Below, one piece after another: positions 1 to 64,000 of a stretch of 64,000 bases of DNA. Source of the DNA: Paenibacillus sp. (lineage in GTDB: Bacteria; Bacillota; Bacilli; Paenibacillales; YIM-B00363). The position numbers were made by a program, and so were the translations under genes. The stretch's first letter is position 1, and every line of letters starts with the position of its first letter. Location of the stretch: contig NZ_DASQNA010000025.1 of NCBI RefSeq assembly GCF_035645195.1, forward strand, positions 1 to 64,000, read 5' to 3'. The notes beneath the pieces are model-generated. The model did not search any database and had not been told where the DNA came from. It saw only the letters and a program-made list of their open reading frames with translations.

Positions 1-134
1 GAACCGTGCTTTTGCCTCCAGCTTCCTCCAGATTCTGCCTCACGACAGACACCCTTGCTTTTGGCTAATGGTAGGCGCTTGCCAGCCCCCATTCCGGACT
101 TTCACCGTAGAGATGACGCCCATGCTGGGCGTAC
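1..134 (-). mobile_element. 5' end of a group IIC (bacterial class C) self-splicing intron, cut by the window edge
   Basis: Read on the minus strand from 134 down to 1, this is the start of a group II intron RNA. It opens GTACGCCCAGCATGGGCG and then has GGTGAAAGTCC, GCAAGGGTGTC, and AATCTGGAGGAAGC. These follow, in order, the conserved domain I blocks of class C introns such as the Oceanobacillus iheyensis and Bacillus halodurans introns (recalled from the family, not searched). The third base of the 5' end is A where GUGYG is usual. The insertion point lies just past the T tract of a strong terminator hairpin, which is the known target of class C introns. The remaining ribozyme and any reverse transcriptase lie left of base 1, so completeness cannot be judged. 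The ORFs that cross this stretch are not genes. Confidence 0.8.
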
Positions 135-138
135 AAAC

Positions 139-174
139 AAAACGGAGTCCGAATTCGAATTCGGACTCCGTTTT
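139..174 (-). terminator. intrinsic terminator of the nitroreductase gene; intron target
   Basis: A perfect inverted repeat (AAAACGGAGTCC arms around a GAATTCGAATTC centre) lies 12 bases past the nitroreductase stop. On the minus strand it is followed by TTTTGTTT. The symmetry would let it work in both directions. The group II intron begins 5 bases further on. Confidence 0.9.
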
Positions 175-185
175 CCTTCCAGCGA

Positions 186-794
186 TTATTTCAAGGCGTC
201 GATGACTTTGCCGAAGCCGCCTTCGAACACCGTTTCGTTCAACGGTCTCCGGCCGTTCGGCTGCTCCCGCTCCTGCAGGTTTTCCGGCAGCGCCTCTTTC
301 TCGCCCCGGTAGCCGATCGCGATGACGATTTGCGGTTCGACGTCGTCCGGCAACCCTAGCGCGGCGCGGGCTTTCTCGCGATCGAAGCCTCCCATCGCGT
401 GAGTGACGAGGCCTTGGCGCGTCGCTTCCAGCGCGAGATATCCCCAGGCGGTGCCGGCATCGAACGCGTGCGCGCGGTTGTCGCCGCGCTCGGTCGTCGT
501 CGCCGACGCCAGGACGGCCAGCGCCGGCGCGTTCTGGCACCATGCGAGATTGCCCGGCAGGATGAAGGAATGGAAGGTTTCGAGATCTTCCTTCGTTCGC
601 GCGACGATGAAGCGCCACGGCTGCATATTGTTCGCCGACGGCGCCCAGCGGGCGGCCTCGAAGAGGCTGAACAACGTTTCCTCCGGCACGTCTTTATTCG
701 CGAACGATCGCGGAGACCAACGCTGGATGAAGACGGGATCGATGTCGTACGCCGGCTGGCGGAGCGTTTCGGGTTTCGTTTGAGATGGCTGCAT
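186..794 (-). CDS. nitroreductase family protein (FMN-dependent)
   Basis: This 202-residue protein has the size and N-terminal signature of the FMN nitroreductase family: an RWSPRSF motif near residue 26, then EAARWAPSANNMQPWRF at about 47-63, which forms part of the FMN pocket. A second conserved stretch, AWGYLALEATRQGL, lies mid-protein. Such enzymes reduce nitro compounds, quinones or related electrophiles with NAD(P)H in the cytoplasm; the substrate is not predictable. The ATG start has GGAGG 9 bases upstream. It is a single-gene unit with its own promoter, an operator-like repeat and a strong terminator, as expected for an electrophile-induced detoxification gene. Confidence 0.9.
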   Translation of the reverse strand: MQPSQTKPETLRQPAYDIDPVFIQRWSPRSFANKDVPEETLFSLFEAARWAPSANNMQPWRFIVARTKEDLETFHSFILPGNLAWCQNAPALAVLASATTTERGDNRAHAFDAGTAWGYLALEATRQGLVTHAMGGFDREKARAALGLPDDVEPQIVIAIGYRGEKEALPENLQEREQPNGRRPLNETVFEGGFGKVIDALK

Positions 795-811
795 GCGAAC
801 AAACCTCCATG

Positions 812-865
812 ATGAGTTGACTCATTGTTTAAATTCATAATAACTCTCCGGAGAAATGTACGCAA
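812..865 (-). promoter_or_regulatory. nitroreductase promoter with inverted repeat between promoter and RBS
   Basis: On the minus strand, TTGCGT (860-865) and TATTAT (837-842) are separated by 17 bases, giving a plausible sigma-A promoter. Just downstream, at 812-825, the arms ATGAGT and ACTCAT flank a 2-base centre. Such repeats between -10 and RBS are typical operators for MarR/HxlR-type repressors of nitroreductase genes, but no such regulator gene is adjacent. Confidence 0.5.
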
Positions 866-868
866 ATA

Positions 869-896
869 GCCGTCCTCCGCGTCGGCAAAGGACGGC
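869..896 (-). terminator. candidate terminator downstream of apnL
   Basis: The arms GCCGTCC and GGACGGC, about 14 bases apart, form a hairpin 88 bases past the apnL stop on the minus strand. The following tract (TATTTGCG) is only weakly T-rich, so this may be a weak terminator or a 3' stabilising stem. Confidence 0.4.
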
Positions 897-983
897 CATC
901 TTCGGTTCGCGCCGCTCGTTCGGAACGGCGTTCCGGCGCGCAGCGCGTCGATGAAATGCGACTGGAGCCTCCCCCCTCCTTCG

Positions 984-2780
984 TTACCGTTCCGCCCCGT
1001 ACGCGAAGTCGATCGCGACCGCGCCGTACGGCGCCAGCGTCAGCTCGATCCGCCCGCCGCCGCGCTCCTCCCCGGTTGGCGCGCCGGGCGCGCGAACCGT
1101 CGCCGTCTCGTACGGACCGGCCGCCACTTCGATCCGCACCGGTTCGGCGGTCACGTTCGCGGCCAGCATCCGCCCGCGAGCGCCTTCGCGCAGCGCCAGC
1201 GCCGCGACCTTCGCGGAAGACGATGCCGCATCCAAGACGGCTGCGCCGCGAAACTCGCCGATTTCCTTGAATACGTCGAACAGCGGATTGCCGCCTGATT
1301 CGCGTTCGTCGATGACCCCGAGCGGACCGCACAGCTCGTAATACGAAATTCCGCGGACGGGCTCCCGGCACAGCGCGGCAAGGCTGCCCACCGTCCATGC
1401 GGCGCCGAACGCGGCGCGCTGCCTCGCGTCCGTCTGATCCGCGACGGTCAGGACGGCGCCGGACGTCGCGTTCGGGTTGAGGCGCGGCTTGAAGGTGACG
1501 GGCCCGATATACAGCGGCAGGCCGGTTTTGGCGGCCGCGTCCGCCGCGGTGACCGACTGCGCGGACAGCGTCTCCATCAAGGAGCGGTCGTCGAACGCAT
1601 GCACCTGCGGATTGATCGGATACGCGGCGAACTCCATGTCGGCGAGCGGCAGCGTCGCCCGGTTCAGCTCCGCGTAATACGCGCGCGAGCCGCCGCCGAT
1701 CGGCACGCGGCAGCCTCGCTCGTCGAGCGCGCGGCGGACCGCGGCGAGCGTCTCCGCGTCGGACGCGAACGAGCCGGAGCGGAACGGCAGCAAGCGGAGC
1801 GCCGGAAGACGCCGCCGGTCCAGCCGCTCCGCGAATCGACGCAGCTCCTCCTCGCCGCCGACGAGCAGCTCGATTTCGAGGCCGCAGCCGCACGCGGCGC
1901 TCCACTCGGCCGCGGCGTCCAGCCGCTCCGGCCAATCGTCGGCGGTCGTGTCGACGACGGCCCGCAGGAACGCGGGCGCCAGCTCGGCGAGCCGCTCCTT
2001 CGGCGGCGGCGTGACGCCATGCGCCTGCGGCAGAGCGAAGCCGATCGCGGGCAGAGCGGCGCGCGGTTCGCCCCGCACGACGATGCGGCAGCCGTCGTCC
2101 GGCCGCCGCCTCGTCTGCGCGCTCGGACGTTCGTCGACGCGAATGTCGACCGTCTGCGCGATGCGCTGCCCCGCCGACACGGCGACCGGGAACGGGAGCT
2201 CGAGCGGCGTGCAGTACGTTTTGTACGAAGCGTCCGTCCAGTTGCGCTGGTCTTCCATCTCGAAGGCGTCGCCGTCGAAGTCGATGCGCACATGGATGCC
2301 CGGCGCAGGTTCGTACGACATGCCTTCGATGCTCCGGAACGGTTGATGCGGCGAAATCGCGCCGGGGAAGACGCTATGCGCGACGCCGTCCGGCGACCGG
2401 ATCTCGACGGGAAGCGCGGCGAATTCCATCGGATGCAGCACGCAAAACCCGATGCGGTTTTTCAGAAAGTTCGATCGCGCCGTACCGTCGAATTCGAATC
2501 GGATGCGCCGGCGCTCGAATCGAATGCGCCCTTCCCAAGCGAAATCGATATCGCCTTGCTCGTGGACGGACGAGAACCGCACCGAGACGCCTTCCGCGTC
2601 CTCCTCGAGGGCGAACGATTCGAACCGCGGGAGCACGGTGTTCCAATCGCGGTCGCGCACCGCGGCGTACGCGCCGCGGACGATTTCGACGCCGCGATAA
2701 GCGATGCTGCGGAGCCCGCCGTCCTCCAGCAGCGCTTCCATCTCTCCCGCGCGCAGCCGAACGGTCTCCATGCCTTCCAT
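984..2780 (-). CDS. apnL: D-apionate lactonase family protein
   Basis: This 598-residue protein has no signal peptide. It resembles the D-apionate lactonase (ApnL) family, which hydrolyses D-apionolactone to D-apionate in catabolism of the branched plant sugar apiose. Support comes from the total length, the three-part build (N-terminal beta-rich domain, central TIM-barrel-like part, C-terminal beta sandwich) and the conserved block MEDQRNWTDASYKTYCTPL at about 196-214. The immediately upstream gene looks like apnO, the next enzyme of the pathway, which strengthens the call. The ATG has GGAGGAGG about 6 bases upstream; a second ATG lies three codons in. The family was recognised from memory, so a related carbohydrate lactonase of unknown specificity is the alternative. 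Confidence 0.7.
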   Translation of the reverse strand: MEGMETVRLRAGEMEALLEDGGLRSIAYRGVEIVRGAYAAVRDRDWNTVLPRFESFALEEDAEGVSVRFSSVHEQGDIDFAWEGRIRFERRRIRFEFDGTARSNFLKNRIGFCVLHPMEFAALPVEIRSPDGVAHSVFPGAISPHQPFRSIEGMSYEPAPGIHVRIDFDGDAFEMEDQRNWTDASYKTYCTPLELPFPVAVSAGQRIAQTVDIRVDERPSAQTRRRPDDGCRIVVRGEPRAALPAIGFALPQAHGVTPPPKERLAELAPAFLRAVVDTTADDWPERLDAAAEWSAACGCGLEIELLVGGEEELRRFAERLDRRRLPALRLLPFRSGSFASDAETLAAVRRALDERGCRVPIGGGSRAYYAELNRATLPLADMEFAAYPINPQVHAFDDRSLMETLSAQSVTAADAAAKTGLPLYIGPVTFKPRLNPNATSGAVLTVADQTDARQRAAFGAAWTVGSLAALCREPVRGISYYELCGPLGVIDERESGGNPLFDVFKEIGEFRGAAVLDAASSSAKVAALALREGARGRMLAANVTAEPVRIEVAAGPYETATVRAPGAPTGEERGGGRIELTLAPYGAVAIDFAYGAER

Positions 2781-2807
2781 GCGCGCCTCCTCCTTTGCCC
2801 GATGGGA

Positions 2808-3659
2808 TTAGAGCGCTTTCAGCTTCTCCGGATGAAGCATGACGTCGATCTGTTCGCGCACGCTCTCGGGGCTGAACAGATTTTTCCAATCGTCCTTGAT
2901 CATCGCCCGGCGGCCGTATTCGATCGCGACGAGGCACGCGTCCGAGAACGGATTCACCTTCTCGAACACGACGGCGAGCTCGATGTTAATATGGCCGAGC
3001 ATGAAATCTTTCGCGGCTTCGTACGGGACGCCGCGGCGCACCGCCTCCTCCATCGCTTCCCCGAGCAGCGTCGCCAGCATCGCTCCGACCGTCTCCGCCA
3101 TCGCCGGCTCCAAAATCGCCATCTGTTCCACCGTCAGCCGATGCGTCCGCATGACCGGGGCGTACATTTCGCGCGCCAGCGCCTCCCCGACCGCGTAATG
3201 TTCGTCGGGCCCCTGCATGAGCGCGCAGACGACCGCCTGCTTCGCCGCCACGCCGCCGAACAAATCCCGCTTCGCTTCCGGCGTCGTTTCGTCGTTGAAC
3301 ACCGGCGGGTGGCACGGATGCGCCACGAAATACGACACGTCCCCGCGCGGCGGCAGCTTGCCGAGGTAGGCGGCGGCCGGGTCCAGCACCATCAGGAGGG
3401 CGCCGGGCTTCATCGCCGGGACGAGCTCCGCGGCCACGTCGCCGATCGCCGTATCCGGCACGGCGAGAATGACGGCGTCCGCCTCGGCGACGGCGGGCGC
3501 GGCGGGCGTCGTCGCGAGTCCTCTCTCCTTGAGACGCGCGACGCCTCTCTCCCCGTTTTCCACATACAATACGCGGTGAATCCCTTTCACCAAATTATCG
3601 GCGATTCTGCAGCCCATCTTCCCCCCTGCGCCGATCAGCGCAAGCGTCATCGTTTGCAT
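2808..3659 (-). CDS. apnO: D-apionate oxidoisomerase-like NAD-dependent dehydrogenase
   Basis: The 283-residue product starts with a Rossmann NAD(P)-binding motif (LALIGAGGKMG, residues 5-15) and continues with a 6-phosphogluconate-dehydrogenase-like C-terminal helical domain containing FVAHPCHPPVFND. This is the build of ApnO, which converts D-apionate to 3-oxo-isoapionate. The chosen ATG has GGAGG 8 bases upstream; the frame stays open for 40 further codons, but those show no RBS and read as low-complexity sequence. The gene lies 27 bases before apnL, so the two form one operon. The kinase, decarboxylase or transcarboxylase steps that normally follow were not found in the window, so the pathway must be completed elsewhere. 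A related hydroxyacid dehydrogenase is the alternative. Confidence 0.65.
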   Translation of the reverse strand: MQTMTLALIGAGGKMGCRIADNLVKGIHRVLYVENGERGVARLKERGLATTPAAPAVAEADAVILAVPDTAIGDVAAELVPAMKPGALLMVLDPAAAYLGKLPPRGDVSYFVAHPCHPPVFNDETTPEAKRDLFGGVAAKQAVVCALMQGPDEHYAVGEALAREMYAPVMRTHRLTVEQMAILEPAMAETVGAMLATLLGEAMEEAVRRGVPYEAAKDFMLGHINIELAVVFEKVNPFSDACLVAIEYGRRAMIKDDWKNLFSPESVREQIDVMLHPEKLKAL

Positions 3660-3987
3660 GGACAAGACCTCCATTTCGTCATTTGAAATTGCCTTCCGGG
3701 CTGCGGGCTGCTTGCCTTCCCGCCCGCGGACGAAATCATCTTCCTTGCCGACCTGTCCGCCCTTCGGCGCCGCTTCCAAGGCAGTGGTTCCACGGCGCGG
3801 CTCCTTTCTTTTTTCCTGCTAACTCCCAAACTTGAACCTATGGTAACATGAGAGCAGCGGACCGTATTTAGCGGAAATCGCAAAGGTTCCGCCGCGCCCG
3901 CCGGTCGAAACGCTTGATCCGCCGGCATGGACGGAACGCCGTTTGCACGATGTTGTAACCGCTCGCAAGGAAGGAGTCGGATCGCTC
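3660..3987. promoter_or_regulatory. divergent intergenic region between apnO and the AraC regulator
   Basis: These 328 bases hold no convincing gene. The region must contain both divergent promoters, but no consensus -35/-10 pair, perfect operator or cre site stands out. Short ORFs crossing it are extensions of neighbouring frames. Confidence 0.5.
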
Positions 3988-4830
3988 ATGCGCATACGCG
4001 AATCCGGGCGGCTTCGCATTCCGCCCATCGGCGCGGGAGGCGTGCATCCTTATCACGAATTGCTGTATCTCGCCTCCGGCATCGCCGAACTGCAGTGGAT
4101 GGACCGGCGTTACCGGATGGCCGCGCCTTGTATGGCGCTGATTCCCGCCCACACGCCGCATTGGCTGACGCCGGACGGCGACGTCTCAGGGTGGTATTTG
4201 GAGGTCGACATGCAGTCGGTTTCGTTCCCGGATTACGATGTCGTGCTCAGTTGGAATCAGCGGCAGTCGCGAGAAGGAGGGGACCGCTCGCCGCCGGCGG
4301 TCTCGTCGTGCATCGACGGCGTGACTTCCGTCGTAGACGCGTACGAGATCGGGGAACTGGACGGGGAGCTCGCCCACCGGCTGCTCGAGCTCGACATCCG
4401 GAAGCTGCTGCTGCTCGTGGAACGGTATGCGCCGGAACCGGGCTCCGCCGCTCCCCCGCGGACGGACGGCCCAGCCGCTCCCGCCGTCGAACGGCAGCTA
4501 TATATCGCCTTGCGCCACATCGAACGATCGTATGCGAAGAACGTCACGGTGGAGGAGCTGGCGAATTTGTGCCACTTGACCCCGTCGTACGTCATCCGGC
4601 TGTTCAAGCAGACGTTCGGCGCCACGCCGATCCAATATTTGCAAGAACTGCGCCTGAAAGCCGCCGTCAGCTACCTGAGCACGACCGACATCCCTGTACA
4701 GGAAATCGCGCGGATGACCGGTTTTTCGAACCTGCATTATTTCAGCCGCATCTTCAAACAGAAAATCGGCGTAAGCCCGACCGCTTGGCGCAACAACCGG
4801 AAGCGGCAGCGCGGCACGCCGAGCGCATAA
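3988..4830 (+). CDS. AraC family transcriptional regulator
   Basis: The 280-residue product has an N-terminal cupin-like ligand pocket (for example HPYHELLYLASG and PAHTPHWL) and a C-terminal double helix-turn-helix domain at about 175-272. The two HTH helices appear in VTVEELANLCHLTPSYVIRL and VQEIARMTGFSNLHYFSRIF. It is probably a sugar-responsive activator of the divergently transcribed apnO-apnL operon, inferred from position only. The ATG chosen has AAGGAG about 11 bases upstream; a TTG start 15 codons earlier is possible but lacks an RBS. The phosphotransferase gene follows after 18 bases and is probably co-transcribed. Confidence 0.85.
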   Translation: MRIRESGRLRIPPIGAGGVHPYHELLYLASGIAELQWMDRRYRMAAPCMALIPAHTPHWLTPDGDVSGWYLEVDMQSVSFPDYDVVLSWNQRQSREGGDRSPPAVSSCIDGVTSVVDAYEIGELDGELAHRLLELDIRKLLLLVERYAPEPGSAAPPRTDGPAAPAVERQLYIALRHIERSYAKNVTVEELANLCHLTPSYVIRLFKQTFGATPIQYLQELRLKAAVSYLSTTDIPVQEIARMTGFSNLHYFSRIFKQKIGVSPTAWRNNRKRQRGTPSA

Positions 4831-4848
4831 CGAAGGAGGAACGCGATC

Positions 4849-5931
4849 GTGACTATGAACCGCATCGTCATCACCGACCCGTACGACGCTTCGCAATGGA
4901 ACGTCGAATCGTTGCGGCTTCGCCTCGCCGCTGCCGCGCCGGCCGCCGCCGAACGGCTGACCGGTTTCCGACTGGAGCGGCTCGGCGCCGACAACTCGAA
5001 GGCGTTCCGCGTCGCGCTCGACTACTCGCCGCATGCCGCCCCCGATTGGCCGCGGTCGTTGTTCTTGAAGCTCTGCGGCGGCGGAACGTTCGGGCCATCG
5101 GAAGTCGATTATTATATGAAAGATTACGTTCGTTTGGAGGGCGCGCCGCTGCCGCGCTGCTACGACGCCGCCTACGAGGACGGCGCTTATCATTTACTGC
5201 TGGAGGATTTGTCCGTCACGCACCGCAACCGTTGGGACGCGGCGCCGACGCTCCTTTACGGGCAAGCGGCCGGAGCCGCGCTTGCGAAGCTGCATGCGCA
5301 TCATTGGGGGGCCGTCTCGGAGGATGCAGCGGATGCGGCGGTCGACGGGATGCAGCGGTATCTCGCCTATATGATGCAGGGGAGAGAGCCGCTTCTGGAA
5401 GCGCTGCGGGACGCCCCCGACGCCGAGCGCCGGGCGTTCGCGGAGCGCGTGTTCGACAAGCTTCCGGCGGCGCTGCTGCGCCGGGCGGCGGACGCGGCGG
5501 GCTGCACGCTCGTTCACGGCGATCTGAATCCGGGCAATATCCTGACGCGCGGCGAAGACGACTCGCCGGACGTGCGGTTTATCGACCGGCAGCCGTTCGA
5601 TTGGTCGCTGACGCATTGGGTCGGGGCGAGCGATTTGGCTTACCTAATGGGGCTTTGGTGGGAGCCCGAGCAGCGGCGCGCTTACGAGATCGACGCGCTT
5701 CGGGCGTATTACGAGGGGCTGCTCGCTCGCGGCGCCGCGGCCGATTACCCTTGGGACCGGCTGCTGCGGGACTACCGGTTGACGCTGCTGCAGAACGTGT
5801 TCGTCGCCGCTTCGTGGTGCATTGACGAACGCGAGCGGAGCGGCATGCGCTGGCTGTGGGAGGCGGAGCTGGACCGAGCGGCGGCGGCATACCGCGATTG
5901 GGACGGAGCGGCGCTATTGGATGGGGCGTGA
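4849..5931 (+). CDS. aminoglycoside-phosphotransferase/EcKinase-like small-molecule kinase
   Basis: A 360-residue protein with the fold signature of the APH/choline-kinase-like superfamily. LVHGDLNPGN gives the catalytic loop (H223, D225, N230), FIDRQPFDW supplies the metal-binding Asp (D246), and K74 in LFLKLC may contact ATP. Members phosphorylate small alcohols, sugars or antibiotics. The IDRQ form is closer to EcKinase/DUF1679-like relatives than to classical aminoglycoside kinases, so resistance should not be assumed. The GTG start is preferred because AAGGAGG lies 9 bases upstream; an ATG two codons later is the alternative. It follows the AraC gene and converges on the truncated response regulator with only 15 bases between; no terminator is visible there. 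Confidence 0.75.
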   Translation: MTMNRIVITDPYDASQWNVESLRLRLAAAAPAAAERLTGFRLERLGADNSKAFRVALDYSPHAAPDWPRSLFLKLCGGGTFGPSEVDYYMKDYVRLEGAPLPRCYDAAYEDGAYHLLLEDLSVTHRNRWDAAPTLLYGQAAGAALAKLHAHHWGAVSEDAADAAVDGMQRYLAYMMQGREPLLEALRDAPDAERRAFAERVFDKLPAALLRRAADAAGCTLVHGDLNPGNILTRGEDDSPDVRFIDRQPFDWSLTHWVGASDLAYLMGLWWEPEQRRAYEIDALRAYYEGLLARGAAADYPWDRLLRDYRLTLLQNVFVAASWCIDERERSGMRWLWEAELDRAAAAYRDWDGAALLDGA

Positions 5932-5946
5932 GTTGGCGGGACGCGA

Positions 5947-6102
5947 TTAGTGGTGCGGCATGTCCCGCTCCGCCGCCTCGAGCGCGGCGACGCCGTTCTC
6001 GCAGCAGTCCGTCACCCTTAGACCGAGCGCCTCCCAAGAAATCGTCTCCGACAACAGCTCGAGCACCGGGTAATCGTCGTCGACAAGCATGACTTTATAC
6101 AT
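5947..6102 (-). pseudogene. truncated YesN-type response regulator (51 codons remain)
   Basis: The 51-residue frame begins MYKVMLVDDDYPVLELL, a typical receiver-domain start with the acidic pocket (D8-D10). It stops right after the segment that normally precedes the third beta strand. The phospho-accepting Asp (about residue 54-56), the rest of the receiver and the whole AraC output domain are missing. A good RBS (GGAGG inside the kinase 3' end) and the 7-base gap to the kinase show that it was the second gene of a YesM-YesN pair. The coding sequence ends where the convergent phosphotransferase block begins, which suggests a deletion or rearrangement breakpoint. A functional receiver is not possible as written. 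Confidence 0.85.
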
Positions 6103-6109
6103 GAATCCC

Positions 6110-7930
6110 TTACGCCTCCTGCTGCAGCGGAAACCGCATCGTAATCGCGGTTCCCGCCCCAAGTTCGCTTTCCACGGTCATGCGGAACGCGCCGCCGTAC
6201 CGGATGCGCATGCGCTCGCATACGTTCGGCAGCCCGATGCCGGAAAAGCGGGACCCCCGCCCGTCGGACGGCTCGCCCGGCTCGTGCCGCTCGGCCTCCA
6301 GCCGGGTTCGGAGCCGCGCCAGCGCTTCCGCGTCCATCCCTTCGCCGTCGTCGCGGACGACGATCTCGAGCTCGCCCCGCTCCGTTCGGCGGGCGACGAC
6401 CGCGATCGTGCCGTTCGATTGGCGCAGACCGTGAATAAGCGCGTTCTCGATGATCGGCTGCAAAATGAACCGCGGCACCCTCGCGAGCATCGCGTCCGAC
6501 GACACGTCCGCGTCGAGGCGGACCTTCTCCTTCTGCCGCATATTCATCAAGTTGACGTAATCGATGGCCGTGCTCACTTCCTCGTGCAGCGTGATCGCCT
6601 CCTCCTCCCGGCCGATTGTCATGCGCAGCAGCCGGGACAGCGACGAAATCATTTCGGCGCTGTCCTCGTCCCCTTTGCGCAGCACCTTCATCCGGATCGA
6701 ATTGAGCACGTTGAACAGGAAATGCGGATTGATTTGCGCCTGCAGCATGGCGAGCTCCGCTTTCCGCTTGCGGCTTTGCTCCGCCGTCACCTCCGCGATC
6801 ATCTGCTTGATCCGATCTAACATCTGGTCGAACGAGCTGGCGAGCCGCCCGATTTCGTCGCTGCCCCGAATTTGCGACCGCACCTCGAGGTTGCCCCGCT
6901 GCACGGTGTGCGCGAGCTTCCCGAGCCGGACGATCGGCTTCGTGAAGGCGCGAATCAGCAAAATAAGCACCACTAGGAACGTGGCGAAGGCAACGATTTG
7001 GAACAGGAACACCGATTGGAAAATGTGATTGATTTTGTGCACCGCGTCTTTGTACGGGGTCAGCAGCACCAGCTTCCAATCCTTCACCGCTAAGCGGCGC
7101 TGCGCGACGAGATAATCTTCGCCGTCGAGCTGCACGATGGCCGAGCCGTCCTCGCCCGGACGGATGTACGGCAGCCGCTCGCCGATTCGGCCGCGGTCGA
7201 GGTGCGACATGATCCGCCCCTCCCCGTCGACGAGCATGACCTCTTGATTCACCGCCAAACGCCGGAAAATGTCGAGAATTTGGTTGTCCGTCACCGTGAC
7301 GATGACGTAAGCGTAAATCTCGAAATTCGGGCGACGGAGCGTGCGGGCGACGGAAATTTGGTACCTCCCGGCCGCCTCCTCGTACAAATACGGCGAGGGC
7401 TCCGCTTCTACCCAGTACGCCTCCATGCCGGTCAGCTTCTCCAATTCCCGGAACCACGGCTCCTCGACCAGACGGAGAGGGTCGAAGTCCTCCACTTCCA
7501 CGGAATAATTCGTAAAATAACGCCCGTTCGGCAGCAAAATCGTCACGTACGTCTTCTCGCCGACGATCGCGATGTTGTTGATCTGCTTAATGATTTCGTT
7601 CCGATCCTCGAATTCGCGATATTCCGCGTCGGGACCCGCGTACGTTTTGCCGGCTGCTTGTTCCTTCAAAATCACGTTCATGTCCGGCTCGACGATAATG
7701 TAGTTGGAGATGTACAGCATGTTCGCCAGCAAATTCGACAAATACCCGTCGATCAGCTTCAGCTGCTCGGCGGCGTTCGTCTCCGCCTGCTCCTTGACGG
7801 CGTCCCGCGTAAGGATATTGGAAACCGACAGCGTGATGAGCGTCGGAATGAGGAGACAGGCGATCGACGTCAACAGCAGCTTCGTTCGGAACGACCCAAT
7901 TCGCACCTTCAGTTGGTGAAGCGCTCTCAC
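6110..7930 (-). CDS. YesM-type sensor histidine kinase, now without an adjacent intact partner
   Basis: A 606-residue membrane kinase. TM1 lies at about 17-38, an extracellular Cache-like sensor follows, TM2 is at about 305-326, then a HAMP domain (330-382). The His-kinase motif QAQINPHFLFNVLNS puts the phospho-His at H403, and the ATPase part has IIENALIHGL, DDGEGM and SGIGLPN. The GTG start has AGGAGG 6-8 bases upstream. Such kinases normally signal to a YesN-type AraC response regulator for polysaccharide uptake genes; here that gene is truncated. Either the kinase acts on another regulator (one intact relative is at 32694-34304) or it is becoming a pseudogene, although its own frame is intact. 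Confidence 0.9.
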   Translation of the reverse strand: MRALHQLKVRIGSFRTKLLLTSIACLLIPTLITLSVSNILTRDAVKEQAETNAAEQLKLIDGYLSNLLANMLYISNYIIVEPDMNVILKEQAAGKTYAGPDAEYREFEDRNEIIKQINNIAIVGEKTYVTILLPNGRYFTNYSVEVEDFDPLRLVEEPWFRELEKLTGMEAYWVEAEPSPYLYEEAAGRYQISVARTLRRPNFEIYAYVIVTVTDNQILDIFRRLAVNQEVMLVDGEGRIMSHLDRGRIGERLPYIRPGEDGSAIVQLDGEDYLVAQRRLAVKDWKLVLLTPYKDAVHKINHIFQSVFLFQIVAFATFLVVLILLIRAFTKPIVRLGKLAHTVQRGNLEVRSQIRGSDEIGRLASSFDQMLDRIKQMIAEVTAEQSRKRKAELAMLQAQINPHFLFNVLNSIRMKVLRKGDEDSAEMISSLSRLLRMTIGREEEAITLHEEVSTAIDYVNLMNMRQKEKVRLDADVSSDAMLARVPRFILQPIIENALIHGLRQSNGTIAVVARRTERGELEIVVRDDGEGMDAEALARLRTRLEAERHEPGEPSDGRGSRFSGIGLPNVCERMRIRYGGAFRMTVESELGAGTAITMRFPLQQEA

Positions 7931-8043
7931 AAAACTCCTCCTATCTCACAACGAGGAAATGCAGGGGCCAAGCCTCCGCCTCCCCATCATACCGCCGGCG
8001 CTTTATCGTTGTCGACGATTTCCTACCCTGTTCGGCGCAAACG

Positions 8044-8071
8044 AAAACGGCAGCCCCCGCGGGACTGCCGT
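8044..8071 (-). terminator. terminator of the NADH:flavin oxidoreductase gene
   Basis: A GC-rich hairpin (ACGGCAGTCCC with GGGGGCTGCCGT on the minus strand) is followed by TTTTCGTTT, 23 bases past the stop codon. Confidence 0.8.
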
Positions 8072-8094
8072 CGTTACTGCGTCGATGCATCCGA

Positions 8095-9225
8095 TTATTT
8101 GCGCTGCGCTTCGACGACCGGGAACCAGCCCGGCGTATTCATAATCGCGTTCCACAGCGGATCCGGCACGACGAGCGCGGCTTGATCATCCTTCGTCAGC
8201 GTCGTGCGAATGTCGGCTTCGCGTTCCTGCTCGACCTTCTGCACCCAGTCCGGCTCCATAATGAGCTCCCGGCCGAGCGCGACGAAGTCGATCCCCGCGT
8301 CGAAAGCCTTGAGCGCTTCCTCCGGCGTATGGATCGAACCGACGCCGATGACCGGCACCCGCCCGGCGGTACGCTCCACGATCCACTCGATGCGCGCTTT
8401 GCCGTCGTCCGCCCCGCGCCGCGGCGCGGACCAGAAATCCTGCAGCGACACGTGGATATAGTCGAGCGATTGCTCGGCCAGCGCGTCGATCAAGCGGAAC
8501 GTCTCGGCCATCGTGAGGCCCGGCGTTTCCGGCTCTTCCGGCGAGAACCGGTAACCGACAAGGAACGGCCGCTTGGCGTGCTCCTTCACCGCTTTCTTCA
8601 CCGCGTCGACGACGGCGAGCGGGAACGCGAGCCGCTTCTCTCCGTCGCCGCCCCACCGGTCGGTGCGCCGGTTCGTGTGCGGCGAATAAAACTGCTGAAT
8701 CAAATACCCGTTCGCGCCGTGGATTTCGACGCCGTCGTAGCCGGCCTCGATCGCCCGCCGCGTCGCTTCGCCGAAGTCGCGGACGATGCCCTCGACCTCT
8801 GCGTCCGTCAGCTCGCGCGGAATGACGCCCTTCTCGTTCGGCACGGCGCTGGCGCTGACGACGTCGCCGTTCGGCACGAGCTCCGGCGGGCAGGAGCGGC
8901 CGCCGTGGAAAATTTGCAGCACCGCGCGCGCGCCTTGCGCCTGAATCGCCTCCGCCAGACGGCGCAGGCTCGGAATCATCTCGTCGCGGTCCCCCGCGAA
9001 CTCGCCGGGGAAACCTTTGCCGTTCGGCGTGACGTATGTGCATGCGGTAATGACCATGCCGACGCCGTTCGACCGGCGGGCGTAATAGTCGACTTCGGCG
9101 GTAGATACCGTGCCGTCCTCGTTCGACGAGAAGTTCGTCATCGGCGCCATGACGATCCGGTTTTTGATCTCGACGCCGCTCCGCAGCGTCTTCGACGCGA
9201 ATAACGGTGAAAATTTCGGTTGCAT
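8095..9225 (-). CDS. NADH:flavin oxidoreductase, old yellow enzyme family
   Basis: The 376-residue product is a single FMN-binding TIM barrel of the OYE family. Visible signatures are KNRIVMAPMTNF near the N terminus, VEIHGANGYLIQQF with the substrate-binding His/Asn pair, SPHTNRRTDRWGG (usually YGG at the end), and VIGVGSIHTPEEA with GRELI for the phosphate-binding end. Members reduce activated C=C bonds of enals, enones or quinones using NAD(P)H. It is a single-gene unit with a consensus promoter covered by an operator and its own terminator, so it is probably induced by reactive electrophiles. The physiological substrate cannot be read from the sequence. Confidence 0.9.
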   Translation of the reverse strand: MQPKFSPLFASKTLRSGVEIKNRIVMAPMTNFSSNEDGTVSTAEVDYYARRSNGVGMVITACTYVTPNGKGFPGEFAGDRDEMIPSLRRLAEAIQAQGARAVLQIFHGGRSCPPELVPNGDVVSASAVPNEKGVIPRELTDAEVEGIVRDFGEATRRAIEAGYDGVEIHGANGYLIQQFYSPHTNRRTDRWGGDGEKRLAFPLAVVDAVKKAVKEHAKRPFLVGYRFSPEEPETPGLTMAETFRLIDALAEQSLDYIHVSLQDFWSAPRRGADDGKARIEWIVERTAGRVPVIGVGSIHTPEEALKAFDAGIDFVALGRELIMEPDWVQKVEQEREADIRTTLTKDDQAALVVPDPLWNAIMNTPGWFPVVEAQRK

Positions 9226-9334
9226 CGGTTAACTCCCTCCAACATTTAGAAAATGTCCCCGGTTAGTTTGGTACGCTGTCGCTCCCTTTACTCATAGACG
9301 GGGAACACCGACCGCAAACTGATATCATCTATGT

Positions 9335-9383
9335 AACAGTTTAGGTTTACTGTAATTATAATAGTGACAGTAAGGAGTGTCAA
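9335..9383 (-). promoter_or_regulatory. consensus sigma-A promoter overlapped by an operator
   Basis: On the minus strand TTGACA (9378-9383) and TATAAT (9355-9360) match the sigma-A consensus exactly with a 17-base spacer. TTACTGT (9347-9353) and ACAGTAA (9367-9373) form a perfect inverted repeat overlapping spacer and -10. A further ACAGT half-site occurs at 9335-9339. This is a repressor-type arrangement: strong promoter, blocked by a dimer. The regulator is not encoded nearby. Confidence 0.8.
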
Positions 9384-9410
9384 CATTGCTTCTGCCAAGA
9401 CGCAGCAATG
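9384..9410 (-). terminator. weak candidate terminator or stem for the 9419-9928 gene
   Basis: CATTGCT and AGCAATG arms form a hairpin just after the 3' end of the membrane-protein unit and just before the OYE promoter. No T tract follows, so termination is uncertain. Confidence 0.3.
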
Positions 9411-9418
9411 CCGGCTCT

Positions 9419-9928
9419 CTATTCGCCGCCTGCCAGGGCAGCATGTACTGGGTTTCCATCCCAATGCGTCTTGATTTTTGTTTTTGCAACGCCGAAAGCC
9501 CTGTGCTCCCACAAGGTTCGTTCAACAAAATCGGTTTGATCCGGATGACACTGAACGACAAGAACCACCTCGGTCTGCTTCTTTTTCGCAGTCCGCCCTT
9601 TTTTTCTTTTCATTACATTCATGATCAAATCAATTAGGAAACCCGCGGCAAATCCCCCCGCAGCTCCGATTAACCCCCAAAACACGGGTCCCCATTCCAA
9701 AACGTATCCCCTGGAAACGCCGATCGTTCCGAACATCATGGCCAGAATGAGTCCCAGATCGACGAGCGAAGTCCCGTCCGTACCGTGAATCGTATCCACT
9801 ACCTTCACATCGTCTGCCCGTTGCTCTAACGGAACGGCGTAAATCCCTGTAACGTCATGCTCCTCCAGCTTACTTATGGCCAGTTCGAGATATTCCGAGT
9901 GGTCGAACGTTGCAAAAAATTGAATCAC
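9419..9928 (-). CDS. small membrane protein of unknown function with two similar cytoplasmic halves
   Basis: Family not recognised. The 169-residue protein has an N-terminal alpha/beta segment (about 1-38), a glycine-rich transmembrane hairpin (about 57-105), a basic loop (KRKKGRTAKKK) and a C-terminal alpha/beta segment (about 118-155). The two soluble segments look alike: FFATFDHSEYLELAISKLEE and VLVVQCHPDQTDFVERTLWE both read as a strand, a loop and an amphipathic helix, so they may be duplicated ferredoxin-like units. It overlaps the upstream membrane gene by 4 bases (ATGA), so the two are translationally coupled. Base composition is less GC-rich than in flanking genes, hinting at a different origin. 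Confidence 0.7.
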   Translation of the reverse strand: MIQFFATFDHSEYLELAISKLEEHDVTGIYAVPLEQRADDVKVVDTIHGTDGTSLVDLGLILAMMFGTIGVSRGYVLEWGPVFWGLIGAAGGFAAGFLIDLIMNVMKRKKGRTAKKKQTEVVLVVQCHPDQTDFVERTLWEHRAFGVAKTKIKTHWDGNPVHAALAGGE

Positions 9929-10716
9929 TGCACGGGCTCCCCTTTATAAACCACAAAATCTTTCGATTGATACTTCTTCCTGAGGTAATTGGCTTGTTCT
10001 CTGTCGAACAGTTTATTGTGTTCAACCGTGTTTACATATGCGTCGTACACGCCAAAAAAGTAAATCGAGGGCATATATAGAACCCACTGCGGTTCGATCA
10101 CTGCCTTCGAAGCGGCGATATCCCCAAGGAAAAACAGGTGAAACCCTTCGATAAAGTTGGAATATTCAACGATCATGAGCGTGATAATCAGGGTAAAGGC
10201 AGCGGAAACCATACGATGCAAATACAATTGCCCCATGCTCGGGATGCCTAATGACCAAACTAACGCGAGCCACGGCTTTTTCTTGTCGATGTAATTTACC
10301 TCGAAGGTGTTCATTACGAATATAGGAAAAGGTGCATTCTCTCGTTTCGCAAGAAGATAGAGCTTGTTTTCGTCCACGGCCGTTCGATAACTATCCCAAA
10401 TCGCAAACAAATACACAGGTATATAGAGGTATATATACTTTTCGTTTAACACGCTCTTTGCCAACTGTATGTTTCCATTGAAGGAGTGCATCATCGCTGT
10501 ATTCAGCAGCGTTTTCTGATTAATGTACAATTCCCAAATAAACAACGCGTATCCGCGAAGATACTTATGAAGCAAGAAATGACCGAATCCGGGAAAGGCC
10601 ACAGACCAGAGGGCAATCACCAATGGGTTTCTCAAATGAAGCTGCGAAGAGCCAAAAGCGTTAATGTTGGCTAAATAGCGACGACGATAACGGAATTTTT
10701 TGCGAGAATTGTTCAA
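9925..10716 (-). CDS. membrane protein with an internal tandem duplication, unknown function
   Basis: A 263-residue polytopic membrane protein whose two halves repeat each other. ALWSVAFPGFGHFLLHKYLR (about 35) corresponds to LVWSLGIPSMGQLYLHRMVS (about 152), and AIWDSYRTAVDENKLYLL (about 105) corresponds to GVYDAYVNTVEHNKLFDR (about 224). The PGFGHF-type turn between hydrophobic helices recalls TM2-like membrane families. The N terminus is very basic (RKKFRYRRRY). It is coupled by a 4-base overlap to the next gene. The DNA is clearly more AT-rich than its surroundings. No enzymatic motif is visible; a structural, stress or sporulation role would be a guess. Confidence 0.75.
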   Translation of the reverse strand: MNNSRKKFRYRRRYLANINAFGSSQLHLRNPLVIALWSVAFPGFGHFLLHKYLRGYALFIWELYINQKTLLNTAMMHSFNGNIQLAKSVLNEKYIYLYIPVYLFAIWDSYRTAVDENKLYLLAKRENAPFPIFVMNTFEVNYIDKKKPWLALVWSLGIPSMGQLYLHRMVSAAFTLIITLMIVEYSNFIEGFHLFFLGDIAASKAVIEPQWVLYMPSIYFFGVYDAYVNTVEHNKLFDREQANYLRKKYQSKDFVVYKGEPVQ

Positions 10717-10890
10717 GCTCCCACCTCATTGACCGATGCCATTGCAGGTATTATTTACCTTAGCTCCTTATAGCTATTCATCAATGCGCTTTCATGCCGG
10801 CGTTGCCGCAACTTTCGGATGGAGCATCCGTCCTTATTGTAGTTGCGAATAAGGAGTCTAATAAGGTCGAAGAAAAGAGGTTCGATACGA

Positions 10891-12138
10891 ATGACGAAAA
10901 AAGGGGTGCTCGCGTTGGCGATTCTCATGACTATTATGCCGTGGGTACCTGCGGTAGGAGAGGCGTGGGCCGAGACGGCGCAAACGTACGACGGTACGAG
11001 CAGCGAAGAGCAGCGGAAAGGTTTAGACTACGTCAACCGCATCCGCAAGGGAATGGGGCTAACGGAGCTGGCGCTCGACCCGTCGCTGGCCGAAGCGGCG
11101 GTCCGCCATGCCAGGTACGCCGATGCGCATTTCAACCGGGACGATCGGCGGGATTTTTCTGCGGAGGAGCCCGGGAAGGCGCATTATAGCGGGACGACGC
11201 CGGAGGAGCGGGCGGCGGCGGCCGGGTACAAGGGCGAGGCGGATATTCGGGAAACGATCATTTTGGAAAACGAAGCGTACGACGAATTCGATTTGGCCGA
11301 GAACATGCGAGTAATGTCTTTGTTTCACGATTCCCGCGAAATCATGACCAACCCGAGCGCGACGGCCGTCGGCAACGCGAGGGTGGGGAAAGCGACCGTT
11401 ATGGTAGGCGCCGTACAAAGCCCGGAGTCGGATTCGCCGGTACGCGTCGGCATCTACCCGTATGACGGAATGACCGAAGCGATGATCGGATTTTACGAGC
11501 CGCAAGACGACTCGGATTTCACGGGCATGACGATCACAGTCCATGCCGATCGAGAAGGCGTGGACGACATCCGGGCGACGTTGGAACGACAGGCAGGGGA
11601 GAAGCGAATCGTCATTCCCCTCTCCGCTAAGAAGATGGAGTACGGCGACGGATACGTGCTGACCGCGACGCGGATGCTGCGAGGAGACGCCGAGTATACA
11701 GCGAACGTATCGCTGCGGGTCGGCGGCGAGCGAATCGAGAAGGAGTGGACGTTCCGCACGGTTGCCTTTACGTACGATTTGTACATCGATGATGTCGGGG
11801 TCCATTCGCCGCCGTTTTACACGGTGGACGGACGAGTGACCGCGCCGATGCGGTTTTTGTTCGAACGGTTCGGCGCCCGCGTCGACTGGAACGTCGAGAC
11901 GCAGACGATCACGGCGCACAAGGACGGGCTGAACCTGTCGATGACGATCGGCTCGGATACCGCATACGTGAACGGGGAAGCCGTCCGGCTGGACCGGCCG
12001 CCGTATTTGTCCATTTATACAACGTACGTCCCCCTCCGGTTCGTCTCGGAAACGTTCGGCTACGAAGTGGTGTACAACGAGGCCGACCGCAGCGTCGAGG
12101 TGTGGACCGGAGAGTTGGACGAAGCTTCCATCGATTGA
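10891..12138 (+). CDS. secreted CAP-domain protein with copper-amine-oxidase-like N1 (stalk) domain
   Basis: The 415-residue product has a signal peptide (MTKKGVLALAILMTI, cleavage probably after the AWA at about 25-27). A divergent CAP/SCP domain follows (YVNRIRKGMGL; HDSREIMTNPSATAVG; about 35-165), then an Ig-like middle segment. The C-terminal copper-amine-oxidase N1-type repeat (APMRFLFERFGARVDWN and YVPLRFVSETFGYEV) is commonly used by Paenibacillus surface proteins for wall association. CAP proteins are extracellular with varied, mostly unknown functions. The ATG chosen has AAGAGG about 10 bases upstream; a TTG 16 codons earlier would spoil the signal peptide. Monocistronic. Confidence 0.85.
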   Translation: MTKKGVLALAILMTIMPWVPAVGEAWAETAQTYDGTSSEEQRKGLDYVNRIRKGMGLTELALDPSLAEAAVRHARYADAHFNRDDRRDFSAEEPGKAHYSGTTPEERAAAAGYKGEADIRETIILENEAYDEFDLAENMRVMSLFHDSREIMTNPSATAVGNARVGKATVMVGAVQSPESDSPVRVGIYPYDGMTEAMIGFYEPQDDSDFTGMTITVHADREGVDDIRATLERQAGEKRIVIPLSAKKMEYGDGYVLTATRMLRGDAEYTANVSLRVGGERIEKEWTFRTVAFTYDLYIDDVGVHSPPFYTVDGRVTAPMRFLFERFGARVDWNVETQTITAHKDGLNLSMTIGSDTAYVNGEAVRLDRPPYLSIYTTYVPLRFVSETFGYEVVYNEADRSVEVWTGELDEASID

Positions 12139-12153
12139 ACGGATGACGAGCCT

Positions 12154-12363
12154 GCTTCCGCGCCGAATTGCCGGGTACGGCGGCCGCTCCGCTTCCCGCT
12201 CGGCCCGCTCCCGGTCCGTCGAGCCGGTCAGCACGAGCACCGTCCTCATGCCGTGCAGCTTGGCGAGCCCGACGTCGGATTCCAGGCTGTCCCCGATCAT
12301 CGCGCACCGCTCCGGCGGTTCGCCGACCGCTTCGACCGCCGCTTCCGCCATATGCTTCTTGTT
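12154..12363 (-). pseudogene. remnant of a HAD-family phosphatase (C-terminal part)
   Basis: About 70 codons on the minus strand read as the C-terminal end of a HAD-IIA phosphatase (NagD/p-nitrophenyl phosphatase type): KHMAEAAVEAVGEPPERC, then MIGDSLESDVGLAKLHGM with the catalytic GDSxxSDV motif IV, then RTVLVLTGSTDRERAE. There is no start codon, no N-terminal nucleophile motif and no HAD-like sequence upstream, so it cannot make an active enzyme. It fills most of the 299-base gap between the CAP gene and the fucosidase gene. No other feature was seen in that gap. Confidence 0.65.
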
Positions 12364-12437
12364 CCGGGCAACAACACGGCCCGCTCGAACGTCGTCCGGC
12401 GGGCCTGCTGCGGTACTTTGTCGAATTGGGTAGCAAA

Positions 12438-14699
12438 CTAAATCTTCGGCGTCAGTGTAAAGCTTTGACCGGGATTCATATAAACGGGTGCGAAAGCATG
12501 TCCCGAAGCTTCGTGTTTTAGCGGAACGCTGCTCCTCACGTCTAGAAAACCGCCGGACTTCGTACGGATCACCGCCTGCGTTATCGTTCCGCCGGACCAC
12601 GAAAGATCCACCTCGAAGCCTCCGCGCGCCCGAAGGCCTGTAGCCCGGCCGCCGGACCAAGCCGCAGGCAGGGCGGGAAGCAGATGCAGAACCCCTTCAT
12701 GGCTCTGAAGCAGCATCTCTGCGATGCCCGCGGCGCCGCCGAAATTGCCGTCGATTTGGAACGGCGGATGGTTATCGAACAAATTCGGTAAGGTGGAGGA
12801 ACGCAGAAGCTCGGTAAGATGGCGATAGGCTTCCTCGCCGTCCTCGAGCCGCGCCCAAAAATTGATAATCCATGCGCGGCTCCAGCCGGTATGCCCCCCT
12901 CCGTTGGCGAGCCTTCGTTCGAGCGTCGCCCGCGCCGCGTCCGCCAGCTTCGGCGTGCGGCGAGGCGTAATTTGCTTACCCGGATGGAGGGCGAACAGAT
13001 GCGAAATATGCCGGTGGCCCGGATGCTTCTCCTCGTAATCCTCCAGCCATTCTTGAAGGCAGCCGTTTTTGCCGATTTTCGGCTCCGGGATCCGGAGGAG
13101 CGCGCTGCGCAAACTCTCCTGAATCGGCCTCGTTTCTCCTAATCGTTCGATCGCTTCCAAACAAGCCGTAAACAGCTCGCGCGCGATTTGGCTGTCCATC
13201 GCGGGGCCGACGCACAATGTCCCTTCCTCCCCGTTCGGGAGCACGTACGTGTTTTCCGGCGATACGGAAGGGCATGTGACGAGCCGCCCCCCCGGTCCCT
13301 CGATCATGTAGTCGAGTAAAAACAACGCCGCTTCTTCCATGATCGGATACGCCTTGGCCAGAAACGCGGCGTCCTGATTGTACAAGTAATGTTCCCATAA
13401 ATGCAGGCTTAGCCACGCCCCTCCAAGCGGCCAATGCGTAGCGGGCAAGTAGATGTCCTGCGGCGCCGTGTCCGCCCAGATGTCGGTATTGTGATGCGCC
13501 GTCCAGCCCCTGCATCCGTACATGACCCGGGCGGTCTCCCGCCCGCGCTCGCGCATCCTGCCGAGCAATTCGAACAACGGCTCATGGCACTCCGATAAAT
13601 TGCACACCTCCGCCGGCCAGTAATTCATCTCCGTATTAATATTAATCGTGAATTTGCTGTCCCACGGCGGACGCATCTGATCGTTCCAAATCCCTTGCAG
13701 GTTGGCGGGAAGGGAACCCGGACGGCTGCACGATATCAACAAGTACCTGCCGAATTGATAATACAATTCTATCAATTTGAGATCGCTCTGCCCCGCTTGG
13801 ACCCGTTCCAACCGTTCATCTGTCGCGAACTCCTCCAAGCCGCTTTCGTCGGGTCGCGGCTCCAGCGTAAGCGTATTTCGTTCGTACAATGCGCGATAGT
13901 CTTCGAGATGCCGCTCCAACAATTCCGCGTACGGGCGAGCTCGCGCTTCCTCGACGATCTGCAGACAGTAAGCCTCTGGGTCCTCCGTTCGGAAATTCGT
14001 AGCGGCGGACAGGAGGAATGTCACGGCGTCGGCATGCTCGACCATCAAAAACTCGCCGATGATTCGCGCCGTTCCTCCTTCCGGCACGGCGCGGACGGCG
14101 CAGCGAAACACAAGGCCGTCCTCCCCCCCGCAATGGCCGTGCATAAGAAGCGTGTGCCCCCCGTAGGTCCGAATGCCGTCCATATACCTTCCCTTGCCGC
14201 GGGACAACCGGACGCGAGCGTTGATGGCGCCCGGTCTTTCGGCGCGCAGGCGTACGACGAGCGCTTGATCGGGGAAGCTGGAGAAAATTTCTCGCTCATA
14301 AGCGATCCCGCCAGCCCGGTAGCGAATCCGGACGACGCCGTCGTTCAGATCCAACGTCCTTCGATAATCCTCAACGTTATCCCCATGAGCCATTTCAAGA
14401 GTCAAGTCGCCGAGCGTTGTGTAGTGCCTCTGGGTCTCCGGCACGCCGGATAAGGCCATAGCAGCCAATCGATGCGCTTCGGACAACCGGCCTTCGAGCA
14501 GGTGGCTGCGAATGACCGGCAAATATTTTAAAGCGTACGGGTTGTTACGATTGCTCGGCCCGCCGTACCACACCGTATCTTCGTTTAATTGAACATGCTC
14601 CTTCGCCGCCCCGCCGTAGACCATGCCGCCAAGCCGGCCGTTGCCGACGGGCAGCGCTTCGTTCCACTTCGCCGCGGGTTTTTTATACCATAACTTCAT
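12438..14699 (-). CDS. GH95 family alpha-L-fucosidase (or related alpha-galactosidase)
   Basis: A 753-residue cytoplasmic glycoside hydrolase of family GH95. The N-terminal beta domain begins [18 protein letters not shown], and the (alpha/alpha)6 catalytic domain keeps the known active-site positions: N353 and N355 in [15 protein letters not shown]550 in [11 protein letters not shown] and D650 in [14 protein letters not shown]95 enzymes usually cleave alpha-1,2-linked L-fucose, as in xyloglucan, rhamnogalacturonan or glycan side chains; some act on L-galactose. No signal peptide means it works on imported oligosaccharides. It is the last gene of the importer operon, 7 bases after the membrane AraC sensor gene. 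The ATG follows a short leader with a weak RBS. Confidence 0.9.
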
Positions 14700-14706
14700 C
14701 AGTGCA

Positions 14707-16986
14707 TCATCCTTCCGCTGTACCGTTTCCTTTGCCGTGCTGCATCCGATATTCCTTTGGCGTCGATCCGGTTACCTGTTTAAATCTGCGAATAAAGCTT
14801 GAAACGTTGTAGTAACCGACCTCCTCCGCGATCGACTTCAGCGTCGCGTCGCTCTCCAGCAGCAAACGCTTTGCCGTTTCCATGCGGAGGTTCGTCGTGT
14901 ATTCCAGCAGCGTAAGTCCGGTTTGCTCCTTGAAATAAGCGCTCATGTTCGGCAGCGCAATGCCGAATTCTCGGGCCATGTTCTGAAACGAAAAATCGAG
15001 ACTCAAGCCGTGCTTTTCGATATGTTCAAGGATCGCGTCGATGGAACGCCGGCTGTCCATCGCCGTAGCCGCCGTTGCAGCCGCGGACGCGGCCAAGGTC
15101 TGCGACAGGTCCGAACAGGCTGACCGAATCAATTGTTCGAAAGCGTCCAGCGTCTCGAGCCGTTCCAAGGAAAAAACGTCCGGATACGCCGCGGAACCCT
15201 CTTCGATGATGCCTAACTCCACCCAGGCTCGATTCACCGTACGAATAATCTCATAGCAGAGCGCCCGGACCGCGATCAACGGCGGCTGCTTCGATCGGAT
15301 CGCGGTAACCATGGCGTTCATGCTGGATTCCACGCCGGGAGCGTTGCCGGAACGAACAGCGGCGCGAACCTGTTCCAGTTCATCATGAAAGTACGTATCT
15401 ACAGCGTCCTGATTCGGCGTGATGTCTTCGAAATATATAGTGCGATCGTTGCCGTGAATGAATCGGTAATCGATGGCCGTGTTCGCCTCCAGGTACGACG
15501 TAGGAATCCCCGCGAGATCGCAGCGCGTGCCGACGCCGAGCGTCACAGGCTTTGCGACGACGTTCCGCACCGCGGCGCGGAATCGTTCCATTCCCTTGTG
15601 GTCCGCTTCCGTCGACATGCTGTCGATCGCGATCAAGAATATGTACCGGTTGCTGTCGAAATGCTCGATTCCGAAGCCCTTGAAGCCTTCCGGCAGCAGC
15701 TCTTCTAGCGCATGCGCGGTCCATCGGCGCTCCTCTTTCTCGCTGGGCAGTTCGACGATCGCGACCCGGAAAGCGAAGTTCGCCGACAGAAAACCGCCCT
15801 CTTCCCCTTCTTCCGCCAGCGCTTCGGCCGTGTCGAAATCCCCTTTCAATAAGGAAAGCAGCCAATGCTTCTTTGCCGCGGCCGCATGGGACTTCATCTT
15901 CTCGTCCAACTGACGGTTTTGAAGGGCCAACGAGTTAATCGCGAAACGAACCGTCTCCAACTCGTTCATCGCCCTCGCGCCGAGCGGCACGATGCGCTCG
16001 GTCTCCATCTTCAACTGGCGAATCGGGCGGTAATTCCACCGCATGCCGAAATAAACGAATAACCCGCCCGTCAAAAAAATTAGGAGCAGTCCGTATTGGA
16101 ACATCTTCTGAGCTTTCCACACCTTGTCGAGCACGTGGCGTACGGGGAGAAGCGTCGTAAACTTCCATCCCGTTTGCTCCGATTTCACCATAAACAAATA
16201 ATACTCTTCGCTGTCGAGCACGATTTTTCGGTACGCGTCGTCGCCGTGCCCTTCGAACAACGCGGAGATTTCCTCGACTCGATCGTGGAAGGAATCGCCG
16301 ACGCCGGTCACGATCCGATTATCCCGATCTAATACCCAAGTAGACCCCCCGGTGTGTACTTGATTGGACAAAATTTTCCGTATAGAGCTCTCCTGTATTA
16401 AATAAACGAGCGTCGCGTATGGTTGATTATCTCGCGGATGAATCGGTATCAAGATGGGGACCACCCGCCTGCGATCGACCAAATTCAGAGTCGGCGGTCG
16501 CACCTTGGGCTCCGCCAACGTATTGAGATCTTCGAAGATTTCCTCCTCCGACCAGTTATCGAATCGGTAGATTTGTCTCGTGAGCATCGGAAGCGAATAC
16601 ACGCTGTTGTTCGTAAACACCGAGGCTTCCCCTCGATAATACAGCCACATCTCGTCGACGAACGGATTGCCCATATAATATCGTCTCAGCTCTTTCACAA
16701 TTCCCCACGCTTTGTAACCGGGGTCGCCCGAGGCGCGGTATTGAGCGAGATGGTTTTCCTTCACCATCATTTGATAAGTCGTATCCTCCACTCTCTTCAA
16801 CTGATCGTCCATTACGTATCTGACTTTGTCGAGTAGATTGACGTTCCCCGTAATGACTTCGTCCTGCAGTTGATCGACGAAGTAATGATACACGACGAAA
16901 GACATGATCGAGATCGGCAGCAATAAAATCGTTATATATGTCATTAAATACTTGAAGAAAATGCGACTTTGCTTCGCCCGCGCCAT
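14707..16986 (-). CDS. membrane-bound AraC-type transcriptional regulator with extracellular sensor (YtdP-like)
   Basis: The 759-residue protein joins sensing and DNA binding in one chain. TM1 at about 14-34 is followed by a large extracellular Cache-like domain, TM2 at about 295-317, a long cytoplasmic linker and a C-terminal AraC double HTH at about 655-750 ([35 protein letters not shown]). There is no kinase or receiver domain, so the signal passes directly. The ATG has AAGGAGG 6 bases upstream; earlier in-frame codons do not. It sits between the binding-protein gene and the fucosidase gene, so it probably activates its own operon when the oligosaccharide is present outside the cell. Confidence 0.88.
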
Positions 16987-17057
16987 CCGGTTCCTCCTTT
17001 CGTAAAGCGATGAAAAACGGATCGGGGCTGGACGCTGAGCGTCCAACCCACTGAACG

Positions 17058-18680
17058 CTATTTCCGGTTTTGGAATCGTTCGTAAGCCGCTTGATAGATT
17101 GCGATCGCTTCTTCGATTCTCATCTTGCTCAGCGTATCGCGGAATTGTTCGTAATTGTCGATCGGCTCGTTACCCATGATGAACTTCACCCACATCTCCC
17201 TGGAGTACGTCTCTACTTCGCTCATGATGCTGCCGAGCGTCTGACTTTCTTCGCCCGTGAACGTAAGCGCGGGGAGCAGCAAGGAACGGTCGGCGTCGTA
17301 CCACTTCTTGTTCGCTTCCGCCGCTTCCGGATATTTCAATTCGAAGGCGGCCCAGGCGTCGAAGCTCATCACCTTCACCATCCCCGTAGTCGGCAGCGCG
17401 TATTTCTTTACGGCGTCGGACGGAGAGAAATCGGGGTGTTTGAAGACTTCGTCGGTATATTTCTTCTTGCCGTTCTCGACGACATAGCTCTTGCCTTCGA
17501 TGCCCCAGTTTTGCAAATCGCTGCCTTCCGGGCCGATCATGAAGTCCAGCAGCTTGACCGCGGCAACCGGGTCTTTGGCTTGCGAGCTGATGACGGCACC
17601 CTCGAGCGGAACGTTCTGCACCATCTGAGTGTGTCCGCTGTACGATTTGCCGGCCGGGCCGATGGGCGGACTTAAGCCTATAAGCTTAAAGTCCGGAACT
17701 TGCGCCTGCATTAAGTCTTTAAAGTTGTTAATGCCGGAAATGACGGCCGCGTAAGAGCCGATCGTATTATTCGCGAATTTCGCCTCGAACGCCTTCTTAT
17801 CGAGCGCCGCGAATTCACTGTCGATCAAGCCTTCTTCGTACCATTTGTTCATCGTGGTCACATAGTCCTTGAATGCCGGCTCGTACGGACCATACGTCAC
17901 TTTTCCGGTTTGCGGGTTCAAATGGAACGTATTCGCCAAAATGCCGTAGCTCGTAGCGAACGAACTGATCGAGCTCAAGGTGTCGCCGCGCTCGCCCAGC
18001 GGTATTTCGTCCGCGACGCCGTTGCCGTTCATATCGTTTTCTTTAAACGCTTTCAAGACTTTGTACCACTCGTCGATCGTCGTCGGCGCCTGAAGATTCA
18101 GCTTGTTCAACCAGTCCTCGCGGATGATATGTCCGGAATACGCGATCCGGTGCATGTCGATATCGATCTGAGGAAATTTCGCGATCGTCCCGTCATCCAT
18201 CATGATCTGCTTTTTAATCTCCGGATGCTCGTCCAGAATTTTCTTGTAATTAGGCGCATGCTCCTCGATTAAATCGTTCAGCTTCAACGCGATGCCTTCC
18301 TGGACGAGCTTTTCGACGCCGCCCGGATAATTTCTCGGCACGAACATGATGTCCGGATACGAGCCGGATGCCAACATAATATTGAATTGCGACCCGTCGC
18401 CTGGAAGCTGGAAATTGATTTTCGTATTAGTACGTCTTTGAATCTCCTTGAACCCTTCGATTTCCTCGAAGCCTTTCACGGCTTTCGCTTCCATGTTCGT
18501 GTTCATAAAGAAAGATATTTCCACGGGTCCTTGTTGTTCCTTCTGCGATGTAGAACCCTTGTCCGATTGCGCCGGGGCGGCCGCGCCGCCGCCTTCGTTC
18601 CCGCCCGCGTTGCAGCCGGCCAGCGCCGTTGCGGCGATCGCGATACAGCTTACGAGAGTCAACTGTGTTCTCTTTTTCAT
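17058..18680 (-). CDS. extracellular solute-binding lipoprotein of a CUT1 importer (LplA-like)
   Basis: A 540-residue lipoprotein with a type II signal (MKKRTQLTLVSC, lipobox ALAGC with Cys at about 22) and a Gly/Ala-rich tether before the binding fold. Its length and the pattern WLNKLNLQAPTTIDEWYKVL match the large LplA/YtcQ-type binding proteins of Paenibacillus that deliver oligosaccharides. The ATG at MKKRTQ is used because the signal peptide starts there; GGGAGG lies about 12 bases upstream. It follows two permease genes and precedes the sensor and GH95 genes, so its cargo is probably a fucosylated plant oligosaccharide. No ATPase gene is nearby. Confidence 0.9.
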   Translation of the reverse strand: MKKRTQLTLVSCIAIAATALAGCNAGGNEGGGAAAPAQSDKGSTSQKEQQGPVEISFFMNTNMEAKAVKGFEEIEGFKEIQRRTNTKINFQLPGDGSQFNIMLASGSYPDIMFVPRNYPGGVEKLVQEGIALKLNDLIEEHAPNYKKILDEHPEIKKQIMMDDGTIAKFPQIDIDMHRIAYSGHIIREDWLNKLNLQAPTTIDEWYKVLKAFKENDMNGNGVADEIPLGERGDTLSSISSFATSYGILANTFHLNPQTGKVTYGPYEPAFKDYVTTMNKWYEEGLIDSEFAALDKKAFEAKFANNTIGSYAAVISGINNFKDLMQAQVPDFKLIGLSPPIGPAGKSYSGHTQMVQNVPLEGAVISSQAKDPVAAVKLLDFMIGPEGSDLQNWGIEGKSYVVENGKKKYTDEVFKHPDFSPSDAVKKYALPTTGMVKVMSFDAWAAFELKYPEAAEANKKWYDADRSLLLPALTFTGEESQTLGSIMSEVETYSREMWVKFIMGNEPIDNYEQFRDTLSKMRIEEAIAIYQAAYERFQNRK

Positions 18681-18771
18681 ACCTCTAAGAGCCTCCCTAT
18701 ATTTATTATACATGTTCCCTGCGATGGCACCTTTTCTTTCCGGCATCCCCCCTTTCGCGAATCGGCGAATG

Positions 18772-19647
18772 TTACCCCTTCAGCGCGCCGATCATAACCC
18801 CTTTCGTGAAATGCCGCTGAATCAACGGGTACAAGACCAAGATCGGAACGGTCGCCACGACGATCGTCGCATGCTTGACGACCTCGCCCAGGAACGGGTC
18901 GCTGTCCGTCGTCAGGTTGGTCATGTCGTTCATGCTGTTTTGGATCAAAATTTCTCTAAGCACTAACTGCAGCGGGAACAAATCGCGGTCGCGCAAATAA
19001 ATCAATGCGCTTGCCCAAGCGTTCCAGTGTTGTACGCCGTAAAACAGCACCATAACGGCCAAAAGCGGGACCGAGAGAGGGAGTATGATTTTCCAAAACA
19101 CCGTCCAATCCGATGCTCCGTCCATCTTAGCCGACTCCTCCAGCTCATAGGGAATCGACTGGAACGACGTACGCATAATGATCAAATTCCATGTCGCGAT
19201 CAAGCCGGGCACGATCAGCGCCCACCGCGTATCGAGCATGCCGAGATGTTTGACCAGCATGTAATCCGGAATCAAGCCGCCGCTGAAAAACATAGTGAAC
19301 ACGATCATCATCATCATGTATTTCTTCCAAAACAAATCCCTGCGGGACAGGACGAAAGCGAACAACGCGGTGAAGAACACATTCATGACCGTACCGACGG
19401 CAACGTAAAACAACGTATTTCGATAACCGACGCCGATCATCGGATTGAGCAGGACCAGACGGTATCCCTCAAGGAAGAAGCCCTGGGGCTTCCACAGGAT
19501 GCCCGTATGTTTAATCAGTTCGGACGGCGTGCTCAGCGATGCGAAAACCACGTAGAGGAAAGGATATAACGTAATCAACATTAAGACGGTTAACAATGCG
19601 TAATTGCATGTGTCGAACAGTTTATCTCCGAAAGACGATTTCATCAT
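18772..19647 (-). CDS. CUT1 ABC importer permease (LplC/YtcP-like)
   Basis: A 291-residue inner-membrane permease with six predicted TM segments. The conserved EAA loop that docks on the ATPase reads LEESAKMDGASDWTVFWK followed by IILPLSVP. The C terminus (KGVMIGALKG) is typical of the LplC group. The start ATG has GGGGAG about 7 bases upstream; the frame is open for 20 codons further, overlapping the upstream permease gene. It pairs with the permease just upstream to form the membrane channel for the binding protein at 17058-18680. Confidence 0.9.
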   Translation of the reverse strand: MMKSSFGDKLFDTCNYALLTVLMLITLYPFLYVVFASLSTPSELIKHTGILWKPQGFFLEGYRLVLLNPMIGVGYRNTLFYVAVGTVMNVFFTALFAFVLSRRDLFWKKYMMMMIVFTMFFSGGLIPDYMLVKHLGMLDTRWALIVPGLIATWNLIIMRTSFQSIPYELEESAKMDGASDWTVFWKIILPLSVPLLAVMVLFYGVQHWNAWASALIYLRDRDLFPLQLVLREILIQNSMNDMTNLTTDSDPFLGEVVKHATIVVATVPILVLYPLIQRHFTKGVMIGALKG

Positions 19648-19660
19648 CCCTGCGCTCCCC

Positions 19661-20626
19661 CTACCATAAGCTTGTTTCGCTGACCTTGCGGCTGACGCGA
19701 TTGGCAAGGATCAAAAGTGCGAAGTTAATGGTTGCATTGAATAATCCGACCGCCGTACTGTGGCTGTAATTCGCCTCCAGTATGCCTCGCCGGTAGACGA
19801 AGCTGGAGATGACGTCCGCGGTTTCGTAGGTCTGCGGATTGTACAGCAGGATAATTTTCTCGAATCCGACGTTCATCATCCCGCCGATTTGCAGAATCAG
19901 CAAAATGACGATCGTAGGCATAATACCGGGCAGCGTCACGTGTACCATTTGCTTCCAGCGATTCGCGCCGTCGACGGTCGCCGCATCGTAAAGCTGCGGA
20001 TCGATCGCCGTCAAAGCGGCGAGATAAATAATCGATCCCCAACCGATGCCCTGCCAGATGCCTGAACCGATATAGATGGTTCGAAACAAATCGGGATTCA
20101 ACAACAAATTCTGCGGCTCCGCTCCGAACCAACCTAGGATCGTATTCAACAATCCGTCTTTAGAGGAAAAATCGACCAACATCCCGCAAATGACTACGAT
20201 CGAAACGAAATGCGGCAAATACGTAACCGTCTGAACCATTCGTTTGAACATCGTTTTGCGTACCTCGTTCAAAAGCAGCGCAAGGATGATCGGGGCCGGG
20301 AAAGCGAACAGCAGCTCGTATACGTTGATCATGATCGTGTTTCGCAAAATTCTCCAAAAGTAATAGCTTTGAAAGAAATCCACGAAATGCTTGAACCCTA
20401 CCCAAGGACTGCCGAGGATTCCCTTGGTCGGCGAGAACTCTTTGAAGGCGATCAAGGCGCCGTACATGGGGATGTACTTGAAAATCAAGTAATATGCCAC
20501 GCCGGATAACGACAGGAGGTAGAGCAGTTTATTTTTCTTAAAATCCTTTCCCAGCACCGCCGCAGTCTCTTGAAACCGAGAGCGCATCCCGGCCTTCCCC
20601 GCGATGGCCGTCGCGTTTTTCTGCAT
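19661..20626 (-). CDS. CUT1 ABC importer permease (LplB-like), first gene of the fucosidase operon
   Basis: A 321-residue permease with six TM segments and the EAA loop LYDAATVDGANRWKQMVHV. The motif FKYIPMYGALIAFKEFSP after TM1 is characteristic of LplB-type subunits. Start choice is uncertain: the ATG chosen has AGGAG about 12 bases upstream, and an ATG 14 codons earlier lacks a clear site. It opens the operon LplB-LplC-binding protein-AraC sensor-GH95. A perfect cre site lies about 50 bases upstream. Confidence 0.88.
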   Translation of the reverse strand: MQKNATAIAGKAGMRSRFQETAAVLGKDFKKNKLLYLLSLSGVAYYLIFKYIPMYGALIAFKEFSPTKGILGSPWVGFKHFVDFFQSYYFWRILRNTIMINVYELLFAFPAPIILALLLNEVRKTMFKRMVQTVTYLPHFVSIVVICGMLVDFSSKDGLLNTILGWFGAEPQNLLLNPDLFRTIYIGSGIWQGIGWGSIIYLAALTAIDPQLYDAATVDGANRWKQMVHVTLPGIMPTIVILLILQIGGMMNVGFEKIILLYNPQTYETADVISSFVYRRGILEANYSHSTAVGLFNATINFALLILANRVSRKVSETSLW

Positions 20627-20676
20627 GCTGCCAACCCACTCCTTTTGTCTTTTTGGTAACGAAAACATACCACCGT

Positions 20677-20690
20677 TGACAGCGCTTACA
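20677..20690 (-). promoter_or_regulatory. cre site (CcpA operator) upstream of the fucosidase/importer operon
   Basis: On the minus strand TGTAAGCGCTGTCA matches every position of the consensus TGWAANCGNTNWCA. It lies between the likely promoter and the first permease gene, so CcpA would repress the operon when glucose-like sugars are present. Confidence 0.8.
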
Positions 20691-20732
20691 CAATGCTCAT
20701 TATTTATGTGCAGTTTTTATGATTCGCCGAAA

Positions 20733-20762
20733 AAGACCGGAACGGCGCGGGTTTTCGGTCTT
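20733..20762. promoter_or_regulatory. inverted repeat in the operon leader region
   Basis: Arms AAGACCG (20733-20739) and CGGTCTT (20756-20762) are perfect and 16 bases apart, upstream of the cre site. This may be a binding site for the membrane AraC sensor or a leader hairpin; the sequence does not decide. Confidence 0.35.
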
Positions 20763-20817
20763 CGATTTTCCTTATTCGGCAGATCGGCCAGCGCATGATT
20801 GACTTAAAAACAGAAAG

Positions 20818-20839
20818 AAACCCAACGCTGGTTGGGTTT
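20818..20839 (-). terminator. terminator of the xylAB operon
   Basis: AAACCCAAC and GTTGGGTTT arms (loop about 4) lie about 40 bases past the xylB stop; on the minus strand CTTTCTGTTTTT follows. Confidence 0.85.
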
Positions 20840-20879
20840 CCGGGAATGTGCAAACATTTAGATGTGAAGGCGGTGTTCA

Positions 20880-22376
20880 TTATATCCGAAACTTCTGCAA
20901 ACGTTCGTTAAGCCCTCGCGTTTGCGTATAAACGTCCTTGTACACTTCGAACAGCTCCGCGTACCGCTGAACGTTCTCGGGCTTCGGCTCGTACGCGGCG
21001 CCGTACCGGAGGAACGCCGACGCGCATTCGGCGAGCGAGCCGAACCAGCCGCAGCCGACCGCCGCGAGCATCGCCGCGCCCATGCCCGGGCCCTGCTCGT
21101 TCTGCAGCGTCGCGATTTCGGCGCCGAACACGTCCGCCTGCATCTGAAGCCACACGGGGTTCTTCGCGCCGCCGCCGATCGAGAGAATGCGGCCGACGGA
21201 CTTGCCCGCGGCGCGGAACAGCTCGATCGACTCGTTCAGCGAGAACGTGATGCCCTCCATGACGGCGCGGGCGAAATCGATGCGCGTATGCGACGCGTCC
21301 ATTCCGACGAAGCTGCCGCGAATGACGGCGTCCGCGTGCGGCGTCCGTTCGCCGACGAGATACGGCGTGTACAGCAGCCCCTTCGAGCCGATCGGCACGT
21401 CGCCGACGGTCGCGAGCAGCTCGCCGAACGGCACGCCCGGAGCGAACGTGTCGCGGAACCAGCCGAGGCTGTGCCCCGCGGACAGCGTGACGCCCATTGC
21501 GTAATACGCGTCTTCCTGCGCATGGTTGAAGAAATGCACCTTCCCCGCGAAGTCGCGGTCCTTGTCGCGCTCGTACCCGAGGATGACGCCGGACGTGCCG
21601 ATGCTGCACATCGTCGCGCCCTCGCCGAGAATCCCGGCGCCGACGGCGCCGCACGCGTTGTCCGCGCCGCCCGCGAACACCCTCGTTCCGCTCGTCAGAC
21701 CGGCCTCGGCGGCGACGTCCGGCAACAGCGTGCCGACAAGCGCCGTCGAGTCGACGAGCGGCGGGCAGAGCGCCAGGTCCACGCCGACGCGCTCGCACAC
21801 GTCCGCGCTCCACGCCTTCGCCCGCACGTCGAGCAGCAGCGTCCCCGCCGCGTCGGAGAGGTCCATCGCGATGTCGCCCGTCAGGCGGTACCGCACATAA
21901 TCTTTCGGCAGCACGAACGTCGCCGCTCGCGAATACAGCTCCGGCTCATGCTCCTTCACCCACAGCAGCTTCGGCAGCGTGAAGCCTTCCAGCGCCGGGT
22001 TGCGCGTAATGTCGAGCAGCTTGCCGCCGAGGGCGGCCTCGATGTCGCGGCACTGCTTCGTCGTGCGGGTGTCGTTCCATAAAATCGCGTTGCGCAGCGG
22101 ACGATGCTCTGCGTCGAGCAGCACGAGCCCGTGCATTTGGCCCGAGAAGCTGATGCCTTCCACGTCGCCCGCCGGCACGCCGGAAGCGCGTACGACGTCC
22201 GCGAGCGCGTTCACCGTCTCCCGCACCCAATCCTCCGGCCGCTGTTCGCTGTACCCGGACCGTTCCTGCAGCAGCGGATATTCCCGCGTCGCCTCTCCCG
22301 CGATGCGCCCTTCCCGGTCGACGAGCAGCGCCTTCACCGAGCTCGTACCGAGGTCTACGCCGATGACGTACTTCAT
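20880..22376 (-). CDS. xylB: xylulokinase
   Basis: The 498-residue protein is a FGGY-family kinase that phosphorylates D-xylulose to xylulose 5-phosphate. It opens YVIGVDLGTSSVKALLVD (ATP phosphate-binding loop), has SFSGQMHGLV and LRNAILWNDTRT in the sugar-binding part, FAGGADNACGAVGAG with the catalytic Asp, and SIGGGAKNPVWLQMQAD in the FGGY signature region. The M-H-G sequence after GQ is typical of xylulokinase. The ATG has GGAG about 7 bases upstream. It follows xylA by 69 bases in the same operon and ends at a clear terminator. Confidence 0.96.
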   Translation of the reverse strand: MKYVIGVDLGTSSVKALLVDREGRIAGEATREYPLLQERSGYSEQRPEDWVRETVNALADVVRASGVPAGDVEGISFSGQMHGLVLLDAEHRPLRNAILWNDTRTTKQCRDIEAALGGKLLDITRNPALEGFTLPKLLWVKEHEPELYSRAATFVLPKDYVRYRLTGDIAMDLSDAAGTLLLDVRAKAWSADVCERVGVDLALCPPLVDSTALVGTLLPDVAAEAGLTSGTRVFAGGADNACGAVGAGILGEGATMCSIGTSGVILGYERDKDRDFAGKVHFFNHAQEDAYYAMGVTLSAGHSLGWFRDTFAPGVPFGELLATVGDVPIGSKGLLYTPYLVGERTPHADAVIRGSFVGMDASHTRIDFARAVMEGITFSLNESIELFRAAGKSVGRILSIGGGAKNPVWLQMQADVFGAEIATLQNEQGPGMGAAMLAAVGCGWFGSLAECASAFLRYGAAYEPKPENVQRYAELFEVYKDVYTQTRGLNERLQKFRI

Positions 22377-22445
22377 CCCGAACTCTCCTCTCTATGGAAA
22401 GGGGGCCCCCTCCGGAGACCCTCATCCTTTTCGTTGCAAGTCTAT

Positions 22446-23753
22446 TTAGAAAATGTATTCGTTCAACAGGGAGCGGATTTGCTCCAGACGGCCGGATTTG
22501 TTTTGGATCTCGCCTTTGTCGATGATGTACGCCTCAAGCGATTTGAAATCCGCCTTCCCGCTGACGATCTCGAGGCCGATGCCGGAGCGGAAGCTCTCGT
22601 AACGCTCTTCGAGCACTTGGTCGAGCACGCGCTCCTCGATAAGACGCGCCGCCGCCTTCAAGCCGCGCGCGAACGTGTCCATCCCCGCGATATGCGCGTA
22701 GAACAAGTCTTCCGCGTCGAACGACTGACGGCGAACCTTCGCGTCGAAGTTGACGCCGCCGCTGCCGAGGCCGTCGTTCTTGACGATTTCGTACATCGCG
22801 AGCGTGACCGACGCCAGATCCGTCGGGAATTCGTCGGTATCCCAGCCGAGCAGCGTATCCCCTTGGTTCGCGTCGATCGAGCCGAGCATGCCGTTGATGC
22901 GGGACACATGCAGCTCGTGTTCGAACGTGTGGCCCGCGAGCGTCGCGTGGTTCGCTTCGATGTTCAGCTTGAACCGGTCGTCGAGGCCGTACGTCTTCAG
23001 GAACGCGATCGTCGTCGCCGCGTCGAAATCGTATTGATGCTTCGACGGCTCCTTCGGTTTCGGCTCGATCAGGAACTGGCCTTTGTAGCCGATTTCGTCC
23101 GCGTAGTCGACCGCCATGCGGAGGAAGCGCGCCAAGTTGTCGAGCTCCAGCTTCATGTCCGTGTTGAGCAGCGACTCGTAGCCTTCGCGGCCGCCCCAGA
23201 ACACGTAGTTTTCGGAGCCGAGCTCAAGGCCGGTTTCGAGCGCTTTCTTCACCTGCGCGGCAGCGTAAGCGAACACTTCGGCGTTGCTGGACGTAGCGGC
23301 GCCGTGGACGAAGCGCGGGTTCGTGAACATGTTGGCCGTGTTCCACAGCAGCTTGACCTTGCTCGTCTTCATATAATCTTTCATCATGCCGACGATGACG
23401 TCGAGGTTTTTATTCGTTTCGCGCAGCGTGTCGCCTTCCGGCGCGATGTCGCGGTCGTGGAAGCAGAAATACGGGATGCCGAGCTTCTCGTAAAATTCGA
23501 AGGACGCTTCGACGCGGCGCTTCGCGAGGTCGAGGCCGTTCGAGCCTTGCCACGGGCGGATCGCCGTGCCGACGCCGAACGGGTCGGAACCTTCGCCGAC
23601 GAACGTATGCCAATAGGCGACTGCGAAACGGAGATAGTCCTCCATGCGGCGGCCGAGCACGATTTCGTCCGGGTTGTAATGTTTGAATGCTAACGGGTTT
23701 TTCGATTGCTTGCCTTCGTATTGGATCTTGCCGATGCCTTGGAATACGCTCAT
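22446..23753 (-). CDS. xylA: xylose isomerase
   Basis: A 435-residue xylose isomerase, converting D-xylose to D-xylulose with two divalent metal ions. Family signatures are visible: [13 protein letters not shown] with the catalytic His, [32 protein letters not shown] with metal ligands, and [19 protein letters not shown]. Length fits the class II enzymes of Firmicutes. The ATG has GGGAGG 9 bases upstream. It is the first gene of xylAB, divergent from xylR, and the shared region carries a xyl operator and a candidate cre site. Confidence 0.97.
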
Positions 23754-23793
23754 GAGTGCAAACCTCCCGATTAAATCGTCACGTCGCCGCCGC

Positions 23794-23807
23794 GAATAGC
23801 GCTTACA
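23794..23807 (-). promoter_or_regulatory. candidate cre site in the xylA leader
   Basis: Minus-strand TGTAAGCGCTATTC fits the cre consensus except at the last two positions. It lies between the xylA promoter and start codon. Confidence 0.45.
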
Positions 23808-23849
23808 TCTCCGTCTCTCCGGCTGCGGAACGACCGTGCGTTTGAGATC

Positions 23850-23892
23850 AGTGTAGCACGGAACACTTTGTTTGTCGATACAACAAACTAAG
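23850..23892. promoter_or_regulatory. xylA promoter and XylR operator (xylO)
   Basis: At 23866-23892, arms CTTTGTTTGT and ACAAACTAAG form the classic XylR operator pattern (TTAGTTTGTT on the minus strand). The xylA promoter on the minus strand has TCGACA (23873-23878) and TACACT (23850-23855) with 17 bases between, so the operator covers the -35 box. A possible xylR -10, TATGAT, is at 23917-23922. Confidence 0.8.
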
Positions 23893-23975
23893 TTTCATCA
23901 TTTTCATTTTTTGTGCTATGATGGTGAAAAATCAACGAACGAAGGTTTCGCGACAAAGGGGCGGACGAACGCGGC

Positions 23976-25148
23976 ATGAAGCTGACCGGGGACCAAACGT
24001 ACATCAAACGAATGAACAAATCGCTCGTGCTGGACACGATCATCGCGCATGCGCCGATTTCGCGCGCCGACATTTCCGCGAAACTCGGGCTGAACAAAGC
24101 GACGGTCTCTTCCCTTGTCGCCGAATGGCTCGACGAACGGCTCGTGCTGGAGACGGGCCTCGGCGCCTCGAGCGGCGGCCGCAAACCGGTGATGCTGCTG
24201 TACAACGCGCAGGCCGGTTACGCCGTCGGCGTTGACCTCGGCGTCAACTATATCAGCGCCGCGCTGACCGACCTGTCCGGCGTCGTCGTCGCGCGGGAGC
24301 GGCAGCGGCTGCGCGACGCGGAGCCGGGCGCGGTGCTGGAGCGCGTCGTCGGCCTCGTCCGCGCGCTGACGGCGCAGGCGCCGGCGTCGCCCTACGGCGT
24401 CGTCGGCGTCGGCGTCGGCGTGCCGGGCATCGTGGACGGCGACGGCGTCGTCCTTACCGCGCCGAACTTCGGCTGGCGCGACGTCCCGCTGCGCGCCATG
24501 CTGGAAGACGCCGCTGGCCTTCCGGCGTGCATCGAGAACGAGGCGAACGCCGGCGCGGTCGGCGAGCAGCGGTACGGCATCGGGCGCGACGCGTCCGACG
24601 CGGTGTACATCAGCGCCGGCGTCGGCATCGGCACCGGGCTCATCGTCGGCCGCGACCTGTACCGCGGCGCGTCCGGCTTCTCCGGCGAGCTCGGCCATAT
24701 GACGATTCAGGCCGACCAAGGGCTCCCGTGCGGCTGCGGCAGCTCGGGCTGCTGGGAAATGTACGCATCGGAGAAGGCGCTGCTGCACCGTCTCGCGCCT
24801 CATCCGGAGCGCGAAGACCTCGAGAGCGTCCTGCGCCTTGCGGACGAAGGCGACGCGGCGGCGGCGGACGCCCTCTCGGACATTGGCCGGTATCTCGGCA
24901 TCGGCGTCGCTACCATCCTGAACGCGTTCAACCCGGAGATGGTCATCGTCGGCAACCGGCTCGCCCTCGCCCGCGCGTACGTGGAGCAGCCGCTGCTCGA
25001 CGCCGTCGAGCGCCGCTCGCTGCGCCAGCATCGCCGCCGCGCGCGCATCGAATTCGCCTCGCTCGGACTCGACTCCGCGGCGCTCGGCGCCGCCTCCCTT
25101 GCGATTTCGCGGTTTCTCGCCGCCGCGAAGGCGGGGGAGCAGGCGTGA
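23976..25148 (+). CDS. xylR: xylose-responsive ROK-family repressor
   Basis: A 390-residue ROK-family regulator. The N-terminal winged HTH (about 18-60) includes PISRADISAKLGLNKATVSS. The sugar-kinase-like ligand domain carries AVGVDLGVNYISAALTDL and the ROK zinc motif CGCGSSGCWEMYASEKALL at about 249-267. It is divergent from xylAB and a xyl operator lies between, which supports XylR: it represses xylAB until xylose binds. The ATG has only a weak purine stretch (AAAGGGG) about 15 bases upstream, so low expression is plausible. The gene is very GC-rich, as are its neighbours. Confidence 0.92.
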   Translation: MKLTGDQTYIKRMNKSLVLDTIIAHAPISRADISAKLGLNKATVSSLVAEWLDERLVLETGLGASSGGRKPVMLLYNAQAGYAVGVDLGVNYISAALTDLSGVVVARERQRLRDAEPGAVLERVVGLVRALTAQAPASPYGVVGVGVGVPGIVDGDGVVLTAPNFGWRDVPLRAMLEDAAGLPACIENEANAGAVGEQRYGIGRDASDAVYISAGVGIGTGLIVGRDLYRGASGFSGELGHMTIQADQGLPCGCGSSGCWEMYASEKALLHRLAPHPEREDLESVLRLADEGDAAAADALSDIGRYLGIGVATILNAFNPEMVIVGNRLALARAYVEQPLLDAVERRSLRQHRRRARIEFASLGLDSAALGAASLAISRFLAAAKAGEQA

Positions 25149-25205
25149 CGTTCATGAAGTTAGCGCCCTTACGAACGATCGTCGTCGTTTGGGGGCACGA
25201 AAACG

Positions 25206-25231
25206 AAAAAAACGCCCCCCGGGCGTTTTTT
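25206..25231. terminator. bidirectional terminator between xylR and the Gfo/Idh gene
   Basis: AAAAAACGCCC and GGGCGTTTTTT arms stand between two convergent genes; the A and T runs on both sides allow termination in both directions. Confidence 0.9.
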
Positions 25232-25239
25232 CGTTCCTG

Positions 25240-26328
25240 CTATTGTTGCCGATCCGCTTCGTGCCTCCCTAGCAGCGGCAATCGCACCGCGCGCTTCGTG
25301 ACGTGAGACCGGACGACGGCGTCCAACACCTCTTGGTTACGAAACCCGTCCAGGAAGCCGGGAAGTCCGTCCGCAGTTCCGCCCTCGAGCAGCGCCAAGA
25401 AATCCTCGTACTGCTTCGTCTTGCAGCGGTTCGGCACCTCCAGCGTCGTCCTCGCCAGCTGACCGGGCGCCTCCTCGCGGATTCGGACCACCCGGTCCGG
25501 GTCCAGCGTCGAGGCGTGAATCGTGCCGCGATCGCCGTAAATCGACACTTCGTGCTGGTTGCCCGAGCCGACCGCGTTCCGCGTCGTTTGGAATACGCCG
25601 ACGCTCCCGTCCGCCATTCGCGCCCCGAAGCTGGCGAAGTCGTCGACCTCGACGCGAACGGGCTTCCCGCTCGAGGGATCTCTCCGCTCGGGGATGATCG
25701 TATGCAGCATGGCGGTAAGCTCCTCGAATTCGCCGAACAAGTACCGCGCCATGTCGATCATGTGCGAGCCTAAATCGCCGAGCGCGCCCGTACCGGTGAT
25801 CTCCTTATTGTACCGCCACAAATAAGGCGTGTCGTAGATCGCGGAGCCCCAGCCCTGCAGGTACTGTATCGAAAAGCTGCGCACCGCGCCGATCGCTCCG
25901 CCGCGAACCAGCTCTCGCGCATAGCGGAATGCCGGCGTATACCGGTACGTAAAACCGATCATCGCGGGCACCGGCCTCCGTTCGTACAGCTCCAACAGCG
26001 GCACCGCCTCCTCGAAGACGCGGGTGAACGGCTTCTCCGCGAGGAACGGTTTCCCCGCGAGAAGGCAAGCGCGGACGATATCCGCATGCACATGGTTCGG
26101 CGTGACGGACACGATCGCATCGACGTCCGGATCGTCGATGAGCCGCACGAAATCGGAGTAACGCTTCTCCTCGCCGAGGCCCAACCGGCCGCCGACGTTC
26201 GCCAGCGCCTCCGCGTCGACGTCGCTCACGGCGACGACCCGGAACCGGCCGACGGCGTCCATCCAGTGAATATGCTCCCGCGCCATGCCTCCCAGACCGA
26301 TCAACCCGATGCGATACTCGCGCTTCAT
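25240..26328 (-). CDS. Gfo/Idh/MocA family sugar oxidoreductase
   Basis: The 362-residue product has an N-terminal Rossmann fold ([15 protein letters not shown], residues 5-19), the EKPF motif ([14 protein letters not shown]) that places the catalytic Lys, and the alpha/beta C-terminal domain with [20 protein letters not shown]. Such enzymes oxidise or reduce cyclic sugars and inositols with NAD(P). The ATG overlaps the ThuA stop codon by 4 bases (ATGA), so the two are coupled. Together with the upstream importer they probably form a pathway for an oxidised or unusual sugar; ThuA/Gfo pairs have been linked to 3-keto-sugar metabolism in other bacteria. The exact substrate is not shown. Confidence 0.9.
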
Positions 26329-27053
26329 GCCTTCACCCCGATTCGCTCCAGCGGCTTCGCGTTCCCGTAAACCGGTCGGCTGCGCCGAACGGGCCGCGCC
26401 CATTGCACCGCGTTCGCGATGACGCGCTGAATATCTCGATGATGATACGTAGGATAGGTTTCGTGTCCGGGCCGGAAATAAAAAATTTTTCCGCTGCCGC
26501 GGAAGTACGCGCAGCCGCTGCGGAACACCTCCCCGCCCTCGAACCAGCTCGTAAAAATTAATTCGTCCGGCGCCGGAATGTCGAAATGCTCGCCATACAT
26601 TTCTTCCTTCGGCAGGTCGATGTACTCCCCGATGCCTTCGACGATCGGATGGCCCGGCGACACGACCCACAACCGCTCCTTCTCGTCCGCTTCGCGCCAT
26701 TTCAGCTCGCAGCTCGTTCCCATTAACGTCTTGAATATTTTCGAGAAATGTCCGGAATGAAGGACGATCAGCCCCATGCCGTTCAGCACGCGCTCCCGCA
26801 CCTTCCGTACCGCCTCGTCGCTTACTTCTTCGTGAGCCAGATGTCCCCACCAGATGAGGACGTCCGTCTCGTTCAACGCTTCGTCCGTCAGGCCGTGCTC
26901 CGGCTCATCCAACGTCGCCGTTCTAGTTTCGTACCCCGCCTCCGCCAAGAAGGACGCGATCGTCCAATGGATGCCGTCTGGGTAAATGTCCCTGACGATA
27001 CAATTTCTTCGCTCATGTCGATGCTCGTTCCATACCATCACTCTCGCCGCCAT
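26325..27053 (-). CDS. ThuA-like (trehalose utilisation) domain protein
   Basis: A 242-residue protein of the ThuA-like, glutamine-amidotransferase-like fold. Signatures are [11 protein letters not shown] near the start, [31 protein letters not shown] with a conserved Ser-His pair, and [17 protein letters not shown] near the end. The N-terminal 26 codons of the longest frame are arginine-rich noise; the ATG chosen has GGAGGAGG 9 bases upstream. It follows the binding-protein gene by 91 bases and overlaps the Gfo/Idh gene. ThuA proteins take part in disaccharide catabolism, probably on 3-keto intermediates, but the chemistry is not well established. Confidence 0.85.
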
Positions 27054-27144
27054 CGGCCAACGCCTCCTCCGAGATGAATGCCTCCTAACGAATCGCGCCG
27101 CCCCGCGGCGTCTTGCCGGCGGGGCGGGCATGAACGCCGGCCGC

Positions 27145-28746
27145 TTATTCGACGTTCATATAGCGCTCGTATGCGTCTTCGTAGATTTGAATCAAGCGCT
27201 GCAGTCCCATTTCGTTGAGCTGCTGTACGTAGGCGTCCCAGCCTTCGTCGATGCCGCCTTTCGTCACCCATTGAGCGCGGGTGCTCGCGATATAGCTGTT
27301 GATGTCGGTCGTGAGCGTCGGCAATTCTTGATACTCCTCCGCCGTATGCATCACCTCCGGGTACGGCTCGGTAACGAACTGCTTCCCGAGCTTGTCGAGC
27401 TCCAGCTTCAGGCCGTCGCCTGTCGTCGGATCGAGCTTAATATTTTTCTCGAAGCCGGGGCTTACGTATTTCGGACCGAAATCGCGCAGCGAATTTTCCC
27501 AATACCATGCATCCGCGCTAGTCCCTTCGGGCGGAGCCATCAGCGAATACGTCCCGTCGCCGTGTTTCTCGATGGAGGTGCCGATGGCGCCCCAGAAATT
27601 CTGAATGCTCGCTTCGGCCGTATAGAACTGGTCGATCCATCGCGCCGTCGCTTCCGGATGCTCGTTGAAGGTCGTGATCAGCACTTCGTTGCGCCGGAAG
27701 CTCATCCCTTCCGGGCTTCCCTCCTGATATCGCTTGCCGTCCGGTCCGGCGATGGGCGCCAGAGTGACGTATTGATCGCTCCACTTGCCGAATACGGCGT
27801 CCGGCGTCCATTGGTACGTAAATCCGATGAGCGGCGCGTCCGGATTTTGCCGCTTCGCGCTGAGCATCGTGCCGTCCTGCGTGAACGTTTCCGGATCGAT
27901 CAACCCTTCCGCGTACAGCTTATGCGCCCATTTCAAGCCCTCTTTATACTGTTCCGACGTAGGGAAGTATACGGGCTTGCCGTCCTGAATCATCATGAGA
28001 TTCCCTCTAAGATTCGTGATGCCGAAAGGCATGAGCAGCTGCAGTTCGATATCGCCCTCGTTGCTTACGGGGATTTCGTCCGGCTTTCCGTTCCCGTTCG
28101 GATCCTGTTCCTTGAAAGCTTTCAGTACCGCGTAAAGCTCCTCGATATTTTCCGGCGGCTCCAATCCCAACGTATCCAGCCAAGCTTTGTTGATGACCGG
28201 CTGCGTCGCCGAGACGGGCCGCGACGGCAATCTCGCCGGAAGCGAATACATGTTTCCGTCCGGGAACGTGCTTAGCTTTCGCATGACGGGCGTCTCTTCC
28301 ATCGCAGCCTTCAAATTCGGCATATACGCGTCAATATATTCGTCGAGCGGCCGGAAGTAAGGCAAGTTATTGATGATATCGGAGTCGCTCAACGCGATAT
28401 TCCCCATGATGACGTCCGGAAGCTCCCCGCTCGCCAGCATGACCGACTTCTGCTCTCCCCAGTCGTTCGAGGACATCACCTGCCAATTGATCTTCACGTT
28501 GGTCGCTTTTTCCAGCTCCTGCAGCCAAGCGTTCTTCGTGAAGCTGTCTCCCATGTTGCCCCAGCGAACGGTCAGCACATCGAGCGTAATCGGTTCGTCC
28601 ACCAACGGAAGACCCTCTTTATTAAAGCCGATTCCCGTATTGCCTTCGGCGGACGATCCTCCCGCTTCGCCGCCGTCGTTGCAGCCGGCGAGTACGACGG
28701 CCGTCGTAGAAATAAGGGCAAGATACGTCATCGCTTTCTTGAACAT
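27145..28746 (-). CDS. extracellular solute-binding lipoprotein (LplA-like) of a second CUT1 importer
   Basis: A 533-residue lipoprotein with signal [15 protein letters not shown] and lipobox VLAGC (Cys at about 22), then a Gly/Ser-rich tether. It belongs to the same large binding-protein class as the one at 17058-18680 (for example [20 protein letters not shown]), but the sequences differ throughout, so the cargo is probably different. The ATG has GGGGGA 6 bases upstream. It is the third gene after two permeases and is followed by ThuA and Gfo/Idh genes. Confidence 0.9.
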
Positions 28747-28813
28747 GCCGATTCCCCCTAGATTTGATAGATGATTCCTTCCGATTCCATGAATAAGTCG
28801 GTGCATGACTGCT

Positions 28814-29731
28814 TTACGCCTTCACGGCTCCGATCATCACCCCTTGATTAAAGTGCTTCTGCACGAACGGATACACGAGCATAATCGGGATCGTCGATAC
28901 GATGATGACGGAGTACCGCATCATATTGGCGAGCCGAAGCGCGATTTCGGCGGCTTCCCCGCTGCCCATGCTCGACTGCATTTGATTGGTGATCAGAATG
29001 TTCCGCAGCACAAGCTGCAGGGGGTATAGATTCTCGTCTTTCAAGTAAATCAAGGCGTTGAAATATGAATTCCAGTGGCCTACCGCGATCCATAACGCCA
29101 GCACGGAAAGAATCGCTTTCGAGAGCGGCAGCACGATCTGGAAGAAGTACCGCAGGTTGCCGCATCCGTCGATTTGCGCCGCTTCCCACAAATCGGGAGG
29201 GATGCTGTTTTGGAAAAAGGTTCTCGCCACAATGATGTCGAACACGCCGACGGCGAACGGCAGCACCATCACCAAGAATGTATTGTATAACCCGAAGTCA
29301 CGAATCGTAAGAAACGTTGGGATCAATCCGCCGTTGAAGAACATCGTAAAAATAAAGAACAACGTTATGGCTTTGCGGCCGAACAGATCTCTTCTGGAAA
29401 GCGCGTAAGCCGCGGATACATTGACGGCCAGCCCGATCGCCGTTCCGACGACCGTGTACACAAGCGTGTTTCGGTAGCCGATCCAAATATTGGCGTGATT
29501 GAGCAGCTCCCGATAGCCGTCCAGCGTGAACCCTTCGGGAAACAGCCACACCTGCCCGTTCCCGACCGCGGAAGGATCGCTGAACGAAGCGATGACGATA
29601 AAGTAAAGCGGGTACAGCGTTATCAGCAGCACTATGGCTGCCCATCCGTACAGCAGTCCCTCGAAAATCGTATCGGAAGACCATTTCCTCTTCGGTCCGC
29701 TCCGAAACGCCGCATGCGTCGCGATGTTCAT
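28814..29731 (-). CDS. CUT1 ABC importer permease (LplC-like)
   Basis: A 305-residue permease with six TM segments and the EAA loop LWEAAQIDGCGNLRYFFQ followed by IVLPLSKA. The C terminus (QGVMIGAVKA) matches the LplC group. The ATG has GGGGGAGGGG 8 bases upstream. It is separated by 19 bases from the upstream permease gene. Confidence 0.9.
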   Translation of the reverse strand: MNIATHAAFRSGPKRKWSSDTIFEGLLYGWAAIVLLITLYPLYFIVIASFSDPSAVGNGQVWLFPEGFTLDGYRELLNHANIWIGYRNTLVYTVVGTAIGLAVNVSAAYALSRRDLFGRKAITLFFIFTMFFNGGLIPTFLTIRDFGLYNTFLVMVLPFAVGVFDIIVARTFFQNSIPPDLWEAAQIDGCGNLRYFFQIVLPLSKAILSVLALWIAVGHWNSYFNALIYLKDENLYPLQLVLRNILITNQMQSSMGSGEAAEIALRLANMMRYSVIIVSTIPIMLVYPFVQKHFNQGVMIGAVKA

Positions 29732-29750
29732 CTTGTCTGCCCCTCCCCCT

Positions 29751-30680
29751 TTACCAGAGACTGTTGTCGCTGTACCTTCTGGAAATCTGATTCACAAGGA
29801 TCAGCAGCACGAAGTTGATGACGGTGTTGAACAAGTTGATCGCCGAAGAAAAGCTGTATTGGGCGCTTAACAGGCCGATTTTGTATACATAGGTGGAAAT
29901 GACCTCGCTGCCGGAAATGTTTAGGTTGTTCTGCATCAGGTACACCTTCTCGAACCCGACCCCGAGCAGTCCGCCGATCCGCAAAATCAACAACGTAATC
30001 GCCGTCGGCATGAGCATCGGAAGGTCGATGTTCCAAAGGTTCTGCCGTCGGTTCGCCCCGTCCACTTTGGCAGCCTCGTACAAGCTCGGATCGATCGCTG
30101 ACAGCGCCGCAAGGAAGATGATGCTGTTCCACCCCGTCTGCTGCCATACGTCGGACCAGACGTACACGCTGCTGAACAAGCCGGGCGAGCCCATCACATT
30201 CGGCGCCTCGGCGCCGAATGCGCGGTACACGTGGCCGATCAGTCCGTTCCCCGGGGAGAGCAGAATCAACATCAGCCCGACGAGTACGACCATGGAAATG
30301 AAATGCGGCATATAGGTGGCCGTTTGGAAAAACCGCCGGAACCGGTTCGGCCGCATTTGGTTCACCAGCAGCGCGAACGCGATCGGAATCGGGAACGTCG
30401 CGAAACTGTAGAGGCTGATGAACAGCGTGTTTTTTATCGTAAGCTCGAATTGATAGGAACGGAAAAATTTCTCGAAGTACTTGAATCCCGCCCAAGGGCT
30501 TCCGGCAATCCCGAGCGCCGGGCTGTAATCTTTGAAGGCGATGATCACGCCGTACATCGGCTTGTAAGTAAAGCACAGGAGCAGAACCACGGCCGGCAGC
30601 AGCAATAAGTACAAGCCCCAGTTCCTTCCGATCCTCGCCGCGGTACGCCGCATCCGGACGGTCGATTGACTTGCGTTCAA
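29751..30680 (-). CDS. CUT1 ABC importer permease (LplB-like), first gene of its operon
   Basis: A 309-residue permease with six TM segments, the LplB-type motif FTYKPMYGVIIAFKDYSP and the EAA loop LYEAAKVDGANRRQNLWNI. The start is a TTG with GGAGG 8 bases upstream; the next ATG is nine codons in and lacks an RBS. The operon runs permease-permease-binding protein-ThuA-Gfo/Idh and is divergent from a YesM/AraC two-component pair that probably controls it through the repeats at 30732-30842. Confidence 0.88.
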   Translation of the reverse strand: MNASQSTVRMRRTAARIGRNWGLYLLLLPAVVLLLCFTYKPMYGVIIAFKDYSPALGIAGSPWAGFKYFEKFFRSYQFELTIKNTLFISLYSFATFPIPIAFALLVNQMRPNRFRRFFQTATYMPHFISMVVLVGLMLILLSPGNGLIGHVYRAFGAEAPNVMGSPGLFSSVYVWSDVWQQTGWNSIIFLAALSAIDPSLYEAAKVDGANRRQNLWNIDLPMLMPTAITLLILRIGGLLGVGFEKVYLMQNNLNISGSEVISTYVYKIGLLSAQYSFSSAINLFNTVINFVLLILVNQISRRYSDNSLW

Positions 30681-30731
30681 GACGAATCCTCCTCTTTTTG
30701 TCGTCTCTCGGAACTAACCCCATCATACCGC

Positions 30732-30842
30732 ATCCGGCCGTCGACGATACGGACATCATGAAAGCGTTATCCGGACGTTCTGGTCGTAAGGACGATTGGG
30801 GCCCGCTCGAATCCGGACCTTCTTTGCTCCGATCCGGACCTT
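30732..30842. repeat. phased direct repeats (consensus ATCCGGACSTT) in the divergent control region
   Basis: Copies: ATCCGGCCGTC (30732), ATACGGACATC (30747), ATCCGGACGTT (30769), ATCCGGACCTT (30811) and ATCCGGACCTT (30832). The last two are identical and 21 bases apart; the third lies 42 bases before the fourth. Spacings of 21 and 42 put these sites on one face of the helix, as expected for binding sites of an AraC-type regulator. The best candidate is the response regulator at 32694-34304, encoded by the divergent transcript. This is an inference from spacing and position. Confidence 0.7.
30759..30772 (+). promoter_or_regulatory. candidate cre site between importer operon and two-component genes
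   Basis: TGAAAGCGTTATCC matches the cre consensus except at the last base and overlaps the third direct repeat, so CcpA and the local regulator might compete here. Confidence 0.5.
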
Positions 30843-30865
30843 TCGAGAGAAGGGGCGCCGGCGTC

Positions 30866-30895
30866 TTGTAATTTCGCGGTTTCGCTTGCTAATAT
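30866..30895 (+). promoter_or_regulatory. candidate promoter of the two-component genes
   Basis: TTGTAA (30866-30871) and TAATAT (30890-30895) are separated by 18 bases, about 60 bases before the kinase start. Moderate match to sigma-A. Confidence 0.45.
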
Positions 30896-30954
30896 GAAAA
30901 TGACTCGGGGAGCGCGCGACAATCTAGAAGCGGCGCAGAAGGAGCACGCGGGCC

Positions 30955-32697
30955 ATGGCGGGAAGAGCGGAAGAAAAGATGTACCCGATCAAGCATTACG
31001 TGAAAATATTGCTCGTCATTTCTTTCATTATTCTGACTCTCGATTTTATCGTCAGTTTCGCGTCCGTCGCGCTCGTCCGGCAGCAATCCGCCAGATACTT
31101 GCAGGATACGGCGGACCTGTATATCGATCAAATCGACAAGAGCTTCGCTTACATTCATCATTTCATGGGCTGGACGCTCGCGAACGACGAAGATGTGGAA
31201 ACGATGACAAAACGCGACGCCAACGATACGCTCTTCCTGAAAGCGAATGAGAACGTATACAAGCGTTTCGCCGAACTCCAAAGGAGCCACGGAAAAGAGT
31301 ATAACTTCTTTATCTATATAGAAACCAAAGATTTCCTGTTAAATACAGCTCCTATGAGCGTAACTTACTCCGAATACGAGGCGTTGAAGCGAACGATTAC
31401 CGAGAACATCCGGAATGCCGACATTTACGACAAATTTTATTCCCGTTGGACGACGATCGACTTGAACGGAACTTATTACATTATCAATATCGTCCCTTAC
31501 CACGATCGATATTTGATTAGTTTGATAGCCGCGGACGATCTCATCCGGCCCTTGCGCGAGATTAATTTAGGCGGCGGCGGTTTCGCCTCCTTGGTAAGCG
31601 AATCCGGCGTCCGCGTCACGAGCCCGGTCTCGAACGACGGCGAGTCGCTCGAGACACCGGAAACCTCGTCGCTCTTCGATCGCCTGCAATTCGGAACGAC
31701 TGTAAACCGCAAGTTTTCGGACGCCTCTTTTCACGTGGAGCTCGTCATCCGGTTCGGAGCGTTCGAGAAAATTATGATCGCCCAGCTGTTGGTCGTCCTG
31801 CTGGCCGTTCTTATCGCTTGCAACCTGTGCTTCGTCATGCTGTATTTCCAGAAGAGGGTATTGAAGCCGATCAAGCATTTCTCCAGCAATCTTGCGATTT
31901 TGATGAACGGCGGCGAGCCGATCGACTTCGAGAACAACAAGATCATTGAGCTGGAGAAAGCGAATCGCCAATTTATCGACTTAGTGAAGCAAATCAAAGC
32001 GGTGAAAATCGATTTGTACGAGCGAGAGCTGGAGAAGCAGCGCATGCAGTTGAATTATATGAAGCTGCAAATCAAACCCCACTTTTTCCTGAATTGCTTG
32101 ACAACGATCTACAGTATGGCCCAGATGCAGATGTACGCCGAGATCGAACGGATGACGCTGTCGATTTCGAAATATTTCCGGTACATTTTCCAAAACGATC
32201 GGGACTTTGTCCGTCTCGCGGACGACATCGAGCATGTTCGCACCTATTTGGAAATTCAGCGGGAGCGGTACCGGAATTCGTTTCATTATCGAATCGACAT
32301 CGACCCTCGTGCGGCGGACGCTCTCATACCGCCCCTCTTACTTCAGACGTTTATCGAGAACTCGGTGAAATACGCCGTGTCCCGGGATCGGGAGGTTCTG
32401 GTTTCGCTTGCGGTCGAGCGGCGTACGGAGGAGGCAGGCGCTTCCGTCACGATCATTCGGATTACCGATACCGGCCCCGGATTTCCGCCGCCGGTGCTTG
32501 AGAAACTGACGACCGGACAGCCGCTCGATCAATCCAGAGGCACGCAGATCGGCATCATGAACGCCGTACAACGATTGCATTACCTCTATGCTGGCGCCGA
32601 CATCCGATTTACCAATTTGGAAGGCGGCGGCGCCGGCGTCACCATGATTCTTCCAGATCGTACGGAGGATGGAACCGAAACGGAGGATCGCCCATGA
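30955..32697 (+). CDS. YesM-type sensor histidine kinase
   Basis: The 580-residue kinase has TM1 at about 17-40, an extracellular sensor domain, TM2 at about 272-296 and a HAMP-like linker. Its His-kinase motif KLQIKPHFFLNCLTTIYSM puts the phospho-His at H376; the ATPase domain carries TFIENSVKYA, ITDTGPGF and GTQIGIMNAV. Compared with the usual INPHFLFN it has IKPHFFLN. It overlaps the response-regulator gene by 4 bases (ATGA). It probably senses an extracellular oligosaccharide and controls the divergent importer operon. The ATG has AAGGAG about 11 bases upstream. Confidence 0.93.
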   Translation: MAGRAEEKMYPIKHYVKILLVISFIILTLDFIVSFASVALVRQQSARYLQDTADLYIDQIDKSFAYIHHFMGWTLANDEDVETMTKRDANDTLFLKANENVYKRFAELQRSHGKEYNFFIYIETKDFLLNTAPMSVTYSEYEALKRTITENIRNADIYDKFYSRWTTIDLNGTYYIINIVPYHDRYLISLIAADDLIRPLREINLGGGGFASLVSESGVRVTSPVSNDGESLETPETSSLFDRLQFGTTVNRKFSDASFHVELVIRFGAFEKIMIAQLLVVLLAVLIACNLCFVMLYFQKRVLKPIKHFSSNLAILMNGGEPIDFENNKIIELEKANRQFIDLVKQIKAVKIDLYERELEKQRMQLNYMKLQIKPHFFLNCLTTIYSMAQMQMYAEIERMTLSISKYFRYIFQNDRDFVRLADDIEHVRTYLEIQRERYRNSFHYRIDIDPRAADALIPPLLLQTFIENSVKYAVSRDREVLVSLAVERRTEEAGASVTIIRITDTGPGFPPPVLEKLTTGQPLDQSRGTQIGIMNAVQRLHYLYAGADIRFTNLEGGGAGVTMILPDRTEDGTETEDRP

Positions 32698-34304
32698 ACG
32701 CCCTGCTCGTTGACGACGACTACTTCGTCCTGACGGCGCTCGAGCGCAAAATCGACTGGAACGCGCTGCAGATCGACCATGTGTACACGGCCAGCAACGT
32801 CGCTCAAGCCCGGGACATCATCCTAAGCCATCCGGTCGACGTTCTCGTTTCCGATATCGATATGCCGCAAGGAAGCGGACTGGAGCTCCTGGCTTGGATT
32901 CGGGAGGAAAACTACGATATTCAAACGATCTTTCTCACCAATTACGCGGATTTTAATTACGCGCAGAAAGCTATCGAATTGCAGAGCTTCGAATATTTCC
33001 TGAAGCCGATCGAGTTCGACAAGCTGATGCTCATCCTGCAAAAGGCGATCGCCCGCGCGAGGAAACAGCGGAACAACGAGAAAGCGATCCAAGAAGGCTA
33101 CTACTGGCAGAGAAACCAAGCCAAAATTCAGGAGCATTTCTGGCGGAAGCTCGTCGACGCGAGCGCCTCGTTCCCGATGAAATCGGCAGATCTCGCCCGC
33201 TCCGTCGAAGAGCATAATTTGCCGTATCGCATGACGGATCCGTTCCAGCCGCTGCTGATCCACGTGTTCCCTTACGACGGCAGTTTAGGGGAAACGGAGA
33301 AGGGACTTTTCGATTTCGCGCTCCTGAACGTGTTATACGAATCGTTCCGAAGCTCCGATTTTACGATCGAGACGATTCTGGAAACCAAACCTTACAACTG
33401 GGCAGCCGTCCTGAGATGGAACCGGCCGCCTGCGGTCGACGCGGTGGAAGCGCTGTGTACCGCCTTCATACCGAAGGCGAACCGGTTCCTGAAGGCCGAC
33501 GCCTGCTGTACGATCGCCTCTTCCGGCCGACTGGAGGACATGAGCGGCATTGTCAAACGGCTGCTGACCCTGAACGAAGAGGTCGTCAAGTGCCGGAATC
33601 AGACGTTCCATGCGGACAGTTTCAGCCGTCAGCCCGCCGTCGACTATGCGCCGCCGAACTTGTCGAGGCTGGAACAATGGCTGGATTCGAACCGTCCCGA
33701 CGACTTCCTCGCCGAAACGTCGCAATACTTGAAGAACAACTTAACCCACCGGACGCTTAACGTTTCCATTCTAAGTTTGTTTCGGCTGGACATCGTGCAG
33801 CTCGTCTATGCGTTCCTCAAGACGAAAGGGATTCAGGCGCATAAGCTGTACGCCGGCCGGACGAACGACCGATTGCTGGTGCAATCGTTGAACTCGATCG
33901 AGGATATGGAGGCGTATCTGCGATACTTGGTGAACACCGCCATGGATTATCGGAGCTTCACCGAGCAGCCGAAGTCGGTCGTCGAACAAATCAAGCAATA
34001 TATCCACACCCATTGCAGGGACGATCTGACCCGAAACCAGCTGGCGGAAATCGTCTACCTCCACCCCGACTATTTGGCGAGGCTGTTCAAGAAAGAAACG
34101 GGGATTTCGCTCGGAAGCTATATTATCCAAGCGCGGATCGCGGCGGCGAAGCACTTATTGGAAACCACGAACTTATCCGTCCATGCCGTGGCCCAAAGAG
34201 TGGGGTACTCGAATTACTCTTACTTCTCCAAACTGTTCAAACAAGACGTCGGCGTCAGTCCGCACGAATACAAGCGAGGATCGAAAACCGAGCGAGCGGA
34301 ATAG
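32694..34304 (+). CDS. YesN-type response regulator with AraC output domain
   Basis: A 536-residue response regulator. The receiver domain (1-120) has acidic residues D7-D9, the phospho-accepting D54 in DVLVSDIDMPQGSG and the conserved Lys in FEYFLKPIEF. A long central linker is followed by the AraC double HTH at about 430-530 (QLAEIVYLHPDYLARLFK; AQRVGYSNYSYFSKLFK). It is translationally coupled to the kinase and followed by a strong terminator. It probably activates the divergent importer operon. Confidence 0.93.
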   Translation: MNALLVDDDYFVLTALERKIDWNALQIDHVYTASNVAQARDIILSHPVDVLVSDIDMPQGSGLELLAWIREENYDIQTIFLTNYADFNYAQKAIELQSFEYFLKPIEFDKLMLILQKAIARARKQRNNEKAIQEGYYWQRNQAKIQEHFWRKLVDASASFPMKSADLARSVEEHNLPYRMTDPFQPLLIHVFPYDGSLGETEKGLFDFALLNVLYESFRSSDFTIETILETKPYNWAAVLRWNRPPAVDAVEALCTAFIPKANRFLKADACCTIASSGRLEDMSGIVKRLLTLNEEVVKCRNQTFHADSFSRQPAVDYAPPNLSRLEQWLDSNRPDDFLAETSQYLKNNLTHRTLNVSILSLFRLDIVQLVYAFLKTKGIQAHKLYAGRTNDRLLVQSLNSIEDMEAYLRYLVNTAMDYRSFTEQPKSVVEQIKQYIHTHCRDDLTRNQLAEIVYLHPDYLARLFKKETGISLGSYIIQARIAAAKHLLETTNLSVHAVAQRVGYSNYSYFSKLFKQDVGVSPHEYKRGSKTERAE

Positions 34305-34314
34305 AATAAAAGGT

Positions 34315-34350
34315 GAAACTCCCTGTTCGAATGTTCGAACAGGGAGTTTC
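34315..34350 (+). terminator. terminator of the two-component operon
   Basis: A perfect 17-base inverted repeat (GAAACTCCCTGTTCGAA with its complement, 2 bases between) lies 10 bases past the stop. The T tract is short, but the stem is very strong. Confidence 0.8.
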
Positions 34351-34455
34351 GTTATTCGCGGGGTGACCGCTTCGGCGAATTGGGCGAATGCGGAGGGCGT
34401 TTTGCCTACGGGACACATACCATGTGTTGAATCTAATATTGGAGGTCTTTTCCAT

Positions 34456-34818
34456 ATGTTTCATACCGTGCAACCCGGGGAAACCCTGTACAGCATCGCG
34501 GCTCGCTACGGCGTGACGGTCGACGCGTTGATGCAAGCGAATAATTTGACGAGCGGCTACTTGTACGCCGGCCAGACGCTCCGCATCCCCGTAACCGGCG
34601 GCGGCGGCGCAGGTTTCCCGTTCCCGCTGCCGATTCCGGTACCGCCGGGCGGCCGTCGCCTGGAGGAGCGCGTCGAACGTCTGGAGCGGCAGCACGCGGC
34701 GCTCGAGCCGGTCGTCGATCGCTTGTCGCGACAGGTGAACCAGTTGGATACGGAAGTCGACCGTCTGCGCCAGCGCGTCCGTCGTCTGGAACAGCAGGCC
34801 GGCATTCGCGACGAATAA
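34456..34818 (+). CDS. small LysM protein with proline linker and C-terminal coiled coil
   Basis: The 120-residue product begins directly with a LysM domain (HTVQPGETLYSIAARYGVTV to TLRIPV, residues 2-43), which binds peptidoglycan or spore-cortex glycan. A Gly/Pro linker (GFPFPLPIPVPPGG) follows, then heptad-rich sequence (LEERVERLERQHAALEPVV and on, residues about 75-115) that should form a coiled coil. There is no signal peptide, which is usual for spore-coat or cortex proteins loaded inside the mother cell. With the germination operon next door, a spore-envelope role is plausible. The ATG has GGAGG 10 bases upstream; the frame is open upstream but contains the previous terminator. Confidence 0.85.
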   Translation: MFHTVQPGETLYSIAARYGVTVDALMQANNLTSGYLYAGQTLRIPVTGGGGAGFPFPLPIPVPPGGRRLEERVERLERQHAALEPVVDRLSRQVNQLDTEVDRLRQRVRRLEQQAGIRDE

Positions 34819-34838
34819 GAACACGCGCTAAGGACGAA

Positions 34839-34872
34839 GCTCTCCCGCCGGCAACCGCGGGGGAGCTTTTCG
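34839..34872. terminator. bidirectional terminator between the LysM gene and ger operon
   Basis: AAGCTCTCCCGC and GCGGGGGAGCTT arms with an 8-base loop, followed by TTTTCG, stand between two convergent transcripts. Confidence 0.85.
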
Positions 34873-34875
34873 TAT

Positions 34876-35994
34876 CTAGGCTTCCTCCGCGTTCCTTCGC
34901 CGCCCTCGCTCGATCCACCCTCTGACGACCATTACGACGAGCAGCATTGCCGGAAACGCCCCGAGCATGATCGGAGTCGCCATGTATCGTTCCGCTACGA
35001 GCTTCCCCGTCTCCAGATGGCCTTGCCAGCTGCGGGGCAGCAGCGATGCGGCATATAGCGCGCCCGCCGTCGGGACGACGAACCATCGGTACGACTTTCG
35101 AAACAACTCCTCCAAACCGATGACGGCCGCCAGCAGCCAGACCGTCGCTTTCACGAAGATTCCCGCGTAAAACAGCAAAAACACCAAGGCGTCGAACCGT
35201 TCGAAAATTTCCGCCAATTGAATGAGCTGCGTCGATTGCAGCAGCGGAATCGTGCTGATTTCGATAAAATCGGGACCGAGCGTACATAAAGCGAGAACGT
35301 TCATCGTCCAGATGACGGCCGCCGAGACGAAATAAGCCCTAACGCTGATTCGCCATACCGCCCTCCCCTCGCTCTTCTGCAAATAGCTCCAAAATACGAG
35401 GAAGACGAACATTTGCCCGAAAGGAAACCATAGCGCGTCGCGGAACACTTCCTTGAGCACGGGAGACGCTCCGTTCTCTAATATTGGAAGCAGTCTTTCG
35501 AACGCGACGATGCCCGACAACAAATAAAACGCGATCAGCACGGCGTAAAACGAGATGACCCCGATGACGATGAATTCCGCCAATCGGAAAAAAACCTCGA
35601 TGCCTTTCAGCGCGGCATATGCAACAAGGAGCGTCAGCACCAGCAAAATCAGCGGCAGCGGCGTGCGAGGCAGCACGGTGAGATTCGTCAAATCCCCGAA
35701 ATCCCGCAAATTTCGCATCGACTCGTACGCAAAGAAAACGACGTAGAGTACGATCGCCGCCCTGCCGGCCCAAGGTCCGAAATATCGCAAAAAAATTCGA
35801 AACAAATTGCTTTCCATCTCCCGCGCCTGGATGGCGACAAACATCGCCAACAACAGCGACCCCAAGAAACAGCCCAGAAGAATGACCAGCCACGCGTCTT
35901 GACGCGCTTCGAGGCCAAGCTCGAACAGCGTCGTACTGCCGATCTGAAACAAGATGATCATAGCGCCCAACTGCGTGTTATTGATTTTTTCCAC
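34876..35994 (-). CDS. gerAB: spore germination receptor permease subunit (GerAB family)
   Basis: The 372-residue protein has about ten TM segments and belongs to the GerAB/endospore germination permease family of the APC superfamily. It begins EKINNTQLGAMIILFQIG. Typical for the family are GLEARQDAW, LRDFGDLTNLTVLPRTP and ALKGIEVFFRLAEF. The subunit binds the germinant in the spore inner membrane. The start is GTG, 5 bases after the gerAC stop. It is the last gene of the operon. Confidence 0.9.
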   Translation of the reverse strand: MEKINNTQLGAMIILFQIGSTTLFELGLEARQDAWLVILLGCFLGSLLLAMFVAIQAREMESNLFRIFLRYFGPWAGRAAIVLYVVFFAYESMRNLRDFGDLTNLTVLPRTPLPLILLVLTLLVAYAALKGIEVFFRLAEFIVIGVISFYAVLIAFYLLSGIVAFERLLPILENGASPVLKEVFRDALWFPFGQMFVFLVFWSYLQKSEGRAVWRISVRAYFVSAAVIWTMNVLALCTLGPDFIEISTIPLLQSTQLIQLAEIFERFDALVFLLFYAGIFVKATVWLLAAVIGLEELFRKSYRWFVVPTAGALYAASLLPRSWQGHLETGKLVAERYMATPIMLGAFPAMLLVVMVVRGWIERGRRRNAEEA

Positions 35995-36001
35995 GGCCGC
36001 C

Positions 36002-37198
36002 CTACTTTCCTTCCAGCTTCTTCGCGACGGAGTCGTTAATCATGCCCGTGTTGCGGATTCTCGCGTCGACGTCCACGCGCAATTGGACTTCCGCGAAATT
36101 CGCGTCCCAATCTTTCTCCAGCTCTTTCCACCAACGGGGATGTTCCCGGTGAACCGCCTCCCCGATGCCGAAGACGTCCGCCTTAAACCGTTTGGCGCCT
36201 TCGAAGCTCGTTCGCACGTCGTCTTCGATGCTCCGCTCGATCCGTCGTTCCATGCGCTCCAGCGTGTCGCTGCGCTTCAAGGGCGAGCGGCAGGCGGACT
36301 CGATGACCGACCCTTGCACGGCGATGTCGATGTCGACATACACCCTCCCGTTCCTCGCGCTCGTACGCAGGTCCGTGTCCGACCTTTCGATTGCGAACGA
36401 AGCCCGCTCCTCGCCGCCGTCCCCGCACGCGAACGGGACGATGTCGTACCCTGCCCGACCGGTCGCGAAGCCGACGCCGTTCGCCTCCCGTTCCGTCATC
36501 CAGCCGACGAACTTGTCCCCTTTCAGCACGCCGGCCCGGTGCAGCTTCAACACGGCCATCCGTCTCGTGCGCTGCACCGCTTCGGAGGTCGTCTGTTTGT
36601 CCAGCTTCCCGGACACGCGAATTTCCGGCACCGCCGCGCTCTTCGACGGACCGACCAGCATCGTGACGATCTCGTACACCTTGGAAGGAATCGTGCCGTT
36701 CTGTTTGCCGGGACCCTCGATCAGCTGATGGATCGAATTGCCGGGAAGCCTCTCCAAATTCGTCAACACCTCGAGAATGTCCCTCGTGCTCCCGTCATAC
36801 AGCAGCAGATTGGACGTTTCGCGCGACTCCTCGTCTCTTAAATAAAAATCGATAATGTCTCCGATGCCCCGCTCGGCGGCCGAGCGGCTGACGATGACGA
36901 CGCGGCTGTGAGGAAAAAACAGCTGGCGCGGCAGCTCTCTTCTGGCGTTTTGCACCGCTTCCCCCAACGTATTTCCTTTCGTCGTGAACGTCATGACCGG
37001 CGACCCGCTGCCCCCTCCTCCGGTTCTCATTCCGAACGTGCGCGGAATGACGACTTGATACGTCATCACCCATTGCCCCGCCTCGTTCCGGTCGATCGCC
37101 GTCGCGTTGACGATCGCCAGATCGTCCATCTCCATGCGATCCCAGCAGCCGCTCAGCACCACCGCGGTCAACAGCAGCATCCAAAGTCCTCGTTTCAT
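36002..37198 (-). CDS. gerAC: spore germination lipoprotein subunit (Ger(x)C family)
   Basis: A 398-residue lipoprotein with a signal sequence and lipobox LSGCWDRMEM (Cys at about 18), typical of GerAC proteins. Further signatures are NATAIDRNEAGQWVMTYQVV, PHSRVVIVSRSAAERGI and IDFYLRDEESRETSNLLLY. It is the peripheral subunit of a nutrient germination receptor at the spore inner membrane. The ATG has GGGAGG about 10 bases upstream. Confidence 0.92.
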   Translation of the reverse strand: MKRGLWMLLLTAVVLSGCWDRMEMDDLAIVNATAIDRNEAGQWVMTYQVVIPRTFGMRTGGGGSGSPVMTFTTKGNTLGEAVQNARRELPRQLFFPHSRVVIVSRSAAERGIGDIIDFYLRDEESRETSNLLLYDGSTRDILEVLTNLERLPGNSIHQLIEGPGKQNGTIPSKVYEIVTMLVGPSKSAAVPEIRVSGKLDKQTTSEAVQRTRRMAVLKLHRAGVLKGDKFVGWMTEREANGVGFATGRAGYDIVPFACGDGGEERASFAIERSDTDLRTSARNGRVYVDIDIAVQGSVIESACRSPLKRSDTLERMERRIERSIEDDVRTSFEGAKRFKADVFGIGEAVHREHPRWWKELEKDWDANFAEVQLRVDVDARIRNTGMINDSVAKKLEGK

Positions 37199-37220
37199 GG
37201 CCTCATTCCTCCCGGCGATC

Positions 37221-38765
37221 CTATTCGTCCGCGCCCGGAGGCTTCTTCCGCCGTCTCTGCCGAATCGGATTGTTCGCCCCGAAAGGCAGCGGCCTCGTTC
37301 GCAGCAACGTCCAAGGCGCTCTGACGAACATGTCCTTCCAGTTCCGCAGAACGAACGGCGCGAACGGCGTCAAATACGGCACGCCGAACGATCGAAGCCC
37401 GCACATATGAATCAACAGCGCGAACAGAAACGTCATAATGCCGAAAAACCCCAACGTCGCCGCGAATATCATCAGTACGAACCGAAGCAGCCGGGACGCG
37501 ATCGCGATGTTGGTGGCGGGGGCGACGAAGTTGGAAATCGCCGTGAAGGAGACGACGATGACCATCGCCGCGGAGACGAGTCCCGCTTCCACGGCAGCCT
37601 GTCCGAGCACCAAAGCGCCTACGATCGAAATCGCGGGACCGATCGCCCGCGGCATTCGCGTTCCGGCTTCCCGCAGCACCTCGAACGTGATCTCCATGAG
37701 AAACGCTTCGATGAACGCCGGGAACGGAACCCCTTCCCGCTGAGCGGCAAGCCCGATCAGCATCGTCGTCGGCAGCATTTCTTGGTGGAAGGTCGTGATC
37801 GCGATATACATAGACGGCAGCAGCATCGACGCCGTGAACGCTCCGAAGCGCAGCACGCGAAGGAAGCTGGCGATATCGAAACGCTGGTAATAATCCTCGC
37901 TGGCGATCAAGAACTTAAAGAACGTTACGGGAAGAATGAGAGCGAACGGCGTGCCGTCGGTAAGGATAACGACTTGGCCTTCCAGCAGCGCGCCGGCCGT
38001 CGTATCCGGACGCTCCGAGTTCAGGATCGTTGGGAACGGCGTGAACGTATGGTCTTGAATGAATTCCTCCAAGTATTCGCTTTCCAAAATGCTGTCCGTC
38101 CGGATGGCGTCCAACCGCCGCAGCACCTCGCGCACGACGCCTTCGTCGGCGATTCCTTTCATATACAGCACGCTGACGTCGGTTTGCGTTTGCCGCCCGA
38201 TTTTCCGATCGATCTTCCACAAGTTCGGACTTTTGATTCTCCGGCGGATCAGGGCCACGTTCGTGCCGATATTTTCGTTAAAGCCCTCCTTGGGCCCGCG
38301 GATGACGGTTTGGGAGGAAGGCTCCTCGACGCTCCGATGCTCCCACTTCGACGTGTTGACGGCCAGCGCTTCTTCCGCGCCCTCCGCGAATACGACGGCG
38401 TTGCCTTCGAATAAAGACGAAAAAAGCTCCTTCATCGAACGAACCGGCGATACGGCATCGACGGTCAAGAGACGATTTGCGATTTCGCGGACGAACGACT
38501 CGGCCGGCTTCGCATCGTCTCGCTCCGGGGAGCGGGGCGTCATCAGCGGGCCGATCACGTTCTGGTTGACGATGATGTTATCGGTCAGTCCGCTGATGTA
38601 CGCGAGCGCCATGGGCGTTCCATCGAACGCCAAAAAAGTTCGAATCACAATATCCGAACTGTGTCCCGTCATCTCTTGGATCGTTGCAAGGTTCTGCTGC
38701 ACATGGGCGGATACGAGCGCATCTTGCTCCGGTACCGACTCTTGCGGCAATCCGATCACATCCAC
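37221..38765 (-). CDS. gerAA: spore germination receptor subunit GerAA
   Basis: The 514-residue product belongs to the GerA family. The N-terminal soluble domain begins around NLATIQEMTGHSSDIVIR, and the C-terminal half carries several TM segments with conserved blocks such as EGQVVILTDGTPFALILPV and YYQRFDIASFLRVLRFGAF. It forms the core of the germinant receptor with the B and C subunits. The operon order here is A-C-B. The start is uncertain: the only early candidate in frame is a GTG without a good RBS, and the protein lacks the longer N-terminal tail seen in some relatives, so a small upstream change cannot be excluded. Confidence 0.88.
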   Translation of the reverse strand: MDVIGLPQESVPEQDALVSAHVQQNLATIQEMTGHSSDIVIRTFLAFDGTPMALAYISGLTDNIIVNQNVIGPLMTPRSPERDDAKPAESFVREIANRLLTVDAVSPVRSMKELFSSLFEGNAVVFAEGAEEALAVNTSKWEHRSVEEPSSQTVIRGPKEGFNENIGTNVALIRRRIKSPNLWKIDRKIGRQTQTDVSVLYMKGIADEGVVREVLRRLDAIRTDSILESEYLEEFIQDHTFTPFPTILNSERPDTTAGALLEGQVVILTDGTPFALILPVTFFKFLIASEDYYQRFDIASFLRVLRFGAFTASMLLPSMYIAITTFHQEMLPTTMLIGLAAQREGVPFPAFIEAFLMEITFEVLREAGTRMPRAIGPAISIVGALVLGQAAVEAGLVSAAMVIVVSFTAISNFVAPATNIAIASRLLRFVLMIFAATLGFFGIMTFLFALLIHMCGLRSFGVPYLTPFAPFVLRNWKDMFVRAPWTLLRTRPLPFGANNPIRQRRRKKPPGADE

Positions 38766-38835
38766 TCGTCGAGGTAAGCTTTCGTGATAGGATTTCCTGA
38801 CCTTCCTGATTTATACTTCTCTGTTCCAAAGGGTA

Positions 38836-38865
38836 AATAAAAACCCGCGACGGATCGTCGCAGGC
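38836..38865 (-). terminator. terminator of the DUF6282 gene / end of the GntR-controlled unit
   Basis: On the minus strand CCTGCGAC and GTCGCGGG arms around GATC are followed by TTTTTATTT, 16 bases past the stop codon. Confidence 0.85.
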
Positions 38866-38880
38866 TTCGTGCGCTTTTGG

Positions 38881-39936
38881 TTATACGTCCAACCCGATCA
38901 ACCGGGCGGGGTTTTCCGCCACCATGCGGTAAATTTGCTCGGGCGCGAATTCGTAGTCCAGCATCGTCGTAATCATCGTCCGCATCCCCTGCACCGGGGT
39001 CGAAGCGGCTCGGACGCCGTAATCGGTGGCAAGCACGAAATGCTCCGGACCGACCTCCCGAATCGTCTTCATCCAAGCGACCGCGTTCTGCGTCCGGTAT
39101 CCGAGCTCGGACCCCATATCCATATATTCGCGCTCCACGTAATAGTGCGTGCGAGGCACGTCCGGATACATCCAATCGACGAGGCAGCCCTCCAGGAAGG
39201 CGCCGCGGCGCGCCGCTTCCTTCTGCTGTTCGATCGACATGCTGCCCCGCACCGGGTGCGCGATCAACACCTTCTTAATGCCGTATCGCTCCGCGAGGTC
39301 GAGCAGCCGGAACGCCTCTTCCACCGATACATGCCCCGTGTTCAAGTACACCTCGGGATGCTCGGCGATCATGGCGAGAATTTCGTCCAATTCCGGCGGA
39401 ACGGGATCTTCCAGCGGAATTCTCGTCGCCCGCGGCAGCTCCTCGGCCGCGAACTTCGGGAACGCGTCCTTGAAGGGAACCAGCTTCCCGTCGACGACGG
39501 TCGATTCCCGGGTCGCCGAATGGTACGTGCAGTGGGAGCCGAAGCTGATGAACCGGCAGCCGTCCCCGAGATGCAGCGCCGTCTTCACGGCGCGCGGATT
39601 CATGCCCCCGTGGCAGGAGTTCATCAAGTAGCCGCCGAACGTCCGGATCCCTTTCACGTGGCGGTTCACCATCCACGCGGTTCCCGACGCCCAGCCGAAG
39701 ACGTCGTAATATACGAGAGCGCGCATGCCGGCGGCTCTCGCCTCGAGTGCCGCCTCGATCGGATCCTGATGCCCCGGATTCGATTTCAGAACCGGACCCG
39801 CGTGCACGTGGCTGTCGATCGCGCCGACGAGCAGCTCGCCGGGAAGCTCCATGGAGCGGTCGTAAAACGGTTCCTTCGCCCCGTTCCAATCCCGTTCGCT
39901 TCTCGCCTGATGTTCTTCATTCATATATAAGGCCAT
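38881..39936 (-). CDS. DUF6282-type amidohydrolase-like metal-dependent hydrolase
   Basis: A 351-residue cytoplasmic protein with amidohydrolase-like metal motifs: GAIDSHVHAGP (HxH at about 42-44), RFISFGSHCTYHS, YLNTGHVSVEEAF, KVLIAHPVRGSMS and a late Asp in FVLATDYGVRA. The family (DUF6282) has no well-established reaction. Neighbours are a racemase-family enzyme and a CUT1 importer under a GntR regulator, so it probably hydrolyses the imported compound or an early intermediate such as a lactone or cyclic amide. The ATG has GGAGGG 7 bases upstream. It is the last gene of the unit. Confidence 0.75.
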   Translation of the reverse strand: MALYMNEEHQARSERDWNGAKEPFYDRSMELPGELLVGAIDSHVHAGPVLKSNPGHQDPIEAALEARAAGMRALVYYDVFGWASGTAWMVNRHVKGIRTFGGYLMNSCHGGMNPRAVKTALHLGDGCRFISFGSHCTYHSATRESTVVDGKLVPFKDAFPKFAAEELPRATRIPLEDPVPPELDEILAMIAEHPEVYLNTGHVSVEEAFRLLDLAERYGIKKVLIAHPVRGSMSIEQQKEAARRGAFLEGCLVDWMYPDVPRTHYYVEREYMDMGSELGYRTQNAVAWMKTIREVGPEHFVLATDYGVRAASTPVQGMRTMITTMLDYEFAPEQIYRMVAENPARLIGLDV

Positions 39937-39974
39937 GTACGGTTCCCTCCAACGTGGAATATAAATTTGACGGT

Positions 39975-40856
39975 TTAGCCTTTTACGGAGCCGGCCCCGA
40001 CCCCTTTGATTATTTTCGAGCTGAAGCTGAAATACACGAGCGCGACCGGCAGCAGGGCGATCATCATGGCCGCCATCAACAGCGGATAATTCGTGTCGTA
40101 CCGATTCCCGAAGGAGGTCAGTCCCAGCGGCACCGTTCGCAAATGCTCGTCGTTAATGAGGATGAGCGCGAAAGAGAATTCGTTCCAACAAGCGAAAAAT
40201 TGCAGGATCGCCACGGTCGTGACCGCGGGCATCGTCATCGGAAAAATAATGGTGAACAGGGTTCGCGCGAACGAGCATCCGTCGATGGCGGCCGCCTCCT
40301 CCATCTCGCGAGGAATGCCCCGGATATAGCTCTCGACGAGAAAAATCGGGAACGACAAGCTGTACCCGATTAACGGAATCAGCAAGGTGTACCATTGGTT
40401 GACCATTCCCGTTTTGTTGAAAAGCAGGTACACGGGAACGAGCAAGGCATGAATCGGGACGAGCAGCCCGAAGACGTAATAGTAGTAAATCAGTCGTTTC
40501 CCTCGAAATTCGAATCGAGACAGGAAGTATCCCGTTACGAAGGAAATGACGACGACGAAGAGGACCGAAATGACCGTGTTGCGAATGCTGTTGAAGATCA
40601 AGAGCTCCATTTGGATCGTCCGGAACGCTTCGACGTAATTGGAAAATTGGAGCGTCTTCGGCAAACTGACGATGCTGCCGGCGAACTCCTCTTTGGTTTT
40701 CAGCGAAGAGTACGACAGCCATACGATCGGAAACACGCAGCTCAACGTAAAAAGCATCAGCATGCCGTTCGTAAGGAACACCCCGGTTTTCCGGAGTAGC
40801 GTTAAGGCGGACTTTTCGCTTTCCAATGCGGACAATCGGTTGTTCGCGACTTCCAT
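39975..40856 (-). CDS. CUT1 ABC importer permease (MalG/LacG-like)
   Basis: A 293-residue permease with six TM segments and the EAA loop REMEEAAAIDGCSFARTLFT followed by IIFPMTMP. The ATG chosen has AAGGAGG 7 bases upstream and lies one base past the stop of the preceding permease gene; the longer frame overlaps that gene and reads as basic filler. It forms the channel with the subunit at 40858-41754. Confidence 0.9.
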   Translation of the reverse strand: MEVANNRLSALESEKSALTLLRKTGVFLTNGMLMLFTLSCVFPIVWLSYSSLKTKEEFAGSIVSLPKTLQFSNYVEAFRTIQMELLIFNSIRNTVISVLFVVVISFVTGYFLSRFEFRGKRLIYYYYVFGLLVPIHALLVPVYLLFNKTGMVNQWYTLLIPLIGYSLSFPIFLVESYIRGIPREMEEAAAIDGCSFARTLFTIIFPMTMPAVTTVAILQFFACWNEFSFALILINDEHLRTVPLGLTSFGNRYDTNYPLLMAAMMIALLPVALVYFSFSSKIIKGVGAGSVKG

Positions 40857-40857
40857 G

Positions 40858-41754
40858 TCACGCCTCCTTCTTCTTTCTCCAGTTTCCAAGGAGCAATATG
40901 CGGCTGCCGACGATGAGCGCCAAGCTCAAGATCATGATGCCGATGGAAATCGCGGAGCCGTAACCGTAATTAAACCTCGTGAACGAAGTGTTATAGGCAT
41001 ATAACGCGACCACGAGCGACGAATTGCCCGGCCCTCCGCCGGTCAGCGCGTAGAAATGGTCGAACCCCCGCATGTTCGCGGCGATGCACAGCACGACGCA
41101 AACCATCAGCGTGTTCTTCAGCAGCGGCAGCGTAATATGCATAGCTCTTTTGATCCCCGACGCGCCGTCGATTTCGGCCATCTCCAGCACTTCCTTGTTG
41201 ATCGAAGTATAGCCGGCCAGAATGATGATCGCGTACCCTCCGATCGCCTGCCAGATGAGCGGCGCGGTCGCCGTCAGCAATATCGGCCCCGGCATATCCA
41301 GCCACGGCAACGCCCACCGGTCGAGACCGATCGACCGCAAGATTGCGTTAATTAATCCGTGATTATAGTTGTACAGCAGGGACCACAGCATGGCTACGAC
41401 GATCGCGGAGAGCGTAGAAGGGAAATAGCTCATCGTGCGATGCAATCCCTTGAATTTCGTCGACCTCGAGTGAAGCAGGAGCGAAAAGACGATCGCGAAC
41501 CCGACCTGCCCGATCAAGGCGATGGCGATAATTACGAGGTTGTTCCAGAAGGAATACCAGAACAGCTCGTCGTGAAGCAGCCTGCCGTAATTCTCGAGGG
41601 CGATGAAACGCATTCGGGGACCGCCGGTCCATGCGTATAAGCTGTACCGGAACGCGTCGACGATCGGGAGCAGCACCACGAACGAATAAATGAGAAGTCC
41701 GGGCAGTAAATACAGTACGAATCCCCACGCAGACGGGCGCAAAGATCGATTCAT
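40858..41754 (-). CDS. CUT1 ABC importer permease (MalF/UgpA-like)
   Basis: The 298-residue permease has six TM segments and the EAA loop VLEMAEIDGASGIKRAMHIT. The N-terminal pattern LLPGLLIYSFVVLLPIVDAF is typical of the MalF/UgpA-type subunit. The ATG has GGAGG about 9 bases upstream. It follows the binding-protein gene across a hairpin-containing spacer of 90 bases. Confidence 0.9.
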   Translation of the reverse strand: MNRSLRPSAWGFVLYLLPGLLIYSFVVLLPIVDAFRYSLYAWTGGPRMRFIALENYGRLLHDELFWYSFWNNLVIIAIALIGQVGFAIVFSLLLHSRSTKFKGLHRTMSYFPSTLSAIVVAMLWSLLYNYNHGLINAILRSIGLDRWALPWLDMPGPILLTATAPLIWQAIGGYAIIILAGYTSINKEVLEMAEIDGASGIKRAMHITLPLLKNTLMVCVVLCIAANMRGFDHFYALTGGGPGNSSLVVALYAYNTSFTRFNYGYGSAISIGIMILSLALIVGSRILLLGNWRKKKEA

Positions 41755-41786
41755 TCCGTCACCTCCGCTTTCCTAGCTCGTCCCTT

Positions 41787-41817
41787 GCGGAGCCGCCGCG
41801 ACTTCGGCAGGCTCCGC
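41787..41817 (-). other. intercistronic hairpin after the binding-protein gene
   Basis: Perfect 8-base arms GCGGAGCC and GGCTCCGC, with further inner pairing, lie between the binding-protein stop and the first permease start. No T tract follows, so it is more likely an mRNA stabiliser or attenuator that keeps binding-protein levels above permease levels. Confidence 0.5.
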
Positions 41818-41844
41818 TCGGGCCGTTTCGGCGCTTCGCCGGCA

Positions 41845-43179
41845 TTAGTTGTCTTTGTTTTCCAAGTAAAACTCGTACTCTTCCTGCGTTTCTTCCGCGA
41901 CCTGCTCCGGCGTTCTCGCCCCGATCAAGAGGTCCTGCAGCCCCGTTTTCAAGACGTCGTTGACGGACGCCTCGAACCACAGTCCGAAAATTCGGGACGC
42001 CGGCGCCGCGTTCGCCGCGCCGTAGGTGTCCACGGCAAGCCTATGCAGCTTCGATTCGTCGAATTCGCCCGGGTCGTACGCCGGAAAGCCGCCTACGCTC
42101 GCCATAATTTTCGCGCTGCCGTCGCCGGTCAAGTATTGAAGAAGCGTCATGATGGCGTCCCGCTTCGGGCCGGGCTCCACGCTGCTGCTTACGCTGTAGT
42201 AGACGCCAGCGCCGCCGGACGAACTTTTCGGATTTCCTTTGCCGCCTGCGACGCTTGGGAAGACGGCCACCTTCGTCGCGTCGAGGACGTCCTTCGGAGC
42301 GTTCGTCACCTGGTTATTGACGTCCCAGATGCCGTCGACGAACGCCGCCGCCTTGCCTTCGTAGAAATACCGGTGCATTGCGTCGCCGTCGATAGAATTC
42401 AAATCCTTATTAAAGTACTCGGCCTTTGCCATATCGGACAGCAGCGTCAAGGCGCTCACGAACTCGGGGTCGGTGTATTTCGCCCCCGTCCCTTCCACGA
42501 TCGATTTCGTCCACTCCGGGCCGGCGAACCGGTCGGCAAGCACGGAAAACCACATATCCAAGGCGTAGCCTTTGTCTTTGTTCGCGAACGCGAACGGGAG
42601 AATGCCTTTCGCCTTTAACTTTTCGCTTGCGTCCCGCAGTTCCTCCCATGTCGCCGGGAATTCGGAGTAGCCGACTTCGGCGAACATTTTGCTGTTATAG
42701 AAAATGATATGGGTCGGTCCGGCGGCCATCGGGATGCCGTAAATGCTTCCGTCGTAGGTCGCTCTGTCGAACGTTCCCTTGCGATACCCGTCGCGCCACT
42801 CGGGGCGCTTGTCCAAGTCTTCGTTCAGCTCGGCCAGCATGCCGTTCTTAACGAAATTGCTCATATACGAACCCGGCAGCTGGAATACGTCCGGCAAGTC
42901 GTTCGAAGCGGCGAGCGTCTGCGCTTTAAGGCCGTATTCCTCGAACGCGACTTGCTCTTCGACGACCTCGATGTCGGGGTAATCTTCTCTGAACTTTTGA
43001 AGCATCGTCAGCACGCCGGTTTCCTCGGAATATTTGCCGATATTTTCGGAACGATAGCCGTGCTTGAGCGTGATCGTAATTTTTCCTTCGTCCGCGCTCG
43101 AATCGTTCGACGCCGTGCCGCACGCCGCGATCGTCATCGACGCGGCGAGAATGGTGGTAAGGACCGTCTTCTTTTTCAT
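41845..43179 (-). CDS. extracellular solute-binding lipoprotein of a third CUT1 importer
   Basis: A 444-residue binding protein with signal MKKKTVLTTILAASM and a lipobox ending IAAC (Cys at about 20). It is of the ordinary MalE/UgpB size class rather than the 540-residue LplA class. The family hinge region is visible in GIPMAAGPTHIIFYNSKMF and the helix FPATWEELRDASEKLK. The ATG has GGAGGG 9 bases upstream. It is the first transporter gene, and lies between the racemase-family gene and two permease genes. Confidence 0.9.
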   Translation of the reverse strand: MKKKTVLTTILAASMTIAACGTASNDSSADEGKITITLKHGYRSENIGKYSEETGVLTMLQKFREDYPDIEVVEEQVAFEEYGLKAQTLAASNDLPDVFQLPGSYMSNFVKNGMLAELNEDLDKRPEWRDGYRKGTFDRATYDGSIYGIPMAAGPTHIIFYNSKMFAEVGYSEFPATWEELRDASEKLKAKGILPFAFANKDKGYALDMWFSVLADRFAGPEWTKSIVEGTGAKYTDPEFVSALTLLSDMAKAEYFNKDLNSIDGDAMHRYFYEGKAAAFVDGIWDVNNQVTNAPKDVLDATKVAVFPSVAGGKGNPKSSSGGAGVYYSVSSSVEPGPKRDAIMTLLQYLTGDGSAKIMASVGGFPAYDPGEFDESKLHRLAVDTYGAANAAPASRIFGLWFEASVNDVLKTGLQDLLIGARTPEQVAEETQEEYEFYLENKDN

Positions 43180-43365
43180 GTTGGTTTCCCTCCGTTTGGA
43201 ATTGGGATTCGCTTGCCGCTCTTTCTCCGATTTCCAGCTCTCTGTGTTTTCTTTTTCGTTTGCTAAGCAGAACGTCTGCCCTTAACTCGAGATCTCACCT
43301 CCCTCGTTCTCCGTGTCAAGGCGTTCCCCGCCGACAGCCCTATGCAAACCCCGTTTGGGGAAACC

Positions 43366-44100
43366 TTACCGTCCGAATGACCGCAGCATACCGGTATACG
43401 TCTTTTTTTCGGGCTCGGCGAACGTCAGCGACTTGCTCGTCTTCGCCCCCAAGTCGACCAGCGCTTCGCAATATTTCACAGCCGCGAGCACCCCGTCGAC
43501 GACGGGGACTCCCGCCAGACGCTCGATCCGCGCTTTATGGGCCGCCATCGCGGCGCACCCGAGCACGATCGCCTCCGCCCGATCCTCTTCGACCGCTTTG
43601 CGGCATTCCTCGGCGATTTGGCGTACGGAAGCATCAGGGTCCGCGAGAACGTCCAGCACATGCAAGGATGTCGTCCGCACGCTCCTGCATTTCTCCCTCA
43701 TTCCGTAATGCTGCACAAGGTGCTCTGACATCAGCCGGGTGCGAGGCAGCGTGGTGACGATGCTGAACGTCGCCGCGATCATCGACGCCATCGTCATCGC
43801 CGCCTCCGCGATACCGAGGACCGGCGCGGAAGTCAGTTCCCTCGCCCCGAGCAGCCCGGGGTCCCCGAAGCAGGCGATGACGTACGCGTCGGCGCCTTCC
43901 TCCGCATCGCCCTTCCGAATTTCTTTGAACAACCCGGGAATCGATAAATATTCGTCGTAGAACGACTCTATGGAGGACGGTCCCATTTCGGGGCTGGCCG
44001 CGATGATTTCCGTCGACGGGCGGACTACTTTCAGCGCTTCCCTGCGCAGTTCCTCGTTTAAAGCGCTGCTGGTGTTCGGGTTGATGATTTTAATTTTCAT
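43366..44100 (-). CDS. aspartate/glutamate/hydantoin racemase family protein
   Basis: The 244-residue product starts KIKIINPNTSSALNE, as hydantoin-racemase-like proteins do, and keeps both active-site cysteines of the Asp/Glu racemase superfamily: AYVIACFGDPGLLGARE and AEAIVLGCAAMAAHKAR. Members racemise amino acids or hydantoins or act as maleate isomerases or decarboxylases; the exact reaction is not readable. The ATG chosen starts the conserved domain; a weak AGTAGG site lies upstream. It stands behind a GntR operator and before the importer genes, so it probably processes the imported compound. Confidence 0.85.
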   Translation of the reverse strand: MKIKIINPNTSSALNEELRREALKVVRPSTEIIAASPEMGPSSIESFYDEYLSIPGLFKEIRKGDAEEGADAYVIACFGDPGLLGARELTSAPVLGIAEAAMTMASMIAATFSIVTTLPRTRLMSEHLVQHYGMREKCRSVRTTSLHVLDVLADPDASVRQIAEECRKAVEEDRAEAIVLGCAAMAAHKARIERLAGVPVVDGVLAAVKYCEALVDLGAKTSKSLTFAEPEKKTYTGMLRSFGR

Positions 44101-44156
44101 GCCATACCTACTTTGCCTAGGATTTTTATCCAATCTTGCATTTCATTCGGAATACG

Positions 44157-44179
44157 AGATTGTATACAATCTGGTCCAA
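44157..44179 (-). promoter_or_regulatory. GntR/FCD operator within the racemase promoter
   Basis: AGATTGTATACAATCT (44157-44172) is a perfect 16-base palindrome with the ATTGTATACAAT core known from several FCD-type GntR regulators. On the minus strand it fills the spacer after TTGGAC (44174-44179); the following -10 (CGTATT) is weak. The GntR protein encoded just upstream is the obvious ligand. Confidence 0.8.
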
Positions 44180-44206
44180 AAAAAATGGACTGTCGACCCT
44201 ATGCGA

Positions 44207-44887
44207 TTATGTACTTACCTTCTTCGGCCGGAAAATGTCGTTCAAAGACGCCGGGGCCGCGCCGGCTTCGCCGAAATCGAGCTCCGCCTCGATCTCTTTC
44301 AAATGATCCGTCATCAGCCGTTCTGACAAATGCTCGTCGCCCAGCCGCATGGCATGTAAGATTCGCTTGTGATCTTGGCAAAAGATTGAATGGCGTTTCC
44401 CGTAGAATGCTATGATGACGTACGTAAGAGACACCAGTTCCTCCAAATAGCGGTAAAAGTAAAAGTTTCCGGCCATTTCCGCGATCTTCAGGTGGAAATC
44501 CCCCGTAATTCGCAGCGCGCCGAACCAATCGCCCTGCCGGTGGAATTCCTCTTCTTCCTCCAATACGAGCTCCAGCTGACGGAATTGCTCCTCGGTCAAC
44601 CGGTGGCACACTTTCCGAATCGCCGCCGCCTCCAGCACGCGCCTCATCTCGAATACTTCCTTCGCCTCTTCGACGGTAGGGCAGGAGACGAACGTGCCTT
44701 TATACGGAATGACCGTCACCAATTTTTCGATGGCCAATCGACGGAGCACGTTGCGGACGGGGGTCCGGCTGACCCCGAACGATTCGGCGATGACGTCCTC
44801 TACAAGCTGCATGTTGGGGCGCAGCTTCTGCTGGATAATCGCCTCTTTGATCGCCTTGTAAATTTCCGTTTCATTCGCTTGCGACAT
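44207..44887 (-). CDS. GntR family regulator with FCD ligand domain
   Basis: A 226-residue regulator with an N-terminal winged HTH (about 5-72; VIAESFGVSRTPVRNVLRRL is the DNA-reading part) and an all-helical FCD effector domain (about 80-205) containing ALRITGDFHLKIAEMAGN and a late HKRILHAM segment. FCD regulators usually repress genes for organic acids, sugar acids or amino-acid derivatives. It is transcribed ahead of the racemase and importer genes, with its probable operator in the 106-base gap. The ATG has AAAGGA about 10 bases upstream. Confidence 0.92.
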   Translation of the reverse strand: MSQANETEIYKAIKEAIIQQKLRPNMQLVEDVIAESFGVSRTPVRNVLRRLAIEKLVTVIPYKGTFVSCPTVEEAKEVFEMRRVLEAAAIRKVCHRLTEEQFRQLELVLEEEEEFHRQGDWFGALRITGDFHLKIAEMAGNFYFYRYLEELVSLTYVIIAFYGKRHSIFCQDHKRILHAMRLGDEHLSERLMTDHLKEIEAELDFGEAGAAPASLNDIFRPKKVST

Positions 44888-44976
44888 GTTCTACGGTCCT
44901 TTCGCTCGGTTTTTGATCTGATTCAGATTGCAATTCACTTTCGCTCCTCTCTACAAGCTCGGTTCTGGATGGGTCG

Positions 44977-45006
44977 AGTGTAATATGAACTTTTCATGCA
45001 TGTCAA
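44977..45006 (-). promoter_or_regulatory. promoter of the GntR gene
   Basis: Minus-strand TTGACA (45001-45006) and TACACT (44977-44982) are 18 bases apart in an AT-rich spacer. An inverted repeat ATACT/AGTAT with 6 bases between lies just upstream. The rest of the 289-base gap (44888-45176) is AT-rich without a gene. Confidence 0.65.
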
Positions 45007-45125
45007 TATAGCTTTCACAATACTACAAAAAGTATCGCTAAAATTACAAAAAACCAGTGGTAAGTTTGTTTTTTATTCCAAAACGGCGTTCTCTATAGGT
45101 TTTGGTGTTATGTTTTATTACATAT

Positions 45126-45161
45126 TAAAAATCGGGCAGGAGCCCGCCCGCCCCTGCCCGT
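45126..45161 (-). terminator. terminator of the fructanase operon
   Basis: CGGGCAGG and CCTGCCCG arms are followed on the minus strand by ATTTTTAAT, 16 bases past the stop of the large fructanase gene. Confidence 0.85.
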
Positions 45162-45176
45162 TCCGATGCCGCATCG

Positions 45177-48100
45177 TTAATTATTGAAATTTACGTTCTG
45201 GAAATACGCCCTGCCTCCGCTGACGTGAACCCCGAAGTTTCCGCCCGCGAAACGGGAATCGTTCGTATCGATGACCGGCTGCGCGTCTTCGCCGAGGTAC
45301 GCTTTGATGTTCGTGCCGCTGGCGACGACTTTGACGCGATACGTCGTTCCTTGCTGGAGCAACAGCGGCGCTTCGGCCAGCGCGGGGCCGGACATGAAGC
45401 TGCCGTCGACTTTCGCGAGCAGCCGCACTGCTCTTTGCCCAGGGGTTACGCTCAGATAATACCCGCTGGAGCCGTCGGGACTCGCCCGGAAGACGAGCGA
45501 ACCGGAGCCTCCCGCTTCGTCGATCTTTAGGTCCGCTTCGAACGTGAAATCGGACGCTTGGGCCGAGGACATATACGCCGCATCCGCGTCGTGCATCGCC
45601 GAGATGCCGTCGGCCGCCGCGGCCCACCGCGCGGCGCTCGCCCCGGCGGTCCAACCCGCCGCGTTCGTATGGAATGCGCCGACGCGAACGACGGTCGTCC
45701 CGACGACGGCCCCTGCTGAGGTCGTCGCCGTGACGCGGGCTTCTCCCCGCTTCGCCGCCGTCACGAGCGCGCCGCCGTCGCCGCCGTCGGACACCGTCGC
45801 GATTTCAGGGTTGCTCGACTGCCAGACGACGCTCCGATCCGCGGCGGTTTCCGGCAGCACCCTCGCATACAGCCGCCGCGACTCTCCTTCCGCTAGCTCC
45901 AACAGCGCTTGATCCATGACGACTCGACGCGGAACGTCCCCGCTCGGCGGCGGCCCCGTCCAAATGTCGGACAGCGGATAGATGTCCAAAGCAACGACGT
46001 CGACCCGGCCTCCGATCGTATACAAGCTCAATCCGTCGCTAGCCGCATCGGGGAACATCATCGTGGAGAACGCGACCTCCCCGTCTTTGCCGAACGCTTC
46101 GACCGACGACTCGTCGACGAAGATGCTCATCCGAATCCGCCGTTCGTCCGGCAGCAACTCCGCTTCGCGCCGCGGCGTGAACTTCGCGGCGAAATCGTCG
46201 CGTCCCGCTTCCGACCGGTCGACGAACAGGCGAGAAGCCGCCGCGTCGTAGCCGACGACCGTACGCTGCTCTCCGCGCTCGCGAAGCCGGAAGCCGAATT
46301 CGGTAGCGGCGCCGGAAGACGGCAATTCGAATTCGGCGACGATCTCGTACGCCGTCCCCGAGACGTTCTCGAGCAGGTTCGCATCCTGCGGGTCGAGGGC
46401 GATATTGCGCCATGACTGCGGCGTCCCTCGCAGCGTCCGAAGCTCCGCGGCGGGCGTCTGCACAAGCCGGACGCCTTGGCCGGGGATCGTCCGCAGCGAG
46501 AGCTCGCGCGGAATGGACATTTGCCCCTTCCACGGCGCGGTCGGGAAGCTGAACGGGTAGTCCCAGTTCGCCATCCATCCCAACTGAATGCGGCGGCCGC
46601 CCGGCGCGTCCGCGAACGTCATCGCCGCGTACATGTCTTTGCCATGCTCGCCGCGCAGCACGGTACCGGCGGGATTGTCGCTGACGAACGTCGTCCCGTC
46701 GAACGACCCGACGAAATATTCCGACGACGAGCCGTCGTTCTGCGGAACCGCGCCGTTGCTGATGGCAAGCACCCACTTGGTGTGCAGCGGATCGCCGTCG
46801 ACCGGCAGCGGGAAGAAGTCCGGACATTCCCATACGCCCCCGTGCAAATAGTTCCCGTACCCGAAGGAGCTCGCATACGTCCAATCCACCAAATTCGTAG
46901 AGGTGTAGAACCGGACGTGGTCGCCGCCGGAGACGACCATCACCCATCGGCCGCGCTCCTCGTCCCGGACGACCTTCGGATCGCGGAAATCCCAGCCGCC
47001 GTCCGGTCCGCCGGGGTTTTCGACGATCGGGTTCCCTTCGTAAAACTGCCACGTTCGGCCGCGGTCTTTGCTGTAGGCGATGCCGATTTTCTGATTGCCC
47101 CCCGGCTTGTCGGGGTGGAACATCGTGTAATATGCGATTAGGCCGGACCCGCCTTGGAACAATCCGGAGACGTCATGCTCGTCGGCGACCGCCGAACCGG
47201 TCCACGCATGCCCGGCTTCGTTCCACGGGAGCGCCGTCGGCAGTCTCCGCCAATGCACTAAATCGGTGCTGACCGCATGCGTCCAAGTCCCGCCGTCCTG
47301 CGCGAACAAGTGGTATTCGCCGTCGTAGTAGACGAGCCCGCACGGGTCGCTGATCCAGTTCAGCGCCATCGTGTAATGATACTGCGGCCGGTACGTTTCC
47401 CCGTAATACGTTTCCGCCGGAAACAGATGAACGTTCTGGAAATAGGCCGTCCCGTTGAACGCGCTCAAACCGACTCGGCCGGATACGTACCTCCCGTCCG
47501 TCGCCGCCAGCGCCGGCGCGGAACCGCCGTCCACGAACGCTTCGATCCGGCTTCCTTTCGCGTGAATTTCTAAGCGGTACCATCGGCCAGCTTCGACCTG
47601 CATCGCAGCGGAAGCGATGGTGGCGCCCCCGTTCAAATCGAACAGGCGAATACGATCCAGATTCGGATCGATGTTAATCGCGTAGCCCGACGCGCCGGCC
47701 TCGTCGACCCGAAAGACGAGAGCGGCCGTGCCGAACGGCGTCGAGGGGTCGACCCGCAGGTCGCCCTCGAGCACTACATCGCCGGCTTGGCCCGCGGCGA
47801 AGCGGAACGCGTCGCTCGCCCCCTCGCTCACGGCTTTCCTGCCGTGCAGATGCGGCGTCCACGTGCCGCCGAAGCTTTGCCACCCGCCGAGATTGCTCCG
47901 CAAGTCGCTAACGACAACGTTGTCGAACCGCACGGTGCCGTTATACGCGTTCAGTCCCGCGAAGCCCCCCGCATAGGACGAATCGGAGACGCTGATCGCG
48001 GGATCGTACCCGTCGGCGCGACGAAAATCGGTCTGCACGTACGCTTTGATGGAGGGTCCTTCGGCTTTGATGCGGACCCGGTACACCTTCCCGGCGTCGA

Positions 48101-49019
48101 GCGCCATCGATTTGACGCCGAGCGTCACGTCGTCCGCCGTCCTGTACAGACGCAGCCGATCCATATTCGGGTCGACCTGCAGCGCGTAGCCGTGCGTGCC
48201 GGCGGCGTCGGACCGGAACAACAGCGTCCCGACGGCGTAGGCGTCCTCGATCAACAAATCCGCCTCGTACGTGAAATCGTCGGCCCACACGCCGGACATC
48301 GCCTTCCCGTTTTGCCCGCTCGCGGCGGTCGCTTTCCAGCCGAGCGACGTCTGCTCCCAGTCGCCGCCGAGCTCGCTCCACCCGGCAAGGTTCGTCCTCG
48401 TTTCGTAAGCGTATACATTTTGAAAATGAGCGGTACCGTTGTATACGTGAAAGCCCAGATGCCCGTACCCGTAGGCCGTGTCTTGCGCCGAGAAGACCGG
48501 CGCGCCGTCGACGGCGACGCGAAGATTTGCGCCGTCCGCGTCGATGCGCACGCGATACCACGTTCCCGGTTCCAGCGGCATCGGCTGCGGCGGGGCGACG
48601 TCCGCTCCGGTGTCGTAGTCGAACAGCCGAACCCGGTCCAAATTCGGATCGACGCTGACGACATACCCATTCGCCCCGTCGGAAGTCGACCGGAACACGA
48701 GCGAACCGACGCCGTAGGGCGTCCCCGCGTCCACCCTAACGTCGGCTTCGAACGTAAACTTCGAGCCGACCCGGACGGTCGATATCGCGAAAACATTGGC
48801 GTCCGCCGGACCGGTTCCGCTCAGCCCGAGGCCGGGCTGCGTCGTCCACTGCCCGGAAACCGGCAAATAACCCGGGAGATTCGTAAGCCAATCGTGACCG
48901 GGCGACGCGGACGCGCCGAACGGCGTCAAGCCGGCGCTAACTGTCGCGAGCGCGAGCCAAACGCGCAGAAGCGCAGCGATCCACCGTTTGCCCCACCGTA
49001 CCTTCCCCTTGTTTACCAC
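45177..49019 (-). CDS. secreted multidomain GH32 fructanase (levanase type) with four CBM66-like modules
   Basis: A 1280-residue exported protein. After a signal peptide (about 1-38) come three CBM66-like modules (about 42-205, 210-375, 380-535), a GH32 five-blade propeller with beta-sandwich (about 538-1018), a bacterial Ig-like domain (about 1033-1113) and a fourth, more divergent CBM66-like module (about 1118-1280). Each module repeats FxFEAD, SLVFR, DPNxDRxRL and YFQNV-type strings. The catalytic triad is kept: nucleophile D558, D680 in DFRDPKV and acid/base E731 in WECPDFF. The first motif reads NWISDPCG instead of WMNDPNG. CBM66 binds the fructose ends of levan, so this enzyme probably attacks levan outside the cell. 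A GTG with GAGGGG 8 bases upstream was chosen; another GTG lies three codons earlier. Confidence 0.88.
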   Translation of the reverse strand: MVNKGKVRWGKRWIAALLRVWLALATVSAGLTPFGASASPGHDWLTNLPGYLPVSGQWTTQPGLGLSGTGPADANVFAISTVRVGSKFTFEADVRVDAGTPYGVGSLVFRSTSDGANGYVVSVDPNLDRVRLFDYDTGADVAPPQPMPLEPGTWYRVRIDADGANLRVAVDGAPVFSAQDTAYGYGHLGFHVYNGTAHFQNVYAYETRTNLAGWSELGGDWEQTSLGWKATAASGQNGKAMSGVWADDFTYEADLLIEDAYAVGTLLFRSDAAGTHGYALQVDPNMDRLRLYRTADDVTLGVKSMALDAGKVYRVRIKAEGPSIKAYVQTDFRRADGYDPAISVSDSSYAGGFAGLNAYNGTVRFDNVVVSDLRSNLGGWQSFGGTWTPHLHGRKAVSEGASDAFRFAAGQAGDVVLEGDLRVDPSTPFGTAALVFRVDEAGASGYAINIDPNLDRIRLFDLNGGATIASAAMQVEAGRWYRLEIHAKGSRIEAFVDGGSAPALAATDGRYVSGRVGLSAFNGTAYFQNVHLFPAETYYGETYRPQYHYTMALNWISDPCGLVYYDGEYHLFAQDGGTWTHAVSTDLVHWRRLPTALPWNEAGHAWTGSAVADEHDVSGLFQGGSGLIAYYTMFHPDKPGGNQKIGIAYSKDRGRTWQFYEGNPIVENPGGPDGGWDFRDPKVVRDEERGRWVMVVSGGDHVRFYTSTNLVDWTYASSFGYGNYLHGGVWECPDFFPLPVDGDPLHTKWVLAISNGAVPQNDGSSSEYFVGSFDGTTFVSDNPAGTVLRGEHGKDMYAAMTFADAPGGRRIQLGWMANWDYPFSFPTAPWKGQMSIPRELSLRTIPGQGVRLVQTPAAELRTLRGTPQSWRNIALDPQDANLLENVSGTAYEIVAEFELPSSGAATEFGFRLRERGEQRTVVGYDAAASRLFVDRSEAGRDDFAAKFTPRREAELLPDERRIRMSIFVDESSVEAFGKDGEVAFSTMMFPDAASDGLSLYTIGGRVDVVALDIYPLSDIWTGPPPSGDVPRRVVMDQALLELAEGESRRLYARVLPETAADRSVVWQSSNPEIATVSDGGDGGALVTAAKRGEARVTATTSAGAVVGTTVVRVGAFHTNAAGWTAGASAARWAAAADGISAMHDADAAYMSSAQASDFTFEADLKIDEAGGSGSLVFRASPDGSSGYYLSVTPGQRAVRLLAKVDGSFMSGPALAEAPLLLQQGTTYRVKVVASGTNIKAYLGEDAQPVIDTNDSRFAGGNFGVHVSGGRAYFQNVNFNN

Positions 49020-49033
49020 GAAAACCACCCCTC

Positions 49034-49047
49034 TGTAAGCGCTTTAT
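49034..49047 (+). promoter_or_regulatory. cre-like sequence upstream of the large fructanase gene
   Basis: TGTAAGCGCTTTAT differs from the cre consensus at the last two bases on either strand. Its place between a terminator-like hairpin and the start codon would suit a separate, CcpA-controlled promoter. Confidence 0.4.
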
Positions 49048-49063
49048 ATTTTCTGCGAAAAGA

Positions 49064-49081
49064 AAAGCACTTGCGTGCTTT
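49064..49081 (-). terminator. hairpin after the second GH32 gene
   Basis: AAAGCAC and GTGCTTT arms with a TTGC loop are followed on the minus strand by TTTCTTTTCGC. It may end or attenuate the upstream transcript before the secreted fructanase gene. Confidence 0.65.
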
Positions 49082-49091
49082 CCGTTCCCGG

Positions 49092-50579
49092 TTACCAGAT
49101 CGACTTCAAACTCCAAGCTTCGAACGTCCGAAGCCGCGCGGAACCGCCTTCGGCAAACCACGCGGCGCCCAAGCTGCTCGGATCCGGATACATCCGATTC
49201 GTCATCGTGACCGCGCCGTCGCCGGCGAACACCTCTACCGAGGACCGGTCCAAGAAGACGTGCAGCCTCAGCCCTCCGTCTTCCGCCGGTTCGACGTACG
49301 CCTCGCTCCGTCCCCCGTCGCCTGCGCCCGATCGGTCGCGGTCGACGACGAGCCGGCGCTCGCGGACGTCGTACCGGATTTCCGTATACTCGCTCCCGTC
49401 CGGCGAACACCGGAGCCGCAGCCCGAAGGCGTCCGCGCTCCCCGCTTCCCATTCCGCGACGAGCTCCAGCGCGTCGCCGCGGAGCCCGGGGATCGCCGAG
49501 ACGCCTTCTTCGACGGCGAGGGAAGACGCCGACGACGCTAGGGCGATTCGCAGCGCCCGCAGCTCCTCCGTCGGGCGCATACGCAGCTTCCCGTCGCGGC
49601 CGAGCGTCAGTTCGCGGGGAAGCGTCATCGCGCCCATCCAGCCGTCGGCCTGCTCAGGCATCGCCGCGCCCCAGATGTTCATCCACGCGAGCAGCAGCCG
49701 CCGCCCGCGGCCGTCCCGGAACGTCTGCGGCGCGTAAAAATCGAAGCCGTAGTCGAGCCGCTCGGCGTACGCGCGCCGGAACGTCCCCGTCTCGTAATCG
49801 AACGTTCCGCTCATATACATCGTCTTCGTCGCGCCCATGTTCATCGGCGACACGATCAGGACGTGCTCGCCGCCGTCGCCGAGCGGGAACAAATCCGGAC
49901 ACTCCCACATGTTCCCCTCCGTCCCGTCGCTTTCCGCCGCCACACCGATATAGCGCCATTCCCGCAAATTCCGGGAGTCGTACAACAGCGCCCGGCCTTT
50001 GCCGTTCAAGCCGCTGCCGACGACCGCGTACCACGTATCGCCCCGCTTCCACACCTTCGGGTCGCGGAAGCCGAAGACGCCCGTCTCCGGCGGAGCGGGG
50101 ATGACCGGGTTCGCCGCATCCTTCGCGAAGCGGACGCCGTCCTCGCTGACCGCAAGGCACTGCGCCTCCGGCGGCGTTCCGCCGTCGACGTGGCCGGTAT
50201 ACATCAAGACGAGCTTCCCGTCGTCTTCGACCGCGCTGCCCGACCAGCAGCCGCCCGCGCTGCCGCTCTCGTCGAGGTCGTACGGCTCCGACGGCGCGAG
50301 CGCGACCGGGAGATGCTCCCAATGCACCAGGTCGGCGCTTTTCGCGTGGCCCCAATGCATCGGCCCCTGCGTCGGGCGGTACGGGTCGTGCTGGTAAAAC
50401 GCATGATACTCGCCCCTGAAATAAACCAAGCCGTTCGGATCGTTCATCCAGCCGCCCTTCGGCATGAGATGGTAATGCAGCCGGTACCTGCGGTCGGTCA
50501 CCCGAGACTCGCTTGCCTCGAGCGCTTCGCAGGCCCGGCGAATGCCCGCCTCGTGCGCTGCGTTCGAACCCTCCCTCAT
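49092..50579 (-). CDS. intracellular GH32 beta-fructosidase (sucrose/sucrose-6-phosphate hydrolase type)
   Basis: A 495-residue GH32 enzyme without signal peptide. The catalytic residues are D47 in GGWMNDPNG, D173 in GFRDPKV and E226 in MWECPDLF; the C-terminal beta sandwich ends with SSVEVFAGDG. Motifs such as HYHLMPKGGWMNDPNG and FYQHDPYRPTQGPMHWGHAK are those of SacA/ScrB-like enzymes, which release fructose from sucrose and short fructo-oligosaccharides inside the cell. The ATG has AGGAGGG about 6 bases upstream and lies 10 bases after the previous GH32 gene. Confidence 0.92.
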   Translation of the reverse strand: MREGSNAAHEAGIRRACEALEASESRVTDRRYRLHYHLMPKGGWMNDPNGLVYFRGEYHAFYQHDPYRPTQGPMHWGHAKSADLVHWEHLPVALAPSEPYDLDESGSAGGCWSGSAVEDDGKLVLMYTGHVDGGTPPEAQCLAVSEDGVRFAKDAANPVIPAPPETGVFGFRDPKVWKRGDTWYAVVGSGLNGKGRALLYDSRNLREWRYIGVAAESDGTEGNMWECPDLFPLGDGGEHVLIVSPMNMGATKTMYMSGTFDYETGTFRRAYAERLDYGFDFYAPQTFRDGRGRRLLLAWMNIWGAAMPEQADGWMGAMTLPRELTLGRDGKLRMRPTEELRALRIALASSASSLAVEEGVSAIPGLRGDALELVAEWEAGSADAFGLRLRCSPDGSEYTEIRYDVRERRLVVDRDRSGAGDGGRSEAYVEPAEDGGLRLHVFLDRSSVEVFAGDGAVTMTNRMYPDPSSLGAAWFAEGGSARLRTFEAWSLKSIW

Positions 50580-50589
50580 GAAATCCCTC

Positions 50590-52050
50590 CTAATCGTCGT
50601 CGTGCCAAACGGAACGCAGCCGGTACAACCTCAAATATTCCACGACCGCGGTCCCTCCCTTCGCGTACAGCTCCACGCCGTCGCTGTCCGGCGAAGGGTA
50701 GATGAGCGCGGTGAACGTCTGCAGCCCGTCGTCCGCGAACGCCTCGACGCTGGAGGCATCCACGTACCCCCGCAGCGTCAGGCGGCGCGACGAACGGATG
50801 CGCGGCGCGAACATTCGCCTTGCGAAGTTCGCCGGCTGCCCGTTCCTTCCCTCGACGCCGGTGAAGCCGGAGCGCGAGCGGTCCAAGAACCACTCTCGCC
50901 TCGCGGCGTCGTACCCGATGACCGTCTCCTCCGCGCCGGATACGCACAGGCGGATGCCGACCTCCTCGGCGTCGCCGCAGTCGATCGCGAGCTCGAACTC
51001 GAAGGAGGTTCCCCGGAACCCGACGGCGACCGTTCGATCGCAAACCGGCAGCGCTTCCGCCTCGAACGCCTCCGTCCGCAGCCGTTTCAGCTCGTCGACC
51101 GGACGCTGAATAAGATGAAGCGCCTCCGCTTCCTTCGCGAGCGAGAGCGATCTGGGCACCGACAGCGCCCCCCGCCAAGGCTCGGTCGGAGCCGAGAAAG
51201 GGTACCGCCAATTCGACATCCACCCTGTCCAAATGCGCCGGCCGTCGATCGCCGGGACGTCCGAGTACGACACCGCCGCGTAGAAATCCTGACCGTAATC
51301 CGTCCACCGCGTCTCGTTCGCGGGGAGCTCGCCGACGAACCGAAACCCGTCGAACGAACCGATAAAATATTGCGCGGTCGAGCCTCCCGTTTCTTCGTTG
51401 TCCCCGATACTGACGTGCAGCACCCACTTGACGGCCCCTTCGCCGCCCTCGACGGCCAGCGGGAACAGGTCGGGACATTCCCACACCGCCGCGCGCGACC
51501 CGCAGCCTTCCCCGAATTCGCTCGCGTACGTCCAGCGAATCAGGTCGGGCGAACGGTAAAACCGGACGACCCGGTCCGCGGAGACGACCATCACCCAAGC
51601 GGCGGACGATTCGTGCCAAAACACTTTCGGGTCGCGGAAATCTTTCAGGCCGGGGTTCGGCAGGACCGGATTGCCCGCATATTTCGTCCACGTGCGCCCG
51701 CGGTCGCGGCTGTAGGCGATCCCTTGCGACTGCAGGCCTTGGTCGTACAAGGTGAAAATCGCGACGAGGCCGCTCTCGCCCCCGAACAACCCGCTCGTGT
51801 CGCGCCAATCGACGACGGCGCTGCCGGACCAAACGTCGCCCAGCTCGTCGCCGACGAGCGCGAGCGGCCGATGCTCCCAATGGAGCAGGTCGCGGCTGAT
51901 CGCGTGGCCCCATCGGCCGGTAAATTGATAAAACTGGTGATATTCTCCGTCGAAATACACCATGCCGTTCGGGTCGCTTAACGCGCCCGACGGAGGCGTC
52001 AAATGAAATTGCGGACGGTATCGCTCGCGGTAAAGCGTCTCTTTCTGCAT
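50590..52050 (-). CDS. intracellular GH32 fructanase (levanase/inulinase-like)
   Basis: The 486-residue enzyme has no signal peptide and consists of only the GH32 propeller and beta sandwich. Catalytic residues are D26 in ALSDPNGMVY, D140 in DFRDPKVFW and E191 in VWECPDLF. The pattern HLTPPSGALSDPNG with RTWTKYAGNPVL resembles the levanase/inulinase branch, and it shares the Ser before the nucleophile with the large secreted enzyme. It probably trims imported fructo-oligosaccharides. The ATG has AAGGAGG about 9 bases upstream. Confidence 0.9.
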   Translation of the reverse strand: MQKETLYRERYRPQFHLTPPSGALSDPNGMVYFDGEYHQFYQFTGRWGHAISRDLLHWEHRPLALVGDELGDVWSGSAVVDWRDTSGLFGGESGLVAIFTLYDQGLQSQGIAYSRDRGRTWTKYAGNPVLPNPGLKDFRDPKVFWHESSAAWVMVVSADRVVRFYRSPDLIRWTYASEFGEGCGSRAAVWECPDLFPLAVEGGEGAVKWVLHVSIGDNEETGGSTAQYFIGSFDGFRFVGELPANETRWTDYGQDFYAAVSYSDVPAIDGRRIWTGWMSNWRYPFSAPTEPWRGALSVPRSLSLAKEAEALHLIQRPVDELKRLRTEAFEAEALPVCDRTVAVGFRGTSFEFELAIDCGDAEEVGIRLCVSGAEETVIGYDAARREWFLDRSRSGFTGVEGRNGQPANFARRMFAPRIRSSRRLTLRGYVDASSVEAFADDGLQTFTALIYPSPDSDGVELYAKGGTAVVEYLRLYRLRSVWHDDD

Positions 52051-52079
52051 GCCGCGCTCCTCCTTCGGGATCGGGCAAA

Positions 52080-52098
52080 GCCCTTGCGGCGCAAGGGC
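52080..52098 (-). other. intercistronic hairpin after the fructan binding-protein gene
   Basis: GCCCTTGC and GCAAGGGC pair around a 3-base loop, 15 bases after the stop, followed on the minus strand by TTTGCCC. Probably attenuates or protects the transcript so that the binding protein is made in excess over the hydrolases. Confidence 0.55.
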
Positions 52099-52113
52099 CT
52101 CCCGTTCCGTCGA

Positions 52114-53487
52114 TTACTGCTCCAGCGTAATCTTAATGCCTTCTTCCAGCAGGTTTTTGGCGTTCGCCGCGAACGTGCCGACCGGCGAGCCGTCTTTGAT
52201 CCCCGTCACGACGGCGCCGTTCGCGTCCCAATACTTCTCGACCCCAATCGGCGCGAACAAGATGTGATCGGCCAGCTTGTTCATCAAGTCGACTTTGTCT
52301 TGGCCGAACTTTTGCGCGTTCGTTTCGGCGTTCATCTTCGCTTCGTTCTCCGACATCATCCGGATGAACGCGGCCGCGCCTTCCGGGTTTTTCGAAGCGG
52401 CCGGAATCGACCAGCCGGACAACCCGCCGGGCCCCGCGTCCGGTGCGCCTCTCGGACCGGTCGGCACCGGCACGAAGTCGATTTCGTAGTCGCTCTTCAG
52501 CACGTTGAAGCCCGCGAAGCCGTACTCCGCCGTCATGGCGAGCTTACCGTTTTTGAATTCGGCGAAGAAATAATCGCCTTCTTTTTCGCTGTCGATATAT
52601 TTGTCGTTCAAGAGCGCGTCCTGCGCGAACTGCATCGCTTCCTTCACGTTCTCGGAGTCGTAATTCGTCGTAATCGTGCCGTCGGCGTTGTAGGACAAAA
52701 TCGTTTTGCCGTTGGAGCCGACGAACAGCGGATACCCGTGATCCCACCAGCCGAAGCCGAACTGATCGTTTTTCCCGTCGCCGTCCGTGTCCATCGTCAA
52801 TTCCTTCGCGACCTCCCGGAACGTCTCCCACGTCCAATCGCCTTCGGCATAGTATTCGGAAGGCGTTTTCACCCCGTTGTTCTCGAAAAGCGTCTTATTG
52901 TAATACAGGACGATCGGCGCCGCGGACGCCCCGACCGCGTACGGCTTGCCGCCGAACGTGAACGTGTTCGTCACCGCGCCGTTCCAGAGCGGATCGGAAA
53001 TGTCGATGTACTGATCGATCGGCTGCACGATGTTTTTCAGCGGATACACCGGGAAATTCTGGTCGTTGGCCTGCGCCACGTCGACTTGGTCGCCGGCGTT
53101 GACCATGGAGATGAGCGTCGGCTTCTGGTCGCCCCACGGGACGGCGATGACCGTCACTTTGCCGCCCGTCGCCTCCTCGAACTGCGGGATCGTCTCGTAC
53201 ACGACGTCGTACGCGTCCGGGTTGGCCGCCTTGTTCTGCTCGTACTGCTCTTTGGACGTGTGGTACAAAATCGTAATATTGCCGTCGACCTTCGGCGCAT
53301 CCGCTTCCGGCTCCGCCGCCGGAGCCGAGCCGCCGGTCGTCTCGTTCGAAGCCTGCGGTTCGGACGCCGAAGGCGCATCGGCGCCGGCGCCGCCGCCGGA
53401 ACAGCCCGCGGCGAGGACCAGCAGCACCGCTGCGATCAAAGCGAGCGATAAGGACATGCGATTGCGTTTGCTTTTCATTTGATTCAT
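52114..53487 (-). CDS. extracellular solute-binding lipoprotein of the fructan importer
   Basis: A 457-residue lipoprotein with signal MSLSLALIAAVLLVL and lipobox LAAGC (Cys at about 29), then a Gly/Ala/Ser/Glu-rich tether. The mature part has CUT1 binding-protein patterns such as VIAVPWGDQKPTLISMVNAG and YAVGASAAPIVLYYNKTLF. It is directly before two cytoplasmic GH32 genes, so fructo-oligosaccharides are the probable cargo. The ATG has GGGAGG 8 bases upstream. The 143 bases before it hold GC-rich inverted repeats but no clear promoter. Confidence 0.9.
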   Translation of the reverse strand: MNQMKSKRNRMSLSLALIAAVLLVLAAGCSGGGAGADAPSASEPQASNETTGGSAPAAEPEADAPKVDGNITILYHTSKEQYEQNKAANPDAYDVVYETIPQFEEATGGKVTVIAVPWGDQKPTLISMVNAGDQVDVAQANDQNFPVYPLKNIVQPIDQYIDISDPLWNGAVTNTFTFGGKPYAVGASAAPIVLYYNKTLFENNGVKTPSEYYAEGDWTWETFREVAKELTMDTDGDGKNDQFGFGWWDHGYPLFVGSNGKTILSYNADGTITTNYDSENVKEAMQFAQDALLNDKYIDSEKEGDYFFAEFKNGKLAMTAEYGFAGFNVLKSDYEIDFVPVPTGPRGAPDAGPGGLSGWSIPAASKNPEGAAAFIRMMSENEAKMNAETNAQKFGQDKVDLMNKLADHILFAPIGVEKYWDANGAVVTGIKDGSPVGTFAANAKNLLEEGIKITLEQ

Positions 53488-53630
53488 GGACGAATCCTCC
53501 CCGAGAATAAGTTGACTCCCTTTTCAACCAACGTAAAACCCGCGACGAATCGTGGCTCCGCCCGGTCGAGCCGGTCCTGCCGGCCGCGGCGGCGGATGGC
53601 GGCCTCGCCCCCTTTCCGCGGATGCCCGCG

Positions 53631-54590
53631 TCATTTGATGCCGACGTTCTCGACGCTGTCCGTGAAGTACCGCTGCGTGGCCAAATACAAAATCAAGAGC
53701 GGCAAAATCGCGAGCAGCGAACCGGCTTGGATGCGGGTGACGACCGCGAGCGGGTCGCTGATCGTCTGCACATTGACGACGGATTCCAAATCGACCCGCA
53801 GCGAAGAAAGGGCGATCGCGAAGTTTTTCTTCAAATTGCCGAGGAACAAATTCGATAAATAGTACTCGTTCCAGTGCCAAACGAACGAGAACAGAAACAC
53901 GGTAATGACGGCGTTCTTCGCGTTCGGCAGCATGATGCGGAAAAACGTGCGGAACGGTCCGTATCCGTCGACGTAGGCGGCGTCCTCCAGCTCCTTCGGC
54001 ATGCCTTTGAAAAACTGGCGAAAGATGAAAATGTACAGCCCGGACCGCAGGCCCATCGCGAACAGCGACGGCAAATAAAAGGAAGCGTAACTGCCTACCA
54101 GGCTGACCGAATCGGGCCCGCCGAACAGCGCCGCAGTCAATGGCAGCACGCCGAACGCGTCGAAATATTTCATGTCCGCGTACAGCGGCAGCAAAATCGT
54201 CTGCGTCGGCACGACGAGCGTGAAGACGACCAGCGCGAACAGCGCGTTGGACAGCGGGAAGCGGAAGCGCGCGAACCCGTAGGCGACGAATGCGCAGGAG
54301 AACACGTCCAGCAACCCGCAGCCGACGCCGATGTACAGACTGTTCGCGAACGCGTCCCAAAAATCCATCACCCGCAGCGTATCCGCGAAATTTTGCAGCG
54401 TGAGGCTCTTCGGAATCCAGACGACGCTCGGATCCATCGCTTCCTCGGGCCGCCGCAGCGCCATGCTCAGCATATAAAGCAGCGGATACAGCAATTGATA
54501 AGCGAGGACGGCGAGCACCGCCGTCCGGAGCGCGGCCGCGGCGTTCGCGCGCAGCCGTTTGCTCCATTTCAAAGCGTACACATTCCTCAA
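53631..54590 (-). CDS. CUT1 ABC importer permease (MalG-like)
   Basis: A 319-residue permease with six TM segments and the EAA loop MPKELEDAAYVDGYGPFRTF followed by RIMLPNAKN. The start is uncertain: TTG at 54590 or GTG three codons later, neither with a strong RBS, which suggests coupling to the upstream gene 23 bases away. Confidence 0.88.
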   Translation of the reverse strand: MRNVYALKWSKRLRANAAAALRTAVLAVLAYQLLYPLLYMLSMALRRPEEAMDPSVVWIPKSLTLQNFADTLRVMDFWDAFANSLYIGVGCGLLDVFSCAFVAYGFARFRFPLSNALFALVVFTLVVPTQTILLPLYADMKYFDAFGVLPLTAALFGGPDSVSLVGSYASFYLPSLFAMGLRSGLYIFIFRQFFKGMPKELEDAAYVDGYGPFRTFFRIMLPNAKNAVITVFLFSFVWHWNEYYLSNLFLGNLKKNFAIALSSLRVDLESVVNVQTISDPLAVVTRIQAGSLLAILPLLILYLATQRYFTDSVENVGIK

Positions 54591-54613
54591 CTCGGTTCAC
54601 CGCTTTCGCTTCG

Positions 54614-55516
54614 TTAATCCTGCGCGTACACGATTCTTCGTTTCAGGAACAGGTAAGCGATCCCTAAGAACGCCCCGATTCCCGCGCAGTACAGCCATGC
54701 CAGCGCGCTGCTGTAGCCGAAGCGCACCTGCGCGAAGGCCGTGTTGTAAATCATTAAAATGACCCCGTTCCCGTAATCCGTGAACGTATCGATGATCGTG
54801 TAGACGACGTTGAGCAGCAGGATCGGCGTCAACATCGGCAGCGTAATTTTCCAAAATTGCTCCCACGGACGCGCCCCTTCGACGGACGACGCCTCATACA
54901 AGTCCGCGGAAATCGAATGAAGCCCGGCCAAAAACAGCAGCACCTGCACGCCGGAGCGCCACGTCAAATCGAAGATGCGGGCGATGACTTGGTTGAACGC
55001 TTCGATCAGCCTCGGCCCGAGCCCGAGCTCGATCAGCACCCCGTTCAACCCCGACCCGCCGAACAAATAGACGGTCTCGACCCCGCCCCGCATGCCGGAG
55101 GCGAACACGTCCTCCTTCATGATCTGCATCAGCACGCCGGAGGCGATAATGACGGGCAGGAACGCGACGGCGCGCATAAAGCCCCGCCCGCGGAAGTTGT
55201 TCTTCAGCAGCACGGCGACGAACAAGCTGTAGATCAAGATCAGCGGGACGCCGTACATGATGTTCACGAAGGAATTCGCCGCTTCGCGAACGAACTGCGG
55301 GTCTCTGAAGAGCGCGTACTCGAAATTGTCCCACCCGACGAACGTCCCCTTCAGCCCTTCCGGCGTCATCTCCATGTTGTGGAAAGCGTAGAGCAGCGAG
55401 GTAACGAAAGGGCGCGCGAAAAACAGCAGAAACCCGACGATCCACGGCAAGACGAAGAGGAAGCCGTACAGCTGCTTTTTCTTCGGGTAAGGCATCGATT
55501 TCAGTCTATGAATCAT
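54614..55516 (-). CDS. CUT1 ABC importer permease (MalF/UgpA-like)
   Basis: A 300-residue permease with six TM segments and the EAA loop LYEASSVEGARPWEQFWKIT, slightly unusual in having Glu instead of Asp before Gly-Ala. The N terminus FLFVLPWIVGFLLFFARP is typical. The ATG has AGGGG about 8 bases upstream; another ATG lies seven codons in. It follows the DUF5696 gene by 12 bases, so the fructan importer genes continue the upstream operon. Confidence 0.9.
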   Translation of the reverse strand: MIHRLKSMPYPKKKQLYGFLFVLPWIVGFLLFFARPFVTSLLYAFHNMEMTPEGLKGTFVGWDNFEYALFRDPQFVREAANSFVNIMYGVPLILIYSLFVAVLLKNNFRGRGFMRAVAFLPVIIASGVLMQIMKEDVFASGMRGGVETVYLFGGSGLNGVLIELGLGPRLIEAFNQVIARIFDLTWRSGVQVLLFLAGLHSISADLYEASSVEGARPWEQFWKITLPMLTPILLLNVVYTIIDTFTDYGNGVILMIYNTAFAQVRFGYSSALAWLYCAGIGAFLGIAYLFLKRRIVYAQD

Positions 55517-55528
55517 GGCACAAGCCCC

Positions 55529-57745
55529 CTATTGAAGTCGGTAGCCGCCCGGTTCGATGCGGTCCCGACCTACGGTCACCGTCTCCTCCGAATAATTGAC
55601 GACGACCGTTTTTCCGTTCGCGAACGTCGTCCGATACGCGCCTTCCGCCACTTTCTCGTGGTCGACGATCGGCTGCCCCATAACGCTCTTCAAGCTATCG
55701 TTCAGCTCCTCGTACTGCGCGGCGGCCGTATCGAGCCAATCGTCGAACCCGCCTCCGTACAGGCCGTCGAATTCGGTGCCGACAAGGCGGCTCGCGTCCC
55801 CGGCGATAAACCGGTACGACGGGTACGTCCCCGTCTCCAGCAGCTTCAGCATGTACCTGCGGGCGTCGCCCTTCAAGTTGATCGGCTCGCCGAAGGCCGG
55901 CCGAAGCCCGCTGATCGCGATGCTGTAGAACGGCACCGATTCGTCCGCGACGTCGAACCCGCTCGACGCGAGCGGCACATCGGCGACATGTTCCGCCGCG
56001 CCTAAAGCATACGCGTTCGCGGCGTCTAACGAGAGGCCTTGTACGCGGCCCGAGATCGAACGCAAGCTGTCCTCCCAGATGCGGCCGGTCTCGTTCTTCG
56101 CGAGCGTCTCCCGGCGGAAGTCGGAGTACACGATCGAACCGATCTGTTCGAGCGCCAGCCGCGTCAGCCCTTTGGCCTGCGCGGCAGCGCCGATCCGCTC
56201 GACGGCTTCCCGCACCGATTCCGGCTTCAGCAAATACCACGGCGCAGCGTCCCGGTCGCGTGTTCCGTTGCTGACCAAGTAGCGGTATTTGAGCGCGGGG
56301 GCGCGGCTGATGCTTCGGACGGCGTCGAAAAATTTGTGGAACCCGCTGCCGTTCCGATACAAGCCGACGGGGTCGACGACGGGGTAGAACGCCACGCCGC
56401 GCGCCTCCAAATCCCGGAGCAGCTCGCGAAACCCGCGCTCTCCTCCGAGCTTCCGCTCCGCTTTCAGCGACGCCGGCACCCGATCCTTCATGCCGCCGGC
56501 CGTCCACCCTTCATAACGGATCGATAAATTACGAATTCCGCGCTCCTGGAGCCGGCTCGCGATCGAGGCGACATCGTCGTAGTCGGTCAACGCTTCGACC
56601 GTCCGGTACGGGATGCCGAGGAACGTCTCCCGCTTCTTCACGCCGCCGAGCAGCTCGATCAGCAGCGGAATCTGCTCTCCGCCGGCGGGAGCCGCCGGCT
56701 TCACGCCCTGCTCCTCGGCGAGGTATTCGCGGTACCTCTCCGCCATGCCCGCGTAATCGGCTTTCTCCCCGGAGAGGAAAAAATACCGAACCTCGAACGA
56801 AGCGGCGCCGGCGCTCGACGCGGACGCGCGGACGACCGATTTCTCGCTCGGGCTTCCTTCCATCACCTTGTTCGTCTCGAACTCCGTCATCGCGAGGTAG
56901 CTCCATACCGCGTTGTATTGATTGTTTTTGCGGCTGACCTCCCCGGCGACGCCGGCCTGGTACGCGCCCTCGCGGATGACGGCGAGCGCCGCCGCGCCGT
57001 TGCGTTTGATGCCGAACACCGGGAGCCGGATTTTCTCGGCGAGCCTGGTTTGCCCTGGCGAAGCGATCGCTTCGTCGCCCCCGTACACCCGCTCGTTATA
57101 GCTGCGGTACATGTTTTTCCCGTTGTTGAAGCGGATGAGCGCGCCGCTGCCGTCGGGCACGAACAAATATCCGTCGTCGCGTATGCTGCCGGCCCCGAAG
57201 AGCGGCAGCAGCCCGATGGTGACGATCCCATATTCGCCGGTTTGTTCGACCCGGTCCGCGGCGATGGCCGCAGAGAACGCATCGTCCGTCAGCCGGTACG
57301 TCACCGGAATCGTAAATCCCGCCTTCGGAAAGCGGAATTCGACCTCGACGCCGCCTTCCACCCGTTTCCAGGCGAACGCGTTCTCCCGGATGCTTCCGGT
57401 ATAGTTGTTTAACTGGAACGGTTTGTTTTGCGCATCCGCGTACTCGACGAGCAGCTGCGCGTGCAAATCTTGCTTTTTCATGCCTTTGGCGATGTCGTCC
57501 GTCTCCCGGTCCTCCGGGTTGCTGCGCCAGACGGCGCCGGAAGCCGCGTCCGTCACCGCCACCTCCGCCGTCGCCGGGTTGAAATCGAGCGCCAGCGCGC
57601 CGTTCTCGGCGACGCGGACGAACCCGTTCGCGGCGGCGGCTCCGCGGGCGGTGTCCGCCGGAGCGCCGGCGGCGCACATCCCCGCGATCATCGCCGCGGC
57701 GAGGGCGAGCGATACCCGCTTTTTCCAAAACTGCAATTGCAGCAA
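55529..57745 (-). CDS. DUF5696 protein, exported, hydrolase-like build, unknown function
   Basis: The 738-residue product has an N-terminal signal (KKRVSLALAAAMIAGMCAAG), a large beta-rich domain (about 40-330) and a C-terminal part (about 345-700) that alternates strands and helices like a TIM barrel. Examples are LGIPYRTVEALTDYDDVASI, RNLSIRYEGWTAGG, GVAFYPVVDPVGL and LTRLALEQIGSIVYSD. This two-part build is like several glycoside hydrolases, so an uncharacterised glycosidase is plausible, but the catalytic residues are not known. The TTG start is chosen because AAAGGAGG lies 8 bases upstream; the longer frame begins inside that site. It sits between a Yip1 gene and permease genes with gaps of 12-30 bases. 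Confidence 0.75.
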   Translation of the reverse strand: MLQLQFWKKRVSLALAAAMIAGMCAAGAPADTARGAAAANGFVRVAENGALALDFNPATAEVAVTDAASGAVWRSNPEDRETDDIAKGMKKQDLHAQLLVEYADAQNKPFQLNNYTGSIRENAFAWKRVEGGVEVEFRFPKAGFTIPVTYRLTDDAFSAAIAADRVEQTGEYGIVTIGLLPLFGAGSIRDDGYLFVPDGSGALIRFNNGKNMYRSYNERVYGGDEAIASPGQTRLAEKIRLPVFGIKRNGAAALAVIREGAYQAGVAGEVSRKNNQYNAVWSYLAMTEFETNKVMEGSPSEKSVVRASASSAGAASFEVRYFFLSGEKADYAGMAERYREYLAEEQGVKPAAPAGGEQIPLLIELLGGVKKRETFLGIPYRTVEALTDYDDVASIASRLQERGIRNLSIRYEGWTAGGMKDRVPASLKAERKLGGERGFRELLRDLEARGVAFYPVVDPVGLYRNGSGFHKFFDAVRSISRAPALKYRYLVSNGTRDRDAAPWYLLKPESVREAVERIGAAAQAKGLTRLALEQIGSIVYSDFRRETLAKNETGRIWEDSLRSISGRVQGLSLDAANAYALGAAEHVADVPLASSGFDVADESVPFYSIAISGLRPAFGEPINLKGDARRYMLKLLETGTYPSYRFIAGDASRLVGTEFDGLYGGGFDDWLDTAAAQYEELNDSLKSVMGQPIVDHEKVAEGAYRTTFANGKTVVVNYSEETVTVGRDRIEPGGYRLQ

Positions 57746-57775
57746 GCTTTGTCCCTCCTTTCCCAAGTCCGGATG

Positions 57776-58381
57776 CTACATTCGGAACAGCAGCTCGTTG
57801 TAAATCGTGTATACGAAGAGCCAAGCCTGTTGAAATAAGGTGTAAAACAGAACGAACAAAAATACGATGATGCCCATAGCCGCGACCGTCAGCGCCAACG
57901 ACTGCACCGTCCGCGCGAAGCCGTAATCGTGTACGATCTGCATGCCGATCAGCAGGAGCGCGCCGCTCCACAGCGTGCCGACCGTCGTCATATAATGGAG
58001 AAATACGCCCTCCTCCCGCAAAAACACGTTGCTCAGCGCCGTCGCAAGCAGGAGGGACGCGACATACGGCACCAGCGCATAAGCGCTGACGATCGCGATT
58101 TGCGCCGCCTTCCCTTCGCCGTCGAGCCAGGTGGCGACTGCCCAATTGCCGACCACCCAGAGACCGAACAGCAGCGCCGTTTTCGCCCCGATCAGCCATA
58201 CGTTCAAATCGTCGGGATCGTTCATGTTGAAGGCGTACCCCGTGTTCTGCCGCTCCATCATCGCCGCCGCGAACCACGCCGCGACGATGACGACGGCTTG
58301 CATGGGCGAGCCTTTGCCTTCGTCTTTGATCGCGCCGAAGCTCTCGAACGGATGAAATACGATTTTAACGAGATTCATCAT
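57776..58381 (-). CDS. Yip1-domain membrane protein
   Basis: A 201-residue protein with five predicted TM segments of the Yip1 type. It starts MMNLVKIVFHPFESFGAIKD, the usual short cytoplasmic entry of bacterial Yip1 proteins, followed by hydrophobic blocks such as LFGLWVVGNWAVATWL and YALVPYVASLLLATALS (the latter with the conserved mid-membrane Pro). Function in bacteria is not established. It overlaps the NHL gene by 4 bases (ATGA) and precedes the DUF5696 gene by 30 bases. Confidence 0.82.
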   Translation of the reverse strand: MMNLVKIVFHPFESFGAIKDEGKGSPMQAVVIVAAWFAAAMMERQNTGYAFNMNDPDDLNVWLIGAKTALLFGLWVVGNWAVATWLDGEGKAAQIAIVSAYALVPYVASLLLATALSNVFLREEGVFLHYMTTVGTLWSGALLLIGMQIVHDYGFARTVQSLALTVAAMGIIVFLFVLFYTLFQQAWLFVYTIYNELLFRM

Positions 58382-59898
58382 AGCGCTCGTTCCCCCTTGG
58401 CCCCCGCTTCAGCCCGCGGGCCGGCCTGCGCGCCGGCCCGCGCGGCGAGGGCGGCGCGAAGCGCGCGAATCGCTTTGTAGGCGTAACGGCCGGCGATCGC
58501 CGCGAGCAGCGCCGTCATCGCGATCGGCAAATTCGCCCGCACCGCGTCGATCCGAAGATACGCGAAGCTGTCCGAGTAGCCCGACCGGTCCGCCCCTAGC
58601 TTGTAGTAATGCATGGCGGCGCGGTAATCCCCCTGCTTCTCGAGCGCTTTGGCGATCCCGACGTACGCGATGCGATTATGGACGTTCCGGACGACGACGT
58701 CCCGCCACACGTCCGCGGCTTGTTCGTACAGCCCTTCGTTGTACAGCAGCGTAGCCTTGTAGACGAGCTCCCCGTACTCCGTCCGGCGGAACGCCGTGAC
58801 GTTCCGTTTGCCCGCGTCCAAGACGACGATCGCATCGCCCCAATACGCGACGGCGGCGGGCTGCAGGAACGTCCCCTGCTGGTTGCCCAGCGCGCCGAAG
58901 ACGGCGACCGGATTGCCTTCCTGGTCGTATTCGAACACCCGGCCGCGGGTGCGGTCGAGCCCGGCGATGAAGCCGTTCCGGTCGACGTCGAGATCGACGA
59001 ACGACGTGTCCAGCGCGACCGCCCCGACGACCGGGACTTCCCGGTCGCCGAAATCGCCGCGGCCGTCGCGCCCTAGAAGTACGTTGTTGCCGAGCGGGTT
59101 CAATTTCTTAATTTCCTCGCGCGAGTTTTTCGTCACGACCGTCGTCGTGTAGACGAAACCGTCCCCTCCGATCGTCACGTTGGAATATTCGATCGGCAGC
59201 AGCTTCGCCATCCCTTCCCGCTGCTCTTTGGACAAGATGCGCTTCCAGAACGTCTCGACGAGGACGGCCGGCGTCACTTCCACCTTGTTGCTGCCGAAGT
59301 AGCCGAGGAACGCCCCGTCGCGGTCGAACTGCATCAAGCCGAAATATTGCCCTTCGGACAGCACGTAAATGCGCCCCGCTCGATCCGCGGTCACTTTCAC
59401 CGGCTTGAACGCGAAATCGTCCGGGATAAGCGCGTGCCTCGGCTTCTCGATGACGAGTTCGACCTCCCCCCGAGGGCCGACGCGCAGGACGCGCCCGTTG
59501 CCGCGGTCGGCTACATACATCGCGCCGTCCGGCCGGACGAAGACGCCGGCAGGCTCCTTCAGCGCCGTTTCGCTGCCCTTGAGCCGGAACGACTCGATCG
59601 CCTCGACCGCTTGGAACCGTTCGTCGACCTTCACGATGCGGTCGTTGCCGGTGTCGGCGATATACAAAAACCCGTCTTCGGCCGCGAATAAGTCCTGCGG
59701 TTCGTCGAAGTGCCCGACGCCCGCGTCCGCTCCGGTATACGCAGCCGCCGGTACGTAGCTGGTCGGCGCCGCCTTCGATTTCCCCCATTCGTCGTACACG
59801 TAAGCTTGGTAAGGCGCCTCGGCCCGCGCCGCCGGCAGGCAGAACAGCAAGGACGGAAGGAGCGCGGCGGCGGCGAGCAAACAACATTTCATTTTCAT
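58378..59898 (-). CDS. exported NHL/beta-propeller protein with TPR-like segment and C-terminal membrane anchor
   Basis: The 506-residue protein has a signal peptide (MKMKCCLLAAAALLPSLLF, cleavage after about 26). NHL-type repeats lie at about 60-370 (DLFAAEDGFLYIADTGNDRI; GVFVRPDGAMYVADRGNGRV; VDLDVDRNGFIAGLDRTRG). A helical TPR-like stretch follows at about 385-440 (LLYNEGLYEQAADVWRDVV; GIAKALEKQGDYRAAMHYYK) and one TM segment at about 458-476 before a basic/alanine-rich tail. It should therefore be displayed outside with the propeller free, as a binding or scaffold unit. It is coupled to Yip1 by a 4-base overlap. A gluconolactonase-like enzyme role is possible, but no metal site is evident. 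Confidence 0.8.
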   Translation of the reverse strand: MKMKCCLLAAAALLPSLLFCLPAARAEAPYQAYVYDEWGKSKAAPTSYVPAAAYTGADAGVGHFDEPQDLFAAEDGFLYIADTGNDRIVKVDERFQAVEAIESFRLKGSETALKEPAGVFVRPDGAMYVADRGNGRVLRVGPRGEVELVIEKPRHALIPDDFAFKPVKVTADRAGRIYVLSEGQYFGLMQFDRDGAFLGYFGSNKVEVTPAVLVETFWKRILSKEQREGMAKLLPIEYSNVTIGGDGFVYTTTVVTKNSREEIKKLNPLGNNVLLGRDGRGDFGDREVPVVGAVALDTSFVDLDVDRNGFIAGLDRTRGRVFEYDQEGNPVAVFGALGNQQGTFLQPAAVAYWGDAIVVLDAGKRNVTAFRRTEYGELVYKATLLYNEGLYEQAADVWRDVVVRNVHNRIAYVGIAKALEKQGDYRAAMHYYKLGADRSGYSDSFAYLRIDAVRANLPIAMTALLAAIAGRYAYKAIRALRAALAARAGAQAGPRAEAGAKGERAL

Positions 59899-59914
59899 GA
59901 CCTCTGCCTCTCCC

Positions 59915-60784
59915 TCACTTGATTCCGGCGAACGTCATCGTCTCGACGACTTTGCGCTGGAGCAGCACGAAGACGACGATCGGCGGAAGCATCAGAATGA
60001 CCGACGCCGCGGCTCCGGCGCCCATGCGGGCGATCGGGTCGCCCGCGACGATTTGCTCCAGCGCCATGCGGAACACCTTCAGCGACTCGCTGTACACCAG
60101 CTCCTTCGGCGAATAATTCCACAGGTTGATGAACTGGAAAATGACGACCGTCATGATCGCCGGCTTCGTATTCGGCCAGACGATGCGGAAGAACGTCGCG
60201 AATTCGTTCGCCCCGTCGATCCGCGCCGCTTCCAAAATCGCGTCGGGCAGCTGCTCGATGAACTGCTTCATAAGAAACAGCCCGAGCGAAGCGCCGATCC
60301 AAGGCAGAATCAGCGCGGCGTACGTGTTGACCAGCTTCAGCTCCGACATCAGAATGAATTGCGGCACGAACGTCACCTGCGGCACGAACATGAGCGCCAT
60401 GACGATGACGGAGAAGATCGCGTTCCGACCGGGGAACCGGTGCTTCGCCAGCGGATATGCGGCCATCGCGGCGAACGCGACGTGGAGAACGGTGCCGACG
60501 ACCGCCACCAATGTCGTATTGAACAAATAGCGGAACAGGGGCACCCACATATTGGTGGCGAGTTGAAACAAATCCCCGTAATTCGCGAGCGTCGGCCGCG
60601 CGACGGAGAACCGAGGCGGAAACTGCATCAGCTCGTCGATCGGCTTGAAGGACGTAATGACGGCGAACGCGAACGGCAGCGCCGAGAACAGTCCGAGCAG
60701 CGCGACGAAGCCGAAGACGAACGCGTTGCCGGCGAGCGAGCGCCGGGCCCGAATGCCGGCCTTGTTGCGAACGATGCGTATCAT
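59915..60784 (-). CDS. CUT1 ABC importer permease (MalG-like)
   Basis: A 289-residue permease with six TM segments and the EAA loop AILEAARIDGANEFATFFRI. The ATG has GGAGGG about 7 bases upstream and lies 16 bases after the preceding permease gene. Sixteen bases later follows the NHL gene, so the importer and the NHL/Yip1/DUF5696 genes are one transcript. Confidence 0.9.
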   Translation of the reverse strand: MIRIVRNKAGIRARRSLAGNAFVFGFVALLGLFSALPFAFAVITSFKPIDELMQFPPRFSVARPTLANYGDLFQLATNMWVPLFRYLFNTTLVAVVGTVLHVAFAAMAAYPLAKHRFPGRNAIFSVIVMALMFVPQVTFVPQFILMSELKLVNTYAALILPWIGASLGLFLMKQFIEQLPDAILEAARIDGANEFATFFRIVWPNTKPAIMTVVIFQFINLWNYSPKELVYSESLKVFRMALEQIVAGDPIARMGAGAAASVILMLPPIVVFVLLQRKVVETMTFAGIK

Positions 60785-60800
60785 AAGGCGCCCTCCTTCG

Positions 60801-61697
60801 TCATATTCCCACTTTGTGCAGCAGCTTCGTCACCGTCCGGTTCGTCGCGACCATCATCGCGAACAGGACGACGGCCATCGCCGACGCATAGCCCATTTCG
60901 TACCGGATGCTGCCGAAGTCCATAATGTGCGTGACGATCGTCTCCCCCGCGTACTCGGTGCTCGGGAAGCCGGCGAGCTGAATCGAGACGTCGGCGACGC
61001 CGAACGAGATGACGATTTGCATGACCGCGCCGAACACGAGCTGCGGAATCATCGAAGGCAGCGTAATATACCACAGCTCTTGGAACCGGTTTTGGATGCC
61101 GTCGACGACCCCCGCTTCGTACAGACTCGGGTCGACCGTCTGCAGCCCCGCGACGAACGCCAGGAAGCTAATGCCCATGCTCATCCACAGCTGCACCAGA
61201 ATAAGAACGCCCAGCAAATAATTTTGGTCGATCAACCACGCGACGGGCTCGCTGACGATCCCGAGGCTGAGCAGCGTGCCGTTCAAATATCCGTAAGCGT
61301 CGGGACTGAAAATGAGCCGCCACATCGGATAGACGGAGACGCCGACGATGGCGGGGATGTAAAACAGCACCATCGCGATCGACCGGATCGTCCGCGACAA
61401 ATCGTTGATGATCCAAGCGACGACGAAGCTGAGCACGTAGCTGACCGGCCCCGTCACGAAGGCGAACAGCATCGTGTTTTTCAGCGCGACGATGAACACG
61501 TCGTCGTCCAAAAACAGTCGGATGTAGTTGTACCAGCCGATGAACCGCGGCGGTTCGATCAGGTTGAAGTACGTAAATCCGAGCGCGATCGACAGCGCCA
61601 CCGGCACGATGGTGAACGCGATAAAGAAAATCATGTACGGGGCCATTAACAAGTAACTTTCCCGGTGTTTGCCGAGTGCGGACGCCCAGCCTCTCAT
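60801..61697 (-). CDS. CUT1 ABC importer permease (MalF-like)
   Basis: A 298-residue permease with six TM segments. The EAA loop LYEAGVVDGIQNRFQELWYI carries a short insertion compared with other permeases here. It overlaps the 3' end of the binding-protein gene by 4 bases, so stoichiometric translation is likely. It begins MRGWASALGKHRESYLLMAP. Confidence 0.9.
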   Translation of the reverse strand: MRGWASALGKHRESYLLMAPYMIFFIAFTIVPVALSIALGFTYFNLIEPPRFIGWYNYIRLFLDDDVFIVALKNTMLFAFVTGPVSYVLSFVVAWIINDLSRTIRSIAMVLFYIPAIVGVSVYPMWRLIFSPDAYGYLNGTLLSLGIVSEPVAWLIDQNYLLGVLILVQLWMSMGISFLAFVAGLQTVDPSLYEAGVVDGIQNRFQELWYITLPSMIPQLVFGAVMQIVISFGVADVSIQLAGFPSTEYAGETIVTHIMDFGSIRYEMGYASAMAVVLFAMMVATNRTVTKLLHKVGI

Positions 61698-64000
61698 CGT
61701 TCGCTCACCCCGAATTCATACCGCTTCCTTAGCAGTTCTTCATTGATTTGTTTGTTCCAGGCGAACAGCGCTTCCCGCGGATTTTCCATGGAAAATACGA
61801 CGCTTCGGAACGCGTTGTCGATATTTCTCGATGTGTAGTAGCCTCCCGGCAGTTCGGGAATTTCCTTCACGTGCCGCCATTGCTCGAGCAGCGCCGACTG
61901 CTCGCCCCGGCTCCAGTTCGTGCGCGCGAACGCGTCGAGATTCGCCGGCGATCTTCGGCCGAGCACGCCCATTTCGTTCTCCAACTCGAGCGCGAACCGG
62001 CTTTGGGTGTCGGCTCGGTTCCACCATTTGAGGAACGTCCAGGCGTCCTCTACATTGTCGGCGTCCTTCAAGATGATGCCGGCTTTCCCCGTGGCCGCCG
62101 TCGATCGGTCGACGGCGCCGTCCGGCTGCCGCACGCCCGGAATCGGCCGCATGCTCCATGTGCCCGCGATTTCGGGCGCCGCTTTGACGAGCCGGTTGTA
62201 CAGCTTATAACTTTCGATCACGATCGGCATTTCGCCGGAACGGAACCGATTGAACGAGTCCTTGTACAGCGGGTAATCGTACAGCCGGTAAAAGTCGGTC
62301 CACTGCTTGAACGCCCGATACGCCTCCGGCTCGTCAAGGCGCGTGGCGGCGCCCGCCTCGTCGTACATGCCGGAGCCGTTCTGCATGAGCAGCGTCGGGA
62401 ACAAATTCAATGTGCCCGTTCCGCGCGCAAGCAGCTGGTAAGCGTCCAAATCTTCGTAAGGCAAGCCGATTTGGAGATGTTTGTTTTGCAGCGCCGGCGC
62501 GATGTCGAGCAGCTCCTCCCACGTCTCGGGCGGCTCGATGCCGAGCTCCGAGACAATGTCGTCCCGCACGAACATCATGAAAAATTCCTGCTCGTCGGGT
62601 ATCGCGTACGTGCGGCTCTCGTAACGATACGGGACGAACGCGGACGGCATGTACGGCCGCGCGACCTCCTCGAAATCCTCGAACGCATCGAGCGGCGCGA
62701 GCGCGCCCCGGAAGGCGAGATTCATCGCGTCGCCGCGATTCGTCAGCAGGCTGACGTCCGGTCCTTCGCCCGACATGACGGCCGGCACCAGCGCGTTCTC
62801 GACGAGATTGAACCGCACCGCGATGCCGGTTTCGGGGGTGAACGCCTCGTCGATCAACCGTTTCACGACGTACGCTTGGTCGCGTCCGAGCCCCGTCCAC
62901 ACCTCGATGGAGTGTTCCCCGTCCGCCTCGTTCCCGAGCGTATCGTAGTTTTCCACGAACGAACCGGCGAACGCCCGCAGCTCGTGAGCCGCTTTGCCAA
63001 GCGCGCTCGCCTCGGCCCGAGGCTTCGGCTCCCCCGGAGAAGCAAGGTATAAATAATCCAATTCCAGCGGCTGGCTCGTGACCGTCAGCATCCAGTCCGC
63101 GAGCGCCGTCAAATTCGTTTTGTAGCTGTCGAGCCGTCTCGGAATCGTGTCCGGCCGGTCGATAAAGCTGTCGATCTGCCGCGCGAGCAGCTCCAGCGAG
63201 CGTGTCCCGGCGTTCCCCCCGCCCGTCAGCGATTCTAGGCGCTCGGCTTCCGCCTTCATCCGCTCCGACAGCGCTTCGAACGCGGGCAGCAGCTCCGGGA
63301 TGCTCTTCTCCAGCTCGTAATCGCGGTACGGGTCGGGCCGGACGCCCGTAATCATGACGATCTGCCGGTACATCCGCTGGTGCTCCGCCGTCATGTCTTT
63401 GACCGCCTGGATGGAAGGCGCCAATTCCCCGAGCGTGACTTCCATACGAATTTCATGCATGCCTTTCGTCAAATACACGAGGTACGGCTTGCCGTTGCCG
63501 CCGCCCGGCTCTCGGACCGCCCAGTCGAGCCCGTAAGGGAAGCGGACGTTTTGCAGCTCCTCGAACGGAACGGCGCCGTCGATCGCGATCTTTCGGGACA
63601 CGAACGCGCCCTTCACCTTGTTTTGGCGGTAACGCATGCCGATTTTGTACCAACCGTCCTTCGGAACCTCCGCCTGCCAGCTGATCCATTGCCCCGGCGT
63701 ATCCCAGTTGCTGCCGCCGATCGTATTCACTCGAAGCTTCACCGGATGGTACGGCTCCGTTAGCGGACTTGCGCGGTCCATCGTCGGATACAGCCCCGAG
63801 GACGACTTCAAGTACGCCTGCTCGGCCTGCATCTTGACGATCACGTCGCCGGCGCGCTCGGCCTCGCCCCCCGCGGCTGCAACGCCTTGGCTGCGGACGT
63901 ACTCCGCGTACGGCGCCGGAGCCGCCCGCTTGGCGAGCGTTACGTCCGCGATGACGGCTCCCTCCCGGACGCTCTCGATCCGGATCCGGCGGCGCCCCTT
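61694..64000 (-). CDS. extracellular solute-binding protein fused to an N-terminal beta-sandwich domain (5' end outside window)
   Basis: 768 codons are in the window and the frame stays open to the right edge; the in-frame GTG at 63844 is internal. The C-terminal half (about 315-768 of the visible part) is a CUT1 binding protein: VWTGLGRDQAYVVKRLIDEA, GPDVSLLTNRGDAMNLAF, YAIPDEQEFFMMFVRDDI and ESYKLYNRLVKAAPEIAGTW. The N-terminal part looks like a carbohydrate-binding beta sandwich (GGSNWDTPGQWISWQAEVPK; YKIGMRYRQNKVKGAFVSRK; MHEIRMEV), followed by a helical linker with YRQIVMITGVRPDPY. Most binding proteins lack such an extension, so this one may capture polymer ends or sit in a larger surface complex. 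Signal peptide and start lie beyond the edge. Confidence 0.85.
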   Translation of the reverse strand, partial: KGRRRIRIESVREGAVIADVTLAKRAAPAPYAEYVRSQGVAAAGGEAERAGDVIVKMQAEQAYLKSSSGLYPTMDRASPLTEPYHPVKLRVNTIGGSNWDTPGQWISWQAEVPKDGWYKIGMRYRQNKVKGAFVSRKIAIDGAVPFEELQNVRFPYGLDWAVREPGGGNGKPYLVYLTKGMHEIRMEVTLGELAPSIQAVKDMTAEHQRMYRQIVMITGVRPDPYRDYELEKSIPELLPAFEALSERMKAEAERLESLTGGGNAGTRSLELLARQIDSFIDRPDTIPRRLDSYKTNLTALADWMLTVTSQPLELDYLYLASPGEPKPRAEASALGKAAHELRAFAGSFVENYDTLGNEADGEHSIEVWTGLGRDQAYVVKRLIDEAFTPETGIAVRFNLVENALVPAVMSGEGPDVSLLTNRGDAMNLAFRGALAPLDAFEDFEEVARPYMPSAFVPYRYESRTYAIPDEQEFFMMFVRDDIVSELGIEPPETWEELLDIAPALQNKHLQIGLPYEDLDAYQLLARGTGTLNLFPTLLMQNGSGMYDEAGAATRLDEPEAYRAFKQWTDFYRLYDYPLYKDSFNRFRSGEMPIVIESYKLYNRLVKAAPEIAGTWSMRPIPGVRQPDGAVDRSTAATGKAGIILKDADNVEDAWTFLKWWNRADTQSRFALELENEMGVLGRRSPANLDAFARTNWSRGEQSALLEQWRHVKEIPELPGGYYTSRNIDNAFRSVVFSMENPREALFAWNKQINEELLRKRYEFGVSER

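Follow-up and report, generated by a model that had tools for sequence, protein, structure and literature searches.

When the genes of three proteins with no known function lie packed between those of two CUT1 importers, what might the whole assembly do? We analysed such a locus in Paenibacillus sp. (assembly GCF_035645195.1, contig NZ_DASQNA010000025.1). The stretch examined, hereafter the window, comprises 64,000 nt of the forward strand; one gene, encoding SBPbig, was completed from the contig beyond it. Beyond single binding proteins, little is understood of how Gram-positive bacteria hold large, part-digested glycans at the surface and hand them over to ABC importers. A multi-copy cassette in which three uncharacterised proteins recur with two importers offers a concrete handle on Gram-positive glycan capture. 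The block is unvarying and its copies stand beside enzymes for different polysaccharides; this points to a so far undescribed machine by which Paenibacillus-group soil bacteria, and other Bacillota, might catch polysaccharide pieces and import them.

Gene content and layout of the cassette

ORF analysis and domain searches identified a tight block of eight minus-strand genes, spaced by −4, 16, 16, −4, 9, 12 and 23 bases in the order from SBPbig to permease C. The block and its nearest neighbours are as follows:

61694–64552 (window portion 61694..64000), minus strand: SBPbig, a 952-aa anchored binding protein running past the window edge
60801..61697, minus strand: permease A1, MalF/UgpA-type CUT1
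59915..60784, minus strand: permease A2, MalG/UgpE-type CUT1
58378..59898, minus strand: NHL-TPR, an exported NHL beta-propeller with a TPR-like part and a C-terminal hydrophobic helix
57776..58381, minus strand: Yip1, a Yip1-domain multi-pass membrane protein
55529..57766, minus strand: DUF5696, an exported protein of GH129/GH101 fold; mapped catalytic positions E540 and D581
54614..55516, minus strand: permease B, MalF/UgpA-type CUT1
53631..54590, minus strand: permease C, MalG/UgpE-type CUT1
52114..53487, minus strand: SBP1, a lipoprotein binding protein
50590..52050, minus strand: GH32, a substrate-specific neighbour of the cassette
49092..50579, minus strand: GH32, a substrate-specific neighbour of the cassette
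45177..49028, minus strand: large secreted GH32 with LamG-like and Big_2 domains

A sequence-only reading had named the genes from SBPbig to SBP1, and the window ORFs and the domain searches placed all of them at the stated coordinates, on the minus strand. It had counted nine genes with gaps under 31 bases. The packing is indeed tight, with a largest gap of 23 bases, but the block holds eight genes; the ninth, SBP1, follows 143 bases downstream of permease C. SBP1 is a variable partner, being missing or present in several copies in other cassettes. Within the 8-gene block, no terminator-like or promoter-like sites were found above shuffle expectation. The cassette sits in a larger fructan locus with six GH32 genes (three in the window and three more past it), which also encodes a sensor kinase, an AraC-type response regulator and a ROK sugar kinase.

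SBPbig consists of an N-terminal hydrophobic anchor, two beta-sandwich-like repeats with only a weak match to CBM35, and a C-terminal SBP_bac domain. The four permeases are BPD_transp_1 proteins, whose best NCBIfam matches were UgpA, UgpE, GlcT, GlcU and MalG, all below the equivalog cut-offs. The EAA coupling loop was visible by eye in all four; crude family-wide patterns gave uneven counts. The carbohydrate-binding protein of a CUT1 importer was recognised by the SBP_bac_1/8 domains in SBPbig and SBP1. The operon of the fructan locus contains no gene for a MalK-type ATPase, and the same genome contains several. In about 22 loci such a gene precedes SBPbig by no more than 51 bases; two of the four cassette copies of the Paenibacillus sp. 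genome are among them.

CUT1 importers (MalEFGK2 and Msm, with the shared ATPase MsmX/MsmK) have the same lipoprotein SBP, MalF/MalG-type permease pairs and a MalK-type ATPase, linked or in trans. In contrast, the cassette combines two permease pairs with no more than one observed ATPase gene, and adds the obligate NHL-TPR, Yip1 and DUF5696 as well as an anchored SBP of ~1000 aa. To our knowledge, these four components occur in no described CUT1 system.

Linkage and neighbours of the cassette

We sampled 92 DUF5696 loci across Bacillota and carried out a separate reciprocal census in 25 whole genomes. NHL-TPR and Yip1 were located directly upstream of DUF5696 in 91/92 loci, the exception being a contig edge. 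In the census, DUF5696 adjoined 79 of the 81 NHL-TPR genes, and 79/82 was obtained in the reverse direction; contig edges and one swapped gene order accounted for the exceptions. NHL-TPR was absent from the census genomes without DUF5696, and its matches were sharply bimodal (>445 bits versus ≤80 bits). Because the same order recurs in both samples, chance adjacency or a local oddity was ruled out. Separate occurrence of the genes in most genomes had been set as the refutation of the sequence-only reading; instead, linkage was essentially complete in both directions. That reading had also looked to Paenibacillaceae for conservation of the DUF5696-Yip1-NHL neighbourhood. The neighbourhood is conserved, but this range was too narrow, as the cassette occurs in many families of Bacillota.

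NHL-TPR and Yip1 are fused into one protein in 56 loci, over half of those sampled. Yip1 seemed to be missing in two loci (L070 and L178); this was an artefact of the ORF filter, and the Yip1 domain is present in both. A PHROGs search gave no matches. The N-terminus of SBPbig was confined to DUF5696-bearing genomes, with no strong match in 12 scored genomes lacking DUF5696, and its counts equalled those of DUF5696 in three genomes (4/4 in G000, 5/5 in G001 and 14/14 in G005). SBPbig and permeases A1/A2 are not adjacent to the other genes in L118, L119, L128, L129 and several loci outside Bacilli; in these, SBPbig is found elsewhere in the genome. Cassettes are multi-copy, with four in the Paenibacillus sp. 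genome and 14 in one relative. Paralogue distances within one genome correlated between cassette components (rho 0.61–0.88), a pattern that joint inheritance alone could also give. The linkage supports the conclusion that NHL-TPR, Yip1 and DUF5696 belong together and with the importers, in agreement with the coupling to import claimed earlier.

The CAZymes beside the cassettes include GH32, GH113 with GH2, GH26 with CBM35, GH51, GH106, GH42, GH35, GH38, GH29, GH5 with CBM46, GH43, GH3, alginate lyase and PcRGLX. We rejected a fructan-specific system because GH32 stands beside just five sampled cassettes (the window, L068, L069, L113 and L122) and other CAZymes beside the rest. The predicted role of the cassette in polysaccharide uptake is well grounded, because linkage is near-complete, the components co-diverge and CAZymes for many polymers adjoin.

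Fold and catalytic positions of DUF5696

The predicted structure of DUF5696 (pLDDT 94.2, pTM 0.94) contains an N-terminal beta-sandwich, a TIM barrel and a C-terminal beta domain, as in GH129 and GH101. Its nearest solved folds were GH129, then GH101 and GH36 (TM normalised to the target, 0.67–0.71 for GH129 and GH101), consistent with the hydrolase-like build proposed from the letters of the window. Profile comparison with the GH129 enzymes NagBb and ZgGH129/DagB and with GH101 gave an E value of about 1e-14 at ~15% identity. The Pfam GH129 model PF11308 did not match DUF5696, for which only DUF5696 itself and a weak DUF4988 appeared at E ≤ 1. A search of Bacillota and plasmids for GH129 sequences suited to direct profile comparison found none. 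Among the weak DUF5696 matches L186–L189, the first three resemble alpha-amylase-type and branching enzymes by sequence, and L189, a DUF6259 protein, is the sole real relative; phmmer with this relative as the query returned spurious matches only.

The catalytic positions were mapped by profile alignment, not by coordinate superposition, through DUF6259 (95% probability), which is an uncharacterised family in its turn, and through a single GH101 sequence; the two alignments agreed on the nucleophile column, the GH101 comparison being weak (6.9% probability). The nucleophile of the reference GH129 enzymes is Asp (D435 in NagBb, D486 in ZgGH129), and it was not conserved in DUF5696. The columns mapped to the nucleophile and the acid/base ranked 516 and 525 of 681 in conservation in the DUF5696 alignment. 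They were acidic in 19/77 and 33/77 sequences, respectively, with acids at both in nine and at neither in 34. Where the window protein has Glu540, its relatives from the fructan loci L068, L069 and L113 carry Gln, and the column aligned to ZgGH129 Asp202 is non-acid in most copies. Five acids elsewhere (D205, D231, D549, D608 and E644) are conserved family-wide and could be catalytic in another way. Catalytic enzymes in the same loci keep their motif, RDP being present in 22/22 nearby GH32 proteins. DUF5696 was rejected as a straightforward GH129 enzyme because its catalytic positions are unconserved. For the same reason, DUF5696 more probably binds the polymer or acts as a scaffold than processes it, and it may be a glycan-binding pseudo-glycosidase, its glycosidase fold apparently having given up catalysis for the role of a partner.

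The competing explanation is that DUF5696 is catalytically active after all: it would form a new glycoside hydrolase family close to GH129 in an otherwise ordinary Gram-positive polysaccharide locus, with the active site of each paralogue adapted to a different linkage. The GH129-type fold, the detectable homology to solved GH129 enzymes, the five family-wide acids and the presence of both E540 and D581 in the window copy speak for it, and ZgGH129 and NagBb themselves differ in the second catalytic residue (PMC5698469). However, a working retaining-type dyad should be conserved, and both columns are among the most variable; Glu gives way to Gln even among copies in a fructan context, the Asp202 column mostly lacks an acid, and the catalytic families nearby hold to their motifs. 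We consider an active hydrolase unlikely.

Proposed role and related systems

Other explanations concern NHL-TPR-Yip1 and DUF5696 jointly. They might sense or regulate importer activity or expression, for example by feeding the neighbouring sensor kinase, rather than act as a delivery scaffold: propellers and TPRs are modules that mediate interactions, Yip1 domains are membrane-embedded, and genes for histidine kinases and response regulators are found close to the fructan cassette and several others. We find this rather improbable, as such genes accompany some cassettes only, whereas the core does not vary, and domain searches found no signalling domain in the three proteins. TPR and propeller architecture and tight translational coupling with the permeases would also suit helpers in the folding or assembly of binding proteins and enzymes at the membrane–cell wall interface. 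However, each importer set has a dedicated copy that diverges together with it, which would be expected of a partner in fixed stoichiometry more than of a chaperone with general duties, and domain and profile searches gave no chaperone-family match for the three proteins, leaving this role a slim chance. Finally, operons can pass on as blocks, and the cassette might consist of functionally unconnected parts frozen in one operon. This is hardly credible given that linkage is almost complete in both directions over many families, that NHL-TPR and Yip1 are fused, and that the cassette has been kept through many duplications with different substrate genes.

Our preferred reading, to which we give somewhat better than even weight, is that the two CUT1 importers, the obligate NHL-TPR/Yip1/DUF5696 module and SBPbig form a conserved cassette that captures and imports polysaccharide pieces. 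Fructan would be cut by secreted or surface GH32 enzymes, and the oligosaccharides would be held at the membrane by SBPbig and DUF5696, the latter serving as a GH129-derived platform that binds glycans without cleaving them. Anchored in the membrane through Yip1, the NHL propeller and the TPR part would dock DUF5696 and SBPbig against the permeases. Import would proceed through the pairs A1/A2 and B/C, powered by a MalK/MsmX-type ATPase that, for the fructan locus, would be encoded elsewhere in the genome; other cassette copies may serve other polymers. In this scheme, we infer the physical complex, glycan binding by DUF5696, and the direction and substrate of transport. The sequence-only reading had envisaged a surface machine that binds, processes and delivers a polymer. 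Binding and delivery are supported as an inference; processing was not upheld, the dyad positions of DUF5696 being unconserved. Under this scheme DUF5696, bacterial Yip1 and NHL-TPR, three families of no known function, would each be assigned one.

Paenibacillus gpPULs with clustered ABC importer, regulator and CAZymes have been described (PMC4765114, PMC12827396), and the fructan locus shows the same clustering. The gpPUL definition, in contrast, does not include NHL, Yip1 or DUF5696, and neither paper mentions them. A literature search that reached few subscription papers and preprints found no paper naming DUF5696 and no description of an NHL/Yip1 cassette in Paenibacillus or Caldicellulosiruptor.

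An analogy in role to Bacteroidetes glycan-uptake loci had been drawn. Like Bacteroidota PULs (SusC/SusD), the cassettes are multi-copy and combine varied CAZymes, a membrane transporter, surface glycan-binding proteins and often a regulator. The analogy is in role only: the cassette is based on ABC importers in a one-membrane cell, the genome is Gram-positive, and domain searches of the fructan locus found no SusC/SusD domains, including the TonB-dependent SusC. More tentatively, the components could form a stable membrane complex, a Gram-positive counterpart of SusCD-type capture. Two ABC importers would be linked to a pseudo-glycosidase and a tethered binding protein by a scaffold of propeller, TPR part and Yip1, and the complex would be re-used with different substrate sets in up to ~14 paralogues per genome. 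The cassette can also serve as a marker for annotating glycan-uptake loci, whose neighbouring genes then hint at the substrate.

Gene block at the fructan locus

The window covers bases 1-64000 of a contig of 389 kb, from a genome of 5.95 Mb. Reading from its right edge, the minus strand carries a block of transport and accessory genes:

SBPbig, minus strand, large anchored binding protein
A1, minus strand, permease
A2, minus strand, permease
NHL-TPR, minus strand, exported NHL propeller with a TPR-like part
Yip1, minus strand, multi-pass membrane protein
DUF5696, minus strand
B, minus strand, permease
C, minus strand, permease

Successive distances from SBPbig to permease C were -4, 16, 16, -4, 9, 12 and 23 bases. 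The tight packing described by the sequence-only reading is thus real, but it comprises eight genes and not nine; the lipoprotein binding protein SBP1 starts 143 bases after the block. Pfam searches matched DUF5696 (622 bits), Yip1 (1e-12), NHL (7e-10) and, weakly, TPR; all four permeases matched BPD_transp_1. SBPbig runs beyond the window edge; the complete protein has 952 aa and carries a hydrophobic segment at its N-terminus and, towards the C-terminus, an SBP domain (residues 563-854).

The block sits among six GH32 genes, and genes for a ROK kinase, a cache-domain histidine kinase and a response regulator of the AraC type are also close by, indicating that the locus serves a fructan of some kind. 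The GH32 genes span about 31 kb (window 45177-52050 plus 4680-16454 of the neighbourhood L009); the one at 45177-49028 encodes a secreted 1283-aa protein in which LamG/3-keto-disaccharide-hydrolase-like domains recur and a Big_2 domain is also present. Two more SBP genes and an additional permease pair lie near the GH32 genes beyond the window.

Conservation and linkage of the cassette

Among 151 genomes of the order, 85 had DUF5696 above the cut-off, as did 39 of 398 sampled Bacillota genomes, commonly in several copies (4 in the source genome, G000; 14 in G005). The three other cassettes of the source genome are:

L070, G000:C45:62000-81500, beside Gfo/Idh/MocA oxidoreductases
L071, G000:C25:132000-151500
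L072, G000:C8:79000-98500, beside a PcRGLX-type lyase

About 90 neighbourhoods were fetched, some 30 of them from the wider phylum sample, and gene order was scored in 92 loci, all selected for carrying DUF5696. The neighbourhood conservation that the sequence-only reading had proposed to check was evident: NHL-TPR lay immediately upstream of DUF5696 in 91 of the 92 (all except L104, where the contig ends), either a permease pair or one or more identifiable permeases lay immediately downstream in 91, and Yip1 was present in 91 (89 by script, plus L070 and L178 on manual reading). NHL-TPR and Yip1 were fused into a single protein in 56 loci. Since the loci had been picked for DUF5696, we ran the converse search from NHL-TPR, taking at least 445 bits as a strong match (unrelated NHL proteins scored at most 80 bits). 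Across 25 genomes, 79 of 81 strong matches were followed on the same strand by DUF5696, no more than 3 kb away, and 79 of 82 DUF5696 matches had NHL-TPR upstream; the linkage was broken only at contig edges (G004, G003) and at one locus in G211, where the order is swapped. No strong NHL-TPR match occurred in the DUF5696-less genomes G020, G027 and G030.

Of the 92 loci, 72 have SBPbig upstream and 5 others have it downstream. A profile of its first 500 residues gave strong matches only in genomes having DUF5696 and none in 12 genomes without it; SBPbig and DUF5696 counts were equal in G000 (4), G001 (5) and G005 (14). GH106 and GH42 occupied its place in G041, G061 and G097, with an SBPbig copy about 27-30 kb off on the same contig, and in G143, with SBPbig on other contigs. 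At L118, L119, L128 and L129, GH42 and GH106 stand in place of SBPbig and permeases A1/A2, and SBPbig is tens of kilobases distant or on a different contig.

Among paralogous cassettes, DUF5696, NHL-TPR, SBPbig and permease distances correlated (rho 0.61-0.88); these were taken inside one genome, so species divergence plays no part. The cassette parts therefore duplicate and diverge as a set, which by itself does not demonstrate contact. A long DUF5696 subfamily (~850-870 aa) with unfused NHL-TPR and Yip1 (L073, L090, L105, L106, L107, L108, L109) is spread over several families of the order; among the genes beside it are GH113 and GH2 (L073) and GH5 with CBM46 (L106).

The importers are of a known kind. 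Neither 'DUF5696' nor a description of the cassette was found in the literature searched, which takes in only part of the subscription papers and preprints, and its accessory proteins go unmentioned in two papers on Paenibacillus polysaccharides. The obligate accessory module (NHL-TPR, Yip1 and DUF5696) appears undescribed, and there is a real chance that the cassette is more than a variation on known importers.

Predicted folds and catalytic positions of DUF5696

A DUF5696 model built from a 77-sequence alignment (pLDDT 94.2, pTM 0.94) had the GH129 enzymes ZgGH129 and NagBb as its closest solved structures (E down to 6e-32; TM by target 0.67-0.71), followed by GH101, a Flavonifractor galactosaminidase and GH36. 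The sequence profile also matched GH129 (E ~1e-14), bearing out the hydrolase-like build noticed from sequence. A model of a fused NHL-TPR-Yip1 protein from another cassette of the source genome (pLDDT 91.7) comprised a signal helix, a propeller (33-383) resembling the NHL domains of, among others, TRIM71 and Thin, then TPR-like helices at 385-446, a long helix at 449-492 and a Yip1 bundle at 508-709.

The conserved nucleophile candidate is D486 in ZgGH129 and D435 in NagBb, and ZgGH129 is inactivated by mutating Asp202, Asp486, Glu517 or Glu531 (PMC5698469). To map the catalytic columns, we aligned the DUF5696 profile to DUF6259 (95% probability) and to a GH101 sequence (weak, 6.9%). Both placed the strand-4 aspartate of YVDQIG/YVDVWG at alignment position 501 (residue 540 here); the DUF6259 alignment placed the strand-5 glutamate at position 542 (residue 581). 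Acidic residues occupied position 501 in 19 of 77 sequences and position 542 in 33, both in 9 and neither in 34, and the two ranked 516 and 525 of 681 in conservation. The window protein has E540 and D581; in other fructan loci the residue-540 equivalent is Gln (L068, L069, L113) or Glu (L122). By profile alignment, residues in the column opposite Asp202 varied, with Glu in 27, Gln in 16 and Gly in 7 of the 77 sequences. As a control, GH32 proteins in the same loci retained RDP (22/22). Because the mapped columns vary while this control is kept, we conclude from sequence that most DUF5696 proteins are probably not GH129/GH101-type hydrolases; with the dyad acidic in so few, the suggestion that DUF5696 processes the polymer was not supported. 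The conserved D205, D231, D549, D608 and E644 of DUF5696 could take part in a different chemistry.

The DUF6259 proteins (L189:802-2790; L190-L195), distant DUF5696 relatives, keep the YVDQIG-like strand-4 aspartate and the strand-5 glutamate and are probably uncharacterised active glycosidases.

Substrate neighbours and a proposed uptake route

GH32 adjoins the cassette at the window locus, L068, L069, L113 and L122. Elsewhere the neighbours were GH113 with GH2, GH26 with CBM35, GH51, GH106, GH42, GH35, GH38, GH29 with an F5/8 domain, GH5 with CBM46, GH43, GH3, alginate lyase and PcRGLX. These differences between cassettes indicate that the constant core is not substrate-specific, and it is mainly the constancy of the core, while SBP1 and CAZymes vary, that points to a general glycan-uptake machine.

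In the best-supported picture, which builds on the observed gene content, linkage and fusion and on the folds, and for which we infer binding, docking and transport, secreted CAZymes would cut the polymer outside the cell, SBPbig and DUF5696 would hold the chains at the membrane, and NHL-TPR-Yip1 would bring them to the permeases; oligosaccharides would then enter through A1/A2 and B/C, powered by a MalK-type ATPase. One importer might handle long products and the other short ones, or both might work in a single assembly. A MalK-type ATPase gene (ABC_tran, OB_MalK, TOBE_2) lay at most 51 bases upstream of SBPbig in about 22 loci, among them two of the source genome's three other cassettes. The window's fructan cassette has none, and would depend on one of several such ATPases encoded elsewhere in the genome.

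Tandem arrays of 3-5 SBP1-type binding proteins follow the cassette at L156 and L159 (in both, downstream of DUF5696) and at L114, as if several alternative binding proteins shared one importer pair.
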